Positions 1 through 64,000 of a stretch of DNA of 64,000 nt are shown here, one piece after another (position 1 is the first letter of the stretch; each line of letters opens with the position of its first letter). The stretch covers positions 1 to 64,000 of the forward strand of contig JAJYSV010000018.1 in NCBI GenBank assembly GCA_021793405.1, in the 5' to 3' direction. The translations under genes and the position numbers were made by a program. The DNA comes from Acidobacteriota bacterium (GTDB lineage: Bacteria > Acidobacteriota > Terriglobia > Terriglobales > Acidobacteriaceae). Under the pieces are notes generated by a model. The model did not search any database. It was given only the letters and a program-made list of their open reading frames with translations, and had not been told where the DNA came from.

Positions 1-271
1 GCGGAGTCTCGCTTCACGTCGTTGCTCAGCTTTTTCGGTTTCTTTGCGAATCCCCTTGTCATCATCCTCGTCGTTGCCAGTGGCGTATCGCTGGCGCTCG
101 GAGAGCACCTCGGCGGCCTGATCATAAGTCGCGCTTGCTGTCGGAATGACACCTGAAATGATGCCGATGATCATCACGGTGACATTGGCGCAAGGCGCTA
201 AGCGAATGACCAGGAAGAAAGTTCTGGTAAAACAGCTGGCGGCAATCGAGGACTTCGGCAGTATAGATATT
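1..271 (+). pseudogene. Mg-type P-type ATPase remnant (two fragments)
   Basis: Two pieces of a cation-transporting P-type ATPase (MgtA-like) lie in different frames. Bases 1 to about 130 (frame 1) read as an early membrane hairpin, with FANPLVIILVVASGVSLALG as the core. Bases 146-271 (frame 2) encode the TM4 ion-site region, MTPEMMPMIITVTLAQGA, followed by KVLVKQLAAIEDFGSIDI. In intact enzymes the CSDKTGTLT phosphorylation motif follows directly, but here the reading continues as RTWASAS and homology stops. Several hundred bases between the two pieces are missing and the catalytic domains are absent, so this is a dead gene. The upstream part lies outside the window. The family assignment is from motif recognition. 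Confidence 0.75.
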
Positions 272-329
272 CGAACTTGGGCCTCGGCCTCATCCGTCAA
301 GCAGCATCCAACTGACAAGGAGAATCTCA

Positions 330-533
330 ATGTCGCACACGCATGACCGAGCCGTAGAATTTCATACCCTGGCGGCCCACGCTCACGCCGCCGCCGCCAC
401 CGCCCACGGCAAGGGAGATCATCTAGCCGCTCACGAACTCTCCAAACAGGCGCACGAATATTCCGTCAAAGCCCATAAGCAGTCCGAAGAACTTGTCACG
501 GACTTCGAACAGTCGGGCAAGGCAAAACCGTAG
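330..533 (+). CDS. small His/Ala-rich hypothetical protein
   Basis: A 67-residue soluble protein, very rich in alanine and histidine over residues 13-50, with a Lys-rich tail and no signal peptide or membrane segment. It has a good ribosome binding site (AAGGAG, 6-7 bases before the ATG), which supports translation. Short proteins of this type recur in soil bacteria, but I know of no function. It lies just downstream of the ATPase remnant and is probably transcribed on its own. The His-rich composition might suggest metal binding, which is only an inference. Confidence 0.6.
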   Translation: MSHTHDRAVEFHTLAAHAHAAAATAHGKGDHLAAHELSKQAHEYSVKAHKQSEELVTDFEQSGKAKP

Positions 534-886
534 CTAGGGTCGTACGACTCCTCTGATGTAAGTGGACACAGTCTTCGTTGTAATTCCTGGTCCGGCGGCC
601 GGACGAGCGGCTGCCGCAGCATACGATGCAGGCTTGGACTCCGGGAACGGAGCGGACGTGAAGATCGCCGCACGACTACACGTATGTACGCCTTCGTCAA
701 TCGCGGCGATTGCCGGGTCTGCTGATTCGTGACTGCTTCCATATCGAGGTTGGCGAAATCTCATGCTTCGGATCGAGTTCACAGTGAGCGCCCCACTCTC
801 ACAACGTCATGTCAGGAGATAGCGTAGAAGGTTCTCCTAAGCTGAACGCCACCTTGCGCTCCTCATCGTGTAGCAGATCGGGCAGC
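534..886. other. about 350 bases with no recognisable gene
   Basis: Short open frames exist on both strands but none has a ribosome binding site with recognisable protein content. Given the ATPase and Fic remnants on either side, this is most likely degraded coding DNA. Confidence 0.5.
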
Positions 887-1063
887 ATTTGGCAGTCGGT
901 CACCTTCGCCCGCCAACCTGCCGATCAGCCGGTCCGCGTCGGAGAGATCTCATATGAGGCGCGGCGTCCACTCGAGTGCCGGTGGAAAGGGAGCAGGCAC
1001 GAAAGCCGAATATGTGCCCAGTGAAACGGTCCTACCGGGGATGAGGGGTGACTTGGCCATCAT
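887..1063 (-). pseudogene. Fic-family protein, N-terminal remnant
   Basis: The minus strand from an ATG at 1063 or 1060 reads as a typical Fic_N segment: SPLIPGRTVSLGTYSAFVPA, then PPALEWTPRLI, an in-frame TGA (950-952), and then DLSDADRLIGRLAGEGDRLP in the same frame. In intact Fic proteins (AMP- or nucleotide-transferring enzymes) this domain precedes the HxFx(D/E)GNGR catalytic loop. No such loop is present here, because homology ends near 887. The gene is therefore both stopped and truncated. Confidence 0.7.
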
Positions 1064-1122
1064 AAGTCTTCCTTGTCTATTTTCAATTCCTTGCCGAAGA
1101 GACATGTTTTTCTGGGGGCAGA

Positions 1123-2253
1123 TCATCGCTCGGTCGAGAAAATATATTCTGTGATGCTATGAAATGCTTGTCCCGGCTTGAGCTCCGTTGAGGGGAATTG
1201 CGGTTGATTCGGAGAGTCTGGGAAATGCTGGGTTTCGAGACATAATGCAGCATGTTTTGCGTAGACATGCCCGTGCTTTCCGTGGATTGTTCCGTCAAGG
1301 AAATTTCCAGAATAGAACTGAACCCCTGGCTGGGTTGTTTTGACAACCAGCACGCGCCCAGTCTGTGGGCTCAACACGCGAGCAGCGTCGTGGAGAGCTT
1401 GACCATCGCCGCGGTGGTTCAGAACGAAATTTTCGTCATAGCCTTTCGCGAAGTGGAGTTGTTCGTTGTCCTCGTCGATTCGTTTACCAACGGGCATTGG
1501 CGTACGGAAGTCGAACGGGGTACCGGCAACCGAGGTTAATTGTCCCGTAGGAATCAGTCCCGCATTAACGGGAGTGTAGCGTTCAGCTGGAATGGTGAGA
1601 ACGTCATTCAGAATATTGCCTTGTCCTTCCCCAGCCAGATTGAAATAACTGTGGTTGGTCAGGTTCAGTACGGTATTGGCATCCGTCGTGGCGAAATATT
1701 CAATCTTCAGAGCATGTGCGCTCAGCGTGTAGCGGACTCGCGCCGTCAGGGTTCCAGGGAAGCCCTGGTCTCCATTGTTGCTGATCAGTGTCAACTCCAC
1801 TCCATGCGGAATTTCATGCGCCGTCCAGACGCGCTTGTCGAATCCCACCGTTCCGCCATGGAGAGTGTTGTCGCCATCGTTCTTTGGCAGATCATAGCGC
1901 TTCCCATCCAGGACAAATGTGCCGTGGCCGATGCGATTGGCGTACCGCCCCACGATCGCTCCAAAGTAGGTTTTGGAATCGGTTGTATATGGGGTCAGGG
2001 AGTCATAGCCCAGCACGACATCTGCCATTTTGCCGTTACGATCGGGAACTTCCAGCGAGACAAGACGGGCACCATAGGTCATGACGCGGGCCTTCAGAGT
2101 ACTTTCCTTCAGCGTGAAAATATAAATTTCTGTCCCATATGGCATCGCGCCGAAGACCGACTTTGTTACTTCCCCTTGCATACACAACCCCTGGAAACCG
2201 ATGATGCATAACAGGCAAATATACGCGAATGCTTTACGGCTTATCCGATGCAT
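1123..2253 (-). CDS. galM: secreted aldose 1-epimerase (mutarotase)
   Basis: Interconverts alpha and beta anomers of free aldoses such as galactose or arabinose. The 376-residue product begins with a hydrophobic signal segment (about residues 8-25) and has the GalM core: NTLHGG (His131), the catalytic base His201 in NLTNHSYFNLAG, and the catalytic acid Glu340 in ETQHFPDSPN. The ATG at 2253 was chosen; GTG 2259 and TTG 2265 are in-frame alternatives, and the GGGGGAG ribosome site fits GTG 2259 best. It starts 18 bases after the arabinofuranosidase stop, so the two form an operon. The likely job is to process L-arabinose released outside the cytoplasm; the pairing is inference, the family is firm. 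Confidence 0.9.
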   Translation of the reverse strand: MHRISRKAFAYICLLCIIGFQGLCMQGEVTKSVFGAMPYGTEIYIFTLKESTLKARVMTYGARLVSLEVPDRNGKMADVVLGYDSLTPYTTDSKTYFGAIVGRYANRIGHGTFVLDGKRYDLPKNDGDNTLHGGTVGFDKRVWTAHEIPHGVELTLISNNGDQGFPGTLTARVRYTLSAHALKIEYFATTDANTVLNLTNHSYFNLAGEGQGNILNDVLTIPAERYTPVNAGLIPTGQLTSVAGTPFDFRTPMPVGKRIDEDNEQLHFAKGYDENFVLNHRGDGQALHDAARVLSPQTGRVLVVKTTQPGVQFYSGNFLDGTIHGKHGHVYAKHAALCLETQHFPDSPNQPQFPSTELKPGQAFHSITEYIFSTER

Positions 2254-2271
2254 GGTCACCGACAACTCCCC

Positions 2272-4200
2272 CTATCGCAAATGAACTTCGATTACCTCAA
2301 TCGAGTATGCCGGAAATACGCGGTGCATGTCGGGGGAAATGCCCATACTTACACTTTTGACCGGGACGATTCTTGCGGGATTGGCGAGCGAGTTGGTTTC
2401 TTCCATGGAATGTCCCCTCAGGGTAGTGATCGTAGCCGTTCCGGCGGGCTGATCCTTCCCGGTCCATTGAATATCGAGCTGCTGCGATCCGGAGGAAGCA
2501 TTGACCACCTTCAGATACATCGTTCGTTTCACAGCGTCGCGCGTTACCGAATAAAAAAGCAGGGGCGGCCCGCCGGTCAGGTTGGAATCCACCACTTGAT
2601 TGCCAAGGTGATTGCTGAACATTACCTGGGCGTAGTAGCTAGGCGAACCATAACTATGGACTGCATCGTAGCCGATCAGATCCGGCACCCATTGCGATGC
2701 TCCAGGATTTACGTTGATGAACAGAGGAGCATAACTCGACATAATGACGATGTCGCTGTTGCGCTCAAGGCCGGTCATCCACGCGGCATCGGCCAGCGCC
2801 GCACCCATGTCCGGAGTGGGCGAGCCCTCGCGCGTGGCCCATTCTCCGACAAATATCTTCGGGCCACTCCGGTCCGTCTTGTCGTAATGATGCGTGTCTT
2901 CAAAGAACTGCTCCGCTGTCCGATAAAAATGGTCGTCGACCACATCGGGCACGCGACTCGTCACAGGAGCCGTGGCGATCACCTGTAGCCGGGGATAGGC
3001 CTTCTTGATTGCATCGAAGAACTGCGCAAACCTGGCATCGTAGCTGGCGGATGTATCGAACCAGTCTTCGTTCCCCACCTCAACATAGGTCAGGGGGAAA
3101 GGAGCGGGATGACCGTCCTTGGCGCGCACTCCACCCCATTTTGTATCGCTGCCACCCATGACATATTGGATTTCATTGAGGGCGCTCTGCACATAGGGCG
3201 CCAGATCCGGTCCCGGATTTACATGCTCATGTTTCAAGGAGTAGCCGGCATACACAGCGAGCACCGGCTGCATGTGCAGGTCCTGGCACCAGTCCAGAAA
3301 TTCCAGCAGCCCCAGTCCATCTGAGCTGCGATAGCCCCAGGGACTTGGATGGGTTGGGCGATCCACCAGCGGGCCAATGGTTTTCTCCCAGTCGTACCGG
3401 TCCTGGATGTAATCGCCTTCTAGAAAGTTTCCCCCGGGCAAACGCAAAAATGCCGGGCGCATGATAGCCAGCTTCTCCATCAAATCGATGCGGTTGCCAT
3501 TGACTGTGTTTTTGTATGTTGGCGGAAACAGGGATACGAGACTGAACCAGACTGTTCCCGGTCGCGTGATTGACAACACCAGATGATTGCTTGCCGAGGT
3601 TGCAATCCGCGCAGTTTGCAACGTCACTTTATATTGCTTCCACTCCAACGCCAGCGATGGAACCGAGGCCGTTGCGACTACAGTGCCAGTGTTGTTGTTC
3701 ACAAGGCTCATCGTTAGCGGCCCGGCCGCGTCGGTATCGGCTTTGGCATAAAACGATCCCGCGTACGTCGTATTGGCCTGAAGGGGAATGCCCCAATAGC
3801 CGTTGTTGGCTATTCCGGCGGGATCGGCGTTGTCGGCCTGTTCCACAGTCAATTTCAGGCTCGTAGACAAGGCTGCACTGGGACCGGTGGACTTGTCGAG
3901 CTGCATGGAAGCGCGCGAATTTCCAACCCGTACGATCCGCCAATGCTCTGGACGATTCGGATTGTCCTGAAACGCACGGTTGCGCACCAACTCCGCATAG
4001 ATTCCGCCGTCGTAGGAATGATTGATCTCCTCGGTCATCAGCCCGTAGAGCGTAGGACTGACTTTTGCGATCCACTTATCCGTCTGGATTCGCAGCACCG
4101 CCTCGGTGCTCGCTTTAGTAGGTTGCTGCGCGAGCAGAACAGGCACCATGGCCAGCGCGCCAAACATGGTTCCCCAAAGTATTGTGGAGGATCGAAGCAT
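2272..4200 (-). CDS. secreted GH51-type alpha-L-arabinofuranosidase
   Basis: Releases terminal alpha-L-arabinofuranosyl groups from plant polysaccharides. The 642-residue product has a signal peptide (residues 1-25), an N-terminal segment with a carbohydrate-binding-like beta domain (about 85-225), a TIM barrel from about residue 235, and a C-terminal beta domain. The GH-A catalytic glutamates are visible: acid/base Glu378 in VEVGNEDW and nucleophile Glu453 in FVGEWATRE. The start ATG has GGAGCTGCGAGA upstream. It is the first gene of a two-gene operon with galM. Substrate is known only at family level. Confidence 0.9.
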   Translation of the reverse strand: MLRSSTILWGTMFGALAMVPVLLAQQPTKASTEAVLRIQTDKWIAKVSPTLYGLMTEEINHSYDGGIYAELVRNRAFQDNPNRPEHWRIVRVGNSRASMQLDKSTGPSAALSTSLKLTVEQADNADPAGIANNGYWGIPLQANTTYAGSFYAKADTDAAGPLTMSLVNNNTGTVVATASVPSLALEWKQYKVTLQTARIATSASNHLVLSITRPGTVWFSLVSLFPPTYKNTVNGNRIDLMEKLAIMRPAFLRLPGGNFLEGDYIQDRYDWEKTIGPLVDRPTHPSPWGYRSSDGLGLLEFLDWCQDLHMQPVLAVYAGYSLKHEHVNPGPDLAPYVQSALNEIQYVMGGSDTKWGGVRAKDGHPAPFPLTYVEVGNEDWFDTSASYDARFAQFFDAIKKAYPRLQVIATAPVTSRVPDVVDDHFYRTAEQFFEDTHHYDKTDRSGPKIFVGEWATREGSPTPDMGAALADAAWMTGLERNSDIVIMSSYAPLFINVNPGASQWVPDLIGYDAVHSYGSPSYYAQVMFSNHLGNQVVDSNLTGGPPLLFYSVTRDAVKRTMYLKVVNASSGSQQLDIQWTGKDQPAGTATITTLRGHSMEETNSLANPARIVPVKSVSMGISPDMHRVFPAYSIEVIEVHLR

Positions 4201-4476
4201 TCTCGCAGCTCCATTAATATTGTTCTATGTTTCCGCAAGAAGCTTATCACTGCGGGACTCGTTGCTGTGAATCGAAGTTGAAGCGCATCGTAACTTCAAA
4301 ACGTGCGACCAAACGTCGTGCTGACACAGAACCGGACCATTTTCGATGACTTGAGAATTTGTAATTGAAATTACTAAAGGCACAAAGCGATTGAGCCGTC
4401 GACTGCGTGCTGGCTTAGGGGCGAAGTCGCCTGGGTTTCCATGTACAAAACGGAGTGGACCGAGTCTCATGGCTTG
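4201..4476. other. intergenic, no gene seen
   Basis: It lies between the start of the arabinofuranosidase gene and the 3' end of the sulfatase remnant, and should hold the promoter for the arabinofuranosidase-galM operon. I see no convincing promoter boxes, terminator or RNA. Confidence 0.4.
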
Positions 4477-4958
4477 CTAAGGATAGAGCCGTGCAGGCGT
4501 AATGGTTGGCTGGGGCTCTCCAGACTCGCCGATCATAGCGAGCAACTCTTCGCGCAACTGCGAGGCTGCCTGCCTGAAGGTCTGACGTCCGGCCAGATTC
4601 ACCAGCTGGGCCGGATCGCTCGCGTTGTTGTACATCTGATATTCCACATAATGCATACTCGAAGAGTCCTTATAACCGTTCAAGGTCGGGTCGGCTACGC
4701 AGTAGGTCCACTCCTTTGTGCGAATTGCGCGCCCGACCATCGATTCGCTGATCTGAATCAACGCCTTGTTCTGCGACTCCCTCCTCGCCTGCGGATCACG
4801 AAGCAAAGGCAGGAGACTTGTGCCTTTCATAGATTTCGGCACTGTTACACCAACGCTGTCGAGCAGGGTCGGCGTCAGGTTAATGTTGCCAGAGATTTCC
4901 GGCAACGTAAGTGAAAGATTTAGCCCGGGACCTTGAGCTATAAATGGCACGCGAACCC
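4477..4958 (-). pseudogene. arylsulfatase, C-terminal remnant
   Basis: The minus strand encodes the last 160 or so residues of a sulfatase: VRVPFIAQGPG (the usual RVPxIxxxPG block), ISGNINLTPTLLDSVGV, SMKGTSLLPLL, then the C-terminal subdomain with RTKEWTYCV. The formylglycine motif (C/S)xPxR and the metal site would be encoded upstream, but from about 4958 the sequence becomes an integrase reading the other way. The gene has been cut and cannot make an active enzyme. Longer open reading upstream to 5130 is antisense to the integrase and is not sulfatase. Confidence 0.8.
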
Positions 4959-5590
4959 GCAGGAAAGAGAAGCCGCGTTCTTTGACACCGGCGGAGTTTC
5001 TGAGGCTGTTGGATCTCTTCGAACCCCGCGAGAGGCTCGCTGTTGAAATTGCAGGATGGCTGGGCACACGATGCAGCGAGGGGTTCGGCCTGAAATGGCA
5101 GGACCTCGACCTCGATCGCTGCGTGGTCACATTTCGTCAGGGTTTCGTCTCCGGACGTATCTCGCAACTGAAGACGGAGGCGTCGCGTACCGAAATTAGC
5201 CTTCCGGAAGCGGTGAGGGATTCCCTTGTGACTTGGAAGAAGTTGACGCCATACTCGGCACCGGAAGATTGGGTGTTTGCCAGCCCCGCGACCCATGGAC
5301 TACGTCCAATGTGGCCCGACTCAATGCTCGCTGACTACATTCGTCCAATTGCAGAAAAAGGGGGCTTTGGTCGGATTGGTTGGCACACCTTCCGTCACAG
5401 CCTCACTTCCTGGGGCAAGCAGGTGCTGACGCTTGAGGAAACGAAGGAATTGGCCCGTCATGCAAATATCCAGACGACCAGCGACATCTACGGCGGTCTC
5501 TCGCTGGACGCAAAGCGTACAGCGCAATCCCGTCTGGTGAACTTTGTTCATGGGGCCGCGGAAAAGTCGTCCGTGGAAGGAAATCTGTAA
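4959..5590 (+). pseudogene. tyrosine recombinase, catalytic domain only
   Basis: Homology begins at REKPRSLTPAEFLRLL (about 4960) and covers the catalytic domain of a phage/ICE-type integrase: Arg in GTRCSEGFGLKW, the HTFRHS box, and the LARHANIQTTSDIYGG block with the nucleophile Tyr. The arm-binding and core-binding domains (about 180 residues) are missing. A TTG at 4982 could start a truncated protein, but no ribosome site supports it. It resembles the complete integrase at 16.5-17.7 kb in family and layout. It abuts the sulfatase remnant, so it marks an element boundary or a deletion scar. Confidence 0.85.
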
Positions 5591-5707
5591 TCTGTCCTCA
5601 ACTGTCCTTTTCGAGGCTTTTGCAGATCCATTTAAGGGTAATAATTAACTTGACTAACCAATCATTCAAGCATAGTCTACCTCTAGGTTGATGTGAGGTC
5701 GGACGCC

Positions 5708-6682
5708 ATGAAACAGATTAAAACCCTTCAGCAGGCAATTCAGCACTACAGCGATGAGCAAGCGTGCATTGATGAGGCGGCAGCGATGCGCTGGCCGGAT
5801 GGCAAGCCAGTTTGCCCTATCTGCGATAAGCGGGAGCATTATTATCTTGCCACTCAAAAACGCTGGAAGTGTAAAGGATGCGGCAAGCAGTTTTCTGTGA
5901 AGGTTGGAACCATCTTTGAGGATTCTCCGATTCCGCTGAATAAATGGCTGCTGGCAATGTGGATGATTAGCAACTGCAAGAATGGCGTGAGCAGCTATGA
6001 GATTCATCGCGCTATCGGCATTTCGCAGAAATCGGCTTGGTTTATGCTGCAACGGCTTCGCCTTGCTATGCGGCCTGACCCGATCACTCAAGTCGGCGGC
6101 AACGGCTCCATTGTAGAAGCCGATGAAACCGTAATCGGCGGCAAGCTGAAGTTTATGCACCAGCGCCGTAAGCGTGAAATGGGCATGGCCGGATCGGGCG
6201 GATTCAAACGCAATAAGACTATCGTGATGGGCGTAAAAGATCGCCACGCTAGCGAAGTCCGTGCAACTGTGATTCCGTATGCCGGGCGGGAGACCATGCA
6301 AGCGATGGTGAATGAGCACGTCAAGCCTGAGACCGTCATGTACACCGATGCCCACGTAGGCTATGACCACTTAAAAAGGCAATTCTCGCATGAAGTGATT
6401 AACCACATGGAAGCCTATGTCAGAGGAAACGTACATACCAATGGAATCGAAAATTTCTGGAGTTTACTGAAACGCGGATTGAACGGAACCTATATCGCCG
6501 TCGAGCCGTTCCACCTGCAACGCTATGTCGATGAGCAGGTATTCCGCTATAACCACCGCAAGCACGGCAATGAGAAAGTATCGGATGGAGACCGTTTCCG
6601 CTTGCTGCTGTCGCAGGTCGCGGGAAAGCGGCTGACTTGGGCTGAGGTGACTGGCAAAGCAGGAGCAGAAACGTCCAACTAA
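5708..6682 (+). CDS. IS1595-family (ISXO2-like) transposase
   Basis: Full-length transposase of 324 residues. An N-terminal zinc ribbon (CPICDK...CKGCGKQF, residues about 35-60) is followed by a DDE-type core with EADETVIGGK, VMGVKDR, YTDAHVGYD and HTNGIENFWSLLKR. The ATG at 5708 has GAGG upstream; a GTG at 5693 is possible. It lies 118 bases after the broken integrase. I could not identify the terminal inverted repeats, so the element limits are undefined. The frame is intact, so it may be active. Confidence 0.9.
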   Translation: MKQIKTLQQAIQHYSDEQACIDEAAAMRWPDGKPVCPICDKREHYYLATQKRWKCKGCGKQFSVKVGTIFEDSPIPLNKWLLAMWMISNCKNGVSSYEIHRAIGISQKSAWFMLQRLRLAMRPDPITQVGGNGSIVEADETVIGGKLKFMHQRRKREMGMAGSGGFKRNKTIVMGVKDRHASEVRATVIPYAGRETMQAMVNEHVKPETVMYTDAHVGYDHLKRQFSHEVINHMEAYVRGNVHTNGIENFWSLLKRGLNGTYIAVEPFHLQRYVDEQVFRYNHRKHGNEKVSDGDRFRLLLSQVAGKRLTWAEVTGKAGAETSN

Positions 6683-6867
6683 TCCTTTTCGGAAGAAACG
6701 CGGGCGGAAGCCGAAGAACGCGGTCTAGGCCCGCGTCTCGGCTTGCCCGCACGCGAAGCGTTATCTTCCGCAATTCTCCGCTCTAGCTCCGATTTCGACA
6801 CTTGGAGGACGCGGCGCAATGTGCATTGGAAAGCCGTGTACTCGTCGGATTGTGGCTTCGTCTTCAT
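6679..6867 (-). CDS. small protein next to IS1595 transposase
   Basis: A 62-residue basic protein that starts MKTKPQSDEYTAFQCTLRRV, continues VLQVSKSELERRIAED, and has an Arg/Pro/Ser-rich tail. Its stop overlaps the transposase stop on the opposite strand. Small proteins with the pattern F...L+.VL.VSK.EL..R are common beside transposases and in other mobile DNA, so it may be an accessory of the IS, although the function is unknown. The start is taken at 6867 rather than 6885 from sequence similarity. Confidence 0.55.
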   Translation of the reverse strand: MKTKPQSDEYTAFQCTLRRVLQVSKSELERRIAEDNASRAGKPRRGPRPRSSASARVSSEKD

Positions 6868-6902
6868 GGGGTTATGATAGCGCAATGCAGAAAGGACACT
6901 CT

Positions 6903-7148
6903 ATGGACGAACAGAATCGCGTACCATTCTTCAACCTTAGTGTCGTACTGGAGCAGCAGATCAACGAGGTTCAGAGTCTAAAGCATCTCCTGCTTGCGAT
7001 TCACGCCACTCTTGAACGTCTCGATCCGAAATACAAAACAGAGGTTCTGAAGGCTCTGGAAGACCAGCCAAAAGGAAAAGACTCGCCGGACGTGGCAGCG
7101 CTTGCGTTTGCGAAGAAGACTCTGCTTGAGTTGAGAAATTTTCAGTAG
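6903..7148 (+). CDS. hypothetical helical protein
   Basis: An 81-residue soluble protein, mostly alpha-helical by composition (LEQQINEVQSLKHLLLAIHA, ELRNF at the end), with no known domain that I recognise. The ATG at 6903 is preceded by AGAAAGGA at good spacing; a further ATG at 6885 lies upstream in frame. It stands alone between the IS1595 region and a small membrane protein gene in the mobile segment. Confidence 0.5.
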   Translation: MDEQNRVPFFNLSVVLEQQINEVQSLKHLLLAIHATLERLDPKYKTEVLKALEDQPKGKDSPDVAALAFAKKTLLELRNFQ

Positions 7149-7264
7149 TTGATTGCATTTCGACACACTCCATGCGATGATTCGCTTGAGTGCATCGAAC
7201 CGAAGGCCCGCCCCGTGAAGGCGGGTTTTCTATTTTCTGAGAGTATACTCCTCCGAGAGGTGCG

Positions 7265-7510
7265 ATGATGCCTAAGCAATCCGTTTCTCCGCAGACGGGC
7301 AAGGAAAAGAAGCGCCTGCTTTCATACAGGGCATGGATCATGATTCTGGTGCTCGCCTTTATAGCTACCATCAGCCATCCCATCCCAGGCGCTGGTCCGA
7401 ACTACATGGCAGGGGTCTTCGTCGGAAGTGTCTTGAGCTGCGCCGTTCTGTGGGCATTGATAACGCTTCTCTACCGCTGGATTTCGCGCCACTTCCGAAA
7501 AGCTACCTAG
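7265..7510 (+). CDS. small membrane protein, two TM segments
   Basis: An 81-residue protein with a basic N-terminus (about residues 10-20), a hydrophobic segment around 24-39 and another around 50-70, and a basic C-terminus. GAGAGG lies upstream of the start. It is probably an inner-membrane protein. No family is recognised; it is cargo in the mobile segment. Confidence 0.5.
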   Translation: MMPKQSVSPQTGKEKKRLLSYRAWIMILVLAFIATISHPIPGAGPNYMAGVFVGSVLSCAVLWALITLLYRWISRHFRKAT

Positions 7511-7550
7511 AATCCTTGCTGCTCCCGTCCCAGCAACGCACAATTCAGCG

Positions 7551-7787
7551 TTACTCATGCTTTTTCCCTAACCTCTGACAAAGAGTGGCCAACTCCTGCT
7601 CTCGGAACCTTCCCCAATCGTCGGACGCAGCAGATGGAACGCTGGCAAGTGCGGCAATGGATTTCCTGTACTTCTCTATCGGCCACAACTCCCCCGGATC
7701 GTCTGCAATATGTTTACGAATTTCATATGCGGCAAAGTCAGCAGCCTGCAAGGGAATCAAACCATCCTTTCGGAGTTTGCCGATCTT
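7551..7787 (-). pseudogene. DUF3800 protein, C-terminal remnant
   Basis: The minus strand ends in GLIPLQAADFAAYEIRKH and then PIEKYRKSI. The LQAADxxAYExRK block is typical of DUF3800 proteins (RNase H-like fold, often in mobile DNA and defence contexts). Homology runs from the stop at 7551 to about 7787, where it meets the start of the HTH gene read from the other strand. The N-terminal two thirds are missing. Confidence 0.6.
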
Positions 7788-8132
7788 CCAACAAAACCAC
7801 CTCGCTCGAAGCTCGAACCTCACCGGGAGCTGATCCGCGAACTGCGTCGTAAAGGGCGCACATACCGTGAAGTTGCTCGCCTCTTCCATGAACGGCTCGG
7901 ATTGCACGTTGCCCCGAGCACGCTCCATTCCTTCGTGAAAGTTCGTGCCAAGCATCGTAAACGAACACAATTTGAACTGCCGCCGCTGGAATCCACCGCC
8001 ATGGAATTGCCAGTACCGGATCGTCTTGCGGCACTCAAAGCGAAGCCCACAGCGCGGGAAGCGAAGCGTACTCGCTTCGACTTCCGCGAAAACGAACCTC
8101 TGACCCTGACCACTCATGGAGGTGCGCGATGA
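7710..8132 (+). CDS. HTH protein upstream of parA (mobile-element type)
   Basis: The recognisable part starts near 7788 (PTKPPRSKLEPHRELIRELR) and continues with a helix-turn-helix, GRTYREVARLFHERLGL and then VAPSTLHSFVK, and a low-complexity basic tail. Proteins of this type sit just before parA in conjugative elements and probably bind DNA. The first 26 codons (7710-7787) are antisense to the DUF3800 remnant, so the native start was probably lost. The stop overlaps the parA start (ATGA), which supports one operon. Confidence 0.6.
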   Translation: MFTNFICGKVSSLQGNQTILSEFADLPTKPPRSKLEPHRELIRELRRKGRTYREVARLFHERLGLHVAPSTLHSFVKVRAKHRKRTQFELPPLESTAMELPVPDRLAALKAKPTAREAKRTRFDFRENEPLTLTTHGGAR

Positions 8133-8617
8133 CAGCGAACGCGAAACGTGTTGTTTTTACGATGGGCGGCAAAGGCGGCGTCGGGAAAACTGGTGTCATG
8201 GTGGCTCTGGCTGAATGGTTTTTGGCAAACGAGATTCCGGTCACGCTGCTCGATCTCGACACCGAGAACAAAGCGCGTGGCTCTCTCAAACACTTCTTCA
8301 ATGGCACGGTCACGAAGGTCAATAGTCGAGTCCGCAAACGGCTTGGATCGGGGGAAGGAGCCGGAACAGTCGAACCTTTAGGATGTTCTATTGTAGTAAA
8401 ATTTAAGGCCATGATCGATCTCAGCCAAATGGAAGAAATGTTGTGCCCGGTTTGCAAGAAGCCGTTTATGCTCGCTTCCGTTGAAGGCCAGCGAAATATC
8501 TACAGATTTGAAGGCTGTGAATGCAATGGGGAGGAGTTTTATCTGCCAGAAGCTATAGGGATGGTGGGTGTCGGCACAGGCCCGATGTTCTTGGTCAGGA
8601 AAAAGACTCTAACCTGA
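8129..8617 (+). pseudogene. ParA-like ATPase, truncated and fused to a Cys-rich small protein
   Basis: Residues 1-65 are the N-terminus of a ParA/MinD-type ATPase: the deviant Walker A GGKGGVGKT (residues 13-21), then LLDLDTENKARGSL. After about residue 65 (base 8323) homology stops: the Walker B region and the rest of the ATPase (about 150 residues) are absent. The same frame then runs into an unrelated 68-residue segment starting at an internal ATG (8411), which has CPVCKK and CECNG and could be a small zinc protein translated on its own. The partition/transfer ATPase is not functional as it stands. Confidence 0.65.
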
Positions 8618-8687
8618 CCGCTGGCTATGCACTAAGTCGAGAGGCTGCTTAAATCGGCCCAGCCCGACGACGACGGATTTTGCTCCA

Positions 8688-9218
8688 TCATCCGATTACC
8701 TGGCTATACATGGCTTTGATGGCGGCATCGCGGGCTTCAATAAATTCATGGACAGCGTAATCGATCCCACCTGCGCTCTTGAGTCCTGGGCCAATGCGGG
8801 TTTCGAGGTTCTTGTAAGCTACGTAGGTCTCCTTATCGAACAAAGCTCTTACCGTGGCATCCGCCGCGCTGAATGCACTGTACCACTCAAGAGTTGGCCT
8901 ATACTGCAAATCGGCCATAACGCTCTGAATGAACTCGCTCGTGAGCCGGTTCACAGAGTCTATTACCTTCAGTTGCAGGTCGGATTTTCGTTCACGTTGC
9001 CACATCTCATTTGAGATCTTTGCCTCAATTTGTTTAGTTGTCGTGGTGACAGCAGAAACCTGCTCAAGCAGTTTGTCGATGTCTTCGTGGGTCGCGAGGT
9101 TTTCGCCTTTCTTCTTCAGATAGGAGCCGAGATAGGCCCCAGCCCCGGCACCCAAAGCGGTCGTGACGAACATGCCAGCGTATTTCCCAACCAAGTCGAG
9201 CAATTCTATGGCTGTCAT
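8688..9218 (-). CDS. hypothetical protein with N-terminal membrane segment and coiled coil
   Basis: The 176-residue product has a Gly/Ala-rich hydrophobic segment (GMFVTTALGAGAGAYLGSYL, about residues 14-33) followed by a charged stretch likely to form a coiled coil (about 34-75: KKKGENLATHEDIDKLLEQV). The rest is helical. It looks like a membrane-anchored cytoplasmic protein. The family is not recognised; similar small proteins are cargo in genomic islands. It has no obvious operon partner. Confidence 0.55.
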   Translation of the reverse strand: MTAIELLDLVGKYAGMFVTTALGAGAGAYLGSYLKKKGENLATHEDIDKLLEQVSAVTTTTKQIEAKISNEMWQRERKSDLQLKVIDSVNRLTSEFIQSVMADLQYRPTLEWYSAFSAADATVRALFDKETYVAYKNLETRIGPGLKSAGGIDYAVHEFIEARDAAIKAMYSQVIG

Positions 9219-9513
9219 TCTGCCGCTGATTATAGCTACTTCCTGACAATTTGGATCTCCGCAATAAATCCTCCCTTCTGGAAGCGTATGTGACGGCTAT
9301 CATCAACCCTTCGCATCAGGCTCCGCCTCGGTAGTGCGGGTCGGACTTTGGCTGGTTCTGTAATCGGAAACAACGTCCGTTCGTCGGAGATTGAGAATTG
9401 CGCCGAATAGGCCGACGCTCGATAACTCGAACGAAATCGAAAAGGACTCGATCAACCTCGAACACGATCCGAAATCAATCGGACTATGTTCGAGGTCGTC
9501 AGTCTGTCTTAGC

Positions 9514-9539
9514 AGCCCTAAGCCGTCAGGCTTAGGGCT
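9514..9539. terminator. 11-bp hairpin in a 390-base gap
   Basis: AGCCCTAAGCC, a GTCA loop, and the perfect reverse complement. It sits in the gap 9219-9610, which holds no gene. The hairpin is terminator-like for the minus-strand TA pair that ends at 9611, but there is no long T run. The rest of the gap has several TCGAAC-type words and nothing else that I can name. Confidence 0.45.
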
Positions 9540-9610
9540 GGTGTCTATTTCAAAATGAACGTGGTAATAGAAGCATATATTGCTTGACTGCGAAAAGGAT
9601 GCTCACGGAA

Positions 9611-9943
9611 TCACGCCGCTTTGACGGCGATGCGGGCCGACCGTGAGCGTGGCTTGGCCTTGACGACGATCTCCACATCCTGCCCAAGTGCCACAAGGAA
9701 GTGCATCAGGCGCTCGACGGAAAAGCCTTCCAGCTTGTAATGCAGGAGCGCAGAGACCTTCGGCTGGTTGATGCCGAGCGCGGTCGCGACGTCAGCCTGC
9801 GTAAGATGTTTCCGTTCGACAATCAGGTGGATGGCTGCTCCAAGCCGGGCCTTCGTGTCGAGTTCCGCCGCATCCGGCAAACCCATATCGGCAAAAACAT
9901 TGCCACTGCTACGGATGATTTTGTCTGTGGTTTCTCTAGGCAT
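9611..9943 (-). CDS. XRE-family antitoxin (HigA-like)
   Basis: A 110-residue Cro/CI-type HTH protein. The HTH spans about residues 45-65 (LTQADVATALGINQPKVSAL) and is followed by VERLMHFLVALGQDVEIVV, a C-terminal strand typical of antitoxins paired with Gp49/HigB-type toxins. The ATG at 9943 has GAGGAG just upstream and overlaps the toxin's 3' end, so toxin and antitoxin are co-translated with the toxin first. It should neutralise the toxin and repress the operator at 10312-10329. Confidence 0.8.
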   Translation of the reverse strand: MPRETTDKIIRSSGNVFADMGLPDAAELDTKARLGAAIHLIVERKHLTQADVATALGINQPKVSALLHYKLEGFSVERLMHFLVALGQDVEIVVKAKPRSRSARIAVKAA

Positions 9944-10307
9944 GTTTCTCCTCATAGTCTCGCTGTGCTACCTTCAGGCGTTCTCTGACCAAAGCAATAT
10001 CGGATTGCCGGGTCTCTCTTCCACGCGGCGATTTCTTCTGAAATGCGTGCAACACGTAGACGGCATTTGCAAAACGGACGGTGTAAATCGCTCTGTACGT
10101 GTCCCCGTCGTAGTCTTTGACGACCTCCAGAACTCCCGGCCCTTCGCCCTTCCAAGGCTTTGCAGCGGGATGTTTGCCGCCATACTGTGCAGCGCTCAAG
10201 GCAAATCCAACGCTCCGCTGAACTTCTGCCGGGAATCGGGTGATGTCCTTCAGCGATGACCCAATCCAATAGAGCGGCTTTTCGCCCGGTACAGGCTTCC
10301 GTGTCAT
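9936..10307 (-). CDS. HigB/Gp49-like toxin
   Basis: A 123-residue RelE-superfamily toxin of the phage-derived Gp49-like type (PF05973), expected to cleave mRNA at the ribosome. Visible landmarks are KPLYWIGSSLKDITRFP at the N-terminus, KPWKGEGPGVLEVVKDYDGD, YRAIYTVRF and the C-terminal VYVLHAFQKKS block. It is upstream of and overlapping the XRE antitoxin gene. A palindrome lies immediately before the start codon. Confidence 0.85.
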   Translation of the reverse strand: MTRKPVPGEKPLYWIGSSLKDITRFPAEVQRSVGFALSAAQYGGKHPAAKPWKGEGPGVLEVVKDYDGDTYRAIYTVRFANAVYVLHAFQKKSPRGRETRQSDIALVRERLKVAQRDYEEKHA

Positions 10308-10311
10308 TATT

Positions 10312-10329
10312 TATCCCACTTCTGGGATA
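10312..10329. promoter_or_regulatory. palindromic operator upstream of higBA-type pair
   Basis: TATCCCA-CTTC-TGGGATA: 7-bp perfect arms, 5 bases upstream of the toxin start codon. The position and symmetry fit a binding site for the XRE antitoxin (autoregulation). This is inferred from location. Confidence 0.5.
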
Positions 10330-10449
10330 GTCCGTCAAGCATAATCATTGTTTCTCTCCGATTGGCGCTCTACGGTTTCCCTAAAACTGAGTGTTGCTCA
10401 AAACCGCAATGTTGCGCAAGCCGCTTGCATCGTAATCTCGAACAGCGTT

Positions 10450-10471
10450 AGCGTCGGCTTATGCTGACGCT
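10450..10471 (+). promoter_or_regulatory. hairpin enclosing the relaxase start codon
   Basis: AGCGTCGGC-TTAT-GCTGACGCT has nine-base arms with one mismatch. The first two bases of the ATG (10461-10463) are in the loop. There is no clear ribosome site upstream, so the hairpin could limit relaxase translation. Confidence 0.35.
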
Positions 10472-13193
10472 TCGAGCCATGTCGGGCGGTGTCGGGTATG
10501 CGGCGAGGCATCTGGAGCACAGCGATTATTATGACGAGCAGCGCAAAGTACAGGGCGAGTGGCAGGGGCGCGGCGCGGAATTGCTCGGTCTGCGTGGAGA
10601 GGTTACACGCGAACAGTTTGAGGCCATTCGTGAAGGTCTGCATCCTGAGACTGGAGAATTTCTACGGCCACGTCACGGCGCTGACCGAATCGGTGAGGAT
10701 GGGGCGGAACAGAGCAAGGCACGGTCCCTCTATGATCTGACATTTTCCGCACCAAAGTCGGTTTCCATTCAGGCCCTGGTTGGCGGAGATGAACGGCTCA
10801 TTGCTGCGCATGACAAGGCCGTGCGCGAAGCCCTGGCCGAAGCGGAGCATTATGCGGCTACTCGGGTTCGCATGGCTGGTGCGAATGAAGATCGCACCAC
10901 GGGCAATTGGGTTGTCGCTACCTATTGCCATGACGCCAGCCGGGAACTCGACCCGCAACTGCACACACATGCTGTCGCAGCCAATCTGACCTATGACGGT
11001 GTAGAAGGTCGTTGGAAGGCGTTGCAGGCATCGGGCCTTTATGAACGACGCGCCTATCTGACAGAGGTATACCGGAATGCGCTCGCACGCGAAGTTCGCA
11101 GTCTCGGTTATGAAATCGAGCCACACCGGGACTCGAAAGGCCGGGATTATGGCTTTGAGATTAGCGGCATCGACCATGATCTCCTGGAAAAATACAGCCA
11201 GCGCAGTGCGCAGCGCGATGCTGCCATCGAGCGATTTACACAGGAGCATGGCCGCAAGCCGACGAACAATGAAGTTGCAGTCCTGGTGCGCGAAACACGC
11301 GCGGACAAGCTGACGGAAATCTCGACCGAACATCTGCGGGAACAGCAGCAGGCGCGATTGACGCCTGGAGAGAAGCAATCACTCCAGCAGGTTCGTGAGT
11401 ATGCAATAGAACATCAACGGCACCTTGCCCCGGAGCCTTCACGAACATCCGAATCCATGGAATATGCCAAGGAACATATCTTCGAGCGTCATTCCGTGGT
11501 GCGCGACCACGTACTCCTGACGGAAGCACTGCGGCATGGCCGGGGACAAGTCGATCTCGGACAACTGCGCGGCACGCTGGAAGTGGAACAGATGCAGGGT
11601 TCAATCTTTCGTGCCGGGCATGACATTGCTACTCGCGAAAGCCTCGACCGTGAGCAGAAAATCATTGCCACGATAGATCGGGGCATCGACAGATATGAAT
11701 TCCTCGGTGGCGACCGCGTATTTCAACCTTCCCAGCATCTGCGTGAAGAACAAAAACAAGCGGTGGAAACGGTTTTGGACTCGCACGATTTTGCCATCAA
11801 TCTGCGTGGTGCCGCCGGAACCGGCAAGACGGCAACGTTACAAGAAATTGATCGTGGGTTGCACGAAGCTGGCCGCGAGGTGATGGCAGTGGCTCCAACA
11901 CGGAGCGCGGTTGAGGAATTGCAAAGAGTCGGCTTTGGCGATGCCATGACAATTGCGCGGTTGTTGCAAGATCATACGGCGCAAGCGTCCCTTCGCGGCA
12001 AGGTGCTTGTGGTCGATGAGGCAGGCATGATTTCTGGTCGTCAAATGGAAGGGCTATTGCAATTGGCAGAGCGCGAACACGCTCGCATCCTTTTCTCTGG
12101 CGATACACGGCAGATTCAAAGCGTGGAAGCCTCCGACGCGCTACGCATCCTGGAGCGTGAATCCAAGATGCAAAGTGTGTCCCTGACTGGAGTCCAGCGG
12201 CAGACACACACTGAATACCGCGATGCCATACAAACACTGCGCGATTCACCGGAACAGGGTCTTGAGAAACTGGAACGACTCGGAGCAGTGCGCGAGGTGC
12301 CAGCCATCGAACGCGCCCAAGCGGTCGCGGACATCTATCGGGAAATGACGGCCAATCCAGACCGGCGCGTTCTCGTGGTCACTGCCACGCATGAAGAGAT
12401 TGGCCGGGTGACAGAGGCCATCCGGCACGATCTTAAAGAACGTGGCGAGATTGCAACAGGAACAATGATGGAACGTCATGTGCTTCTGCAATGGACAGAG
12501 GCACAGAAGCGTGATCCTGCAAATTATCACGAAGGCCAGATACTGCATTTTCATCGTGCGACGCATGGCGTCGATAGACATGATTCGCTGGAAGTCCGTC
12601 GCGTGGATGGAGATGCTCTGATTGCTCGCAACCAACGCGGTCAGGATGTATTGCTGGCGACGAAGCAGGCATGGGCTTACTCCGTCCATGAACATCAGCC
12701 GATGGAAGTTGCTGCGGGCGACCGGCTTCTGCTGACGGGCAATCGTCGCAGTCCAGAGTTTCAGGCCACGAATGGTGAATTGGTCACGGTACGCAATGTT
12801 GTAGGCCGGAAGATTCAACTGGAAGATGGCAGAACCATCCCTGACAACTATCGTGAATTCGCGCATGGCTATGCTGTCACCGCACATCGCAGTCAAGGGA
12901 AGACGGTGGATGGGGTCATCGTTTCCGCCGACACGATGAAACAGGAACTCTTCTACGTGGCCGCATCGCGCGGACGTGAGGAGATTGCCATTGTCACCAG
13001 CGACCGGGAACAGTTGCGAGAATCCCTCGGCATCTCGACCGCGCGTCCGTCAGCCACGGAACTGGCCAGAGAATTGAAACATGAACCCGCTTCGCACGAG
13101 CATGGCCTGGAGAAAATGCCAGTGCAAAGGGTGCAGCAGCCGGAGCCAAACCATGAAATCAGTTACGGGTATGACTTCGGGCCGAGCCTGTAG
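10461..13193 (+). CDS. MOBF conjugative relaxase-helicase (TrwC/TraI family)
   Basis: Nicks one strand at oriT, stays bound through a tyrosine and unwinds the transferred DNA. In this 910-residue protein the relaxase domain has Tyr23-Tyr24 (SDYYDE) and the three-His metal site His157, His168, His170 (ELDPQLHTHAVAANLTYD). A RecD-like helicase follows with Walker A GAAGTGKT (450-457), Walker B VVDEAGM (517-523), GDTRQIQSVE, and the C-terminal HRSQGKTVDG and YVAASRGRE motifs. It is shorter than plasmid TraI but complete. It starts MLTLRAMSGGVGYA, as usual for the family. The matching coupling protein and T4SS genes are 40 kb away at 51-64 kb. Confidence 0.93.
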   Translation: MLTLRAMSGGVGYAARHLEHSDYYDEQRKVQGEWQGRGAELLGLRGEVTREQFEAIREGLHPETGEFLRPRHGADRIGEDGAEQSKARSLYDLTFSAPKSVSIQALVGGDERLIAAHDKAVREALAEAEHYAATRVRMAGANEDRTTGNWVVATYCHDASRELDPQLHTHAVAANLTYDGVEGRWKALQASGLYERRAYLTEVYRNALAREVRSLGYEIEPHRDSKGRDYGFEISGIDHDLLEKYSQRSAQRDAAIERFTQEHGRKPTNNEVAVLVRETRADKLTEISTEHLREQQQARLTPGEKQSLQQVREYAIEHQRHLAPEPSRTSESMEYAKEHIFERHSVVRDHVLLTEALRHGRGQVDLGQLRGTLEVEQMQGSIFRAGHDIATRESLDREQKIIATIDRGIDRYEFLGGDRVFQPSQHLREEQKQAVETVLDSHDFAINLRGAAGTGKTATLQEIDRGLHEAGREVMAVAPTRSAVEELQRVGFGDAMTIARLLQDHTAQASLRGKVLVVDEAGMISGRQMEGLLQLAEREHARILFSGDTRQIQSVEASDALRILERESKMQSVSLTGVQRQTHTEYRDAIQTLRDSPEQGLEKLERLGAVREVPAIERAQAVADIYREMTANPDRRVLVVTATHEEIGRVTEAIRHDLKERGEIATGTMMERHVLLQWTEAQKRDPANYHEGQILHFHRATHGVDRHDSLEVRRVDGDALIARNQRGQDVLLATKQAWAYSVHEHQPMEVAAGDRLLLTGNRRSPEFQATNGELVTVRNVVGRKIQLEDGRTIPDNYREFAHGYAVTAHRSQGKTVDGVIVSADTMKQELFYVAASRGREEIAIVTSDREQLRESLGISTARPSATELARELKHEPASHEHGLEKMPVQRVQQPEPNHEISYGYDFGPSL

Positions 13194-13300
13194 TCAGTGC
13201 AGAGTGATCCGCAATACCTATTGATGACTTCTTCGAAGACGGATTATAGTTGATGACAGCTGAGAAACCCAATTGAACTGAATTGTATGGAGGATATGTC

Positions 13301-13909
13301 GTGTTTGGGCCATCCCAGGAAGAGATCCAAAAAGGAATGTCCGATCATCCAGACGAACAGTTACGTGCGATCCTGCTCAGCCGCTCTGGCGAGTATACTG
13401 CCGATGCGATCAATGCTGCGAGAGATGAATTTCGCAGACGGGGAAAGGACGCGTCGCAATTGGTTCCGGCGGACACTCCCGCTGAGACGAGAGAAGAAGG
13501 CCAACAGCGTCAGAACTTCATCCTTAAGTGGATTTGGCCTCCACTCCCGGATGAGCCATCGGCGAGGAGCGCCATCAAGGGTGGTTTTTGGGCCTGCATC
13601 TTTATCGTAGTTGTTAACACCGCTATTGGAGCCTATGCGTTTGAAGAAAATCGAAAAGTTGACGGCTACTACGACGCCTGGGTCCTAGTTGACGCAGCGC
13701 TGTTCGCGATCATCGCGTGGCGTTTGTGGAAAAACTCGCGCACGTGGTCGGTGATCGGGCTCATTCTTTGGGCGATGGAGTTGGTTGATAAGCTGCGAAA
13801 TGCCACTGCCACATTCGGTGTCATCACAATTCTTATTTTTCTCGCGATTCTCAACGCCGCTCGGGGAACCTTTGTACTTCACAAGCTCCGCATAGTGAAG
13901 GGCCCCTGA
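13301..13909 (+). CDS. membrane protein, four predicted TM segments
   Basis: The 202-residue protein has a soluble N-terminal 95 residues with a helical repeat (ILLSRSGEYTADAINAARDE) and then about four hydrophobic segments between residues 105 and 195. The start GTG at 13301 was chosen because GGAGGA sits six bases upstream. The N-terminal helical motif resembles short domains found in other membrane proteins of unknown role. There is no operon link to the relaxase (107-base gap). Confidence 0.6.
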   Translation: MFGPSQEEIQKGMSDHPDEQLRAILLSRSGEYTADAINAARDEFRRRGKDASQLVPADTPAETREEGQQRQNFILKWIWPPLPDEPSARSAIKGGFWACIFIVVVNTAIGAYAFEENRKVDGYYDAWVLVDAALFAIIAWRLWKNSRTWSVIGLILWAMELVDKLRNATATFGVITILIFLAILNAARGTFVLHKLRIVKGP

Positions 13910-14024
13910 CACCAACGGATCAGCATTTTGTCGAATCTTTGCGGCGCAAGCCGACCGCCGTACCATAGCTTTGGGCGGCCTCCCTCTTCGTTTTTCGGCT
14001 CGGTAGCTACCCACCACGATGACT

Positions 14025-14906
14025 CTATACCGCCAACATCATGCTGTTGCAGAAGTCGTCATAGGAGCGGACCTCTGTTGCAAGGCGAGCAACCCGAGCG
14101 ATCTCTCGCAAGCCCCTCTCCTGCATTCCGCGAACTTCGGCTGAAATGAACTGGTCGCAATAGGGGAGGTAGATCGACATGAACAAATCGATCCGGCCCG
14201 CTGTGTACCTATCTCGCTTGTGCCGGTCGGCAAGACTGCGGTCGAACCATGCAAGCAGGTACGCATATGCAATCGCGCGGAACGGGGGACACTTTGCCAT
14301 GAAATTTCTCACCGTGGATTCTGAGGCATCTCCCACAGCGACACGACTGTAGAGCCCCTGACCAAAACTCCAGAGCAACCCGCCTTCGGATTCGACCATG
14401 GGCAGGACTTCTTGAAATCTGATGGGCGCAGTTTTGCCGTGACGCCGAATGACCTCCCTCAGCTTCGGGCGAAGATGGGACCACACACCCTCGAACTCTT
14501 CCTTTGAATGCTTGAGACTCTGAAACTGCGCCTCAGCAAGCGCGTCATCATTGATGAAGTTCCCGCGCGCAATCTCCTGGGCGCAGCCGACCGAGGAGAC
14601 GTTCACAGCCCTCCAGTCAAATCTCCGGGGATCTCGCTCATAAGCCGCAATCAGGAGCCGTAGAATCTCATTTTGGGGAAGCAGGTAATCATCGGGTCCT
14701 GCCTGTGATTTGTTGACCCACTCCATGATGGCTTTGCGCTTCGACGCGTCTCGTGTGGCACACACTTCCTCGATGCTCAGACCGGCAATTCTCATGAAGT
14801 AGCCCGCACGCAACGCAGTAACGACGTCGTTAGAACGACCGCCATCCCGCAGCATCCTGTTGTAGACGCTGGTATCAAAAGTCAGCACTGGGCGATTTTC
14901 GATCAT
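14025..14906 (-). CDS. PIN-like domain protein, function unknown
   Basis: The 293-residue protein starts with VLTFDTSVYNRML, the typical first strand and Asp of a PIN-like nuclease. It ends with RYTAGRIDLFMSIYLPYCDQFISAE, which resembles the last acidic residues of that fold (Asp in D.F.(T/S)). A large helical middle part separates them, so it is longer than a VapC toxin. It could be an RNA- or DNA-cleaving defence or stress protein. No antitoxin-like gene is adjacent in the same direction. The fold is inferred from motifs. Confidence 0.5.
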   Translation of the reverse strand: MIENRPVLTFDTSVYNRMLRDGGRSNDVVTALRAGYFMRIAGLSIEEVCATRDASKRKAIMEWVNKSQAGPDDYLLPQNEILRLLIAAYERDPRRFDWRAVNVSSVGCAQEIARGNFINDDALAEAQFQSLKHSKEEFEGVWSHLRPKLREVIRRHGKTAPIRFQEVLPMVESEGGLLWSFGQGLYSRVAVGDASESTVRNFMAKCPPFRAIAYAYLLAWFDRSLADRHKRDRYTAGRIDLFMSIYLPYCDQFISAEVRGMQERGLREIARVARLATEVRSYDDFCNSMMLAV

Positions 14907-15009
14907 CGTTCGATCCTGAGCGCGTCATGACCAGATTTTGGAGAGTGTAAGAGATGGTATGGTCCGTCTAAGCGGTGCGTCGCGAAGGCTACGCTTAACC
15001 TGACCTCTT

Positions 15010-15336
15010 TTAGTAACCGGATTTGCCCGAGGGATTCTCACACTTGCGCGGCGGTGGATAGCCCTTGGGCAGTTCATCGTTCGCTTCAGGGAGATGACCC
15101 GTTGGACGGTCAAGAATTAGCAGCGCTTTTGCGATAGAGGAATCCATAACCTTGGCCCTTCGCGCCAGCCATTCCTCGTGTTGTAAATGAGCAAGTTTTT
15201 CAGCCACGGCAACGTTGATGAACTGGTTGAGAGAAACGCCCTCACGCTGCGAGATTTGCTCAGCAACTTTACGGACCGATGGCATGAGCCGGAGCGGAAA
15301 TTTATTCACAGTAATTTTCTTTTGGTTTGCGGGCAT
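15010..15336 (-). CDS. antitoxin-like ribbon-helix-helix protein
   Basis: The 108-residue protein has an RHH/Arc-type region at residues about 12-55 (FPLRLMPSVRKVAEQISQRE, then VSLNQFINVAVAEKL), as in HicB-type and CopG-like antitoxins, and a tail rich in Pro and Lys. It is the second gene of a pair, three bases after the PIN toxin. It would bind DNA and the toxin. Confidence 0.75.
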   Translation of the reverse strand: MPANQKKITVNKFPLRLMPSVRKVAEQISQREGVSLNQFINVAVAEKLAHLQHEEWLARRAKVMDSSIAKALLILDRPTGHLPEANDELPKGYPPPRKCENPSGKSGY

Positions 15337-15339
15337 CTT

Positions 15340-15768
15340 CTATCCCTTCTTTCTGAATTCGCTCAATAACTCGGCTGGTGTCAGTACCCGGATGCGAAAC
15401 TGTTTGGCGGCGGCGCGGAAGTGCTTGGTGTTGTTCGTCACGATTGCATCTGCTCTGCCGTTGATGGCTACATCCAGCACCATGTCATCGTTCGCATCTT
15501 GCGAAAGTGGCCGATGCTGCATCGTGACCAATACCGGTTCGGCGACGGCTTCCAAAGCATCCAGGAGCAACTCGATTTCCTTCCGCGTTTTCCCAGATGC
15601 AGCCAAGTGCTCTGGCCGCAGGGCCACGTCCCTGTACTCACATGCCAGCTTGTAGTCCATGAGGATGGTCAGTTGCCGCAGTAGCGCCAATCGTACATTC
15701 TCGGCGGCGGCCCCTGTGCTGGAGCGGAGTGCGGGTATCAGCGCTGCTGTATCGAGAACGATCCTCAC
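15340..15768 (-). CDS. PIN-domain toxin
   Basis: The 142-residue PIN-domain RNase toxin is of the type annotated as 'putative toxin component, PIN family'. Acidic catalytic positions are visible: Asp6 in MRIVLDTAAL, Glu near CEYRDVAL, Asp in SQDANDDMVLD, and the late TNNTKHF block. It heads a two-gene operon with the RHH antitoxin. The gene order (toxin first) is usual for this subgroup. Confidence 0.8.
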   Translation of the reverse strand: MRIVLDTAALIPALRSSTGAAAENVRLALLRQLTILMDYKLACEYRDVALRPEHLAASGKTRKEIELLLDALEAVAEPVLVTMQHRPLSQDANDDMVLDVAINGRADAIVTNNTKHFRAAAKQFRIRVLTPAELLSEFRKKG

Positions 15769-15838
15769 AAAAGCATGGTATCACGGGTGGCATCATAGAT
15801 TTATCTTCGTATTGGTTTTGCTGGGAGATGGAAGTGAC

Positions 15839-15981
15839 GTGACATTCCCCGGATAAAGGGAGATTGTGTGCCGAGGTCGCTTAGGTCTGTGTCAAGGCGC
15901 ATGCCCGCGTAAGCGGCGACCTGTGGTCGGCCTTGACACAGACCGCGCCTCGGCTATGCTGCTTATACCGGGGAATGTCAC
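15839..15981. repeat. 143-bp nested inverted repeat
   Basis: Outer arms GTGACATTCCCCGG (15839-15852) and its exact complement (15968-15981) are 14 bp and perfect. Inner arms 15871-15898 and 15930-15953 pair over CCGAGG and GGTCTGTGTCAAGGC with a 4-base bulge. The fold would be a long interrupted hairpin. It lies 230 bases upstream of the excisionase-like gene. It may be a MITE (terminal inverted repeats at both ends) or a recombination or transfer site; AAGTG is found near both ends, but not cleanly adjacent. Confidence 0.6.
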
Positions 15982-16213
15982 AAGTGGTTTGTCCAGTCAT
16001 TTTCAGGATTTATGGCAGTTTGTTTTCATCGGATGAAAAATACACCTGCGCCAATTGTTCCCTAAACTACCTTCTACGACGTTCCAGTCCCTTCGGCTCC
16101 TTCAGCGTCTCTCTACTCCAGCGTGCCCTGTCGATAGGCTCGAAAAGTCGCAATATGTGGTAGTAGACATCCGTTCGTGCCCACCTCATTGTGGTTGTAG
16201 GGGTGTGCGAATT

Positions 16214-16474
16214 ATGTTCGATTCTTCTTACTCTTTTGAGCCGCTGCTCAACAGCGAGCAAGCCGCAGCACTGGTCAGAGTCCATCCGAAGACACTGCAA
16301 CGTCTGGCCCGATCCGGTCTTGTCATCGGTTATCGCATAGGAAAACAATGGCGCTTCCGTGCCTCTGACTTGGATGAATGGACGAAAAATGTAGACCCGA
16401 AAGAACTCGACGTGGCAGCGCCGCAGAGGTACTCTGTGTTCAACCACTCGTGCCCGCAACCAAACAGGAGATAG
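16214..16474 (+). CDS. excisionase-type HTH protein
   Basis: The 86-residue protein has a MerR-like winged helix of the excisionase DNA-binding type: LLNSEQAAALVRVHPKTLQR, then GLVIGYRIGKQWRFRASDLDEW. It lies four bases before the integrase gene, so the two are co-expressed. The likely role is directionality factor for excision, or control of int. The ATG at 16214 was chosen because the domain starts right after it; the ribosome site is weak (AGGGGTG). Confidence 0.75.
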   Translation: MFDSSYSFEPLLNSEQAAALVRVHPKTLQRLARSGLVIGYRIGKQWRFRASDLDEWTKNVDPKELDVAAPQRYSVFNHSCPQPNRR

Positions 16475-16477
16475 GTC

Positions 16478-17659
16478 ATGTTTGTTCGGACACGGTATCA
16501 ATACGGAAGTATACGACTGAGGAAGCGCGAACGCGGTCCTGACGTGTGGGAGTTCCGCTATTACGAAACGGACTCTCAGGGTAAGCGAAAGCGGCAGAGT
16601 GTGATCCTTGGGGACCGCAATCTGTACGCGACGGAGACCCAGGCACGGAAGGCCACGCAAGCTCTTCTTCTTGGACTCAACGGAGAATCTCCGCGTGCGG
16701 AAGTGGAAGCAGCATCGTTCGGAACCTTGCTCGACCGCTATATCGAGCAGGAGCTTTCGGAACGCTACTCAACCCGGAAATCGCATCTGTCGAACATCCG
16801 GGTTCACATCCGTCCGCGTTGGGGAGAATACCCCGTGGACAAACTGAAGCCGATGGCGATGGAACAATGGCTGCGCGATTTGCCGCTGGCCCCAAAGTCA
16901 AAGTCTCATGTACGGGGAATCATGCACCTGGTCTTCAAATGCGCGGAGCGGTGGGGCATTATCGAACTCGGTAAGAATCCCGTCTCTCTGGTGCGCGTGA
17001 AGAATGCAAGCAAGCGGCTGAAGCGGCCACGGGTTCTCGAAGTGAACCAGTTCTTTGAACTGCTCAAGTATCTTGGCGAACCATTTCGCACGATGGTATT
17101 GGTCGCCCAGCGTTTGGGGCTTCGAGTCAGCGAGATTCTGGGTCCGCAATGGGGTGATTTCGATTTTGAAAATCGTTTTGTGCTGGTGCAGCGCAGCGTG
17201 GTGGGCGGTAGGGTAGACGAGGTGAAGACGGAATACTCGAAGGATGATGTTCCGCTGGATGCTCGCTTGGCAGAAGTGCTGTTGCAATGGCGCTCTGCTT
17301 CCATCTTTCCGCGAGACGCGGATTGGCTCTTTGCCAATCCTGTCACAGGAAAACCGTACCACCAGGAAAGCCTACAGAAGTCGCAGATCAAACGTGCTGC
17401 GAAGCTTGCCGGGTTAGGGGAAGACATCGGGTGGCATACGTTCCGCCACACGTATCGTTCCTGGCTCGATGAGACAGGCGCGCCGATGAAGGTGCAACAG
17501 GAACTGATGCGTCATGCTTCGATCCAGACGACGATGAATGTCTATGGGCGAGCCATGACGGAAACCAAACGCCGGGCAAACAGTCAGGTGGTGGGACTGG
17601 TGTTCGGCCCAAACTCGCAGGATTTGTCCGTGAATGCGGGCACTGCGACCGTCCAGTAA
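16478..17659 (+). CDS. int: tyrosine integrase, complete
   Basis: Catalyses site-specific integration and excision. The 393-residue protein has an AP2-like N-terminal arm-binding region (1-65), a core-binding domain (80-165), and a catalytic domain with Arg216 (GLRVSEI), His320 and Arg323 (HTFRHT), His346 (RHASIQ) and the nucleophile Tyr356 (MNVYGR). The start has GGAGA at 8 bases. Its 3' end lies 75 bases from a tRNA-fMet 3' fragment, the usual geometry of an integrase next to its attachment site. It is intact, so integration/excision could be active. Confidence 0.93.
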   Translation: MFVRTRYQYGSIRLRKRERGPDVWEFRYYETDSQGKRKRQSVILGDRNLYATETQARKATQALLLGLNGESPRAEVEAASFGTLLDRYIEQELSERYSTRKSHLSNIRVHIRPRWGEYPVDKLKPMAMEQWLRDLPLAPKSKSHVRGIMHLVFKCAERWGIIELGKNPVSLVRVKNASKRLKRPRVLEVNQFFELLKYLGEPFRTMVLVAQRLGLRVSEILGPQWGDFDFENRFVLVQRSVVGGRVDEVKTEYSKDDVPLDARLAEVLLQWRSASIFPRDADWLFANPVTGKPYHQESLQKSQIKRAAKLAGLGEDIGWHTFRHTYRSWLDETGAPMKVQQELMRHASIQTTMNVYGRAMTETKRRANSQVVGLVFGPNSQDLSVNAGTATVQ

Positions 17660-17734
17660 ATTGCAGTTCGTTCCTAATGGGGGATAACGGGGACTTGTTG
17701 GAAGCGGCCAATCTTTGTAAATTATTGATTGAAT

Positions 17735-17780
17735 TGGTTGCGGGGGCTGGATTTGAACCAGCGACCTTTGGGTTATGAGC
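17735..17780 (-). other. tRNA-fMet 3' fragment, probable attachment-site core
   Basis: Read on the minus strand the 46 bases run from GCTCATAACCC (anticodon loop with CAU) through the T arm (GCTGG-TTCAAAT-CCAGC) to CCCCGCA-A-CCA, the hallmark 3' end of initiator tRNA. The 5' half of the tRNA is absent: the adjoining bases do not fit the D arm or acceptor. The fragment is thus an att core, not a tRNA gene. It lies just downstream of int. Confidence 0.75.
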
Positions 17781-17961
17781 GATGTAACTAGCGTATTATC
17801 AACTAGTTAGACGGCGTGATTGGCAGTTTCAAAGAGTGCTAAATAGTTGAAAATACGTTCATGGCTATGGTATTTTGGGTTGGTTTTGGGTTGGAAAAGA
17901 TTGCGATTCTGAGGCCCGGTTTCGGCTAAAACCCGGTGTTTCCCGAAGACGACCTTTGGGA

Positions 17962-18102
17962 TTCCTTCCCGAAGATCTGCTACGGATTTTCAGGGTTTTG
18001 TCCGCGTCCCGTTTTGAAGAGATTTTAGGCTTCTTAATCCTGGGTTATCTTGGGTTGGCCCTCCCCAAAGGTCGATACCGGGTTCTTCTGCCTTCCGTCC
18101 TG
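17962..18102 (+). repeat. 141-bp direct repeat, copy 1
   Basis: From TTCCTTCCCGAAGATCTGC to CTTCCGTCCTG; the same sequence recurs at 19116-19259 with a few substitutions and small indels near the middle. The two copies flank the GNAT-type TA pair. No coding function is evident. Confidence 0.85.
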
Positions 18103-18172
18103 GAAGGCGAACTCGATTGTCACTCGGATTCAAACTATAATCGGAGTGTAGATTCGAGTGGAGAGGTTCCCA

Positions 18173-18574
18173 ATGGCACTGACGGCAAAAGACAATCCAA
18201 AAGCAGCTCTGGCCAATAAGCCAGTTCGCAAATCCAAGTTTCAGGCCGATCTCGCTCCGGCTGAGGACAGCATGGTGCGCGCGTTGAAGACCGAGTTGCA
18301 ATTGACCAGTAATACGGACTTTCTTTCCGATGCTTTGACGCTCTTCCGTTGGGCGGTTTCGGAACGGAAACGTGGACACCGCATCGTGAGCGAGAGCGTC
18401 ACAGGGGAGCGTCATGTCTTGGTCTTTCCCCGCTTGGAGCGTGTCGCTCCGGATTTGGCCTTGCCACAGATTGATATTCGCTGGACGCAGGCGGAACTTG
18501 AGAGCTTGGCGGCCCTCGCATCAGGACAGCCCTTCGAGCCAACCGATGCGCTCATTCGCGCGATGAGGCAGTGA
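18173..18574 (+). CDS. antitoxin of a GNAT-type TA pair
   Basis: The 133-residue protein has a basic, disordered-looking N-terminus and an RHH-like helical part (about residues 35-70: EDSMVRALKTELQLTSNTDF then LSDALTLFRWAVSER). Its stop lies one base before the GNAT toxin start. It is longer than the usual DUF1778 antitoxin and I cannot assign a named family; the role is inferred from its partner. An imperfect repeat upstream (CACTCGGATT, 18121-18130; GATTCGAGTG, 18151-18160) could be its operator. Confidence 0.6.
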   Translation: MALTAKDNPKAALANKPVRKSKFQADLAPAEDSMVRALKTELQLTSNTDFLSDALTLFRWAVSERKRGHRIVSESVTGERHVLVFPRLERVAPDLALPQIDIRWTQAELESLAALASGQPFEPTDALIRAMRQ

Positions 18575-18575
18575 G

Positions 18576-19097
18576 TTGGCTGTTACGATCCGTCGTCTTG
18601 AAGGACCCGATGAGTTGGAGAGCTTCGATTGCGGAGACGAGCCTCTCAATAATTATTTGAAGCGGCACGCTTGGACGAATCAGGAGAAAAGCTCGATTGG
18701 CGTGACGTATGTAGCCATTGAGGAGTCCCTGCCTCGCATCGTGCTCGGATATTTCACACTGGCTACCTCCAGCATTCCACGGGATGGCCTGCCCAAAAAA
18801 CATGTGCGCGGCTTGCCGCCCTACGATCTGCCTCTGGTTCTGCTGGCTCGTTTGGCCGTTGACAGACGCTTCTGCGGCAAGGGCTTGGGACATGCATTGA
18901 TCTCAGAAGCACTCAAGATCACTTTGCGGGTTGCGGATGAAGTGGGATGCCGCTGCGTCATCACGGATGCGTACCGCGACAAAGTTGACTGGTACGCCCG
19001 CTATGGATTCATTCCAATCGAAGGGGCCGCAGAGATTGGCCCACAAAAAATGTTCCTGGACGTGCGAACCCTGCGGGCTGCTTTGCAACGGAGATAA
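18576..19097 (+). CDS. GNAT-family toxin (TacT-like)
   Basis: The 173-residue acetyltransferase has the TacT/AtaT pattern: ESFDCGDEPLNNYLKRHA at the N-terminus, IVLGYFTLATSSI, LPPYDLPLVLLARLAVDRRF, the acetyl-CoA loop GKGLGHALI (CoA-binding (R/Q)xxGxG/A type), ITDAYRDKVDWYARYGFIPI. Family members acetylate the amino group of charged tRNA and block translation. The start is a TTG at 18576, immediately after the antitoxin stop. Confidence 0.85.
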   Translation: MAVTIRRLEGPDELESFDCGDEPLNNYLKRHAWTNQEKSSIGVTYVAIEESLPRIVLGYFTLATSSIPRDGLPKKHVRGLPPYDLPLVLLARLAVDRRFCGKGLGHALISEALKITLRVADEVGCRCVITDAYRDKVDWYARYGFIPIEGAAEIGPQKMFLDVRTLRAALQRR

Positions 19098-19115
19098 AAT
19101 CACGCTTGCATAAAG

Positions 19116-19259
19116 TTCCTTCCCGAAGATCTGCTACGGATTTTCAGGGTTTTGTCCGCGTCCCGTTCTGAAGAGATTTTAGGCCCCCTTTATCCTGGGT
19201 CAATTTGGGTTGAACCCTCCCCCAAAGGTAGATACCGGGTTCTTCTGCCTTCCGTCCTG
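19116..19259 (+). repeat. 144-bp direct repeat, copy 2
   Basis: The second copy of the 17962-18102 repeat; it starts 18 bases after the GNAT toxin stop. It has the same orientation and mostly identical sequence. Recombination between the copies would delete the TA pair cleanly and leave a single repeat. Confidence 0.85.
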
Positions 19260-19767
19260 CATATGGCCGATTTGCGCAGCACTGTCCAGCGCAGGCGATT
19301 CACTTGGGGTCTTCCACCGGTTCAGGATAAAGCATTCGAGCATTTCCCGATTTTACTGTGATGTGCCGAGGTGGGGCCTGAACTAAAGCCTGTGCATTGC
19401 CAGGCCGCATGGCCTGGCGGCCCGATCACGCCTCCGGCCAAAGTCTTGCCCAGACGATAGAGTTCCTTTGGACCGACCGCGCGCTCAACGCACGACAGGA
19501 CATGGCGACGCTGCGCCCCTGCAGCAGAATCGCGTGGCCATCCGCGGTCGTCCTGTCGTCGGTCCAAATGCAGGCCAGAGGCGGCATCGCGGAAATGTTG
19601 GACACAATAGACACTCTATCGTGTATCGTCAGATAGCAGATACTGGAAGCTCCACGAGTGTTCCACGTGCTGTTGCATCCACATGCTTGCAGCGCGGACG
19701 ACCTCTGTTTTCTCAACCCCGTGAATGGTTCGGGCTGGGCCACCGTTTACACTAGAGTCACCTCAAA
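19260..19767. other. about 500 bases with no recognised gene
   Basis: Open frames on both strands overlap here without ribosome sites or recognisable protein motifs. The segment should contain the promoter of the polysaccharide export operon that begins at 19768. I see no clear terminator or RNA. Confidence 0.4.
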
Positions 19768-22448
19768 ATGCTACGCAGAATACTCTTCTTGGTTGCAGCG
19801 CTGTTGTGTGCGGGATCGATGGCGGCGAGTGCCCAGTTCATGGGTGGCACCTCGACTTCACAAACGACCGACTGCTCCAACGCCGCAAACGCCTCCTCGC
19901 CGAGTGCGCGGGCACAAACCCCAATCCATACGCCACGGGACAGAGCGCGTATGGTGCCGGAGGCCAGCAGCCTTCCGCCATGGGCGGGAATGGCATCCGG
20001 CAAAATATTCCTACCTACGTGGACCAGTTCCCAAATGCGAACCAGTTTCAGGGCGTCTATCCCAATCCATACAATCCGTATGCGGGCTTGCAGCAGAAGC
20101 AGCCACTCACGGAATTTCAGCGGGTCGTAGCAGGCTCGGTTGGGGCGGTGTTGCCTATCTTCGGCGCGAACCTCTTTTCCAGCAATGCGGCCCAGTTTGC
20201 GCCCATCGATCACACTCCGGTTACCTCAGACTATGTCGTCGGTCCAGGCGACGAGCTTTTGCTTCGCGTGTGGGGTCAGGTGAACTTCAATGTCCATGCG
20301 ACCGTCGATCGATCGGGAAATATTTATATTCCGCAGGTCGGCAATGTCGAGGTCGCGGGCCTGCATTTCCAGCAGCTCAACGACTATCTGAAGGACCAGC
20401 TTGGACGCGTATTTCGCAACTTCGACCTGAGCGTCAACATGGGCCAGTTGCGTTCGATCCAGATCTACGTCGTTGGCAATGCGCGGCAGCCGGGGAGCTA
20501 TACGGTCAGTTCCCTGAGTACGCTGGTGAATGCGTTGTTTTCCTCCGGCGGCCCCTCCGAACAAGGATCGATGCGACGGATTGAATTGAGGCGTGACGGG
20601 AAGGTTGTTACGACGTTCGATCTCTACGATCTTTTGATCGATGGCGACAAATCGCACGATGCGCCTCTCTTGCCGGGCGATGTCATCTACATTCCCGCCG
20701 TGGGACCGGAAGTTGCAATCGCCGGCAGCGTCCATGTACCGGCGATTTATGAGTTAAAGGGAACGGAAACGGCGGAGCAGGCGATTGCATTGGCCGGCGG
20801 CCTGGCCACCATGGCGTCCAAGCAAGACGCGCAACTGGACCGCACCAACCGGAACGGGGCGCGCCAGACGGTCCAACTTACGCTGGACACGGCGGGAATG
20901 GAGACGCCTCTGCGCGACGGGGACATTCTACGCATTCCTTCGCTGGCGCAACAGTTTGAGCGGACAGTGATTTTGCGGGGCAATGTTGCCAATCCAGGGC
21001 GATATCGCTGGACGCCAGGGATGCGGATTTTGGATCTGATTCCGGACAAGGACTCGCTGGAAACGCGCGGATACTGGCAAAGGAGAATTGCGCTTGGCCT
21101 GCCCGCTCCGGAATATACGCCGCTGTTCTCGGCATATCGCGCCAATCTGCCCAGTCCGTTCCAACCAACTACGCAGGCGCAATCGTCCGGACAACAGCAA
21201 AATGGCAATACCTACACGACCGGTACCTCGTTGGCGGGCACACAGCGTGGGGAGCAGTCGCAACAGACTTCTTCTACTACTGGGGAAGGAATGCAAGCCC
21301 TTGTATCCAATTTGGGGCAGCAGAGCAGCAGCCTCCCTGGAAACAACCTCGGTGGCCTGCAGAACAATGACCTCAACCATGAAGGCTCCAGGACAAATTC
21401 GACTCCTGCGCTGCGTTATTTTCCTCCAGGCGACCGGTTTTCGCAAGGACAATTTCCAATTCAGAATGAGCTTCTCCGCACAGCCCCGAGCATCGACTGG
21501 AGCTATGCCGTCATTGAACGGACGGCCCCCCATACGCTGGCAACTTCTCTGATTCCCTTCAGTCTGGGGCAGGCGGTGCTGGACAAGGACCCATCCCAGA
21601 ACCTGGAGCTTCAGCCGGGCGACATTGTCACCGTATTTTCCACCGCGGACATTCAGGTGCCGCAGGCACAGCAGGTGAAATATGTCAGTCTGCAGGGAGA
21701 GGTGGTCCATGCCGGAATTTATAGTGTCGGGCCTGGGGAAACGCTGCGAGATGTGGTCGAGCGCGCGGGAGGACTGACCCCGAAAGCGTACCTCTACGGT
21801 TCGGAGTTTTTACGGGAGTCGACGCAGCGCCTGCAGCAGGCAAGGCTGGATGAATATGTCGATTCGCTGGAGCGGGACATTCAGATCGCATCGGCGAACA
21901 CAGCTGGCTCGATCGTCAACCCCACAGCGGCGACGGCGTTGGGAACAAGTGTGCAAAGCCAGAGGGAACTGGTCACAACCCTGCGGAAAATGCGCGCGAC
22001 CGGGCGCATTGTTTTGGACCTGACTCCCTATAGCCGCGGCCTGGACGCGCTGCCGAATCTGCCGCTGGAAGATGGCGATCAGTTCATCGTTCCTGTCGTT
22101 CCCGCCACCGTAAATGTGGTTGGGGCCGTCTACGACCAGAACTCCTTCCTCTATCGGCGCGGGGAACATGTCCAGGATTATCTGAAGGTCGCGGGCGGGA
22201 CGACACGCAACGCCGACAAGCGCCACGAATTTGTCATCCGCGCGGACGGCTCCGTCATCAGCAAGCAAACGGCGGGAGGGACCCTGTTCACGGACGAGTT
22301 TGGCAACAAGTACGCCTATCCGGGCGATACAGTCGTGGTCCCGGACAGCATCAACAAAACCACAGTGCTCCGCGGGCTGACCGATTGGTCGACGGTATTC
22401 TCCCAGTTCGGGCTGGGAGCGGCGGCCCTCACGCTGTTCGGCCTCTAG
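19768..22448 (+). CDS. SLBB polysaccharide export protein, frameshifted
   Basis: A Wza/Poly_export-type outer-membrane exporter with several SLBB (beta-grasp) repeats. The signal peptide (MLRRILFLVAALLCAGSMAA, 19768-19827) is in one frame and everything after about 19902 is in another. Restoring one G at CCGAG (about 19902) would give ...NASSPECAGTNPNPYATG, a smooth join, so a single-base deletion or read error is likely. The main body holds the Poly_export domain (SDYVVGPGDELLLRVWGQVN) followed by SLBB units (VVGNARQPGSYTV, AIAGSVHVPAIYEL, ILRGNVANPGRYRW, VSLQGEVVHAGIY, VNVVGAVYDQNSFLY). It is followed after 8 bases by the Wzz-like gene. As read, the body would lack export to the periplasm. 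Confidence 0.88.
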
Positions 22449-22456
22449 GGTTTAGC

Positions 22457-23749
22457 ATGGCCATGATGCCAACAGACACCAACGCGGAACCTGTCGCCAC
22501 GGAACGAGCGGAATCCGTGGCGGCTTCGCGGGGAATTGCAGCCGGTCCCGACGATTCCGTGGACCTGCTGGATCTCGCCCTGGTTCTGGGAGCGCGAAGG
22601 CGGTTCATTCTTCTGTTCAGTTTTGTGGCCGCGCTGCTCACCGCAATCGTGGTTCTTGTCATTCCAGTGACCTTTACCGCAACCACTACCATGTTGCCTC
22701 CGCAGCAGCAAGAGAGTTCCGGGATGGCGATGCTGGGGCAGCTGGGCGGACTGGCGTCGCTGGCTGGCGGTGGTGGCGCGGCCAGTGCCTTGGGCCTCAA
22801 GAACCCGGACGACCTATATATCGGGCTGCTGCAAAGCGAAAACGTGATGGATGGAATCATCCGGCGCTTCGACCTGATGCGCGTTTATAAGACAAAAAGA
22901 TTGAGTGATGCGCGCAAAGCATTGAAGTCCAACACGAAGGTCCTCTCGGAAAAAAGTTCTCTGATCAGCATCGCGGTCGAGGACCACGACGCCCAACGGG
23001 CCGCGGCGATGGCCAATGCATACGTGGATGGGCTGCACGATCTGATGTCCCATCTGGCAGTCACATCGGCCGCCCAGCGAAGAATGTTTTTCGAGCAGCA
23101 AGTAACGCAAGAGAAAAACAAATTGACCGATGCGGAAGTTGCCTTGGAAGAAACCGAGAAGAAGACGGGAATCATTCAGCCGCAGGGACAAGCCCAGGCC
23201 GTCATTGCCACGATCATGCAACTGCGGGCCCAGATTTCCGCCAGCGAAGTGGAGTTGGGCGCGCTGCGCACCTCCGCCACCGACCAAAACCCGGAAGTGA
23301 TCACGCTGCAATCTCAGCTTGCCGCGTTGCGAGCGCAGTTGACGGATTTTGAAAAAGGTCATCCAGAGTCCGCTGCCATGGATGAAAATGTCCTGACTCC
23401 CACCTCCCAGGTGCCGGCTGCGAGCCTGGAATATCTCCGCCGCATGCGAGATGTCCGCTATCAGGAAACGCTTTTTGAATTTATGACCCGGCAATATGAG
23501 ATGGCCAAGGTGGATGAAGCCAAGCAGGGTCAGATGATTCAAGTCGTCGACCCGGCATTGGTTCCCGAGCGGCGTTCCTGGCCTCCACGGACACTGCTCA
23601 CGCTGCTGGCCTTCATTCTGGGGGCCATGTTCTCCAGCTTTTGGGTGATTCTACAGTCGGCCTACCGGCATACGATGCAAGACCCGGAGACAGCCATGAA
23701 GATGCATCAATTGCGCCAAATGCTGCGGATGCGTCGCAATCGAATTTGA
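22457..23749 (+). CDS. Wzz/GNVR-type chain-length determinant protein
   Basis: An inner-membrane co-polymerase that sets polysaccharide length. The 430-residue protein has TM1 at about residues 50-72 (FILLFSFVAALLTAIVVLVI), a periplasmic domain with a Gly/Ala-rich loop and long coiled coils (about 210-330), and TM2 at about 380-400 (TLLTLLAFILGAMFSSFWVI) preceded by PERRSWPPR, the typical Pro-rich pre-TM2 motif. No Walker kinase domain follows, so it is the Wzz rather than the BY-kinase type. The start ATG 22457 is eight bases after the SLBB gene stop. A hairpin terminator follows at 23804. Confidence 0.88.
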   Translation: MAMMPTDTNAEPVATERAESVAASRGIAAGPDDSVDLLDLALVLGARRRFILLFSFVAALLTAIVVLVIPVTFTATTTMLPPQQQESSGMAMLGQLGGLASLAGGGGAASALGLKNPDDLYIGLLQSENVMDGIIRRFDLMRVYKTKRLSDARKALKSNTKVLSEKSSLISIAVEDHDAQRAAAMANAYVDGLHDLMSHLAVTSAAQRRMFFEQQVTQEKNKLTDAEVALEETEKKTGIIQPQGQAQAVIATIMQLRAQISASEVELGALRTSATDQNPEVITLQSQLAALRAQLTDFEKGHPESAAMDENVLTPTSQVPAASLEYLRRMRDVRYQETLFEFMTRQYEMAKVDEAKQGQMIQVVDPALVPERRSWPPRTLLTLLAFILGAMFSSFWVILQSAYRHTMQDPETAMKMHQLRQMLRMRRNRI

Positions 23750-23803
23750 TCTTCGGAACCTTCGGAATTGTTATGCTTCCTTCCTCTGCGCAAAGTATTT
23801 TCC

Positions 23804-23831
23804 CAGAATGGAACCGTTGTGTTCCATTCTG
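23804..23831 (+). terminator. hairpin after the export operon
   Basis: CAGAATGGAAC-CGTTGT-GTTCCATTCTG, an 11-bp perfect stem 55 bases after the Wzz-like gene. The downstream T run is weak. It probably ends the SLBB-Wzz transcript. Confidence 0.55.
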
Positions 23832-23988
23832 TTGATACCTCGAATACAATCCCGCTCAACCGCAAAATGTTCTTGAATCGCCGCTACTATCCAGTGTACA
23901 TTTAGCCATTATCACATTGTCATCTTGCTTCAATAGAAGTCCGGAACCACAACCCCAGCCTGCCCGTGGTTTCTCAAATTGCACGCAC

Positions 23989-24020
23989 TTTTATCCATCT
24001 TTCACGCTAGATGGATAAAA
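23989..24020. terminator. second hairpin, AT-rich 12-bp stem
   Basis: TTTTATCCATCT, an 8-base loop, AGATGGATAAAA: perfect arms with a T run on one strand and an A run on the other, so it could terminate in either direction. It lies in the 575-base gap between the Wzz-like gene and the sugar transferase gene. Confidence 0.45.
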
Positions 24021-24045
24021 GTGAATACGACAATAGTCTCGCGCC

Positions 24046-24218
24046 TAGTGTCCTGAGTCTTAAATTCGTTAAAGAAATGATTTTCGGTCTTGTATCAGGG
24101 CACGACTTCAGTCGTGCCGTAAATGGCGCAAAACAGATGGGCTTTAGCCCCTGAGTGCTGCTGTTCGCATCACTTCCATGAATCGAATTGTTGAATGAAC
24201 TTCAGACTCAGGACACTA
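24046..24218. mobile_element. MITE-like element, 15-bp terminal inverted repeats
   Basis: TAGTGTCCTGAGTCT at 24046-24060 and its exact complement at 24204-24218. If the ends are TGTCC/GGACA, CTAG is present on both sides (24045-24048 and 24216-24219), as for a 4-bp target duplication of the IS5 type. The inside holds two more palindromes (GGCACGACTTCAGTCGTGCC and GGGCTTTAGCCC) and no coding potential. It probably depends on a transposase encoded elsewhere. Confidence 0.65.
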
Positions 24219-24325
24219 GTAGGGAACTCGAGTCAGGTGGTTGAAGCTTGACTGCTTAAATCCGGGTGCTCGACCCTTAAATCCGTGGGGACCTTAGTCG
24301 TAAACATAAGAGAACGTCTGTTTGG

Positions 24326-25183
24326 ATGAATTCGGAGATCGCAGACTTGAGTACCGAACCTTACTTCCCCTCTGCTTCGGAGTACCTCGTTACCGCGCCC
24401 TCATCTGCTACCCATGGAGGTGTTCCATGGCCTGTTTCTAGCGTAAAATCGCCGGAAGCGGAAACGGGCACGAGAGACCTGAGACTTCATTTCAGGCTGA
24501 GTCCCTGGTGCGCATCCATCTGGAAGCGGGCGTTCGATCTTACCTGCATCGTCCCCGCGCTCATTCTTATTTCTCCAATTTTGGGAATCATCGCGATCGC
24601 CGTCCGCTTGACTTCTCCAGGCCCCGTGATCTTCCGCCAGCAACGCGCGGGACAGCATGGCAAACTATTTACGATCTATAAATTTCGTACCATGGTGGAG
24701 AATTCCGAAGCGATCGGTCCCGGACATACGGCGAAAGGCGATCCCAGAATTACTTTTGCCGGGCGTGTTCTGCGTCGCTTCAAGCTGGATGAGCTTCCCC
24801 AGCTGTATAACGTCTTGCGCGGCGATATGAGCCTGGTTGGCCCCCGTCCGAAATTGCCCGACCATGATCCCACCCCGATGGCATGTCGTCCGGGAGTCAC
24901 CGGTGCCGCAACCCTCGCGTTCCGCGACGAGGCGCACATTTTATGCAAGGTACCCGCAGGGCGTCTCGAGAGTTTTTATCAGCAATGCATTGTGCCGCTC
25001 AAATCGAGGCTGGACACCGACTACATGGAGGCGGCGACGCTTTCGTCCGACATCGGGGTCCTGCTCGCAACTGTCCTGCGGCTCGGCAAGCATGTGACCC
25101 ACGAGGACCTGGTGCAGCCCGATGGTCGGCCCCATCTTTGGGCCAACCCGTTAAGCCTCATAATCCATTCCGTAGAGAATTAA
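24326..25183 (+). CDS. initiating sugar-phosphate transferase (WbaP/WcaJ-like C-terminal type)
   Basis: Transfers the first sugar-1-phosphate of the repeat unit to undecaprenyl phosphate at the inner membrane. The 285-residue protein of the PF02397 bacterial sugar transferase family has a hydrophobic anchor at about residues 71-95 (FDLTCIVPALILISPILGII), then SPGPVIFRQQRAGQHGK, YKFRTM, RRFKLDELPQLYNVLRGDM and SLVGPRP. It is the short form without the multi-span N-terminal module. It is the only initiating enzyme in the locus and lies on the plus strand, opposite the assembly genes. Confidence 0.9.
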   Translation: MNSEIADLSTEPYFPSASEYLVTAPSSATHGGVPWPVSSVKSPEAETGTRDLRLHFRLSPWCASIWKRAFDLTCIVPALILISPILGIIAIAVRLTSPGPVIFRQQRAGQHGKLFTIYKFRTMVENSEAIGPGHTAKGDPRITFAGRVLRRFKLDELPQLYNVLRGDMSLVGPRPKLPDHDPTPMACRPGVTGAATLAFRDEAHILCKVPAGRLESFYQQCIVPLKSRLDTDYMEAATLSSDIGVLLATVLRLGKHVTHEDLVQPDGRPHLWANPLSLIIHSVEN

Positions 25184-25395
25184 GTCGTCGAACCGACATG
25201 CAGGCGGTTCGCCCGGAACTTCGGGCTGGCTTTCATGGTGATGTCGAGCATCTTCACTTTTCCTGCGATGTTTTGAGAGCTTGAGGCGGCCCCAATCTCA
25301 TTCCTTGATGCATGCAAAAAGACGACCTTTGGATTCGCTGCCCAGCGAGAGAATTACCCATCCATCAAGTCGCTGGACAATGAGCCAGGGTTGGC

Positions 25396-25424
25396 ACCAT
25401 AATGGTCGCATCAACCATTATGGT
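25396..25424. promoter_or_regulatory. palindromic operator upstream of the Phd/PIN pair
   Basis: ACCATAATGGT-CGCATCA-ACCATTATGGT: 11-bp perfect inverted arms ending one base before the GGAGG ribosome site of the antitoxin gene. The location suits autorepression by the Phd-type antitoxin. Confidence 0.6.
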
Positions 25425-25435
25425 CGGAGGCCAAG

Positions 25436-25705
25436 ATGATCACCGAAGTGAACGCCGTTAATTTTCGCCAAAATCTTGGTGAGATGCTCAATCAGGTGCA
25501 GTATCGCAACGACAGTATCGTCATCAATAAGGATGGCAAGCCGGTGGCGGCGCTGGTCGATGCTGAACTGTTTGCCCGTATCCGCCGTATGCGCGACCGC
25601 TTCGATGCACTGAGCAGCCGGATCGCGGAGGCTTATGCCGAGGCGTCGGTCGAGGAAGGGCTGGCTGAGATCGATTCCCTGGTGGCCCGGGAACGGGCGA
25701 GTTGA
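25436..25705 (+). CDS. Phd/YefM-family antitoxin
   Basis: The 89-residue protein has the Phd/YefM fold: VNAVNFRQNLGEMLNQVQYR, DSIVINKDGKPVAALVD, then a C-terminal toxin-binding helix. The stop overlaps the toxin start (TGATG). It should bind the palindrome at 25396-25424 and block the PIN toxin. Confidence 0.88.
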   Translation: MITEVNAVNFRQNLGEMLNQVQYRNDSIVINKDGKPVAALVDAELFARIRRMRDRFDALSSRIAEAYAEASVEEGLAEIDSLVARERAS

Positions 25706-26115
25706 TGGCGGGTTTGCGGGTGGTGCTCGACACCAATGTCCTGGTGTCTGGACTGGCATATCCAGGAAGCGTTCCAGGACGCATCGTCAGTCTCTGGCGT
25801 CAGGGCGGGCTTGACGTGGTGTTGTCGCGACACATTCTGGATGAGTTGACCAGGGTGCTGCCGCGTCTGTCCCGGATACAACTCAACCCCAACGAAATTC
25901 GAGACCTGGTTGACAGCCTCATGTTCCTTGCTGACATCATCGAGACCGACGCCAAACGTGATGAAAGCCTGCGCGATCCTGCGGACCAGCAAGTGCTCGC
26001 AACTTTGCGGGCATCACAGGCAGGCTACCTGATTACCGGAGATAAGGACTTATTGGCCCTTGCAGAGAAGTATCCCATCGTCACACCGGCCACATTCTGG
26101 GCAAGGCATGGCTGA
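25705..26115 (+). CDS. PIN-domain toxin (PIN_3 type)
   Basis: The 136-residue PIN RNase has VVLDTNVLVSGLAYPG (first catalytic Asp), ILDELTRVL (Glu), DPADQQVLATL (Asp) and the late GYLITGDKDLLAL (Asp) motif, a full catalytic set. The ATG at 25705 overlaps the antitoxin stop. The pair sits between the initiating transferase and the 3' end of the heptose genes. Confidence 0.88.
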   Translation: MAGLRVVLDTNVLVSGLAYPGSVPGRIVSLWRQGGLDVVLSRHILDELTRVLPRLSRIQLNPNEIRDLVDSLMFLADIIETDAKRDESLRDPADQQVLATLRASQAGYLITGDKDLLALAEKYPIVTPATFWARHG

Positions 26116-26207
26116 GTCTCTGCTGGTGGTACCAATCTAATACCTGCGCGACGGCCAGATGTAGAGCATTGAAATGGTGTCAAGGGCGGGCCTCCAGCAG
26201 CCGGAAA

Positions 26208-26768
26208 TTATTGCAAAAGTCCAAGGACCGCCTGAAGGCCACATACGCGTAGGAAATCTTCCGGTTGCGTGCAGGTTCCCGGCTCCACTCTCTCGACCAA
26301 GACCAGCGTGCCCACGCTTGCCGCACGGCCCGCCGCCATGTCCGAGCAGCGGTCTCCTACAAAAATGCACTGCGCCAGGTCGAGGTCGAACTCCCCCGCT
26401 GCGCGCAGCAGCATTCCTGGGTTGGGTTTGCGATCCGGACACTCCTTGCGATAAGCGCCCACCCCGTGCTCTGGATGGTGCGGACAAAAATAATACTGAT
26501 CCAGCGCAACGCCTTCGCGGGCAAATTCCGCGCGCATCCACTGCATCAGGGCGTGGAAATCTTCCTCCGTGTAGTACCCGCGCGCAATCCCCGCCTGGTT
26601 GGTGACGATGATCAGCCGATACCCCAGCGCCTGCGCCTTCCTGCACAGGTCGAAGATGCCCGACACAAAGCGCACCTGCTCCGGCTGCGACAGGTAGCAA
26701 ATCTCCTCGTTGACCACCCCATCGCGGTCCAGAAACAGTGCGCGCTTGCCATTCTGCCTGCCAGTCAT
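26208..26768 (-). CDS. gmhB: D-glycero-D-manno-heptose 1,7-bisphosphate phosphatase
   Basis: Removes the C7 phosphate of heptose 1,7-bisphosphate to give the 1-phosphate used by HddC. The 186-residue HAD phosphatase has the nucleophile motif FLDRDGVVNE, motif II IVTNQAGIARG, the zinc-loop region CPHHPEHGVGAYRKECPDRK (Cys/His as in GmhB), and motif III/IV KPNPGMLL...FVGDRCSDM. It is the last of four heptose genes; its start overlaps the hddC stop. Confidence 0.9.
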   Translation of the reverse strand: MTGRQNGKRALFLDRDGVVNEEICYLSQPEQVRFVSGIFDLCRKAQALGYRLIIVTNQAGIARGYYTEEDFHALMQWMRAEFAREGVALDQYYFCPHHPEHGVGAYRKECPDRKPNPGMLLRAAGEFDLDLAQCIFVGDRCSDMAAGRAASVGTLVLVERVEPGTCTQPEDFLRVCGLQAVLGLLQ

Positions 26769-27460
26769 AGTGCCAAACCTGCCAGTTCCACCTGTGCGCG
26801 ATCCAGATCCTCTGGCACTCCGATGTCGAGGAAGGGGCCGTTTACCGGATATGCAGCCGGGGCCAGACGACCCAGCTCCGGGACCAAGAAATCCGTCTCA
26901 AAGGAGAATTTTCCCGCCAAAGTTTTCGGCCATTGCAGGTCTCTTTGCAGAGCATATACGCCTGCATTGATCCATCCCGGGCCAGTCTGGCCTTTCTCTT
27001 GAAAACCCACAATGCGCTTCCCTGCCAGCACCACCCCGCCGTAACGCGCAATGTCCGCCTGCTGAGTAATGGCGATGGTCAGACTGGCCGCCTCGGCTGC
27101 GTGGAACTCCAGCATGGCCGCGTAATCCATTTGCAGAAAGGTATCGCCATTCAGTACCAGCACGGTGTCCTCTGTGGCCTTGGCCAGCGCGGTACGGATC
27201 GCGCCTCCTGTGCCCAACGGAGCTTGTTCGATCACGTAATCTAGTCGCATTCCGTGAAAGGACACACCAAAGTGATTCTGTATCGCCGCATGCAGATGCC
27301 CCACAGACAGCAGAACGCGCAAGCAGCCAGCGCGGTGCAACTGACTGAGAAGAATTTCCAGAAATGGCCGCCCTGCTACGGGGGCCATCGGCTTGGGGAT
27401 ACCATGCAGCCTCGATGCCAGCCGTGTTCCCAGCCCACCCGCCAGAAGGATGGCTTCCAT
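26765..27460 (-). CDS. hddC: D-glycero-alpha-D-manno-heptose 1-phosphate guanylyltransferase
   Basis: Makes GDP-D-glycero-alpha-D-manno-heptose from heptose 1-phosphate and GTP. The 231-residue nucleotidyltransferase has AILLAGGLGTRL with the signature Gly-rich loop, IPKPMAPVAGRPF, LGTGGAIRTAL, VLVLNGDTFLQMD and INAGVYAL. The ATG at 27460 was chosen because the nucleotide loop starts four residues later; an upstream in-frame start would overlap gmhA and add residues not seen in the family. Confidence 0.88.
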   Translation of the reverse strand: MEAILLAGGLGTRLASRLHGIPKPMAPVAGRPFLEILLSQLHRAGCLRVLLSVGHLHAAIQNHFGVSFHGMRLDYVIEQAPLGTGGAIRTALAKATEDTVLVLNGDTFLQMDYAAMLEFHAAEAASLTIAITQQADIARYGGVVLAGKRIVGFQEKGQTGPGWINAGVYALQRDLQWPKTLAGKFSFETDFLVPELGRLAPAAYPVNGPFLDIGVPEDLDRAQVELAGLAL

Positions 27461-27464
27461 GCGG

Positions 27465-28082
27465 CTATCGGGCGTGCGCGGTTGCTTTGGTTGCCGTAAA
27501 CCGCTCCGGCCCAAAGTAGCTGCGCTCGACAATCATGCAGAAGATATGTTCCAGAGCCAGATGCGCTTCCTGAATGTGCATTGTCACATCGGAGGGAACG
27601 CGGATACAGTAGTCGCACAGCGACGGCATCTTGCCGCCCGTCCTCCCGCTCAGGCCGATGGTCGTGATCCCCAGCCTACGGCTTAGTTCCAGAGCGCGCA
27701 GCACGTTGGGCGAGTTGCCGGAGGTCGAAATTCCCATGAACACGTCTCCGGCCTGCCCCAGCGCCTCCACCTGCCGCACAAAAACGTGCTCGTAGCCATA
27801 ATCGTTCCCCACCGCCGTCAGGATGGAGGTGTCCGTCGTTAGCGCAATCGCGCGCATCGCAGGGCGGTCTTCGCACAATCGGCTGACAAACTCCGCCGCC
27901 AGATGTTGTGCATCCGCCGCGCTTCCGCCGTTCCCGGCCACCATCAGCTTGCGCCCAGCCTTCATGGCGCGCGCCGTCGCTTCCGCCGCAGCGGCCAGCG
28001 TGGCGTGCAGCGCAGCGTCCGCCTCCACCGCCCGCAGCACCGCCAACGTATCGCCCAACTGCTCCCGCACCAGGTTGTTCAT
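27465..28082 (-). CDS. gmhA: sedoheptulose 7-phosphate isomerase
   Basis: Converts sedoheptulose 7-phosphate to D-glycero-D-manno-heptose 7-phosphate. The 205-residue SIS-domain protein has [20 protein letters not shown], a conserved phosphate/substrate site, [22 protein letters not shown] and the late [12 protein letters not shown] (His/Glu of the active site). The start ATG 28082 overlaps the hddA stop. It is followed by hddC after 4 bases. Confidence 0.92.
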
Positions 28083-29113
28083 GGCACTCTCCACGCCTGC
28101 ACCCCCACACCAGTAAAATGGCACCGGTATACCGTGCCTTCATCGGAGCTGGCATTCAGGGCCGCAGCGACTTTGTCTTTATGGATTGGGTCGGTCAGAA
28201 ACATCATAAAGCCCCCCCCACCTGCACCGGATATCTTGGCGCAGTATGCCCCGGCATCGAGAGCGCAGGCATAAAGGCTCTCTATGTGATTGTTGGTTAT
28301 CTTGCTGGCCATCTGTTTTTTTGATTCCCAACTACTGCGTAGAACCTCCTGCAAAACCTGGAACTCCCCACGCAGCAGGCACTCCTTCATGCGAAACGCC
28401 TCCTGCTTGATGTGGTGCATTGCATCCAGCGCCAGTTCGTTTTTTTCCTTTACATTGCGGGTCTGCTCTCGAATGATTTCTGCGGAAGAGCGTGATTGCC
28501 CAGTGTAATAGAGGAGCAAGGAAGCCTCCAGTTCACAGATGACCCAGTCTTTTACGCGTAGCGGATTCACGAGCACGCGGCCTCGATCTCCAAATTCCAT
28601 AAAGTTAAAGCCGCCAAATACCGCCGCATACTGGTCTTGCTTGCCGCCCTGCAACCCCGCCTCTTCGCGCTCAATTACGTAGGCCGTATGCGCCAATTCG
28701 TATTCGCCAAGCGGCAGATTCAGCCACTCAGCATACGCCGCCAGCATGGCCACCACCAGGGTGGAGGACGAGCCAAGTCCGGAACCAGCAGGCACATCCA
28801 CCCGCGTGCTCATGCGCAGGCTGAGTGGCTTGCCGCCGTTGAATTGGCGGACAACATGGTTATAGACTGCTTTGAACAGATCCAGGCGACCATCCTGCGG
28901 TATGACCGGCGATGCATCGTAGCTGGCGCTCTCATGCAGGTCTGCAGAGGCAAACTCCACGCTGCCTGTGTCGAGTGGCTCCAGCGCCGCGTAGGCGTAA
29001 TAATCGATGGTGGCGTTTAAGATCGCGCCTCCAAACTGATCGCAGTACGGGGAAACATCTGTACCGCCTCCGGCAAGTCCAAGGCGTAACGGCGCTCGGG
29101 AACGAATCAACAT
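28079..29113 (-). CDS. hddA: D-glycero-alpha-D-manno-heptose 7-phosphate kinase
   Basis: Phosphorylates C1 of heptose 7-phosphate with the alpha configuration, the step specific to the GDP route. The 344-residue GHMP kinase has [16 protein letters not shown] at the start, [13 protein letters not shown] as the phosphate loop, [19 protein letters not shown], and the C-terminal [13 protein letters not shown]. The ATG at 29113 was chosen (family proteins start just before IRSRAPLR). It heads the four heptose genes, all overlapping or within 4 bases. Confidence 0.9.
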
Positions 29114-29187
29114 AAAAGTTTGCGGTGCAGAGAAGGCACTCAACAGGAATACACGCAGAATATGCTCCAGTCAACGGAGCGGGAGCG

Positions 29188-30288
29188 CTATTCCGAACCT
29201 GCCATTACAGTCTCATACAAATCCAAGGTTTGCTTTACGATTTTTTCCATGGAAAATTTGTCGTGAGCTTGTAATGCGTGCTTCTCGTCCGAACTGTTGC
29301 CGCAGTTCCTCATTGTCGAGCAGTAGATGGATTGCATTTGCCAGTGCTTCCGGGTTGGTGGAACAGTAAACCCTGTCTGTCCATGCACCGACACCTCTGG
29401 AACTCCCGATGGTATGTCCGTGTTTATCACGGGAATCCCCGCTGCCATGGCCTCTATCTGTACAAGTCCAAAGGCCTCAGCACGAGTAATTGAGGGGATG
29501 ACAAAAATCTTTGCTGCCTTGTAATACTGCGCAATATCATCCACACGGCCTAACATGAGGACTTTATCCTGGACGCCGCACTCCTGGATACACCCTTGCA
29601 GCTCGTCCTGCAGTGGGCCTGTGCCCACTAGAAGCAGAACCCCGTTCACACTTTTCATGCTTCGAATAAGATATTCAAATCCCTTGTACGGAACAAGGCG
29701 GCCAACAGCCAGGATCAAGCCCTCTCCGTATGTTGCACGGATGTTCTTAGTTGCGGCGTCATCATTCCGTTTGTGAGGTGTTGGATCGATCCCCAATGGT
29801 ATGATTCGGCATTTATCACGAAACGGGGCCAACTCTTCTGAAGTCTCCAGATATCGTTTCGAGGTAACAATAATCGCAGCAGCACGCTCCATGACCCTCC
29901 GTACGAACGGATCAGTCAGCCTCCGCAACTGTTTCCGCCCAAGAGTGTCCGCATGATGGGTGATGATGAGCTTACCGGAATGCCCACTCATCAGCAGCGC
30001 CAAAGCTGCGCCTGGATTCGGCGTATGCAGATGTACAAGGTCTGCCTTGTTTTGACGTATAGGCCAAGCCATAGTAGGCGTGATTGGCATCGAAGCAATC
30101 ACGCCTAGAGACGCTACCCTGGCGATCTTCGCCCCATCCAGAAATTCCACCTGCGTTCGCCGCAGATCGCTGGCGACGATGGCCGCAACATCCATCACTT
30201 TGGATTGATGCAAGACCAACTGCTGAAGATATATCTCCATCCCGCCCATATGTGGAGGGTAGTATTTGCCAACGTGTAAAACCTTCAT
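29188..30288 (-). CDS. GT4 glycosyltransferase with an out-of-frame internal stretch
   Basis: Retaining GT-B fold transferase of 366 residues: VGKYYPPHMGGMEIYLQQL at the N-terminus, LVHLHTPNP, the donor site LILAVGRLVPYKGFEYL, and EAFGLVQIEAMAAGIPVI with the E(x7)E motif. Between about 29275 and 29385 the frame as read gives non-family sequence (TRKHWQMQSIYCSTMRN), while the next frame gives NPEALANAIHLLLDNEELRQ, the normal C-terminal helix. The frame is restored before HDKFSMEKIVKQTL. This looks like a -1/+1 pair of indels that keeps the protein open. It is either a recent double mutation or sequence error. Confidence 0.85.
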   Translation of the reverse strand: MKVLHVGKYYPPHMGGMEIYLQQLVLHQSKVMDVAAIVASDLRRTQVEFLDGAKIARVASLGVIASMPITPTMAWPIRQNKADLVHLHTPNPGAALALLMSGHSGKLIITHHADTLGRKQLRRLTDPFVRRVMERAAAIIVTSKRYLETSEELAPFRDKCRIIPLGIDPTPHKRNDDAATKNIRATYGEGLILAVGRLVPYKGFEYLIRSMKSVNGVLLLVGTGPLQDELQGCIQECGVQDKVLMLGRVDDIAQYYKAAKIFVIPSITRAEAFGLVQIEAMAAGIPVINTDIPSGVPEVSVHGQTGFTVPPTRKHWQMQSIYCSTMRNCGNSSDEKHALQAHDKFSMEKIVKQTLDLYETVMAGSE

Positions 30289-31475
30289 TGAAGGGCCACC
30301 TCACCCTTTTCCATTTCAAGAAGACTTTTAATTTGTTCCACATGCCGATACCTAGAACGCACAAAACTTTGTGCACGCTCTGCCATTTCCAGACCTGCCG
30401 ATGGAGAACTTAAAAGGTTATCTATAGATTTAGTAAATGTCTCTTGCGTATCTGCAATACAGATATGTTGCCCGTTTATGAACCCCGTACCTTCATTCCC
30501 GACGGTAGTAGAAACGATGGGTAGCCCCTTTTCTGCTGCGTTGACTGTTTTCATTTTTATACTTGCACCGCGTACCATGCAATTGATAAAGACTGCGCTC
30601 TGCTCGTACAGGGGGGAGAGGTCGGCCACGTTTGTAAATAGAGTGCAACACGCATCTGTAGCAGCCTTTAGTATGATCGGAGATACCGGCAGACCTCGAG
30701 TATTGCCTGCAATAACAAAACGATAGCCATCTATGCGTTTAAGCTTCGGATGAACGCCGGACATATACCAATCAATGGCTTCTATGTTTGAGAGAACCGA
30801 AAGACCTCCAACAAACAATACCTGCTTGCAGGTTTTCATGGCCGGAGAAACGAATGCTTTTACATCAACGGGGGGCGGTAACCATGCAGCTTTGCGATTG
30901 TCCTCGGGGCGCAGCAGGATATAGTCGTTATATTGATCGAACGAACTAAACCATAGCTGATCGATCGCCGCAAACGCTTTCGGACTGAAGCTGGAAAATC
31001 GTTTTGATTCCTCGCGATAATACATCCGCCTAAGCCAGTTTCGCTCCACGCCAGCCAATTCACTCATAAAGCGGCTCTCATTGTTGTGGATCCGAAAAAC
31101 TCTCTTGTCGGCATTGAGAGTCTTATTTTCAAAAACCGGGAAAGAGAACTCGGATTCAGCTAACGCGAGTGAATAGTGTTCCAACAGTTTGAGATGTGCC
31201 AACCCGCTTCGGCTGGCGACCTGCACGGGAAATGAACTGATTATTCCCTTCCAATTTGGGCTTCTGTCGATCAAATCCAGCCTGCTAACCATCTTGCGTA
31301 CATGGGATATTTCTATTCCCGATGGGCGCATCTTCAGCGTTACTACTGCATGTACATCAAAGCCAAGCTCCGCCAGACTCAGCAGCCTTCCCCACATATC
31401 CACCCTGCCTCCGTGATTAGGCGGATAGGGAAAATCGTTCATTACATGTAGAACCTTCAAACTTTTTCCTCTCAT
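30285..31475 (-). CDS. GT4-like glycosyltransferase
   Basis: The 396-residue GT-B type protein begins LKVLHVMNDFPYPPNHGGRV, and has AAWLPPPVDV, VLFVGGLSVLSNIEAIDWY (donor-domain start) and AAEKGLPIVSTTVGNEG, as in the GT4/GTB family of exopolysaccharide loci. The ATG at 31475 is used; a TTG at 31460 has the better ribosome site (AGAGGA). It overlaps the polymerase gene by about 58 bases upstream and the next GT4 gene by ATGA. The sugar and linkage are unknown. Confidence 0.8.
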   Translation of the reverse strand: MRGKSLKVLHVMNDFPYPPNHGGRVDMWGRLLSLAELGFDVHAVVTLKMRPSGIEISHVRKMVSRLDLIDRSPNWKGIISSFPVQVASRSGLAHLKLLEHYSLALAESEFSFPVFENKTLNADKRVFRIHNNESRFMSELAGVERNWLRRMYYREESKRFSSFSPKAFAAIDQLWFSSFDQYNDYILLRPEDNRKAAWLPPPVDVKAFVSPAMKTCKQVLFVGGLSVLSNIEAIDWYMSGVHPKLKRIDGYRFVIAGNTRGLPVSPIILKAATDACCTLFTNVADLSPLYEQSAVFINCMVRGASIKMKTVNAAEKGLPIVSTTVGNEGTGFINGQHICIADTQETFTKSIDNLLSSPSAGLEMAERAQSFVRSRYRHVEQIKSLLEMEKGEVALQ

Positions 31476-32685
31476 AGATACACACGCCCAAGAGTAGCGG
31501 CACGTTGTAGATAACGACTGAATCGACATAGCTTCCAATTGCAATCAGGACACATATCAGCGAAGAAAGTAAAATAATCTTGTTTGCTTGTAGAAGTCTG
31601 CGGATTGTCTTTCGGGCTTCGTAAACAAATGCAACCAAAAAAGGCACGCCGAAATACACAAGGTAGTTAAGAATCAAAACTTTAGAAGAGGCACTTTTGC
31701 CTGTCTCAATAAATTCTTGCACTTCGTCCATATTCAGCAGCACTGGAGAGCGAACGTTCACAATGTTCATTGCGGTAGGCATATACTCGCGTATCGCCGG
31801 ATAAAATCCGGAGAATCCAACTCCGAATGGATTATGTACAGAAACTATAACGGCCCATACGATTCCGACGATTCGCGTCGGAACAGTCGTAGATTCAACA
31901 AGCAAGTTGGCCGGAAATAAGTATAGGGCAACTATATATGCAAGAAAGCCGAATGGAATTAGGATAACCACTCCCAGAATCCGTTTCCAGACTTTCGTAA
32001 TGCGTAATAAAAAAATAATAGGGATACTAAAAAGTAGACTTAGTATCCCTCCCTTTGATCCACAACCAGCCAAGGCAACGACTGTAAGAATAAGATAGAC
32101 CGCCTTAGCAAACCTTTTCCTGGCGTAATGCGCGGAAGCCATACCCAATGTAATAATCAGTATGGAAAATACGCTGGCTTCGCGAGTAAATCCTCGCCAT
32201 CGCAAATCCGAATTGATCGTCGCATGCAATATTGGGTTTTCGCTCAATAATCCCATCCCGCTCAAATGCATATCACTCAATGGAATGCTCAATAATGTGA
32301 TCATAAATGCTGCCGGAATGATCCATCGCAAAGTAGCCAAAATGTCATACGGCAGGCCATAAACTACAAAAGCAAAGCAGCCCGTTAAGATAGCGATGTT
32401 AACCGTTTTTAAGATCAGACTCCTGCCAAATGCATCACTTCCATCCAACATAATATAGATGAGCGAGAACGTAAGTGCATAAGCAATACAGATGCCAAGT
32501 GTTTTGTGTATATATAATTCTTTGCGATATAGCCACCCGACAAATGTAACGAAAATCAAAAGCATGAGAGGGATAATTGCAAAGCTAGCGCCAAAATCGC
32601 CCAGTGCCGTATGTTGCAAAAAAGTATCTTGAAAAGGAATTAAGAGAATGAATGATGCCAGCAAATATCGCTTCGTAGTCTGCAT
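31417..32685 (-). CDS. O-antigen polymerase/ligase-like membrane protein (Wzy candidate)
   Basis: The 422-residue protein has about ten to eleven hydrophobic segments and a larger periplasmic loop between about residues 265 and 345 (VHNPFGVGFSGFYPAIREYM), which resembles the O-antigen polymerase loop. It is the only protein in the locus of the polymerase type, so Wzy is the best guess. The AT-rich codon use differs from the GC-richer heptose genes next to it, which suggests separate origins. Its start follows the broken GT2 gene. Confidence 0.75.
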   Translation of the reverse strand: MQTTKRYLLASFILLIPFQDTFLQHTALGDFGASFAIIPLMLLIFVTFVGWLYRKELYIHKTLGICIAYALTFSLIYIMLDGSDAFGRSLILKTVNIAILTGCFAFVVYGLPYDILATLRWIIPAAFMITLLSIPLSDMHLSGMGLLSENPILHATINSDLRWRGFTREASVFSILIITLGMASAHYARKRFAKAVYLILTVVALAGCGSKGGILSLLFSIPIIFLLRITKVWKRILGVVILIPFGFLAYIVALYLFPANLLVESTTVPTRIVGIVWAVIVSVHNPFGVGFSGFYPAIREYMPTAMNIVNVRSPVLLNMDEVQEFIETGKSASSKVLILNYLVYFGVPFLVAFVYEARKTIRRLLQANKIILLSSLICVLIAIGSYVDSVVIYNVPLLLGVCIYERKKFEGSTCNERFSLSA

Positions 32686-32733
32686 TATCGCTTAAGATCC
32701 ATCTTCATCCGAAGGGCCCGATAAATAATTGCT

Positions 32734-33070
32734 TTATGCATTATTGGCATACATTTTCCAGCCTTCTTTTGCAGAAAGAGTTCTAAGCGCCCACCGTATG
32801 CGAGAACTTTTGCGCAACAGCAAGTCCACCGTGTAATATCCGCGATAAGCCATGTACCAGAGCCAAGCTTGCCACGCAGGAAGGTTCTTCCTCATAAAAT
32901 ACATGCGATTGCGAGTACAGTAGCGCACAATAATGTTGGACATATTTCCCGTCTGGGAGCTGACCTTGTGCCAGAGCTTTGCATCCGGCACATACCAGAG
33001 CGAAAGCCCCTGCTTCAGGCAGCGGTACAAGAAGTCTACATCATCGGAATATGCGAAGTACCGACTGTCT
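32734..33070 (-). pseudogene. GT2 glycosyltransferase, C-terminal part (interrupted)
   Basis: The minus strand reads YFAYSDDVDFLYRCLKQGLS, WYVPDAKLWHKVS, and a C-terminal helical/membrane-proximal part, matching the end of GT2 rhamnosyltransferase-like enzymes (the DDVDF block is the ED region before the catalytic base). Just before YFAYSDD the frame differs by four bases from the fragment on the other side of the ISAs1 element, so there is also a frameshift near 33057-33066. The N-terminal domain with the DxD donor site is not found. The gene is non-functional. Confidence 0.75.
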
Positions 33071-33080
33071 GTTCATCAAG

Positions 33081-34299
33081 CAGGGCAATCGCATTTCAAA
33101 ACATCGCCAAAAGGCTGTAGAGGTAGGCATCATCCCATCCAGCGCGTTTGAATTTTCCGCGCAACGAGCCTTTTGATCCCTCCTTCTGCATGGCATTGAG
33201 GGCCATGTGTCGCAGCACAGCAAGGTTGTGCGGGCCATTGCCCAATCGGGTTCGGTCCTGGTCCTCGTTCATCACCACATCAAGCCGCCAGTGCAGTCGG
33301 TTCTCCACGCCCCAATGCTGGCGGACAACTTCGTTGAATCGCTCTGGCGATAAAGCCACACTCAGCAGGTAATAGGCGGTCTCGGTGGTGGTTGTGTCCG
33401 GCGTTTCGCGAACCCGAACGATCTTGCCGATGGCCTTCAAGCCAGGCCATAGATGCTGCTTGTGGAGCCAGTCGATGTCCGTAGAGACCGTCGCCGTGCT
33501 GGTTTCGATCCGCCCGTGATCGGCCTCGACAACGGGCGCGGCCGTGCCGGCCCTGCACTCCGCATCGTCGAGAAAGAGCCTGACATCGTCATGCAGCGTG
33601 CCCTGATTGCCCTTCAGCGCCAGCGCATAATCGCCGCCCTGATCCACAATCTGCTGCGCGATGGCGCGCTGGCAGTTGAGCGCGTCGGCGGTCACGATAG
33701 TGCCTTGCAGCGCCAGCATCTCCAGCAATTTCGGAACCGCAGTGATCTCGTTCGACTTGGCATCGGTGGCGATCTGCGCCAGCACCAGGCGTTGCTCACA
33801 GCCCCAGGCGCTGACCATGTGCAAGGCCGACTTGCCACTGGCCCGATCGAACGAGCGACGCAAAACCTTCCCATCAATGGCCACAACGCCCTGACAGTGT
33901 TCGGTGAACTTCGTCATGAACCGCTGAAACGAGGCCCGGAACTAGTCCGGGTCGAGGGTGCGAAACAGCCGACTGAATGTATCGTGACTGGGAACGCCGT
34001 TTTCCAACTTGAGGAAACCGCGCAGAAAAGGCTCTTTCGCCTTGGCGAACAAGGCCATGTCCACCGCGCCCTGCCCACCACACAGCACCGTGCATAATGC
34101 AATCATCAGAAGCTCATAAAAGTCATGCAAGCTGGCATTGCCGCTACGCGGATCTTCCAGCCCCTCCCAACACGCAGAAAATTGATCCGTAGAACCTTCG
34201 CAGGACATAGCGTGAACCCTCCTGCAAAACTCGCACTTCGCGCCCTCATTCCGGAAGTGTCACTGCTGGTTCAACGAAATTCCAAATGCGATTGCCCTG
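33081..34299 (-). mobile_element. ISAs1-family insertion sequence with 10-bp target duplication
   Basis: A 1219-bp element with 16-bp perfect terminal inverted repeats (CAGGGCAATCGCATTT at 33081-33096 and its complement at 34284-34299). It is flanked by the 10-bp duplication GTTCATCAAG at 33071-33080 and 34300-34309. It carries one transposase gene that is split by an amber codon. The clean duplication shows simple insertion into the GT2 gene and little change since. Confidence 0.92.
33096..34208 (-). pseudogene. ISAs1-family transposase with in-frame amber stop
   Basis: The N-terminal part (34208 to 33945) holds SACWEGLEDPRSGNASLHDF, GVPSHDTFSRLFRTLDPD and then TAG (33942-33944). The same frame continues FRASFQRFM and the main domain VVAIDGKVLRRSFDRA, VTADALNCQRAIAQQIVDQG, ALKGNQGTLHDDV, and HWGVENRLHWRLDVVMNED (the ISAs1 DDE signature). 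In relatives a Gln or Ala codon follows LDPD, so a single base change (CAG to TAG) could explain the stop. Without readthrough the transposase is inactive. Confidence 0.88.
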
Positions 34300-34377
34300 G
34301 TTCATCAAGCCAACGCGGTCAAATACGCTCCGACGCACCAGTAGGCGGCAAGTGGGGGTGTAGGTCACACGACGAGG
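34300..34377 (-). pseudogene. GT2 glycosyltransferase, middle fragment
   Basis: On the minus strand RRVTYTPTCRLLVRRSVFDR and VGLMN are the GT2 segment that comes just before the YFAYSDDVDF block found beyond the ISAs1 copy. The two pieces join across the target duplication. Upstream of 34377 the sequence belongs to another mobile element, so the first 150 or more residues of the GT2 enzyme are lost. Confidence 0.7.
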
Positions 34378-34425
34378 CTGGTCGTATTGGCCAGTATCTT
34401 TCTTTTCCTGTCCGTCGTGTTGCGT

Positions 34426-34638
34426 GCGATAGCCCAGCCAGCCGTCGGTGTGAACCAGCCCGCCCGGTTCCACGCTCTCCCGGACGAATGGAATCAAGCT
34501 CTGGGCCGAAGCGTCAGGAATGGGTCGCATCCGAATCCACCCGATCCCTTTGCCGTCTTCCTCGGCAGCTACAACAATCAGCGCCTTGGTCTCAGTCTGT
34601 CGGCCATGCACTCCGGTCTTCAGCCCACCCAGCCAAGC
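34426..34638 (-). pseudogene. IS1595-family transposase fragment
   Basis: About 70 residues of an ISXO2-like DDE domain: GGLKTGVHGRQTETKALIVV, AAEEDGKGIGWIRMRPIPDA and VHTDGWLGYR. Both ends are missing, and the element is of a different subgroup from the complete copy at 5.7 kb. It joins in frame to IS3 OrfB upstream and to GT2 DNA downstream (34378-34425 unassigned). Confidence 0.75.
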
Positions 34639-35097
34639 CATCGTGATGGATAGCTTCCAGGCTAGAACCCGGCGGCTGAACCAGTCCACCACCGCTGCCA
34701 GATAGACGAACCCCCGCGCCATCGGGATGTAGGTGATGTCCATCGCCCAGACCTGATTGGGCCGCGTGACGGCCAGGCCGCGCAGCAGATATGGATAAAT
34801 TCAGTGCCCTGGAGCGGGCCTGGAGGTGTTGGGCCTGCGATAGATGGCCTCAATCCCCATCCGCCTCATTAGCGTGCGAAGATGCCTGCGACCTACCTCC
34901 AGACCTTCATGGCCGAGCAGATCGCGCAGCATCCGGCTGCCGGCAAAGGGGTAGTTCAGATGCAGCTCGTCGATGTGCCGCATGAGCCAAAGATCCTCGG
35001 CTGAGATCGGGCGCGGCTCGTAGTAGACGCAGCTGCGGCTGATGCCCAGAACCTCGGCCTGTCTCTTGATGGGAAGATCGTGCTCCGGGTCGATCAT
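34639..35097 (-). pseudogene. IS3-family OrfB, truncated and interrupted
   Basis: Starts MIDPEHDLPIKRQAEVLGIS with the HTH_21 region (NYPFAGSRMLRDLLGHEGLE), is stopped by an in-frame TGA at 34801-34803, and resumes as IYPYLLRGLAVTRPNQVWAM, DITYIPMARGFVYLAAVVDW and RRVLAWKLSITM. The first DDE Asp region is present, but the rest of the integrase core is replaced by the IS1595 fragment. The start overlaps the OrfA stop, as in active IS3 elements. Confidence 0.85.
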
Positions 35098-35405
35098 CGC
35101 TTTGCGCTCAGAAGTCCCGCCTTGGTGAGCGCCCCTTCTAAAAAATCGTTCTCCAGCGTCAAGGCGCCGATCTTGGCGTGCAGCGTCGTGAGGTCTACCG
35201 CCGCTGCTGCGGGCTCTGCTTTTGCTTCGCCGCCGAAGACCCCAACGGCACCCTCCAGCAACTGGCCCTTCCACTGCGTGATCTGGTTGGCATGAACGTC
35301 AAACTGCTCCGCCAACTCCGACAGTGTCTTTTCTCCCTTGATCGCGGCCAAGGCCACCTTCGCCTTGAAAGTCGCTGTGTGGTTCCGACGCGGACGTCTG
35401 CTCAT
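35094..35405 (-). CDS. IS3-family OrfA
   Basis: The 103-residue HTH protein (MSRRPRRNHTATFKAKVALA, KTLSELAEQFDVHANQITQW, then a leucine zipper-like helix LTLENDFLEGALTKAGLL) is the first protein of an IS3-type transposase, normally fused to OrfB by frameshifting. It is intact, but the partner OrfB is broken. The left element end is near 35480 and is not defined precisely. Confidence 0.88.
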   Translation of the reverse strand: MSRRPRRNHTATFKAKVALAAIKGEKTLSELAEQFDVHANQITQWKGQLLEGAVGVFGGEAKAEPAAAAVDLTTLHAKIGALTLENDFLEGALTKAGLLSAKR

Positions 35406-35521
35406 CTGCTCTCCTCTCCCCAGCCATCTTAGGCTGCGGGCGAAAAGAACTTCCACTTAAACCCCTGTCCGAATTTGCTGAGCCAGCTCTGAAACAAGCA
35501 AGTACTTTCGCACGGGATACC

Positions 35522-36730
35522 CTACTTAATGAATAGTTTCTGCGACCTAAGTATGCTGAAGTGAGATAGATAACGCATAAGCAATTCGTATCGGCTTGGT
35601 CCGAGGACAAATAAGGCTGCAAGAAATACCGAATTTAGAATACGAATGCGGAAGTCCTTTTGATTGACCTCACGCCATCTGGTCGGACCTCTGTAATTCT
35701 TACCGCCCACCAATCTCCTCCTCTTTGCGAACCGATAAAAAGGGCCGGCTGGGTCAAAGGGATCCTTGCCGGAAAACCTTCCTTCGTGAGCCGCAAAGAT
35801 ACGTCTCGCAAGAGGTGTGACCTCGCTACCATCGCTGAAATGATCGAAGCCATAGGGAATTCGATCCGCAAGGGAGTCTCTATTATTCGAGACCAGAGCT
35901 TTGTAAGATGTAAAAATATCTATAAGATCGTTCCTGTTATCCAGTGTAAATCGCTCAGTGTATTTTGTTAAGCTTTTTGGATCGTCCACACTTACGCCGC
36001 TGAAGTGATAGAAATATAAGTTATATGCTTCATTTACACGGTATCCAATGTCGCCGATTTGCAGCTTTCTCTCCTGGAGATTCCAATATGCCATATTACA
36101 TCCTGGATGTCTGCAAATTGCCACATGTTCAAAAATACCTGGAACTAGAGTCACCCATTTTTGATCTACAAAAAGACCAGTACGCGTTTCATTGTACGCA
36201 AGCTGTAGGCAGCGTATTTCCCACCAACTTAACATCGCAGCCGCTTCCTGGCTTCGTCGAATCGCGATAAATCCTAAATTATAGGTTCCGGTAACAAGTA
36301 TGCTTTGCTCAATATCTAGGAATGGCTCTAGCGTCGGCACAACTATGTGAGGCGTAAGAACAATGTTGTTAGATTTAAGGAGCGTGTAGACGGGCTCGAG
36401 TCGTGCGTATACAAATATATCCGGATCTAAGTAAACAAGTGTTTCTAGCGAGGGATAAGCCCTGAGCAAAAAGTTAAGAAATGATGGTTTTACATTAGTG
36501 TTAAGTTCAAGTATGTTGTACTTCATCGCCAACGAGTACAAGTTGTCCAGCCCCAAGTCTTGTAATAAGACTGTGGTAAATTGTTCCGCTGCAAATACTC
36601 CCTTATCTTTAACATCCGCCACGATCAAAACGAAAAATAAGTGGTCGGGATGGTGCTGGAGATATGATGCTGCAAGAGTGCGCGCATAGGGAAGATAGTT
36701 TGGAGAAACGATTGTACAACCAGCATTCAT
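35522..36730 (-). CDS. nucleotide-sugar glycosyltransferase, GT8-like
   Basis: The 402-residue GT-A type protein has an N-terminal GCTIVSPNYLPYARTLAASY, the donor/metal motif LVYLDPDIFVYARLEP (DPD as DxD), TYNLGFIAIRRS, and FVDQKWVTLVPGIFEHV (acceptor side), the pattern of cell-surface polysaccharide transferases annotated as GT8 or 'glycosyl transferase'. The C-terminal 60 residues are basic and helical. The start overlaps the acyltransferase stop. Sugar unknown. AT-rich codon use. Confidence 0.75.
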   Translation of the reverse strand: MNAGCTIVSPNYLPYARTLAASYLQHHPDHLFFVLIVADVKDKGVFAAEQFTTVLLQDLGLDNLYSLAMKYNILELNTNVKPSFLNFLLRAYPSLETLVYLDPDIFVYARLEPVYTLLKSNNIVLTPHIVVPTLEPFLDIEQSILVTGTYNLGFIAIRRSQEAAAMLSWWEIRCLQLAYNETRTGLFVDQKWVTLVPGIFEHVAICRHPGCNMAYWNLQERKLQIGDIGYRVNEAYNLYFYHFSGVSVDDPKSLTKYTERFTLDNRNDLIDIFTSYKALVSNNRDSLADRIPYGFDHFSDGSEVTPLARRIFAAHEGRFSGKDPFDPAGPFYRFAKRRRLVGGKNYRGPTRWREVNQKDFRIRILNSVFLAALFVLGPSRYELLMRYLSHFSILRSQKLFIK

Positions 36731-37410
36731 TTAGGAGCCTCTACTCTTTTCCATATTCCACTAGCTTCGTCAAAGTGACGCACAGGCCGTGCGGGGGATC
36801 CCATCGCAATACAATTGGCAGGGATGGTACCCGTCACGACGGAATTGGCTCCGATAATACTCCCGTCTCCAATCGTCGCGCCGGGAAGTACAGCTACGCC
36901 ATCTCCGATCCAAACATTGTTTCCGATAAAAACACACCTATCAGCGTCTAATCTGCGTAAGTTTGGCGGTATACCGGGTACGCTTTGATGGTCGCCACTA
37001 TAAATACCATGGTTGTGATCGATGATAATTACTCGGCTTCCGATGAGAACGCCGCAGCCAATAGTAACTCTATTGGTTGCGCCAATATGGACGTTGTCGC
37101 TGACTCCCACGTTATCCCCAATGACTATCTGGGGACTATAGGTAATTCCTTGAAATCTGATCACAGCCTCCAGCCATAAGTCTTTGCCGGATCTAAAAGA
37201 ATGCCCAAAACTAATATTACTTAACCCGATAAGTTTAGGTGATTCCCCGAGATGAAGTGGTGGACACTTGGCCTTCTTGCTCAGGATCCAGTCTCTGATT
37301 CCGTAGGTTACATGTCTCAGTAGCCTACAAAATAACAAATAGAAACCGTCTTGACTCAGATATTTCTTGGCGGATCGGGATTTGCGAAGGAACACATGTA
37401 TGCGTTTCAT
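36727..37410 (-). CDS. hexapeptide-repeat acyltransferase
   Basis: The 227-residue left-handed beta-helix protein, of the NodL/WcaF/maltose acetyltransferase type, probably O-acetylates a sugar of the repeat unit. Hexapeptide repeats run from about residue 90 (IVIGDNVGVSDNVHIGATNR, VTIGCGVLIGSRVII), with the catalytic His region DHNHGIYSG, then FIGNNVWIGDGVAVLPGATI and GSIIGANSVVTG. The first 35 residues (MKRIHVFLRKSRSAKKY...) are not part of the family and match the N-terminus of the next upstream gene's product. Confidence 0.85.
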   Translation of the reverse strand: MKRIHVFLRKSRSAKKYLSQDGFYLLFCRLLRHVTYGIRDWILSKKAKCPPLHLGESPKLIGLSNISFGHSFRSGKDLWLEAVIRFQGITYSPQIVIGDNVGVSDNVHIGATNRVTIGCGVLIGSRVIIIDHNHGIYSGDHQSVPGIPPNLRRLDADRCVFIGNNVWIGDGVAVLPGATIGDGSIIGANSVVTGTIPANCIAMGSPARPVRHFDEASGIWKRVEAPK

Positions 37411-37420
37411 AATAGGTTTA
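37381..37420 (-). repeat. 40-bp direct repeat over a start codon, copy 1
   Basis: It starts TTTGCGAAGGAACACATGTA and contains the acyltransferase start codon plus about 10 upstream bases. It is identical at 39 of 40 positions to 38648-38687. Similarity continues more weakly about 50 bases into both genes. Confidence 0.85.
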
Positions 37421-37450
37421 CGCGGGTGTCATCTGATTGCAATTTAGAGC

Positions 37451-38677
37451 CTATGGAATTCTCTTGAACAAATATTCATACTCATCCATATCTGATCTTC
37501 TTCCGCCATTCCATAATGCCGGAATCTTGTAGAGAAGATCAAAACGCTCGAGGTCTATGCCGAAATCGTCGGCAACCACCACACTATCTCTGTTGTGGTT
37601 GACGTGGAGAATATAGTTCCGACCGATCCTCATAAACTCACTGATATAGACCTTGATTGTTTCCGCTGACATTTCCGCAAGACTATATGAATTAAATAGC
37701 AAATCAACACAATTATCATGCATTCTGCTTATTTCAAAGCTTGGCATAAGCACTATTTCATTGTCAGTGATGTTTATGTCGCTTATATCGACCTCACCAA
37801 ATAGCTTAAGTGCTTTGTTTGGGAAAGCCTTAAGTAGATAATATGCAGTTAAGGCCAGATTCTCAGGAAGATCAAAATCAATATAGGTAATGTTATTGCT
37901 ATCCCTGACAAGGTAATAGGCCATTCCACCGAATCCTCCGCCAAGTTCAACAACTGTTCGATGACTGTTGTGTCGTGTAAGCCTCCCAATGAGAGTTGCA
38001 TAGTAATGGAGATAATCAGATCCAGCCTTGATGAACGTACCATCAATCTCAACCCCGTAAGGATTCCCAATACAGGGAGAAACCAGATCGTGGGTATCAT
38101 GGGTAGTTCCAAGAAAACTTTCCCATAAATTGTACCGATGGATAAAATCCACAAGAAAGCGCTTTTTATTTCTGTTGCTGATCTTCTCGCCGAAAAAATG
38201 TTTCCTCATGTTAATCGGCAATCCTACCAAACCGATACTACAATCGTCCCGCATAAAATTACCATAGATACGGGCAAGCGCAGCAATATCCTCTTCCTGC
38301 AACGCCCGCATCACTTCCAGGAGCGGCCTTTCGTAAATAGGCAGCCATTCATTACTGACCTGATAGCTGGGTCCAGATGTTTTCTGAACTTCCTTAGCCC
38401 TGCTGTATGCACGCACAATGCGGCGCAGGATGTCATGATCGTGATCTGAGCCAGCCAAACGGTTGGCAAAACCCGCTGTGACCAAACTCAGATCGAAGTG
38501 TTTATCGTTCTTGAATTCTCTTTGCTTCAGCCAGAGCAAGAATTGCAAGTGAAGTTCATCTGAAAACCTGCGCTTAATTTCCCCCAATAGCTTACAAATG
38601 AGGGAATAAGAACCATTCTGGACCCAATATCTCTTGGCGGATTGTGCTTTGCGAAGGAACACATGTATGCGTTTCAT
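37451..38677 (-). CDS. putative sugar O-methyltransferase
   Basis: The 408-residue SAM-dependent methyltransferase belongs to the type annotated 'putative sugar O-methyltransferase' in O-antigen loci. The SAM site is RTVVELGGGFGGMAYYLVRD (about residue 240), followed by ITYIDFDLPENLALTAYYLL, and MHDNCVDLLFNSYSLAEMSA. Before it lies NPYGVEIDGTFIKAGSDYLH, a conserved pre-SAM region. The N-terminal 35 residues are shared with the acyltransferase downstream. Confidence 0.8.
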   Translation of the reverse strand: MKRIHVFLRKAQSAKRYWVQNGSYSLICKLLGEIKRRFSDELHLQFLLWLKQREFKNDKHFDLSLVTAGFANRLAGSDHDHDILRRIVRAYSRAKEVQKTSGPSYQVSNEWLPIYERPLLEVMRALQEEDIAALARIYGNFMRDDCSIGLVGLPINMRKHFFGEKISNRNKKRFLVDFIHRYNLWESFLGTTHDTHDLVSPCIGNPYGVEIDGTFIKAGSDYLHYYATLIGRLTRHNSHRTVVELGGGFGGMAYYLVRDSNNITYIDFDLPENLALTAYYLLKAFPNKALKLFGEVDISDINITDNEIVLMPSFEISRMHDNCVDLLFNSYSLAEMSAETIKVYISEFMRIGRNYILHVNHNRDSVVVADDFGIDLERFDLLYKIPALWNGGRRSDMDEYEYLFKRIP

Positions 38678-38687
38678 AATGGGTTTA
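38648..38687 (-). repeat. 40-bp direct repeat over a start codon, copy 2
   Basis: The second copy of the 37381-37420 sequence; it covers the methyltransferase start codon. One mismatch (G for A). Confidence 0.85.
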
Positions 38688-38717
38688 GGTGACTGGAATG
38701 CGAACTAGTTGTCGAGT

Positions 38718-39716
38718 TTAGCGAATCATGATTCCGCCGAATATCCTGTCTGCCTTATTTACTATGCGAAGGAGCTGAAACCAAATCTTAGCTAAAGTCA
38801 AAGGCAAGACGATGATTGGATAATCAAAGATCCAATAGCGATAGTTGTTTTTAAATATGAGAGCAAGGGCCTTATGCGGATCTTCCTGTACAAAGCTTCT
38901 GCGAGAACATCTCGTACTTAACAAGAAACCGGGAAAGAATCTCTGAAGCGTTCCATTGAATATTAAGCGATTGAGTATAGGTATCTTCAGCCATTTTTCC
39001 GTTATGAAGTGAAGATGCTGGCCGAAGACTTTGAAGAGTGGGTAGCCTCCGGTATTCTCCCCTCTGGCGCCAACAAGTTGTTCATGTATGTAAAGGCCTT
39101 TCTGATATTGCCTCAACGCCGTATATATCCAACCCAATTGAACGAGATTAGTTCCAACGAGACTGGAAAATGGATCGTTTGGGACTGTAGAAATCCTAGT
39201 TTTGTTGATAATATTACCCCCGATGAAGGTAAGGAATACATTGACTCTACTGACGAAGTCTTCCACATTCGCAATCACTTCAGGCTGTCGGAATCGTCGA
39301 TTGGAACGAAAGTGCGGGAGAGTCAGTCCTGTAAAGCCGTGGGAGCTTACATATACCAGGTCATATTCACCAGCAGAGAGGCAATCTAACACCTTTTGAA
39401 CGCCAGATGGGACGATTACATCGTCATCGCCAAATATCCATACATACCTGCCCTGGGACTTCTCATAGCATTGGAGGATATTACCGTCGGGTCCAAGGTT
39501 GGAACTATTTTTTATGTATCTGCAATCCATGCCGTCGCGCTGGAAGGACTCGACAATGGATTGGGTGTCATCCGGGGAGGCATTATCGGAAATGATGAGT
39601 TCTACGCGTGACTCGCCGGATAGCTGCGGTGCGAGGACCTCCAAGAGCTGTGCCAGATACTTGCTACGGTTGTAAGTTGGAATCGCGATGCTGAGAAGCG
39701 GCTGCTCACTCGACAT
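38718..39716 (-). CDS. GT2-family glycosyltransferase
   Basis: The 332-residue inverting GT-A protein has LLSIAIPTYNRSKYLAQLLE, ELIISDNASPDDTQSIVESF, NLGPDGNILQCYEKSQGRYV and IFGDDDVIVPSGV (DDD as the metal-binding DxD). It is of the type of abequosyl-/dideoxyhexosyl-like transferases found in O-antigen loci, which would suit the 3,6-dideoxyhexose genes here, although the donor cannot be read from sequence. The ATG at 39716 was chosen, which overlaps the flippase gene by 11 bases. Confidence 0.82.
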   Translation of the reverse strand: MSSEQPLLSIAIPTYNRSKYLAQLLEVLAPQLSGESRVELIISDNASPDDTQSIVESFQRDGMDCRYIKNSSNLGPDGNILQCYEKSQGRYVWIFGDDDVIVPSGVQKVLDCLSAGEYDLVYVSSHGFTGLTLPHFRSNRRFRQPEVIANVEDFVSRVNVFLTFIGGNIINKTRISTVPNDPFSSLVGTNLVQLGWIYTALRQYQKGLYIHEQLVGARGENTGGYPLFKVFGQHLHFITEKWLKIPILNRLIFNGTLQRFFPGFLLSTRCSRRSFVQEDPHKALALIFKNNYRYWIFDYPIIVLPLTLAKIWFQLLRIVNKADRIFGGIMIR

Positions 39717-41082
39717 GCCAGATCCTTCTATATTTAAAAAAAGTATAGGTTCCAAGTCCCAGTCCAACCACGATGCCGACGATCAGATACCCCATCACCA
39801 TCCCGGTCGCGCCGAACTGCTTGCCAAGGAAAAATGTGGAGAGTCCCGTTAATACTGCACTCAGTATTGAGTTCAGGAGAAACTTTTCCTGTTTGTGCGC
39901 CCTTAAGTAAAGAGCTTCTGCAAACACGATGACGTTCAAGCTCATGGCCACGAGCAGCATTCCAAAAGTGCCGGGACCGAGCAGTCGATGAGAAAAGCGC
40001 ATATGGGTCGAGTAGAGATAGACCACTGCACCCCAAACCACAAGCGACCCGGCAATCACGACACTGACGGACTGAAAGAGAGCCATAAATAATATCTTAT
40101 CAAGTTTCGCATATTCCTTGCGCGCGATCATCATGCCAAATGGTGCGGATTTGGTGCTGATCCATGCGATGGCGAGCGACATAAGCGCATTGCTGATGCT
40201 GAGCGACATGCCCATCTGGCCGGCGGCCACAGGCCCCCAGTAGGCAAAGAGAACCGGGTTGAAGAGCTGGAAAATGAAGTATCCGCATAGCCAACTGACG
40301 GCAATCCGCCACTGGAAGGGCCAAACTTCTGTACCCCAAAGAATTTTATGGGGGCCTGCCGCGTGCCGGAGCAGTCCAATAATCAGGCGGCGGCGGCTGA
40401 AGAGCCAACTGCTGCCAGCCAACGCTTGTCCGAAGATCATCATCGCTGGAGCGAAGAGCCCGTGGTGCGTCAACAAGGCTGTCCAGGCCAGCAGGCTTCC
40501 GACAAATGCCTGCCAGAACCGCGTTCGCGCCACATGTGCCACGTATCCGCAGCCCTCGAGAAATGAAAAAACAGGATCGATCTGAAAAGTAAGGGTTGCA
40601 GCAACCACCACGGCGTACCAAGGCAGACGCCACGCCACTGCTACCCCTGGGTGCGGATGGGACGAAAAAAAATATATTCCAGCGGGAATCAATCCGGCCA
40701 GCATGAGCAATGCAGCAACGGAGTACCAGCGCACAGATTTTTGCAGAACGGAGGCCAATCTCGCGTGGGGGACAGGGTCGCCTGTAATTCTTCCATCCGC
40801 CGAGATGGTGAGATGCGCGGATTCATGGCTCGCCATCTGCAGGATGACGAAAGAAAAGCCCAGCTCGAAGACAATCTGTAACGCGACGAGGCTTCCGAAT
40901 GTGTAGTAATACCCCTGCTCGGCGGGGGACAGAAAGCGGGCAATCAGGGTGACCGTGACAAGGCCAGCCAGACTGGACCATCCGCGCGCAAGGACGGAGA
41001 AGATGATTGCACGATCCAGACCTAGGACTCTTCGTGTCCATTGCCAGAGGCTACTTCCCGTAATTGATTTTTTAATGTTCAT
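39706..41082 (-). CDS. polysaccharide flippase (Wzx candidate)
   Basis: The 458-residue membrane protein has about 12 hydrophobic segments and the MATE/PST-type start IIFSVLARGWSSLAGLVTVT, LIARFLSPAEQGYYYTFGSL, typical of PST flippases. It is the only flippase-like gene in the locus, and so the probable translocator of the lipid-linked repeat unit. GC-rich relative to the genes between 30 and 39 kb. Confidence 0.85.
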   Translation of the reverse strand: MNIKKSITGSSLWQWTRRVLGLDRAIIFSVLARGWSSLAGLVTVTLIARFLSPAEQGYYYTFGSLVALQIVFELGFSFVILQMASHESAHLTISADGRITGDPVPHARLASVLQKSVRWYSVAALLMLAGLIPAGIYFFSSHPHPGVAVAWRLPWYAVVVAATLTFQIDPVFSFLEGCGYVAHVARTRFWQAFVGSLLAWTALLTHHGLFAPAMMIFGQALAGSSWLFSRRRLIIGLLRHAAGPHKILWGTEVWPFQWRIAVSWLCGYFIFQLFNPVLFAYWGPVAAGQMGMSLSISNALMSLAIAWISTKSAPFGMMIARKEYAKLDKILFMALFQSVSVVIAGSLVVWGAVVYLYSTHMRFSHRLLGPGTFGMLLVAMSLNVIVFAEALYLRAHKQEKFLLNSILSAVLTGLSTFFLGKQFGATGMVMGYLIVGIVVGLGLGTYTFFKYRRIWHVE

Positions 41083-41141
41083 CCGTTCTGATATACGTCC
41101 AATGTGCCAGACGTGCAGAAATTAATATGACTATTATTTTC

Positions 41142-42212
41142 TTACTCATAGCCATACCATTTGGCTGTCCGCTGGATGGCTTCGCGTAGATCGATATGTT
41201 GCCGGAGTCCAAGCTCCTCCCGCGCACATGTCGTCGCGGGCACATAACGCAGAATCGGAGCATCAGGAGTTGGCTGCTTATCAACGCGGATACTCAGGTC
41301 TGGCCGGAGTACGGAGGCCGTCTCCCGCGCCAGATCAAGGATGGATACTGCCTCCTCGGAACCAACATTGTAGGCTCGCAAAGAAGGCGCACGGAAAAGC
41401 ATCGTCCATAGCCATATTGCAAGGTCGGCTGCGTAGAGATACGAACGCATCGGCGTGCCGTCGCCTTGGATGTTGATGGTTGTGCCCGCGATGGCATCGC
41501 GGATGAAATTGCCAATCGCAAAATGGGTATCGAGGGGAAGATACGGGCCTACAAATGCGAAGCAGCGGGCGATCTTGCATTCCAGCTCGGAGTGGGTGGC
41601 ATAGAGCATGCACATTTGCTCTGCCATCCGCTTGCATTCTCCGTAGGTGGAGGACGCATGAAGCGAGTCTGGGCCACCCATGTAGCTCTCAGGAATGTGC
41701 GCCAGGTCCGAAGGTTGTTTGCCGTAGACTGCGCCGGAACTGGTCAGCAGGAGTTTGCGTGTGCCTCTTACACGCGCGAACTCTAAAATATGGCGAGTGC
41801 CATCGACGATCGTGGTCATCATCTCCAGCGGTGCATTCTCCGTCTGGTGGAGGCTTGCCTCGGTTGCGGCATGGATGACGTAAGCGTAGTCGCCATCTGG
41901 AAAAGAAAAATTACGCACATCCCCTTCCAATAGATGGATGGAGGGGTCGGCAGAGATATGAGGAGCTTTCCGTACAAATGCTGCGGCGTCGCGAGTCAGC
42001 ATGGTGGCGGACGCATGCAGGCCTAAGTTCTGATTAGCCCAGGCAAAGCTTTCCATCAACCAGCAGCCAAAAAAGCCCGTACCTCCGGTGATGAAAATCC
42101 GTTTTTCACGTACCTCCTCCCATAGACCCGCGGTCTGATCAAGCATGAGTTGAAGGTCGGTCGAATCTAGCCTGGCAGATGTCAAGAAGGAGTTTCCTTT
42201 GTCGCCGAACAT
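41142..42212 (-). CDS. NAD-dependent epimerase/reductase (extended SDR)
   Basis: The 356-residue extended SDR protein has a Rossmann loop KRIFITGGTGFFGCW (about residues 37-51), YVIHAATEAS, LLLTSSGAVYG and the active-site pair in STYGECKR (Tyr and Lys, YxxxK), plus the C-terminal RSYLYAADLAIWLW. It lies directly after the TPP enzyme. In yersiniose synthesis a reductase works after a TPP acetyl-transfer enzyme, so this protein is a candidate for that step; it could equally be a plain epimerase or 4-ketoreductase for the dideoxy sugar. Confidence 0.82.
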   Translation of the reverse strand: MFGDKGNSFLTSARLDSTDLQLMLDQTAGLWEEVREKRIFITGGTGFFGCWLMESFAWANQNLGLHASATMLTRDAAAFVRKAPHISADPSIHLLEGDVRNFSFPDGDYAYVIHAATEASLHQTENAPLEMMTTIVDGTRHILEFARVRGTRKLLLTSSGAVYGKQPSDLAHIPESYMGGPDSLHASSTYGECKRMAEQMCMLYATHSELECKIARCFAFVGPYLPLDTHFAIGNFIRDAIAGTTINIQGDGTPMRSYLYAADLAIWLWTMLFRAPSLRAYNVGSEEAVSILDLARETASVLRPDLSIRVDKQPTPDAPILRYVPATTCAREELGLRQHIDLREAIQRTAKWYGYE

Positions 42213-42361
42213 GGTTCACATGCAGAGCAATCCTGCATTCGTTGGCGAAACAGAATAATTTATTCTTCCAATACACCGTTGCGTTGCAAACATTACCTGG
42301 CGGCCACACATGTGTTTCTGGTAGAAAATACAGATAGTCGACACATAAGCTCTCTCTGTGT

Positions 42362-44092
42362 TTACGTGCCTTCCATTTCAACCGGCTTTTCCTGGGGCTC
42401 CATTGAAGACATTCCCTTGCCGAAGGCCAATTTTGGATAAGCATTCGCCATCGGAGAAATCATGACCTGCAAGAGCGATGGAGACGTCGGATCGGCATGC
42501 AGCCAGGAGGAAGTGGCTCGAACTTCAGACGGCTCCGAAACCGTCCGTGCAGGGATTCCATAGGCTCGTGCGACCTGTTCAAAATTAGGCGCCGAGTAGC
42601 CCCACATCGTAGATTGGTATCGACCTCCAAAATAGCTTTCCTGAAATTGCCGAACCATCCCGAGACACTGGTTGTTGATGATTACTATTTTTACTGGTAG
42701 GCCGAGGCGCGCGACAGTCTGCAACTCCTGAATGTTGCACTGGAAGGAGCCGTCCCCGGCAATGACAACGACGGGCTGTCCTCTGAGTGCAACGGCGGCT
42801 CCAATACCCGCTGGAAGTCCAAACCCCATGGATCCCATTCCGCCAGAAGTGAGGAACCGCTGCCGATCGTTCAACTCGAGAGACTGCGCCGCCCACATCT
42901 GGTGCTGCCCTACATCGACCACATAGGCAGCCGCATTCCCGTTGACCTGCGATAGCTCATGCATGAACAGGTTCGGGTTGATTCCTTTTACGTCTTTGAG
43001 TTCATCGAGGTCAGACCACTTCGATCGGAGAGATGCAATGGTCGCCTGCCAGCCTGCAAAATTTTCGATAAATCTGTTTCTCACCGGGTACAAGAGTTCC
43101 TTTAACGCTTGTAAAGCGGGCCGCACTTCACTCAGGATTGCATGGCATCCCGTGACGCGATTGTTCATTTCGCCTGGTTCGCAATCGATGTGGAAGATTT
43201 TCCGATTTTCCTTAAAACCCGCTGTGTCTGCGCCAGTTTGTCTGACATCCAGCCGGCTGCCTACCACGACCAGGCAATCGCACTCCGCAAGTGCAAGGTT
43301 TGCCCAGCGGTTGCCATAACTGCCGATCATGCCTGCGTTCAGGGGATGATGGTATGGCAATAAATCCACACCCATCAGCGAATGCACAACAGGGATATTC
43401 GTCGTAATTACAAGATCACGAAAAGCCTGGACGGCATTACCGGAACGAACACCGCCGCCTGCCAGAATCAGTGGCTTGCGTGCCCGCAGCAATGCTTCGC
43501 GCACAGCCACCAGATCTCGCTCGTCAAGAGCAGCCTCTGCGAATACTGGGGCTGATCTCAGCCATGCCGGGTCAACCTCCTCGCGCTGGACATCCATCGG
43601 GATGTCGAGTAGCACAGGACCAGGGCGTCCGTGGGTTGCGATATGAAAAGCATCTTCGAGCAAACTCGGCAGCAGTTGCGCATCATTCACCAGAGTAGCC
43701 TTCTTGGTGATGGGGCTTGCCATGGCTACGATATCGGTTTCCTGAAATCCAAGCTGCCGGATAGCGCGGTCGCCCTTTTGTTCATGACGGTTTACCTGGC
43801 CGGTAAGGAATATGCTTGGGCTTGAATCGAAATAGCAGCTGCCAATCCCAGTGAGCAGGTTGGTGGCTCCGGGGCCGCTCGTTGCCATGGCAATGCCAGG
43901 TACTCCAGTAATCCGTCCGGCAGCTTCGGCTGCAAAGGCCGCACCTTGCTCATGGTGCATACTTACGACCTGAACGCCTTGCTTGACGCAGAGAGAGTCG
44001 AGCATATGCGTAATCATGCCCCCGACCAGTTCAAATACGGCCGGAACATTTTTCTCTTTCAGTACATCTGCAATGTAGTCGGATGCTTTCAT
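42362..44092 (-). CDS. thiamine-diphosphate enzyme (acetolactate synthase-like; YerE-type candidate)
   Basis: The 576-residue three-domain TPP enzyme has the catalytic Glu48 in SMHHEQGAAFAAEAAGR, ATSGPGATNLLTGIG, a central domain (about 190-330), and TPP/Mg site GDGSFQCNIQELQTVARLGL with NN at 473-474. The end PMANAYPKLAFGKG is typical of the copies found in O-antigen gene sets. A housekeeping acetolactate synthase would have an ilvH/ilvN small subunit and ilvC nearby; neither is here. Placed right after rfbH, it may move a two-carbon unit from pyruvate onto the CDP-4-keto-3,6-dideoxyhexose, as YerE does; this is inference from context. Confidence 0.85.
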   Translation of the reverse strand: MKASDYIADVLKEKNVPAVFELVGGMITHMLDSLCVKQGVQVVSMHHEQGAAFAAEAAGRITGVPGIAMATSGPGATNLLTGIGSCYFDSSPSIFLTGQVNRHEQKGDRAIRQLGFQETDIVAMASPITKKATLVNDAQLLPSLLEDAFHIATHGRPGPVLLDIPMDVQREEVDPAWLRSAPVFAEAALDERDLVAVREALLRARKPLILAGGGVRSGNAVQAFRDLVITTNIPVVHSLMGVDLLPYHHPLNAGMIGSYGNRWANLALAECDCLVVVGSRLDVRQTGADTAGFKENRKIFHIDCEPGEMNNRVTGCHAILSEVRPALQALKELLYPVRNRFIENFAGWQATIASLRSKWSDLDELKDVKGINPNLFMHELSQVNGNAAAYVVDVGQHQMWAAQSLELNDRQRFLTSGGMGSMGFGLPAGIGAAVALRGQPVVVIAGDGSFQCNIQELQTVARLGLPVKIVIINNQCLGMVRQFQESYFGGRYQSTMWGYSAPNFEQVARAYGIPARTVSEPSEVRATSSWLHADPTSPSLLQVMISPMANAYPKLAFGKGMSSMEPQEKPVEMEGT

Positions 44093-44231
44093 CTTTTTCT
44101 GTTGCCTTCGTCAGCAGTCTCCTATGACACATGGAGAAACTTGCCGATCCTGCGTATATCAAGTGCCGGCTCAACGACGGTAAAGCTGAGGAGTCAACGG
44201 TACGCTAGAGTAATTACGTCTGTCGGGGGAA

Positions 44232-45614
44232 TTATTGCAAAATTGGCGATCCCTGGCTCTTACTGTTGATTGAGAAGGCCTTTATGGTGTCCGCGACATA
44301 GTCCAGCATGCTTTCGTCCAGTCCTGAATAGATACCGAGCCAGAAGACGTTGCGCATGACGAAGTCGGTATTTTTCAGGTCGCCGACTACGCGGTACTTC
44401 ACATCCTTGTAGGCGGGCTGGCGGATCAGATTACCCCCGAAGAGCAGCCGCGTGCCGATTTTGCTTGCATCCAGTTTGCGGATAAGCTGGTCGCGGGTGA
44501 AGGGTGCGTCCTCCCGCACCGCGATGGGGAAGCCGAACCAGCTTGGATTTGCCCCCGGTGTCGCCTCCGGCAGCATCAGCACTTCTTGCAGCGGCTCCAG
44601 GGCGTCATAAAGGCACTGAAAATTCCGTCTACGCGCGGCGATAAAACCGGGCAGCTTTTCCAACTGTGAAAGTCCTATGGCCGCCTGCATATCGGTGAGT
44701 TTCAGATTGTAGCCGATGTGCGAATATGTATATTTATGGTCGTAACCGCAGGGCAGGTCGCCGAGCTGCCAGTCAAAGCGCTTGCCGCAGGTGTTGTCCT
44801 TGCCCGGTTCGCACCAGCAGTCGCGGCCCCAGTCGCGGAAAGATTCAGCCAACGTTTTGAGTAACGGGCTGTTGGTCACCACCGCGCCGCCTTCGCCCAT
44901 GGTGATGTGGTGCGCCGGATAGAAGCTGAATGTGGCCAGGTCGCCGAATGTGCCCACCATCTGGCCTTTATAGGTGGCACCCAGCGCATCGCAACTATCT
45001 TCAATCAGCCACAATTTGTGTTTTTTTGCAAAGCTGGCGACCACGTCCAGATCATAGGGGTTGCCCAGCGTGTGCGCGATCATGATGGCGCGGGTGCGGT
45101 CGCTGAGGGCCGCTTCAAGTTGACTCGAATCCGCCTGAAAACTCGGCAGCGTCACATCGATAAACACGGGAACCAACTGGTTTTGGATGATCGGGTTCAC
45201 CGTCGTCGGGAAGCCAGCCGCGACCGTGATGACCTCATCTCCAGGCTTCAGTTGCCGGTCGCCGAGTTTTGGGGACGTCAGGCACGAAATTGCCAAGAGG
45301 TTGGCGGAGGAGCCTGAGTTTACCAGCGATGCTCCACGCACCCCAAGGTAACGCGCAAATTTGCGCTCAAACTCTGCGGCGAAACGGCCCGTGGTGAGCC
45401 AGCAATCAAGCGAGGCATCGATCAGGTTGCGTAGATCGGCGGCCTCCAGAACCTTGCCGGAGACGGGAACCACCGATTCGTCCGAGACGAAGGGTTTAGC
45501 TCCAAATTTGGCCGCGAAATACTGATCGGCAAGCGCAAGGATCTCCTCGCGCAACTCCTCAGCAGTCTTCCTACCGACAGTCTGGTTGCAATCGACAATC
45601 TTGATTGTGCTCAC
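44232..45614 (-). CDS. rfbH: CDP-6-deoxy-4-hexulose 3-dehydrase (E1)
   Basis: PLP and [2Fe-2S] dehydrase that removes the C3 hydroxyl of CDP-4-keto-6-deoxyglucose. Of 460 residues. The usual PLP lysine is replaced by His235 ([16 protein letters not shown]), the mark of this enzyme, and the iron-sulfur cysteines follow the exact E1 spacing C208-x57-C266-x1-C268-x7-C276. The start GTG 45614 is 10 bases after AAGGAG and overlaps the rfbG stop (GTGA). The reductase partner (E3, RfbI) is not in this window. It is separated by 139 bases from the TPP gene. Confidence 0.93.
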
Positions 45615-46621
45615 GGCTGCAAAAACTCCTTGTACCACTGGACAGTATCGACTAAACCCTGTTCGAGAGTGAAGAGTGGTTCCCAGTCCAGCATTTTGCG
45701 CGCCTTCGCAGCACTCAGATATTGGTGCCGGATTTCATGCGCAGCCTCATTCCTGATGTCGGGTTGAAGGTTCGAACCCATGATTTTCGCAATCATTTCC
45801 ACCAGTTGTAGCACGGTGATCTGTAGTTCGTTCGAGAAATTGAAGGCGTGTCCGATCAGCGATCGATCCGCCGCCAGCTTTTCTGCCAGCATCATATAGG
45901 CTGCCACACCATCGTCCACGTAAAAGTAATCGCGGATGAATTGGCCGTCGGAGCGGATGATGGGCCTTTCGTTATTTAGCAGAGAGCGTATGGTTCCCGG
46001 CACAATACGATTCCAGTTCAGATCGCCCGCACCATAGAAGTTGCCGCAGCGTGTAATGGTAAGTGGCAGCCCATACGTATTGGCATACGCTTGTGCGATC
46101 AGATCGGCGCAGGACTTGCTTGCGTCGTAGGGATGACGGCCTTCCAGCGACGTCTCCTCGCTATAAGGGAGCACAAGCTGGTCGCCGTAGGCCTTGTCGG
46201 AAGACGCAATTACGATCTGCTCCACCTTCGGACTGCGGCGGCACGCTTCGAGTAGCGTCCATGTGCCCTGGATGTTGGATTCGAATGTGGAGACAGGATT
46301 GCGATTGGCGATGCCGACGATGGTTTGCGCGGCCAGATGAAATACCGTGTCAATCTCGTATTCGCCGAGGCACCGCTCCATCGCGTCCTGCTCTCGAACA
46401 TCACCGCGGACAACACGTACCCGTTCCAAATCCCCCGACTGGATCAGTTCAGATTGCGGTACCCAATCGCGGATGAGGCAGACCACCTCCGCGTCATTTT
46501 CCAGCAAACGGCGAACCAAGCAACTGCCCACCAGTCCGCTACCGCCTGTGACGAATACCGGACGACCTTTCCAGAAAGCCGAGCTGGTCAAAGATTTTTC
46601 TGAAAATTTGCTTATCGCCAT
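45611..46621 (-). CDS. rfbG: CDP-glucose 4,6-dehydratase
   Basis: Converts CDP-glucose to CDP-4-keto-6-deoxyglucose with bound NAD. The 336-residue extended SDR has [39 protein letters not shown] (family-specific AAQ.IVG.A), [23 protein letters not shown] (Tyr/Lys), and [20 protein letters not shown], typical of RfbG. The ATG at 46621 overlaps rfbF by 10 bases. Confidence 0.93.
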
Positions 46622-47388
46622 GTATGCCACGGCGCTGTTCCAGTAGCCCACAATTCATTCAGATGTTGGTACTCGCGGTAGGTATCCATCGCAAAAAAGA
46701 AACCATCGTGTTTATAGGCAACCAGTTGCCCTTCGGCGGCAAGCTGTTCCATTGGCTCCCGCTCGAAGATGCTGTCATCGCCCGTGAGGTAGTCGAATAC
46801 CTTTCGGTTCAACACAAGATATCCTGCGTTAATCCAGCCATCCAATTGCGGCTTCTCAGAGAATCGCATCACACTGTTGTCAGCACTTAATTCCAGTATG
46901 CCAAATCGTGAGGCCGGACGGACAGTCGTGACGGTTGCCAGTTTGCCATGCGCATGATGAAACTCGACGAGCTTGTTGATGTCTACATCGCATAGGCCAT
47001 CTCCATAAGTCAGAAGGAATGTGTCGTCGTCAATGTACTTTGCGACGCGTTGTAGGCGCCCGCCAGTCAGGGTCTCCTGTCCGGTATCGGCAAGCGTTAC
47101 TCGATAGCCGCTTTCCTCGTGAGCTTGGTGATAGGTGATCTCATGACTGTGCCCGAGGGAGACCGTGCAGTCGTTGTTCATTGCTTCATAATTCAGGAAA
47201 TATTCCTTAATGATATTGCCACGATACCCCAGGCAAAGAACATAGTCGGCGTAGCCATAGTGAGCATAACACTTCATGATGTGCCACAAAATCGGACGTC
47301 CCCCGATCTCGACCATCGGCTTGGGGCGAAATTCTGTCTCTTCCCGAAGACGGGTTCCTTTCCCACCACACAGAATGACAACCTTCAT
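46612..47388 (-). CDS. rfbF: glucose-1-phosphate cytidylyltransferase
   Basis: Makes CDP-glucose from glucose 1-phosphate and CTP, the entry to all CDP-3,6-dideoxyhexoses. The 258-residue nucleotidyltransferase has [71 protein letters not shown] and [17 protein letters not shown]. The ATG at 47388 has AGAAGG upstream. First gene of the minus-strand train; the promoter should lie in 47389-47600. Confidence 0.94.
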
Positions 47389-47601
47389 CTGGATCCTTCT
47401 TGATCTGAAATAAACATCCAACACAATCAACCTACCCCCTACGACAAACCCCAGTCCTGCGTCTTGAAGCTAGGAGGCTAGAACTGAGCATAGTCGGCAT
47501 TGCGAGAGCAAAAGTCAATCGGCCCTTTTCATACAGCAGCATCTTTTAGATTCTATCCGACAACCGCTACCGGTTGGTATAGCTGATCACGATCCAATGC
47601 C

Positions 47602-47952
47602 ATGTCCGCTATGGTTAGCCAGTCACAGCGCGAAGATATGTCGTGGGGGGAGGAGGATTCTCCCGCATACAAACCGTATACACAGAACCAGGAACCGGCA
47701 AACAATGCTATCTGCTCTGTGCCTGCTACAACAATTGCAGCAGCCTCACTTGGCAAAACAGTGTCATCTACCATTACTCCAGCAACCATGCCGATGGCCG
47801 ACGTTGGTCTCGGCTTTACGATGCAGATCTCGCCGAACCACCGGTACAAGCTCTACACGGAGGCGCGCTATGAGGACCTGTTTGAAAATTCAAACCTTGC
47901 CCCATACAAGAACGTGGAGATCATTCCGTTGACCGTAGGCATTCTATGGTGA
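47602..47952 (+). pseudogene. outer-membrane beta-barrel protein, C-terminal remnant
   Basis: The last 55 codons read MPMADVGLGFTMQISPNHRY, KLYTEARYEDLFENSNLAPY and IIPLTVGILW, the alternating pattern and terminal aromatic residue of an outer-membrane barrel. The upstream part is open but of low quality, and a different frame carries CYLLCACYNNCSSLTWQNSV, like the Cys/Asn-rich part of such proteins, so a frameshift is likely. No signal peptide is present. It is a remnant between rfbF and the LysR gene. Confidence 0.5.
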
Positions 47953-48040
47953 AAGCCTGAACGAATTGTTTCTCCCAGGGCTGCGGTGAGTGCTACATGG
48001 AGGGGAGGAGCAGGGGGATTAGATTTTGGCCTTCCTCAGC

Positions 48041-48240
48041 AGAATCTATGGGTAAAAAGTGGAAGAAGACAAGCGAGCATCCTGCGAAGGATCACCAGAT
48101 AAACGTTTTTTTCAACTGATTGCATGAATATATCAACAGGTTAAGCATCAAGTACGTCGGGGCTTTCTTCCGGTCACCAGTTCCGCTGTCGAGCTTTCAA
48201 AGTTTAACCGTCTTCCACCGCCTTTTTACCCACAGATTCC
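48041..48240. repeat. inverted repeat with 26-29 bp arms
   Basis: Arms 48041-48066 and 48212-48240 share GAATCT(A/G)TGGGTAAAAA and the flanking TGGAAGA, with a 3-base length difference. They enclose 145 bases without coding potential. The arms could be the ends of a small non-autonomous element or a folded leftover. The stretch 47953-48315 has no gene. Confidence 0.5.
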
Positions 48241-48315
48241 GCTATAAAGCCAGATTTTGTTGGTTCTAGTTTGCCAATGGCAGGCAGGTGGCTGTGAATG
48301 AATTTCAGATGTGTA

Positions 48316-48356
48316 GAGAGCGTTATACGCCGGTCAAGCTGGCGCATAACGCTCTC
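48316..48356 (-). terminator. hairpin after the LysR gene
   Basis: GAGAGCGTTATACGCC, loop GGTCAAGCT minus pairing edges, GGCGCATAACGCTCTC: 16-bp stem with one mismatch, starting 6 bases beyond the LysR stop. The stem is strong; no long T run. It likely ends the LysR transcript. Confidence 0.6.
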
Positions 48357-48362
48357 CGGGAA

Positions 48363-49355
48363 CTAACTATTCGGTAAAAACGGCCTGAGCCGCAACAAAA
48401 GAACATCAAGAAGTTCCTGAATTCTGCTGTCCTGCTGGTACCGTCTGGAAAACAGTGCGGTTTCGATCCAGAGCAGTTTGTCCGTAATGGGCTTGAAGAT
48501 CACGCCCATGTGAGAATGCCGCGCGACAGACTGCGGCAGCAGTGCTACGCCGAAGTTGTAGGCGACAATTTCCATTGCATGGGTGAACGAGAGTACCTCT
48601 TTCCAGACAGGTCTGGCGCCTGTGCTCGCGATGTATTCCAGCGTTCGATCATAGAAGCCGGGATGGATCGCCCGCGGCAGAAAGAAGACCATCTCTCCGT
48701 CCATGTCCTTTGCAAAAATGGACGGTTGTTTTGCCAGGCGATGGTTCTTCGAGATGCCGAGGCAGAATGGTTCCCGCATAATGGGTTTGACCCAGAGGTC
48801 TTCTTCAAGGATGGGCTGGATGCCGAAGGAGGCATGCAGCCTGCCGCGCAACACATCATCGACGAGGTTGATGGTAGAACCGGTTTCGAGAACGACCCGC
48901 AACTCCTGTTTCTGCAAATACGACCGGGTATTCCCGGATCGCTTCCCGGTTGTTTCGTCGGACTGCTTGGTGGAATCCGGTAAATCGAGCCGTTCCAGCA
49001 TCAGCACCAGCTTGGTATGGATATAGGCGGAATAGCCAAGCCGAAATGGGCCTTGCTCGATCCGAGCCTGATATCGTGTGAGGTCCCAGGCCCGTGCCGC
49101 ATGGGTCATCGCCTCCTGAATTTCCCGGACAAAAATTCTGCCCGGTTCCGTTATGGAAAATGAATTGCGATCGCGATCGAAGAGTTTGACTCCAAGATCG
49201 TTTTCCAATCTTTCGATATGCCGAGCCAGTACGGAAGGATGGACGCCAAATGTTTTGGCTGCCTTGTGGAAGCTGCCCGCCTGGGCAGCAAGCAGGAGGA
49301 ACTGCTGGGTGCGGAAGGGTATGTTGATGGACCAATCGGTTCGCATAGATGTCAC
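48363..49355 (-). CDS. LysR-family transcriptional regulator
   Basis: The 330-residue regulator has an N-terminal winged HTH (about 13-72: FLLLAAQAGSFHKAAKTFGV, HPSVLARHIERLENDLGVKL, FDRDRNSFSITEPG) and a substrate-binding domain from about residue 95. The linker region around 125-150 is longer and more polar than usual (STKQSDETTGKRSGNTRSYL). LysR genes usually control a divergent neighbour; here the upstream 306 bases hold no gene on the plus strand, so the target is unknown. The ATG start is supported by the HTH position. Confidence 0.88.
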   Translation of the reverse strand: MTSMRTDWSINIPFRTQQFLLLAAQAGSFHKAAKTFGVHPSVLARHIERLENDLGVKLFDRDRNSFSITEPGRIFVREIQEAMTHAARAWDLTRYQARIEQGPFRLGYSAYIHTKLVLMLERLDLPDSTKQSDETTGKRSGNTRSYLQKQELRVVLETGSTINLVDDVLRGRLHASFGIQPILEEDLWVKPIMREPFCLGISKNHRLAKQPSIFAKDMDGEMVFFLPRAIHPGFYDRTLEYIASTGARPVWKEVLSFTHAMEIVAYNFGVALLPQSVARHSHMGVIFKPITDKLLWIETALFSRRYQQDSRIQELLDVLLLRLRPFLPNS

Positions 49356-49661
49356 CTCTGAGGGGAATTGAGCATAGGAGCGCCCCGTGTGTGACAGAAG
49401 CGTGACCGTTGCTGGTCAGAGGGAACCTCCATCCATCGAAAGGTCACAAAATTGCTTTGCTCTTTTTTCTTCTTTCCCAAAACAGGAACATCTTGAAGCG
49501 CGAGCGCACAGGAGCAGGTTCGACAGAACAATTTTGGGAGTTCTGTTGCGGTGCATTCAATGTCAACGTGAGCAGGGAGACGGGAACATCGGTCGATCAC
49601 GTATTCTTGTTTCCGGGCAAAACGCGATCGATCATTCGCCTGTATCGGGTCAATACGAAAG
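49356..49661. other. intergenic, no gene seen
   Basis: It separates the BrnA stop from the LysR start and should hold the LysR promoter. No clear operator or terminator is recognised. Confidence 0.4.
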
Positions 49662-49928
49662 CTAGCTCGCGGCTTTGATTTCTTCGCGGAGAATGCGGCG
49701 GAGCGTGTCTTCGAGCTTTGGCGCTTTGCCCTCCACATGCTGGCGCAATGCATCATTGATCAATGTCTGATAGCCTGCCGAACCGCCAGACCTCTCGGCC
49801 TCTTTCAAGAAGTGGTCCACCATGTCGTCATCGATACGGATGGTGATTCGCGTCTTTCCCCGCTGTTCCGGCTCCGGGGTCGTGATCCGGCCACGCTTGC
49901 CTTTGCTGAAATCGTATTGCTGTTTCAT
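49662..49928 (-). CDS. brnA: BrnA-family antitoxin
   Basis: The 88-residue RHH protein has TRITIRIDDDMVDHFLKEAE, GGSAGYQTLINDALRQHVEG, the BrnA pattern with an N-terminal KGKRGRI segment. It overlaps the BrnT gene by four bases. It would bind BrnT and the operon's operator. Since the BrnT N-terminus is altered, the natural promoter may have been lost. Confidence 0.88.
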   Translation of the reverse strand: MKQQYDFSKGKRGRITTPEPEQRGKTRITIRIDDDMVDHFLKEAERSGGSAGYQTLINDALRQHVEGKAPKLEDTLRRILREEIKAAS

Positions 49929-50182
49929 CGCTCCTCCTCGTACTGCATGCGTTCGTGCGGCTCTGCCAATCGCGCTGAGATGATGCGAATCTTTCTCCCG
50001 CGATAGCTGTAGACGACAACCAGCGCTCGTCCCCTCGCGCCCGAACCAATGGACACGAAGCGCTGTTCGTTGGGACCGGAGACATCATCCGTGATGGTGA
50101 TGGCGTAATCGTCCTCAAAGACCGGAAGGGACTCAGAAAAGTGGACACAGTGCTTTTTATAGTTGGCTTCGGCCTTCCGCAT
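49925..50182 (-). CDS. brnT: BrnT-family toxin, N-terminus replaced
   Basis: The 85-residue RelE-superfamily RNase has KAEANYKKHCVHFSES, RFVSIGSGARGRALVVVYSY and RIISARLAEPHERMQYEEE, the BrnT core. Family members begin with (V/I)xFEWDPxK before KAEAN; here the reading starts MRKAEAN and the bases before it belong to a fragment of the trbB gene. About 8-10 residues of the first strand are missing, so activity is doubtful. No good ribosome site is seen before 50182. Confidence 0.78.
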   Translation of the reverse strand: MRKAEANYKKHCVHFSESLPVFEDDYAITITDDVSGPNEQRFVSIGSGARGRALVVVYSYRGRKIRIISARLAEPHERMQYEEER

Positions 50183-50235
50183 CGGCCTCGGCGGACAGCA
50201 GAGACGAAATGCCGCGCAGGAGCAACGTGCGCAGC
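50175..50235 (-). pseudogene. duplicated trbB fragment
   Basis: About 59 bases match trbB at 51112-51170 with 7 differences (about 88% identity). On the minus strand it encodes LRTLLLRGISSLLSAEADA, the counterpart of LRTLLMRGTSSLLPAEADA in the intact gene. It joins directly to the BrnT coding sequence. It is a scar of a second, diverged trbB copy, not a recent duplicate. Confidence 0.75.
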
Positions 50236-50248
50236 TGGCACTGACGTG

Positions 50249-50662
50249 TCAGAGTGAGAGAACATTGAGGCCGGGGATGCGCTGGAAGTGTTTCACATTC
50301 AATGAAACAACGGCGAACCCTAAGTACAGAGCTGTGGCCCCGATGAGGAGATCCTCAAAGGCGATGATGTTCCCGACTGCGGTCTGTTCGCCTTCGATAC
50401 GTCCGGCGAGTTGGGAGATGGCAAGCGAAACCGGATGCACGATCATGTCCCGGTACAGTTCTTCCGAGAATGCTCGCCGCCGTTCACGGTCTACATCGGT
50501 TTTTGCCCGATAGATGCCATGCGTCAGTTCGACGACGCTGACAGCGGAGAGCGCGGCTTCAGTCTCGTTGTGCGCGGCCTGCACACGCTGGAGAACCTGT
50601 TTCACCGTTTCCCTTCGCCGTTCGCCTGCGATCAGAATACTGGTATCGAGGATCAATCCCAT
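50249..50662 (-). CDS. vapC: VapC-type PIN toxin
   Basis: The 137-residue PIN RNase has MGLILDTSILIAGERR (Asp6), SVVELTHGIYRA (Glu), IIAFEDLLIGATALYLG (Asp) and VSLNVKHFQRIPGL, close to canonical VapC (the usual TxNxxDF becomes SLNVKHF). It overlaps the Phd-type antitoxin gene by 10 bases, downstream of it. Confidence 0.88.
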   Translation of the reverse strand: MGLILDTSILIAGERRRETVKQVLQRVQAAHNETEAALSAVSVVELTHGIYRAKTDVDRERRRAFSEELYRDMIVHPVSLAISQLAGRIEGEQTAVGNIIAFEDLLIGATALYLGFAVVSLNVKHFQRIPGLNVLSL

Positions 50663-50940
50663 GTGGAGAGTTCACGAGGCTTGCGATTGCGAATGATTTC
50701 TTCCAAATCAGAGGCAAAGCTCGCGTCCATGACTGGCTCATACCCCAGCTCTTGGGTATGTTTTTCGGCCAGAGCAATAGATTCTGAAAGAAGACGGCCG
50801 CGAGGCTCCAAGGCAGAGCGCAGAATCGCCACCGGAGAGTCTTCATTCTCGATGACGACTTCAACACCCGCACGCACGCGATCCATAACGGCAGCGAAGT
50901 TGCGGGTTGCTTCGGCCTCCGAAATGTGGATGGTTGCCAT
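50653..50940 (-). CDS. Phd/YefM-type antitoxin partner of VapC
   Basis: The 95-residue protein has MATIHISEAEATRNFAAVMD, VRAGVEVVIENEDSPVAILR, the Phd_YefM fold, and a C-terminal SFASDLEEIIRNRKPRELS toxin-binding tail. The ATG at 50940 was chosen. A short palindrome (ATCAT-GACT-ATGAT, 50942-50955) sits right before the start and may be part of the operator. It lies 84 bases after trbB. Confidence 0.85.
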   Translation of the reverse strand: MATIHISEAEATRNFAAVMDRVRAGVEVVIENEDSPVAILRSALEPRGRLLSESIALAEKHTQELGYEPVMDASFASDLEEIIRNRKPRELSTWD

Positions 50941-51024
50941 AATCATGACTATGATACTCCTGCTCGATTTTTATGAATCAGCGAAAGAATTATTTGAGGC
51001 CTAATTCCTGTTGGCTGAATCGTC

Positions 51025-51927
51025 CTATGATGTCACTTCCAGGATTTCCCGGACGTGCCGCATCCCATCTTTACGGTCGATATGGATGACGCAGTGGATG
51101 GACGTGTGGATTTCCGCATCGGCTTCGGCTGGCAGCAGAGACGAAGTACCGCGCATGAGCAATGTGCGCAATCGCAGCAAAGCGCCTTGCGCACTGCTGG
51201 CATGGATGGTGGCCAGCGTTCCCCGATGTCCGGTGTTCATGGAATCGAGCAGCGTGCGGGCCTCGGTCCCACGGATTTCGCCGAGGATGATCCTGTCGGG
51301 CCGGTGACGCAGTGCGGCCTTGAGCAGGTCATCGAAGGTGACGGGATGTTTGTGCGTATCCGTCTGGGCCTCCGCCGAGACCACATGCGGCTTGCGGATG
51401 TGCAGCTCTGCCGTATCTTCAATAATCAGAATGCGCTCATTGTTTGGGATGGCATCGGCCAAAACATTGAGGAGCGTGGTCTTCCCGGTAGAGGTTCCGC
51501 CGGAGATGAGGAGATTGTCGCCACGTCGGACCGCGTAGGCCAGTATCGCAGCCTGTTCCGCCGTCAGCATCTTGCGTTCGATCAAATCATCCATCGAGAA
51601 GTTCCGCGAAGTGAACTTGCGGATGGTCACCAGCGGCTGCGGATGGACAATGGGCGGGATGGTCGCAGCCAGACGGCTGCCATCGGGCAGACGCAGGTTC
51701 AGGATCGGCGAATCGGCGTCGAGTTTTTTGCCGAAGCGGTTGGCGATCACTTCCAGGCCCGTCAACAGCGCGCCGTCCGCGAAGAGAATCCCCGACAGGA
51801 GCTGGATGGCCCCGTCCTCCTCGATCCAGACCGAAGAATCGGGGTTGATCATGATCTCGCTGACGGTTGCGGCCTTAAGCAAATGCTGGATCGGCTTCAG
51901 GAACGGCAGGATGATTTCAAAGCTCAC
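51025..51927 (-). CDS. trbB: VirB11/TrbB secretion ATPase
   Basis: Hexameric ATPase that powers pilus assembly and DNA transfer at the inner membrane. The 300-residue protein has an N-terminal PAS-like domain (ATVSEIMINPDSSVWIEEDG), Walker A GGTSTGKT (143-150), Asp box IIEDTAELHI, Walker B RIILGEIRG and the His box HRGTLATIHASSA. The start GTG 51927 overlaps the T4CP stop (GTGA) with GGAGGG upstream. It is the last gene of the conjugation train. Confidence 0.93.
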   Translation of the reverse strand: MSFEIILPFLKPIQHLLKAATVSEIMINPDSSVWIEEDGAIQLLSGILFADGALLTGLEVIANRFGKKLDADSPILNLRLPDGSRLAATIPPIVHPQPLVTIRKFTSRNFSMDDLIERKMLTAEQAAILAYAVRRGDNLLISGGTSTGKTTLLNVLADAIPNNERILIIEDTAELHIRKPHVVSAEAQTDTHKHPVTFDDLLKAALRHRPDRIILGEIRGTEARTLLDSMNTGHRGTLATIHASSAQGALLRLRTLLMRGTSSLLPAEADAEIHTSIHCVIHIDRKDGMRHVREILEVTS

Positions 51928-53960
51928 GGTTCTACCCTCCCTGGATCGAAGCCGATTCGCTCCTGCGCGAACCATGTCATGGTGACGGGCAGGAAATCGG
52001 GCTTCAGGTAGCAGAAGGTGGGAGGCAAGGGGCTGACGCCATTGAAGGCGACGACCACGGCCTGTGCGTTCTTCAGATCGAAAAAGGTCTTTTCCTCAAA
52101 CAGCGGCTCCTTATGCTTCTGGTACTGCTTGGAAGCGGAGACAGAGCCTTTGCTGGACGAGGTGCGTCCACTCAGCCAGCCGACATTGGCGTTGGCTGAG
52201 GACTCGGAGACGGTATAGCTGATCCGGGTCCTGTCCGCTTTGCCACATAGTTCCGAGGCATAGCGTGCCGTCTCGGGATCGGAGGTCGTCAGGAATACTT
52301 TCGTGCGGAATGCCTGGAGCAAGGTCTTCACCCCTTCATTGGGCAGGGCCTCGGTCAGGCTCGATATACTCTGCGACGCGACGATGGGGATGCACTTCGG
52401 CTGGCGGGAAATGGACAGGAACCGTTCATCCCCGGTGGGATTGTCGCCGCCAACGGTGGCGAAGTTCTGGTACTCGTCGCAGATAAAAACCGTTGGACGG
52501 AAGTGTTTGTCCGGTTCGGCATCCATCTTCGGAATGCGCAGTTGCACGGCCCGCTGATAGTCGATCTTCATCATGGTGCCGATGGTTTTGGCCAGCGCTG
52601 GGTTCAGAACTACAGGGAAGTTCAGGCCGACCACTTTGCCGGTCTCGATCAGCTCCTCGAAGGGCGGCAGGACGCGACCGCGAGGATCGGCAGCACAAGG
52701 CCTGCCCTCATAGAGTTCCTTGGGTGGGCAGAAGACACGGCGCACTTGCGGATCGGTCTCAAACAACGAGAGGAAGACAACGATGCCCTGGATGATGGAG
52801 GTCTTGACTTCGGAGCGGAAGAACTTCCAGTGCTCCCAGTACCAATACTGGATGCTGTCGTAGCGGTCGCGCTGTTCCGGTCGATACGGCTTACGAGTGA
52901 AGACATCGAAGACTGCGGAGGTCTCCTCGATCAGCAACCGTTCCAGTTCCTCCGTCCTGGCCACGAGATACAGTTCCTCATCCTCCCGCCATTCGCATCC
53001 CAGAGGAGACAGGAGCGATTGACATACGCCATACGCCTCTTTGCCGATACCGATGTAGCTGGTGGTGCTGAAGCGCGCGCCCACTTCGATCAACATCTCT
53101 TCGAGCCTGCCCGCGCTGATGACGGTGCGGAAGAGATCGACCATCGTGAGGTATCCATCGCGGATGCGGTGCAGCAAAATCACGTACCGCATAAGGTCCG
53201 TGTAAGACTGCTGCCAGAATGGTTCCTTGCCCTTGCCCCAGATGGAAGTGATGATGGATGCGATGTTGAATGCCTGCGCGTAAGGATCGAGCGAGTTGTT
53301 GAGCGGGTTATAGCGGATGTCGCCGTCGAGTGAGACCTCGATGTAATCCCGCGCGCGTCCGCACCATTCGAGGATGCGCTGAAGCTGACGGCAGAGGTCG
53401 CCCTTGACCTCCAGCACAATGCCGGAGAGTTTCCGTGCGGGGTCGTTCGCACGATACGCAAACAACTGACGCATAGCAGGCAGGATCAGTCCATAAGTTT
53501 TACCGGAGCCAATGGAGCCGAAAGACGCGATGCCGGTGTAGAGGCCGCGCTCCGGGACCGAAAGCCACTGCGGGGCCGGGCTGGGCTTCGGCACAAGCTG
53601 GCGATGGACTTCGCCCAGCACCAGAGATAAGGAGGTACGGGTACGAGGATCGGGATACAGAGGCAGCGCTCCAGCGGCCTGCTCTGACTCCGTCCTATAT
53701 AGATGGACGTACAGGAGCGAAAAGATCATGGAGAAAACAAGAAATGGCGTGCTGTACAAAAAGAAGTCATAGCTCCAGAGCAGCCCATGAAAGATCGGAG
53801 GCCGCTGGTAGGCGATCAGGCGCAGCAAGGGATTTGTTTGGTTAATCGGGTAGAGACTACTCAAGACGATGCCGCAAGCCGCGCTCAATCCCAGCGAAAG
53901 CAGGGTGCGGTATTCGACCAGCGGACGGATGAAATTCCGAACGTATACTTGAAAGCTCAT
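51924..53960 (-). CDS. traG: type IV coupling protein (VirD4/TraG)
   Basis: Brings the relaxase-DNA complex to the secretion channel. The 678-residue protein has two N-terminal membrane segments (about 20-37 and 66-87), Walker A GSIGSGKT (148-155), LDGDIRYNPLN, and Walker B VFICDEYQNF with the following GDERFLSISRQPKCIPIVAS block. Between residues 320 and 400 lies a longer all-alpha region than in most VirD4 proteins. The ribosome site GGAGG lies upstream. It is preceded by a small Ala/Pro-tailed protein gene by 17 bases. Confidence 0.92.
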   Translation of the reverse strand: MSFQVYVRNFIRPLVEYRTLLSLGLSAACGIVLSSLYPINQTNPLLRLIAYQRPPIFHGLLWSYDFFLYSTPFLVFSMIFSLLYVHLYRTESEQAAGALPLYPDPRTRTSLSLVLGEVHRQLVPKPSPAPQWLSVPERGLYTGIASFGSIGSGKTYGLILPAMRQLFAYRANDPARKLSGIVLEVKGDLCRQLQRILEWCGRARDYIEVSLDGDIRYNPLNNSLDPYAQAFNIASIITSIWGKGKEPFWQQSYTDLMRYVILLHRIRDGYLTMVDLFRTVISAGRLEEMLIEVGARFSTTSYIGIGKEAYGVCQSLLSPLGCEWREDEELYLVARTEELERLLIEETSAVFDVFTRKPYRPEQRDRYDSIQYWYWEHWKFFRSEVKTSIIQGIVVFLSLFETDPQVRRVFCPPKELYEGRPCAADPRGRVLPPFEELIETGKVVGLNFPVVLNPALAKTIGTMMKIDYQRAVQLRIPKMDAEPDKHFRPTVFICDEYQNFATVGGDNPTGDERFLSISRQPKCIPIVASQSISSLTEALPNEGVKTLLQAFRTKVFLTTSDPETARYASELCGKADRTRISYTVSESSANANVGWLSGRTSSSKGSVSASKQYQKHKEPLFEEKTFFDLKNAQAVVVAFNGVSPLPPTFCYLKPDFLPVTMTWFAQERIGFDPGRVEP

Positions 53961-53977
53961 GAGAATGACGCCTCCTT

Positions 53978-54295
53978 TCAGGCGTGGGCCGTGCTACTGG
54001 TGGACGATGGTTCGGATTTTGGCGCGGCTTCGATGGCAGGCTTGATCGGCGTCGGCTGTACCTTGGAGGGGCCGACAGATTGCGTGGCCTTCGCTGCAGG
54101 GCTGGCCTTGTACTTCTGGAAGTCCTCTTCCTGCGTGAGAGCGAAACGCAGCAGTTCATTGACGACATAATGCGTTTCGTTGTTCGACCACTGCGCCAAC
54201 AACTCGATGTTCTCGGCGATGGTCTGGTCGATGGAGGATTGCAGCTTCGCGCGCCGAATCCTGCTGACACCGTGTTCCAGTTTGAGTTTGCTCAT
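53978..54295 (-). CDS. small accessory protein of the transfer operon
   Basis: The 105-residue protein has a short helical N-terminal half (SKLKLEHGVSRIRRAKLQSS, then IDQTIAENIELLAQWSNNET and HYVVNELLRFALTQEEDF), which could be an RHH-like DNA-binding fold, and a disordered Ala/Pro/Ser-rich C-terminus. Directly upstream of the T4CP and directly downstream of three inverted repeats, so a role at oriT (relaxosome or regulator) is a reasonable guess. Confidence 0.6.
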   Translation of the reverse strand: MSKLKLEHGVSRIRRAKLQSSIDQTIAENIELLAQWSNNETHYVVNELLRFALTQEEDFQKYKASPAAKATQSVGPSKVQPTPIKPAIEAAPKSEPSSTSSTAHA

Positions 54296-54359
54296 ACGAT
54301 TCTCCTGTCGATCAAATTGCGATCTGTTGTGTATCTGTCCCGGATGCGATGAGGATCAG

Positions 54360-54514
54360 CGCTGGATTACGGCACTGATCTGGTTTGTAATCCAGCGCAT
54401 ATCCAGAAAATATCTGCGCCCGATATTTTCTGGATATGTTCCAGAGCCGAGGCGGGAGCGACCAGCGCGGTGCAAACCGACGCGGCAACCCGGCAGGGGC
54501 GTCGCTCCCGCCTC
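54360..54514. repeat. three consecutive perfect inverted repeats (oriT/regulatory candidate)
   Basis: IR1 54360-54399: 12-bp arms GCGCTGGATTAC. IR2 54400-54438: 16-bp arms ATATCCAGAAAATATC with a 7-base loop. IR3 54450-54514: 14-bp arms GAGGCGGGAGCGAC with a 37-base loop. They fill the 234-base gap between the accessory gene at 54530 and the small protein gene ahead of the T4CP. Such stacked repeats are common at transfer origins and at attenuators. Confidence 0.75.
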
Positions 54515-54529
54515 AGCACATACTTTCAC

Positions 54530-55609
54530 TTATTCACCTCCTGTCATAAGTTGTTGTTTTTCAGGGACTTTCTTCTCGAAGAGGGGCACCTCACCAGTCC
54601 GGTGCCTAGACCCAAGCTCCGGTTTCTCCATGCGCTCATATTTGAGCTGGTAGAGCGGATAACGGTACGGCATGGCAATGGGGATGAACTTGGCACGCGG
54701 CCCCTGCTGCTGAAACCGCTGCCGAATTTTCTCGACACTGGTGCTGCCGATCTTCCAGGCCGCGCACAGGGCCTGATGTTCGAGCGTGGTGTAGATGGTT
54801 TCTCCTTCATGCAGAAGCTCAAGATCGCGCAGCGTGACAGACCGGTTCTGCATGCCGGTGTTCTCACGGGCGCGAAGATAATCAAGAAAGTGGTCGACAC
54901 CTCGCGGCGTCATCGGCGTAACGCCCAGCGCCCGCGTCTGCGGGTAGATGGCGGCAAAGACCTTTCCGGCACGCTCGAAGTTCCGGTCTGAGTCCGCGAG
55001 GTACAGCAGCTCGAAGCCGGGGAGCGCGGCGAAGACAGCGCGATACCGGCGCAGGAAGTTCTCGAAGCCGCGGGTCGAAAGCGCACCTTCGTCGAAAAAT
55101 GTAAAGTGAATCGACTGTTGCTCGCCGATCAGGATGGGAAACTCTTCCAGGAAAAAGTGTGCGCTTCCGGCGCGGGACTGCGGAAGGACCGTTGCACTCA
55201 GGCCAAGAGTGTGTGTGAAGAATCGGACCTTCGCGTCTGTCGAATCGAGGATGGAATCGTCCAAATGGTCGAGGACGAAGTCCAAGACCATGAGGCGGTA
55301 CTTGATCTGTGCGTCCCCTTTCAGACGGCGGTGCTGCGAAGCAGCCAGCCCGACTGCCGTGTACACCTCTTTGGAAGCCAGGTGATAAACAAAGCGGGCC
55401 TGCCCGCAGGCGATGCTTTGGAGGTGACCGAGCGCAGCGGCCCTGCGCAGGAGTTGCTCGGCGATGGCCCCGCGCTCCCGGCGGACGAAGCGTCCATACT
55501 GACGGCGCAAAAAGAAACCGGAGTGCAGGGCGACCAGGTACAGGAACGCGGCCTCGCGTTCCGTGTAGCCCACGGACTCCAAGACCGGAATGGGATCGTA
55601 GGGTAGCAT
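54530..55609 (-). CDS. transfer-region protein with winged-helix-like N-terminus
   Basis: The 359-residue soluble protein has an N-terminal part (VGYTEREAAFLYLVALHSGF, FLRRQYGRFVRRERG) that looks like a winged helix of the replication-relaxation type, followed by a mixed domain I cannot name (FFDEGALSTRGFENFLRRYR, FELLYLADSDRNFERAGKVF). The start overlaps the stop of the previous gene (TGATG). It is probably DNA-binding and linked to transfer. Unknown function. Confidence 0.6.
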   Translation of the reverse strand: MLPYDPIPVLESVGYTEREAAFLYLVALHSGFFLRRQYGRFVRRERGAIAEQLLRRAAALGHLQSIACGQARFVYHLASKEVYTAVGLAASQHRRLKGDAQIKYRLMVLDFVLDHLDDSILDSTDAKVRFFTHTLGLSATVLPQSRAGSAHFFLEEFPILIGEQQSIHFTFFDEGALSTRGFENFLRRYRAVFAALPGFELLYLADSDRNFERAGKVFAAIYPQTRALGVTPMTPRGVDHFLDYLRARENTGMQNRSVTLRDLELLHEGETIYTTLEHQALCAAWKIGSTSVEKIRQRFQQQGPRAKFIPIAMPYRYPLYQLKYERMEKPELGSRHRTGEVPLFEKKVPEKQQLMTGGE

Positions 55610-56682
55610 CAGAGGTCGAGAATGTCCTGCATCAGGTCGTGGTCGTCTTCGATCTTTGCGGTAAGAGTCGCGCGGTCCGACGTGGATGCGTAGTTGCGGA
55701 AACCGGCCTGGGCTTTCGAGCGCAGATGACCGGCGTGATACGCGGCGGTCAAAACTTCGATGTCTTCATGGCCGGTGCGTGAACCCTGGTCGGGGTCCTG
55801 GTTGTTGTCCAGCTTGCGGTCGAACTCGATCCGCGCATCGGGAATCTGGATGTGACCATTGACAAAGGGCAGTTCCAGCCGCTCGGCAACCTGCTGTTTG
55901 ATCTCGGCGATGTCTCGTTTGGGGTCGGCCTTGCGCCCGGCGTAAATCGCCTTCTGCACCTGGGCCTTGATCTCGAAATCGAGCTTCACCCGCAGGTTTG
56001 AGCCACCCTTTTCCGCGATCTTCTCTGCCTCTTTGCGATAGGCGCGATAGATCAGCGAGTCATGCTCCAGCTCACGCGGCTTGACGAATCCGGCATAGAC
56101 GGTCTGTTCCTTCGGGACCTCGCCGCTCGTTCGCAGCCACGCGCGACCGTCTTTGGTCAGCGTGGCGACTTCGACACGTTCGATGGTGCGGCGTTTTCCA
56201 TCGCGGCGCAGATTGATATGGCGGGTGGCGACCAGACCCTTCGAGCGCAGATAGCGCAGGTCCTCCTCCAGCTTGCGGCCTTTGCCGTCATATATGGTGT
56301 CGGCCAGGTCGGCGGTGCGGACAACACGGAAGCGGCCCAGCTCCAGCATGCTCCTGCGTTCTTCCGGCCTGAGTTGCAAATCGATGGTCTGCGATGGAAT
56401 GCGGTTCCGTTGCGTGCGCCTGGGGTCCGAGACCTCGCGCGGGTCTCGGACTTTGTGACGGTGCGCCGGAACTTCACGTCCTTGGCGCGGCGGCGCGGAG
56501 TTTGTGCGGCGCGGCGGTTCGTGATTCAGGCGGTACTGCCCGGCACGTTCCGCCAGCGTCTGCAAGCGCCGCAGAATCGGATGCTGCTCCGGTTCCTTCG
56601 CGACGCTTCTCTCGTCCGGCCTCGGCACGCCGAGCGCGATCTCGCGACGACGCGGCAACTCCTGCGGAATATCGAATCTCAT
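55609..56682 (-). CDS. replication-relaxation-like winged-helix protein
   Basis: The 357-residue protein has a disordered, Arg/Pro-rich first 100 residues, then a winged helix (about 112-165: MLELGRFRVVRTADLADTIY, LEEDLRYLRSKGLVATRHI) with a wing-like RRDGKRRTIERVEVATLT, and a C-terminal ELEHDSLIYRAYRKEAEKIA, FEIKAQVQKAIYAGR region that resembles MobC/replication-relaxation proteins with a nuclease-like tail. It may assist strand separation at the transfer or replication origin. The start overlaps the previous stop (ATGA). Confidence 0.65.
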   Translation of the reverse strand: MRFDIPQELPRRREIALGVPRPDERSVAKEPEQHPILRRLQTLAERAGQYRLNHEPPRRTNSAPPRQGREVPAHRHKVRDPREVSDPRRTQRNRIPSQTIDLQLRPEERRSMLELGRFRVVRTADLADTIYDGKGRKLEEDLRYLRSKGLVATRHINLRRDGKRRTIERVEVATLTKDGRAWLRTSGEVPKEQTVYAGFVKPRELEHDSLIYRAYRKEAEKIAEKGGSNLRVKLDFEIKAQVQKAIYAGRKADPKRDIAEIKQQVAERLELPFVNGHIQIPDARIEFDRKLDNNQDPDQGSRTGHEDIEVLTAAYHAGHLRSKAQAGFRNYASTSDRATLTAKIEDDHDLMQDILDL

Positions 56683-56972
56683 ACACCCTCTCTGTCATCA
56701 CCACACTCTGCAAGGTCAGGCGAGAATTCAATGGAGGTTTGAGTGGCCGCTGCCTTTGCGACAGGTCTTTTCGTGCGTTCACCGGCAGAAGCGGGTGAGG
56801 GCGTTTCTTCAGAAACTGGGGATGCCTTCGGCTTCTGGCCGACGACGCGACGCACGTCGTAGTCGGCCACGCGGGTGAATTTGTTCATTTCCTTTTCAGC
56901 AGCTTCGCGCAGCTTGCGAATTTTGGCGACAAGGTCGGGCGTGCGCTCCATAAATTGGTCTTCATGCAGCAT
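56679..56972 (-). CDS. small basic/helical protein in the transfer operon
   Basis: The 97-residue protein has a helical N-terminus (FMERTPDLVAKIRKLREAAE, KEMNKFTRVADYDV) and a Pro/Ala/Lys-rich tail. The start ATG 56972 has AGGAGG at 10 bases. It overlaps the next gene and follows the small membrane protein by 2 bases. No known domain. Confidence 0.6.
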   Translation of the reverse strand: MLHEDQFMERTPDLVAKIRKLREAAEKEMNKFTRVADYDVRRVVGQKPKASPVSEETPSPASAGERTKRPVAKAAATQTSIEFSPDLAECGDDREGV

Positions 56973-56974
56973 GG

Positions 56975-57283
56975 CTACCGTTCCTCCTCTTCTTCCCCAA
57001 AGCGGGAAAGGATTTCTTCCGACAACTCGCTCTGTCCGGTGTGGATTTCCCGGTCGAGGTGCCGGAGCTTGCGGCCTGTGTCGCGCAGGAAAAACTTGCG
57101 TTCGATCCAGATGGTCAGGCCGAGGATGTTGGCGAAGAGCAGGGCGCAGTACATGGCGATCGGCTGCAAGTACGCATGCACGATCAAACTGCGCCAAGGC
57201 ACAAGGAAGTGCATCTGACTCATCAGCCAGAAGCCAAGCGCGAGAAAGATCAGCGTGGCGACGAAGACGGCATTCGCAATCAT
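56975..57283 (-). CDS. small membrane protein, two TM segments
   Basis: The 102-residue protein has TM segments at about 3-20 (ANAVFVATLIFLALGFWLM) and 40-58 (PIAMYCALLFANILGLTIWI), then a charged C-terminal coiled part (HLDREIHTGQSELSEEILSR, EEEE). Part of the transfer operon; possibly a pilus or pore accessory. The ATG 57283 was preferred over 57358 since the upstream extension crosses the hairpin. Confidence 0.6.
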   Translation of the reverse strand: MIANAVFVATLIFLALGFWLMSQMHFLVPWRSLIVHAYLQPIAMYCALLFANILGLTIWIERKFFLRDTGRKLRHLDREIHTGQSELSEEILSRFGEEEEER

Positions 57284-57332
57284 GTTTTTACCTTTCTGCC
57301 GCGCTGTGTGTGCGGCATGTTGCAGCAACAAA

Positions 57333-57356
57333 GCGGAGAGGATTTCTCCTCTCCGC
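57333..57356. terminator. 10-bp hairpin between SSB-like gene and membrane protein gene
   Basis: GCGGAGAGGA-TTTC-TCCTCTCCGC, a perfect stem followed by A5 on the plus strand. On the minus strand T5 is before it and T3 after it, so it could reduce read-through from the ssb genes into the downstream operon. Confidence 0.45.
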
Positions 57357-57375
57357 AAAAAGAGGGCGGCCTGCC

Positions 57376-57771
57376 TTAGCCGTCCTCACCTTCATCCACG
57401 CCGATGGCTGGAACTTCCAGCCTGCGTATGGTGAGCGCGTGGACTTCATAGGTGGACTGCGTGACCGGGAACCGCTCGCCTGCAACCGTGATGCTGCGGT
57501 CGTAATCCGAGCGGTGCAACTCTCCCGTGACCTCGATGTACGCGCCCTGCTTCATGCCGCGCGTGAAGCCGCACAGGAACGGGCCGGGACAAATGATCCG
57601 GTGCCATTCGGTGCGCGGAATCCACTCGCAGGTCTGCTTCTTCCAGGTGCCGGACGCGATGCCCAGCACCAGGACCGCGAAGGAATCATGCCGGATATGG
57701 TCCGAGGTGGGAACCTCGGCATTTCTGGCGAGGAACCCGCGCAAAGTTACGCTGTTTATGAAGATGTTCAT
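57376..57771 (-). CDS. SSB-like OB-fold protein, copy 1
   Basis: The 131-residue protein has MNIFINSVTLRGFLARNAEV, DSFAVLVLGI, WKKQTCEWIPRTEWHRIICP and AYIEVTGELHRSDYD, the OB-fold of single-stranded DNA-binding proteins, with no acidic C-terminal DxxFPF tail. It is diverged from its neighbour at 57803. It may coat the transferred strand. The start ATG 57771 fits the first OB strand. Confidence 0.82.
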   Translation of the reverse strand: MNIFINSVTLRGFLARNAEVPTSDHIRHDSFAVLVLGIASGTWKKQTCEWIPRTEWHRIICPGPFLCGFTRGMKQGAYIEVTGELHRSDYDRSITVAGERFPVTQSTYEVHALTIRRLEVPAIGVDEGEDG

Positions 57772-57802
57772 AGACGCACCTCCCGTGGGAGGACAACGCC
57801 GC

Positions 57803-58210
57803 TTACGCGGCATCGTCCTCCGTGATGGAATCGGCATCGAGGTTCTCGCCCGCCTGGGGCTGCGCCAGCTTTTTGACGATGCTGGCGCGTATCTCCCAAC
57901 CCCGGCGCTTGACCGTGGCCTTCTTTTTGCCTTCGCCGACTTCGGCATCGAATTCGGTCGAGCGCAACTCGCCTTCAATCTCGACGTAGTCGCCCTTCTT
58001 CAGGTTCTTCGCGTAGTCGGCCGGCTTGGCGAAACAGACGATGCGGTGCCATTCGGTGTGGTTCACCCACTGCTTGGTCTGCTTGTCCTTGTAGCCGGAC
58101 TTGGTGGCCAGCGACAGGACCACGAGGACGTTCTGCTGTTTGGTTGCATAGCTCTGGGCGTCCTTGCCGATGTAGCCTTTCAGCGTGACGTTGTTTCCGT
58201 AGAGTGCCAT
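57803..58210 (-). CDS. ssb: SSB-like OB-fold protein, copy 2
   Basis: The 135-residue protein has MALYGNNVTLKGYIGKDAQS, TKSGYKDKQTKQWVNHTEWH, RIVCFAKPADYAKNLKKGDY and VEIEGELRSTEFD, canonical SSB OB-fold. The C-terminus ends SITEDDAA: acidic but without the usual terminal Phe, so binding to host repair enzymes may be weak. RBS AGGAG before the ATG. First of two tandem ssb-like genes. Confidence 0.9.
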   Translation of the reverse strand: MALYGNNVTLKGYIGKDAQSYATKQQNVLVVLSLATKSGYKDKQTKQWVNHTEWHRIVCFAKPADYAKNLKKGDYVEIEGELRSTEFDAEVGEGKKKATVKRRGWEIRASIVKKLAQPQAGENLDADSITEDDAA

Positions 58211-58794
58211 TGTTTTTCTCCTGTTTGTATTTGCCCGGATTGCCTCCGGTACACTCTTGCACGAAGTGACGTGAGGTGCCCCGCTCCCAAGGCCGAGATG
58301 TGCTTTCTGCGGAGGCTCCGGCAAGAAATTTCCCGCGTGTTCTTGCTTTCTGCGCGGGAAATTTGTTGCTGGAAACCCAGACCCAAAGGGCGTTCGCCGT
58401 GGCGAACGAAGCAGAACATCGAAGCGCCGCCGGGCGCGGGACAAGCACCGAGCGAGTGACCGGAGGTGAGCAGGGAAAATACAGGAGAGTTGGCACTCTA
58501 TGGAAACACCTGTCTGGAGGGCATCGAACGAAGGATGCCCATGCCACCGGCCAGCAGTGGAACCATATTCCGTAGCCTGCCACTTTTCCGGCTGCAAAAG
58601 CAGGGAGTGGATGGGCCACACTTTCCGCATCTCCGCATGGCCTTCGCCCTGCCATGCGAAAGACCTGTTTCCGGGCGATGGAGTGGAAGGTGGGATGCAC
58701 AACGACCGCTCTCGGTCGGCATAGCAGAAGGCGCCAAGCTCCCTTCGCGGTTGGGAGATACGCGCCTGCATCTTCCGAATTTGCGCATGCCCGT
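58211..58794. other. 584-base intergenic region with two palindromes
   Basis: It contains AAATTTCCCGCG / CGCGGGAAATTT (12-bp arms, 58326-58337 and 58353-58364) and CGTTCGCC-GT-GGCGAACG (58391-58408). Several open frames cross on both strands without ribosome sites or recognisable motifs, so I call no gene. It should hold the promoter of the ssb-led operon and possibly a single-strand initiation or transfer site. Confidence 0.5.
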
Positions 58795-60351
58795 TCACGG
58801 CAACCTCCGCATGTCGGTCTCACGGAGGATGGCATCGACCGCTGCGATGCGTTCCCCGATCCAGCGCATGACCGGCACCGCCATCGAATTGCCAAGCGCC
58901 CTGTAGCGTGGGCCATCGGCAGCCGACTTGCCGCGATACTCCACCAGCGTGTAATCGTCGGGAAATCCCTGCAGGCGTTCGCACTCTCGCGGAGTCAAAC
59001 GTCGCACGGCCATCTCGGAATGCAAAATATTCGGCGGCCCATTACTCGTGTCGGAGCTATCGAGTCGCCGCGGCGACCCGTAGGAAGCAGTCAGCGGAGC
59101 GGCAACGGCTATTTGCCCACCACCGTTCGCATGACTCGTGTCATGACCCATCCCGCGCAGCGTCGGCGCAATGCCGCCAACATCGGCCCCATAATCCTTT
59201 GCGGAGAACGCAACATAGCTGTTGCTACTGCCGCCGGATGCGGCGCGAATACTTGCCATTGGCGACGGTTCCGGGATCGATCCGTCCTCGCGTCCACGCA
59301 GGTTGAAGGCCACTGCCTGGCTGTTTGTCTGTTCCAACGTGTGCGCGATGCCATCCGAGAATCCATGCCCGTTCGATTGCGTGTGTGCCGTGCAGATGGC
59401 AATCGGGATGAGAGGGCAGCCACGCCCAGTACCATCTTCGCTGGCATCGAATCCATCGGCGGAGAGAGAATGCGCGATCAGCGTTTGCGTCTCGAAGTCC
59501 TGTCGTCCCATACCACCGGCATTCAGGCAGTGGGATATTTCTTCTGTTGATGAAAGGACACCAACTCCTAATTGATTGCGGACGAAGCCGTTTTTGCATC
59601 CGGCGTCGATAGTTGGAGCGGTATCTGTGAAGCAACCGCCAGCAGGGCCGACCGCAACGCCCACGGCAGTTCCTTGCCGCGTTTCTCGGCGCGGCGGAGG
59701 ATGCCCCGACAGGCACGACCGCTCAAGTAGTACCGCTGCGGCAGCTCGCCAGTTTCCAAGATGTCCGACAACGAAGACGCGACGCCGTCGCTGGGGTACT
59801 CCGAAATGTTGAGCATCCAAGACTCGCCATGCGAGGCCATACCCGAGTTCGACCAGCATCCTGAGGAAGGTTCCAAACGTCCGTCCTCCGTCGATCGACA
59901 GGACGCCGGGGACGTTCTCCCATACCAGCCATAAGGGCCGGAGCCGATCAGCAAGTCGAGCAAACTCGAGGGTGAGGTTGCCACGCGCATCATCCAGTCC
60001 CGCTCGCTTTCCGGCGATGGAGAAAGACTGGCAAGGTGTGCCTCCGGCCAGAAGGTCGATTGTTCCGACATCGTTCGCTCCTATGCGAGTGAAGTCTCCG
60101 GCGTTGATTACGGTGCCATCGGCAGGCAATGCGATGACGTTGCGAATCGCAGCCGCACGCTGCTTCGCTTCCTGATGCGACTCTGCTGTATTTGGGCTGG
60201 GCATGTGCAGCGGACGCGATGCGCGATAGCGCGAGCGCAGCAACCAGCAACAAAATGGGTCGATCTCGGCAAATGCGACGGGGGTCCAGCCGAGCGGCTG
60301 CCAAGCCACAGTCACGGCCTCGATGCCCGAACACACGGAGAGATATTTCAT
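58795..60351 (-). CDS. DNA (cytosine-5) methyltransferase
   Basis: Methylates cytosine in a short DNA target, as an orphan enzyme on mobile DNA. The 518-residue C5-MTase has motif I YLSVCSGIEAVTVAWQPLG, motif IV GGTPCQSFSIAGKR (catalytic Cys), motif VI WENVPGV, motif VIII QRRRRVF and the C-terminal CERLQGFPDDYTLV plus RYRALGNSMAVPVMRWIG (IX/X). The long region between VIII and IX (about residues 210-430) contains Gly/Ser-rich, repeating APT(I/L)-type segments, as in phage-type Dcm. No matching restriction enzyme gene is adjacent. It may protect the element in new hosts. Confidence 0.9.
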   Translation of the reverse strand: MKYLSVCSGIEAVTVAWQPLGWTPVAFAEIDPFCCWLLRSRYRASRPLHMPSPNTAESHQEAKQRAAAIRNVIALPADGTVINAGDFTRIGANDVGTIDLLAGGTPCQSFSIAGKRAGLDDARGNLTLEFARLADRLRPLWLVWENVPGVLSIDGGRTFGTFLRMLVELGYGLAWRVLDAQHFGVPQRRRRVFVVGHLGNWRAAAAVLLERSCLSGHPPPRRETRQGTAVGVAVGPAGGCFTDTAPTIDAGCKNGFVRNQLGVGVLSSTEEISHCLNAGGMGRQDFETQTLIAHSLSADGFDASEDGTGRGCPLIPIAICTAHTQSNGHGFSDGIAHTLEQTNSQAVAFNLRGREDGSIPEPSPMASIRAASGGSSNSYVAFSAKDYGADVGGIAPTLRGMGHDTSHANGGGQIAVAAPLTASYGSPRRLDSSDTSNGPPNILHSEMAVRRLTPRECERLQGFPDDYTLVEYRGKSAADGPRYRALGNSMAVPVMRWIGERIAAVDAILRETDMRRLP

Positions 60352-60431
60352 GCGCACAGGCCATGCCTTCCTGAGCACGCAATGTCCAGTAGTCCTTTGA
60401 CGGAATAGTCTCGATATGGAATACTTGGGGC

Positions 60432-60779
60432 ATGGCGACCGAGGTGCTGGTGACAGCGGAGTTTGAACGCTGGTGGGATGGCCTCCTCGTTGAGGAACAG
60501 AAAAGCGTGGCGGTCGTAGTCGCCCTGCTCGAAGAGAGAGGGACGGCGCTTCCGTTCCCCTACAGCTCCAGCATCACGAGTTCCACGAAGTTGCGTGAAC
60601 TTCGCGTGCAACACGCTGGCAAGCCGTACCGGGTGCTCTATGCCTTCGACCCCGGACGCAACGCGGTCCTGCTGCTGGGTGGTAATAAGACGGGCAACGA
60701 CCGCTGGTACGACACGCATGTTCCGAAGGCGGAAAAGTTGTTCACGGTGTACCTCAATGAGAGCAATCAGTCGAAGTAA
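60432..60779 (+). CDS. HigB/Gp49-like toxin, second pair
   Basis: The 115-residue protein has MATEVLVTAEFERWWDGLLV, STKLRELRVQHAGKPYRVLY, AFDPGRNAVLLLGGNKTG and a C-terminal DTHVPKAEKLFTVYL, the DUF891/Gp49 family pattern of an mRNA-cleaving toxin. It reads opposite to the transfer genes, with 80 bases between it and the methyltransferase start. It is followed by its XRE antitoxin after 15 bases. Confidence 0.87.
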   Translation: MATEVLVTAEFERWWDGLLVEEQKSVAVVVALLEERGTALPFPYSSSITSSTKLRELRVQHAGKPYRVLYAFDPGRNAVLLLGGNKTGNDRWYDTHVPKAEKLFTVYLNESNQSK

Positions 60780-60794
60780 CAGGAGAGAAGGACC

Positions 60795-61103
60795 ATGGCG
60801 CGTAAATTCAGTGACCTCACGAAAAAGATGAGCGCAAAGGACAGGGCCGAGATCAAGGCCCGTAGCGCCAAACTTCTTGCGGAGTTGCCGCTGGAGCAAC
60901 TGCGTTCCGCGCGGAGCCTGACCCAGACCAATATGGCGCACCTGCTGGGGGTCAACCAGAGCGCCATATCCAAGATCGAAAAACGTACGGATATGTATCT
61001 GAGCACGCTGCGGAGCTATGTCGAGGCCATGGGCGGCAGTCTCGAAATCCAGGCGATCTTCCCCGATGGCGCAGTCCGCGTCGATATTTTGAAAGAGAAA
61101 TAG
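60795..61103 (+). CDS. XRE-family antitoxin (HigA-like), second pair
   Basis: The 102-residue HTH protein has RSARSLTQTNMAHLLGVNQS and AISKIEKRTDMYLSTLRSYV, a Cro/CI HTH, followed by EAMGGSLEIQAIFPDGAV, typical for HigA paired with Gp49 toxins. RBS AGGAGAGA before the ATG. The pair interrupts the transfer operon on the opposite strand, which suggests later insertion. Confidence 0.88.
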   Translation: MARKFSDLTKKMSAKDRAEIKARSAKLLAELPLEQLRSARSLTQTNMAHLLGVNQSAISKIEKRTDMYLSTLRSYVEAMGGSLEIQAIFPDGAVRVDILKEK

Positions 61104-61204
61104 AGAAGCAGGCACAAGCGGCGGCGTCATGCGCATACCTTCGCAGCCCGCAGAACTGGGTGCGCCGTTTGCAAACCCTCCGAAGAAAATAAAATCGCGC
61201 ATGG

Positions 61205-61882
61205 TCAATTCCCGAATGCCTGGTCTTCGCGGCAGTAGATGATGACGAGGCCAAGTGGGTTGGTCAGCAGCATCTGGTTGGGCACTTCGTCGCGGAAGCC
61301 GTAGACGACATTCGCCGTCCATCGTTCGCGGTGTTGTTCGTCGATATTGCCGGGAGAGCGGAAGATTTTGTCGAACTCGATCTCGGCCCGATAGGGCGGC
61401 TGGCGCAGGTCTTCGAGGACCACTGAATGGATTTCGATATCGATGTTGGGTTGCGAGGGATCGAGCAGGAACGATTCGAGCGTCTTCGCTTTCTGAAAGC
61501 GCTGGATGGTGGCGCTCTGCAACTGGTTCGAGAAGAAGCTCAATGACTCGGCAAAATCGCGCTGCAATGTCGCATGGTTACGCCCGTAGTACAACTCGGC
61601 CCATTGCGCGAGGTAATACTTGCTGACGCGGTCGATGGGAATCTTGGCAAAGTCGTCGTACTGCATCACCTGCCCGCGCCCGGTATCCGAGACCGAGATG
61701 ATGAGCGGCTTGAGCCGCAAAGCAGCGGTCTGGGTGCGATAGAAGAGCGCCAGCAGAGTGAGCGCGACGACCGAAAGCACCAGCAGGGCCAGCTTGAGAT
61801 AGGTGTTGGTCACAACCGGCTCGGCGTAGAGTTCGAGATACTTTTGTCCGGCATCGGTAATTGGAAAATCATTCTTTGTCAT
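61205..61882 (-). CDS. VirB8/TrbF-like T4SS channel protein
   Basis: Inner-membrane bitopic scaffold of the T4SS. The 225-residue protein has an N-terminal cytoplasmic segment, one TM helix at about 32-52 (LALLVLSVVALTLLALF) and a periplasmic NTF2-like domain (from about 70: YYLAQWAELYYGRNHATLQR, FFSNQLQSATIQRFQ, AEIEFDKIFRS, NVVYGFRDEVPNQML). The start ATG 61882 fits this layout. It follows the VirB6 gene by 5 bases. Confidence 0.82.
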   Translation of the reverse strand: MTKNDFPITDAGQKYLELYAEPVVTNTYLKLALLVLSVVALTLLALFYRTQTAALRLKPLIISVSDTGRGQVMQYDDFAKIPIDRVSKYYLAQWAELYYGRNHATLQRDFAESLSFFSNQLQSATIQRFQKAKTLESFLLDPSQPNIDIEIHSVVLEDLRQPPYRAEIEFDKIFRSPGNIDEQHRERWTANVVYGFRDEVPNQMLLTNPLGLVIIYCREDQAFGN

Positions 61883-61887
61883 ATTCA

Positions 61888-62709
61888 CTATCCCAGTGGG
61901 TTGACCCACGTACCGGTGCGTCCGCTCAGGATGGCCCCGGTCAGCTCCGGTATCTTGAACAGCCCGAAGATGCAGACAAACAGCGTCACGATCAGCGCGG
62001 GCAGGACGGTAAATGCATTCGAGATACTGATGGGGCCGATGACGCCAAGCAAGGCCAGCAATACCTTGGCAAAGATGAAGATGAAGGCACTGGCGATGAC
62101 CTGATAAAAGCTGAAGCCGAGGAATGCCTTGAACCATCCCCAGAAAGGGAAATCCAACTTCGGCACGATGAAGAATGGAATGAAGATCGGCCCAATCAAG
62201 ACACACACCGCGCTGGCAACTAGCCCATAGGCAATCACGGCGAAGGCCACGGCTTGCATTGCGGCCAGCGCAATCGCGATCACGAGAAACGTCAGGGTCT
62301 CGTGAAAATCGAACTCGCCGGGAGGCTGGCCCAGTTGTTCCTCTGCATGCGTGACCGCATCGGCAATCACCTGCGTCTGGTTCGATTCGATCTGTCCAGA
62401 GAGCTGCAAGGTTTCCTGTGTGATGAGGTCGCTGAAGCTGTATCCCATGCCCGGAATAGGCGCGGAATAGTACGTCAGCATGCCCAGGCCGAACGAGATG
62501 GCCAGCAGCAGGTTGGCGAACTGGCCGAAGTGGAAGCTGCCGTAAAAGCCCTGCGCGGTCGCAAGCGCGTTCTGGATGCCAAACCAGGCGATCATGATGA
62601 CGGCGAGGCCGCGAAAGAGATCGAGGCCCATCGCCTGGATCGCGGGACTGTTGGTCGCGAGCAACTGGCTGATGGCCTGGCCGAGAAAGGTAAAAGGATT
62701 CTGTTCCAT
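61888..62709 (-). CDS. VirB6/TrbL-like membrane channel protein
   Basis: The 273-residue protein has about six hydrophobic segments and an N-terminal periplasmic part, the VirB6/TrbL layout: GLDLFRGLAVIMIAWFGIQN, a hydrophilic central loop (IESNQTQVIADAVTHAEEQL), LTFLVIAIALAAMQAVAFAV, YGLVASAVCVLIGPIFIPFF. Polytopic core of the translocation pore. It lies between trbJ and virB8. Confidence 0.85.
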   Translation of the reverse strand: MEQNPFTFLGQAISQLLATNSPAIQAMGLDLFRGLAVIMIAWFGIQNALATAQGFYGSFHFGQFANLLLAISFGLGMLTYYSAPIPGMGYSFSDLITQETLQLSGQIESNQTQVIADAVTHAEEQLGQPPGEFDFHETLTFLVIAIALAAMQAVAFAVIAYGLVASAVCVLIGPIFIPFFIVPKLDFPFWGWFKAFLGFSFYQVIASAFIFIFAKVLLALLGVIGPISISNAFTVLPALIVTLFVCIFGLFKIPELTGAILSGRTGTWVNPLG

Positions 62710-62726
62710 AGTCTGTCCTTCTTGGT

Positions 62727-63557
62727 TCAGTGTCCTGTCGGGCTGAGCGAGATGGAGTGCATGGCATCGCTCACGCCGCCGGTGATCTGCTGCATGGTGT
62801 TGGGAAAGTTCTGCTGAAAGTAAATCGCCTCATTGATGGCCCGGTTCTGGGCATCGATCTGCTGTTTCTGGGCGACGAGTTGCTGCTGAACCGAAGCGGC
62901 CAGGATTTGGTTGGTGTCCTGCTGCGAGTGGATTTGCAGGAGCGTTGCGGTATTGATCTTGCCCAGCACAGCCATCTCGCTCTGCTGTGTTGGGTCGGAC
63001 GAATAGGTGTCGGCATCGAGGTTCGCCAGTTTCTGCGACAGCGCCTCCGAATTCGACCGAATAGTGCCGAGCGTCGCAAGCGTGCTGGTGGTTGTCCCTT
63101 GCGCCAGTTCGGACGTTGCGTACTGGTTCTGGATCGTAGCCTGAGTCTGTGCATCCTGTGCTGCAAGACTGCCTCCGGGATAACTCTGCACTTGCACCAC
63201 GGCATCGCGATATCCTTGCGCTGCCTGCGAAGGAGAGCCGATATCCAGCGCATTCACCCAGGCTGAGGTATTGCCATAGGTGTTGGGAGCGGACAGGTTC
63301 GTCCATTGCGAGGCTTGCGACTGATAGCGCGCGGCGAGATTCTGCGGCATCCGCGACATCTGATAGGCGAGGTTGTAAGCCGAGATGATCTGGTCGCGGG
63401 TCTCGACCGCTGTGGTGTACATCTGCTGGAGTTGGCCGAACTCCTGCAATGCCGTCGCGTAATTCGAGGCATCGAATACGGCAAACTGCGCGTGCGCCGC
63501 AGGCGCGAGCAGGGTGGCAAGCGAGAAAACAAGACAGAACATTCTGGCTGACTTCAT
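62727..63557 (-). CDS. VirB5/TrbJ-like pilus-tip protein
   Basis: The 276-residue protein has a signal peptide (about 1-24: MFCLVFSLATLLAPAAHAQF), followed by VFDASNYATALQEFGQLQQM and long alpha-helical, Gln/Ala/Thr-rich segments (ALQEFGQLQQMYTTAVETRD, AINEAIYFQQNFPNTM), the TrbJ pattern. It is a minor pilin or pilus-assembly factor in the periplasm. The ATG 63557 was chosen over upstream starts since the signal peptide begins there and GGAAG precedes it. Confidence 0.85.
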   Translation of the reverse strand: MKSARMFCLVFSLATLLAPAAHAQFAVFDASNYATALQEFGQLQQMYTTAVETRDQIISAYNLAYQMSRMPQNLAARYQSQASQWTNLSAPNTYGNTSAWVNALDIGSPSQAAQGYRDAVVQVQSYPGGSLAAQDAQTQATIQNQYATSELAQGTTTSTLATLGTIRSNSEALSQKLANLDADTYSSDPTQQSEMAVLGKINTATLLQIHSQQDTNQILAASVQQQLVAQKQQIDAQNRAINEAIYFQQNFPNTMQQITGGVSDAMHSISLSPTGH

Positions 63558-63582
63558 GACAATCTTCCTTTTCTGCACTCCG

Positions 63583-63780
63583 TCAATGCGAGTGCGGTTG
63601 GTGTTTTCTGGCTGGGATTGCGCGGGCGACTGGTCGGTGTTTACACCGGCAGCAGCCCGAGGCACATTGCTTGGGACTGACTCGTGCATGGTGCGACGGC
63701 GATGGCTTCGTTGGCTGTGTGCTTGTATCGCAACCAGCCATGAAAAAACATGCAGAGAGAAGGAGGATGAGTATGCGCAT
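63583..63780 (-). CDS. small T4SS lipoprotein (VirB7/TrbK-like position)
   Basis: The 65-residue protein has a lipoprotein signal MRILILLLSACFFMAGCDTS with lipobox MAGC (Cys17), then a short Cys/His/Pro-rich tail. It lies one base after the VirB10 stop and 25 bases before trbJ. By position it resembles VirB7 (outer-membrane core) or TrbK (entry exclusion); sequence alone does not decide. Confidence 0.65.
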   Translation of the reverse strand: MRILILLLSACFFMAGCDTSTQPTKPSPSHHARVSPKQCASGCCRCKHRPVARAIPARKHQPHSH

Positions 63781-63781
63781 C

Positions 63782-64000
63782 TCAGAAATCCCCCGACATA
63801 TCGTGGTTGTCATACGCTGGCAGCAGCATGTCCTGCGTGAGATAGACCTTGATGCGGTGGCCTTCCCGGATGGTGATGGTCGGCAGAATGTTGATGAAAC
63901 GATCCAGCACGTCCGCACCGGACTGCGACAGGCTCGATGCCACGCCCTGCTCATACATCGCCGGGCCGCTGATGTTGTAGCCGCTGCCATACATGGTCGC
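63782..64000 (-). CDS. VirB10/TrbI-like protein, C-terminal part (runs off the window)
   Basis: The C-terminal 72 residues of the T4SS outer-membrane core protein: SGPAMYEQGVASSLSQSGAD, VLDRFINILPTITIREGHRI, KVYLTQDMLLPAYDNHDM, the usual (PTxxIRxGxRxxVxxxxD) end of VirB10/TrbI. The gene continues beyond 64000, where the rest of its coding region should be. First transfer gene seen from the right edge. Confidence 0.85.
   Translation of the reverse strand, partial: ATMYGSGYNISGPAMYEQGVASSLSQSGADVLDRFINILPTITIREGHRIKVYLTQDMLLPAYDNHDMSGDF

Follow-up and report, generated by a model that had tools for sequence, protein, structure and literature searches.

A covarying three-way-junction hairpin beside transfer genes of acidobacterial mobile elements is a probable oriT

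The interval 54296-54529 of the window, which is the whole 64,000-nucleotide stretch of acidobacterial DNA analysed here, is probably the oriT of an integrative conjugative element. This reading draws on the position of the interval among transfer genes, a hairpin whose paired bases covary among relatives, an array of phased sites next to the hairpin and the presence of the same hairpin in elements that carry no T4SS. A first-pass annotation had named the interval as an oriT candidate on account of three stacked inverted repeats. The candidate stands, but the three repeats have not been conserved together, and the MobF relaxase of the window is disfavoured as its partner.

The genes around the interval are located on the - strand in the order SSB-like genes, a small ORF, wH357, wH359, the repeats, an RHH-like gene, a type IV coupling protein (T4CP) gene and a VirB11/TrbB-type ATPase gene. 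An oriT in general should have an inverted-repeat hairpin kept in cis near transfer genes, and such a hairpin is found here. The features are:

51025-51975, - strand: VirB11/TrbB-type ATPase (Pfam PF00437; NCBIfam TIGR02782 below cut-off)
51924-53960, - strand: T4CP of the TraG/VirD4 type (Pfam PF12696, PF10412, PF02534)
53978-54295, - strand: RHH-like protein, 105 aa, kept adjoining the hairpin (sequence pattern; no RHH family match)
54296-54445, - strand: array of GATC-, GATAC- and GGTAC-like half-sites at multiples of ~11 bp, putatively RHH-binding
54359-54370/54387-54398, - strand: IR1, 12-bp perfect arms, a lineage-specific palindrome in the array
54398-54414/54422-54438, - strand: IR2, 17-bp perfect arms and a 7-nt loop, a lineage-specific palindrome in the half-site array
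54449-54462/54501-54514, - strand: IR3, 14-bp perfect arms (repeat search)
54443-54520, - strand: three-way-junction hairpin of IR3, the proposed oriT core (repeats, folding, covariation, covariance model)
54530-55609, - strand: wH359, 359 aa, N-terminal winged helix, upstream neighbour of the hairpin and candidate DNA-processing protein
55609-56682, - strand: wH357, 357 aa, winged helix and C-terminal alpha/beta domain, candidate nickase/relaxase (model, conserved pattern)
56679-57035, - strand: p118, a small conserved ORF of the same gene string
57376-57978, - strand: second SSB-like ORF (no Pfam match; assigned from its position and its matches with the SSB ORF in relatives)
57803-58288, - strand: SSB (PF00436)
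61205-63575, - strand: genes of this T4SS resembling those for TrbF (weak NCBIfam match), TrbL and TrbJ

The 105-aa protein is taken to be RHH-like on its sequence pattern, and no library calls it so; the names TrbL and TrbJ are our assumption from gene order and look. The "coupling-protein genes" of the first-pass annotation correspond to one T4CP gene, the other being the ATPase gene by its Pfam match. Positions 49662-50946, beside the T4SS, encode a BrnA antitoxin identified by Pfam; a BrnT-like neighbour of it and a PIN/antitoxin-like pair were recognised there by eye. A C5 cytosine DNA methyltransferase gene (58795-60378) is situated within the T4SS gene string and is common to two of four relatives compared. 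Between the two mobile regions of the window there is a long run of genes resembling those for polysaccharide export, sugar metabolism and glycosyl transfer (19725-47430, by eye). A second T4SS of the same type, with a hairpin of its own, occurs elsewhere in the genome, G000, at C72:11400-23177 (locus L098).

The window contains eight perfect inverted repeats with arms of at least 12 bp and loops of up to 60, compared with a mean of 0.2 in 20 dinucleotide shuffles. Three of the eight are stacked within a single 156-bp stretch, 54359-54514, so the stacked repeats described at the outset are present and exceed chance expectation. They occupy a gene-free interval, 54296-54529, that agrees with the 234-base intergenic space claimed. 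The arms had been given as 12, 16 and 14 bp; the first and the last are correct, and that of IR2 is 17 bp. IR1 and IR2 overlap by one base, and the stem of IR3 widens to 17 nt with one mismatch at 54446-54462/54501-54517. A 250-nt region folds as RNA of the - strand with a z of -5.7 and as single-stranded DNA of either strand with a z of -6.3; none of 200 shuffles folded as well in either case.

Comparison with related elements, which the first-pass annotation had proposed as a check, separates the three repeats. IR3 is kept, whereas IR1 and IR2 are lineage-specific. Palindromes like IR1 and IR2 appear in the same interval of few loci, L173 and L207 among them, when the two best repeats of each locus are considered; the one in the close relative L173 spans 16 bp with a 7-nt loop at a place comparable to that of IR2.

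In the window, the IR3 hairpin consists of the stem GGCGGGAGCGAC/GTCGCTCCCGCC and two small inner hairpins. Over 34 sequences it forms a three-way junction with a stem of ~20 bp and two inner hairpins. The upper stem, GGGAGCGACC/GGTCGCTCCC, is conserved in sequence, its core GGGAGCGA being nearly invariant, although in 7 of the 34 a G-C pair has become A-T. The lower stem, in contrast, is kept only as base pairs: its sequence is variable and mostly still paired. The alignment of 34 rows is confined to the main loop class. Both sides have changed in 16 of 27 pairs, and double-change cells number 134, compared with 41 ± 6 in shuffles (0 of 500 reach this value) and 14-35 in structures slid along the alignment. 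The shuffle ignores relatedness, whereas sliding the partners retains relatedness and nonetheless destroys the signal. Among 472 lower-stem cells (L227 and L230 omitted, repeated stems counted once), 434 are Watson-Crick, 13 G-T, 7 A-C and 18 other, with no clear preference for DNA over RNA or the reverse. More distant relatives keep the core and have the inner part replaced, and the distance between the hairpin arms varies widely. A rigid double-stranded dimer site is therefore unlikely, and selection seems to act on the paired structure instead. In L217, L220, L221 and L222 a further outer stem, for example GACGCGGC/GCCGCGTC, seems by eye to enclose the hairpin. L092, G002:C122 (L101) and G246 have the same stem ends around an inner part with ATAAAAGG or its like, and may represent another subfamily; the L101 hairpin is far from the RHH gene.

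The distribution of the hairpin was followed by several routes. A wH359 search of 100 related genomes found relatives in 14, and the third repeat lies behind wH359 in 14 of the 17 loci with a + strand match, nine - strand loci falling outside this count. The exact stem pattern has two copies in the genome of the window, both in the same gene order, and none with the reversed-pattern control; a dispersed REP-like repeat was rejected on this ground. Within the order, the pattern was detected in 49 of 397 genomes and the reversed control in 10 of 397. From 69 places, 60 were examined (all but the window, G246, G153, G333, G228, G361, G275, G366:C202 and G215:C405), and a T4CP gene follows downstream on the same strand at 49 of these, the other 11 having none in reach.

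Because that sample had been picked by the hairpin pattern itself, a second was assembled with the wH357 profile only; the two overlap in many loci and are not independent. It comprises 59 loci, 51 of which have wH357, wH359 and T4CP in reach. The eight uncounted are L195, L215, L216, L223 and L229 (short flanks, or no T4CP at contig ends), L206 and L210 (no T4CP in reach) and L231 (no sought gene downstream). Cultured soil bacteria are represented as well, since the locus is present in the records of Silvibacterium bohemicum S15, Granulicella sp. S156 and Edaphobacter lichenicola. A hairpin is located between wH357-wH359 and T4CP in all 51 loci, judged partly by eye. Its arms are perfect over at least 10 bp in 49, and by eye those of L182 and L227 contain a mismatch. 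With a looser core pattern, 46 of the 51 were matched, and the remaining five have the core with one base changed (by eye); in L227 and L230 this pattern picked a nearer partner than the long stem.

A covariance model gave seven matches in 486 kb, one per element searched, and scored the window hairpin, a member of its training set, at 69.4 bits. Among 299 genomes of the class, 19 have a match. Ten places were newly met in this way: L247-L252 show the usual gene order or most of it (T4CP is partial in L249, and at least L247 and L251 belong to the second sample), L256 retains part of wH359 and a piece of an integrase, and L253-L255 are described below. Some hairpins lie in decayed or unclear loci (L073, L089, L122). 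Spread by viruses was considered and rejected: the stem pattern gave four matches on viral contigs, by eye chance hits or coding stretches, a tblastn search with neighbour proteins yielded one weak integrase match there (E 0.001), and a scan for wH357 relatives among viral contigs returned none. The hairpin family is spread through a family of Acidobacteria and more sparsely through its class.

In loci with an RHH gene, the space between the hairpin and that gene is occupied by the half-site array, and IR1 and IR2 of the window are placed inside it. The window array has five sites with 8 of 9 spacings in phase. In 31 regions, 173 half-sites were counted, compared with 88.6 in shuffles, an excess that is partly circular because the words were picked from enriched 5-mers of the same regions. 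Phasing itself was no criterion in choosing the words, and 196 of 232 spacings in the 31 regions, or 158 of 184 in 26 thinned regions, fall at multiples of ~11 bp, against 28% in shuffles. Such a pattern is the trace expected of a DNA-binding protein aligned on one face of the helix, for which the RHH protein is the obvious candidate. No RHH gene was matched by the queries used in the more distant loci, L217-L230.

The array also bears on another use of the folded strand. The strong folding of single-stranded DNA on either strand, the SSB genes in the same string and the presence in mobile elements would fit a function other than nicking, such as a single-strand origin or a single-strand promoter active in the recipient after transfer. 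We consider such a role improbable, as the phased array and the link to wH357-wH359, RHH and T4CP would be better accommodated by a relaxosome.

The hairpin is also present in elements of the mobilizable type without a T4SS, as would be expected of an oriT; L078 and L253 are bounded by repeats, L081 is a further case, and L254 and L255 are weaker ones. L078 (in G227, identical to L206, Acidobacteriaceae bacterium TAA 166) extends over ~19.2 kb between two repeats that are 87% identical over 69 bp and resemble a tRNA 3' end, presumably that of a tRNA-Met gene; ARAGORN found no complete tRNA at these repeats. It carries an integrase, an HTH_17 protein, a 387-aa ORF, wH357, wH359, the hairpin and type III restriction genes, and queries for T4CP, VirB4, VirB11, Trb and RHH found no match between the repeats. 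Its array comprises 11 sites, and all 23 spacings counted are in phase. The array may have its own protein, because the 387-aa ORF starts in an RHH-like manner by eye; this ORF has no Pfam match. Just outside the repeats, the same genome encodes a different T4SS (VirB4 27% identical) and a MobF gene. L081 (in G175, identical to L210, Granulicella sp. dw_53) is a second wH357-wH359 locus without T4SS genes, with a hairpin and an array in which 30 of 36 spacings are in phase; no T4CP match was found in its genome, nor were the ends of the element found.

L253 is an 8.9-kb stretch bounded by perfect 48-bp repeats of a tRNA-Pro 3' end and contains the hairpin, an RHH-like protein (by eye), a tyrosine integrase and genes without matches to the transfer queries; array sites of the type seen in the integrative conjugative elements are absent from it, and no second oriT candidate stood out in it. 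L255 is a relative of L253 on a short contig, and in L254 a serine recombinase gene follows the hairpin. No wH357, wH359 or T4CP was found in these three. The model E-values per genome are 6.8e-5 for L253, 6.5e-4 for L255 and 6.0e-4 for L254, and since 299 genomes were searched, L254 and L255 could be chance matches by E-value alone. The hairpin as an integrase att site was rejected, its distance to the integrases being different from case to case and the boundary repeats lying at tRNA 3' ends.

These elements also weigh on the readings in which the hairpin acts as RNA. Attenuation of the T4CP operon, put forward in the first-pass annotation as the alternative to oriT, is disfavoured because integrase-bearing elements keep the hairpin without a T4CP. 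The broader proposal, that the hairpin works in a transcript as an attenuator, stabiliser or small RNA setting the expression of RHH and T4CP, draws on its location between co-oriented genes and its strong RNA folding, and SGI1 offers a parallel in that its mobilisation is reported, in the accessible text of the article, to need a self-encoded small RNA (PMC9299015). In addition, AGGAGGTG at the end of wH359 resembles a ribosome-binding site, and from the GTG start after it a frame extends across the hairpin of the window (54500-54545, by eye). The AGGAGGTG-GTG arrangement recurs in some relatives, but the frame differs among them (by eye). Against the proposal, the hairpin is kept in L081 and L078, which lack both a T4CP and any homologue of the RHH protein encoded in the window, it stands beside recombinase genes in L253 and the weaker matches L254 and L255, and the counts of G-T and A-C cells give RNA no clear favour. 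On reading the sequence, no T run directly follows either hairpin arm as it would in an intrinsic terminator, and Rfam 15 gave no match at gathering score in the window and none at E ≤1 in 54200-54650. We therefore judge an RNA element unlikely.

The half-sites in front of the RHH gene may instead form an operator region only, at which the RHH and winged-helix proteins would bind to control the operon. Autoregulation is common among RHH genes, and the RHH-like ORF carried elsewhere in the L078 element would suit such a role for its array. Yet the array persists in L078 and L081 although no RHH gene follows it, in the lower stem pairing is conserved and sequence is not, and the loop length is variable, so that regulation alone is a decidedly remote prospect.

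With oriT as the preferred reading, the partner relaxase has to be considered. The first-pass annotation had assumed "the relaxase" of the window, and the window does hold a MobF gene at 10461-13193 (PF08751 match at C99:10488-11360). The oriT-RHH-T4CP order furthermore recalls that of R388, in which oriT is followed by trwA and trwB, and on this reading the oriT would be R388-like and would belong to the MobF system of the window. To the right of the MobF gene, however, are an integrase gene (16478-17659) and then a tRNA-3'-end-like site (17736-17779), which in our reading resembles the 3' end of a tRNA-Met gene. As the MobF gene lies to the left of both, it is probably in another element, and 10461-17779 probably marks where a separate integrated element ends. 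The genome of the window has 12 MobF matches, some of them partial. A MobF match is missing from 12 of the 43 hairpin-pattern genomes searched (there are 49 in all), and 11 of these 12 have a hairpin-T4CP locus; a MobF gene may have been missed in some, the assemblies being 86-100% complete. PF08751 was detected in two of ten hairpin genomes (G000 and G145), whereas a MOBF-type oriT should have its cognate relaxase in the same element. Given the 11 hairpin-T4CP genomes without a MobF match, the hairpin probably has a partner other than the MobF protein of the window, and the MobF system as the owner of this oriT is very unlikely indeed.

The other families tested, MOBP, MOBQ and MOBH, gave no better partner. 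Above cut-off, MOBP (PF03432) was found in 0 of 16 hairpin genomes, MOBQ (PF03389) in 0 of 10 and MOBH (PF07514) in one of 10, G172, on a contig other than that of the hairpin. Below cut-off, PF03432 reached 24.1 of 24.6 bits in G111, on another contig, and PF07514 matched in G132 at C1:1722904, far from the hairpins. Genes common to four neighbourhoods of 72-80 kb were tabulated by blastp. A Pfam scan of 45 ORFs of contig G132:C5 at E ≤1e-6 showed no relaxase among the matches listed; it covered 43 of the 57 ORFs called there and, in addition, the frames of wH357 and RHH, with results for 25 of 26 families in its second set, and left out T4SS ORFs, some antisense ORFs and three ORFs spanning stretches.

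The two proteins encoded upstream of the hairpin are candidates for the missing function. The wH357 model (pLDDT 81.6) has a winged helix at residues ~97-193, which aligns with MarR-type proteins with Z scores of up to 11.1 over 85 residues, and a C-terminal alpha/beta domain with a conserved LDFExK..PDxR..DxE..K pattern. The PD-(D/E)xK fold has an alpha-beta-beta-beta-alpha-beta core carrying the PD..(D/E)xK residues, and the predicted order of elements in the C-terminal domain, together with conserved D282, D307/E309 and K323, recalls nucleases of this kind; tyrosine 315 is invariant. The fold searches with wH357 matched the winged helix, and the aligner list does not extend to the C-terminal domain. 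Replic_Relax (PF13814) gave no match to wH357 in the genome of the window at E ≤10. For wH359 (pLDDT 83.1), the winged helix is assigned by look and by weak fold matches; Foldseek returned no match at E ≤0.001, and weak FokI rows (E 0.19 and 0.66) are not relied on. Neither protein had a usable match in Pfam, NCBIfam, PHROGs or PDB sequences, and a search for homology between their C-terminal parts found none.

We propose that the hairpin at 54443-54520 would be recognised, as a cruciform or as a single-strand hairpin, by DNA-processing proteins, and that the phased array would be a binding site for the RHH protein of the adjacent gene and would help to dock the T4CP encoded after it. Nicking would most likely be carried out by wH357/wH359 or by a relaxase encoded elsewhere, because none of the relaxase families tested was found to accompany the element; a nic sequence could not be recognised. 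Nicking, RHH binding, the transfer strand and direction and the cutting protein are what we infer from the sequence. As a tentative extension, the hairpin may be the oriT of an acidobacterial conjugation lineage with an undescribed relaxase, in which wH357 and wH359 together would cut at or near the hairpin and the small elements with an integrase and an RHH-like protein would parasitise the system.

As in oriT regions of the R388 and F type, a hairpin and, putatively, accessory-protein sites directly precede the RHH and T4CP genes. Unlike those, the acidobacterial region has no linked MOBF relaxase, its hairpin is a large three-way junction with a variable inner part, and two winged-helix proteins are encoded upstream. 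In pLS20, the RHH-type proteins Aux1 and Aux2 bind oriT and are needed for transfer with a MOBL relaxase (PMC5675868, accessible text); an RHH-type protein at oriT, putative here, is the likeness, whereas no relaxase of the families tested (MOBF, MOBP, MOBQ and MOBH) was found to go with the acidobacterial hairpin. In pCW3, efficient transfer depends on the winged-helix protein TcpK, which binds tandem repeats of oriT (PMC6137059). In contrast, wH357 and wH359 are paired and matched no known family here, and TcpK is not described as a nuclease in the accessible part of that article. Islands of the SXT/MGIVflInd1 type carry an integrase and an ICE-related oriT and use the ICE relaxase in trans (PMC5704250, accessible text). 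L253 may be likened to them as a trans-mobilised element, judging from sequence alone, with a different hairpin and in another phylum.

Guglielmini et al. (2011), in the accessible part of their article, mention ICEs in acidobacteria and describe "MOBless" T4SS without a nearby known relaxase, with unknown relaxases as one of three explanations; they also give several grounds that many of these systems are not ICEs with unknown relaxases (PMC3158045). Here, in contrast, a candidate oriT and candidate processing proteins can be named, and the question of a MOBless relaxase becomes directly testable because a conserved oriT-like hairpin and two candidate proteins are at hand. If the tentative extension is true, a wH357/wH359 relaxase would explain part of the MOBless T4SS. 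Among the matches listed on acidobacterial conjugation, oriT and unusual relaxases, as represented by titles and the beginnings of abstracts with few subscription journals, the hairpin is undescribed. The kind of thing is an oriT; as far as seen, what is new is the family of hairpins, the lack of a known relaxase and the pair of candidate proteins. In dozens of mobile elements from soil Acidobacteria, a hairpin conserved next to the genes for DNA export is probably a DNA-transfer start site. It would serve as a marker for overlooked mobilizable elements in soil bacteria, and the hairpin system could yield a transfer tool for Acidobacteria.
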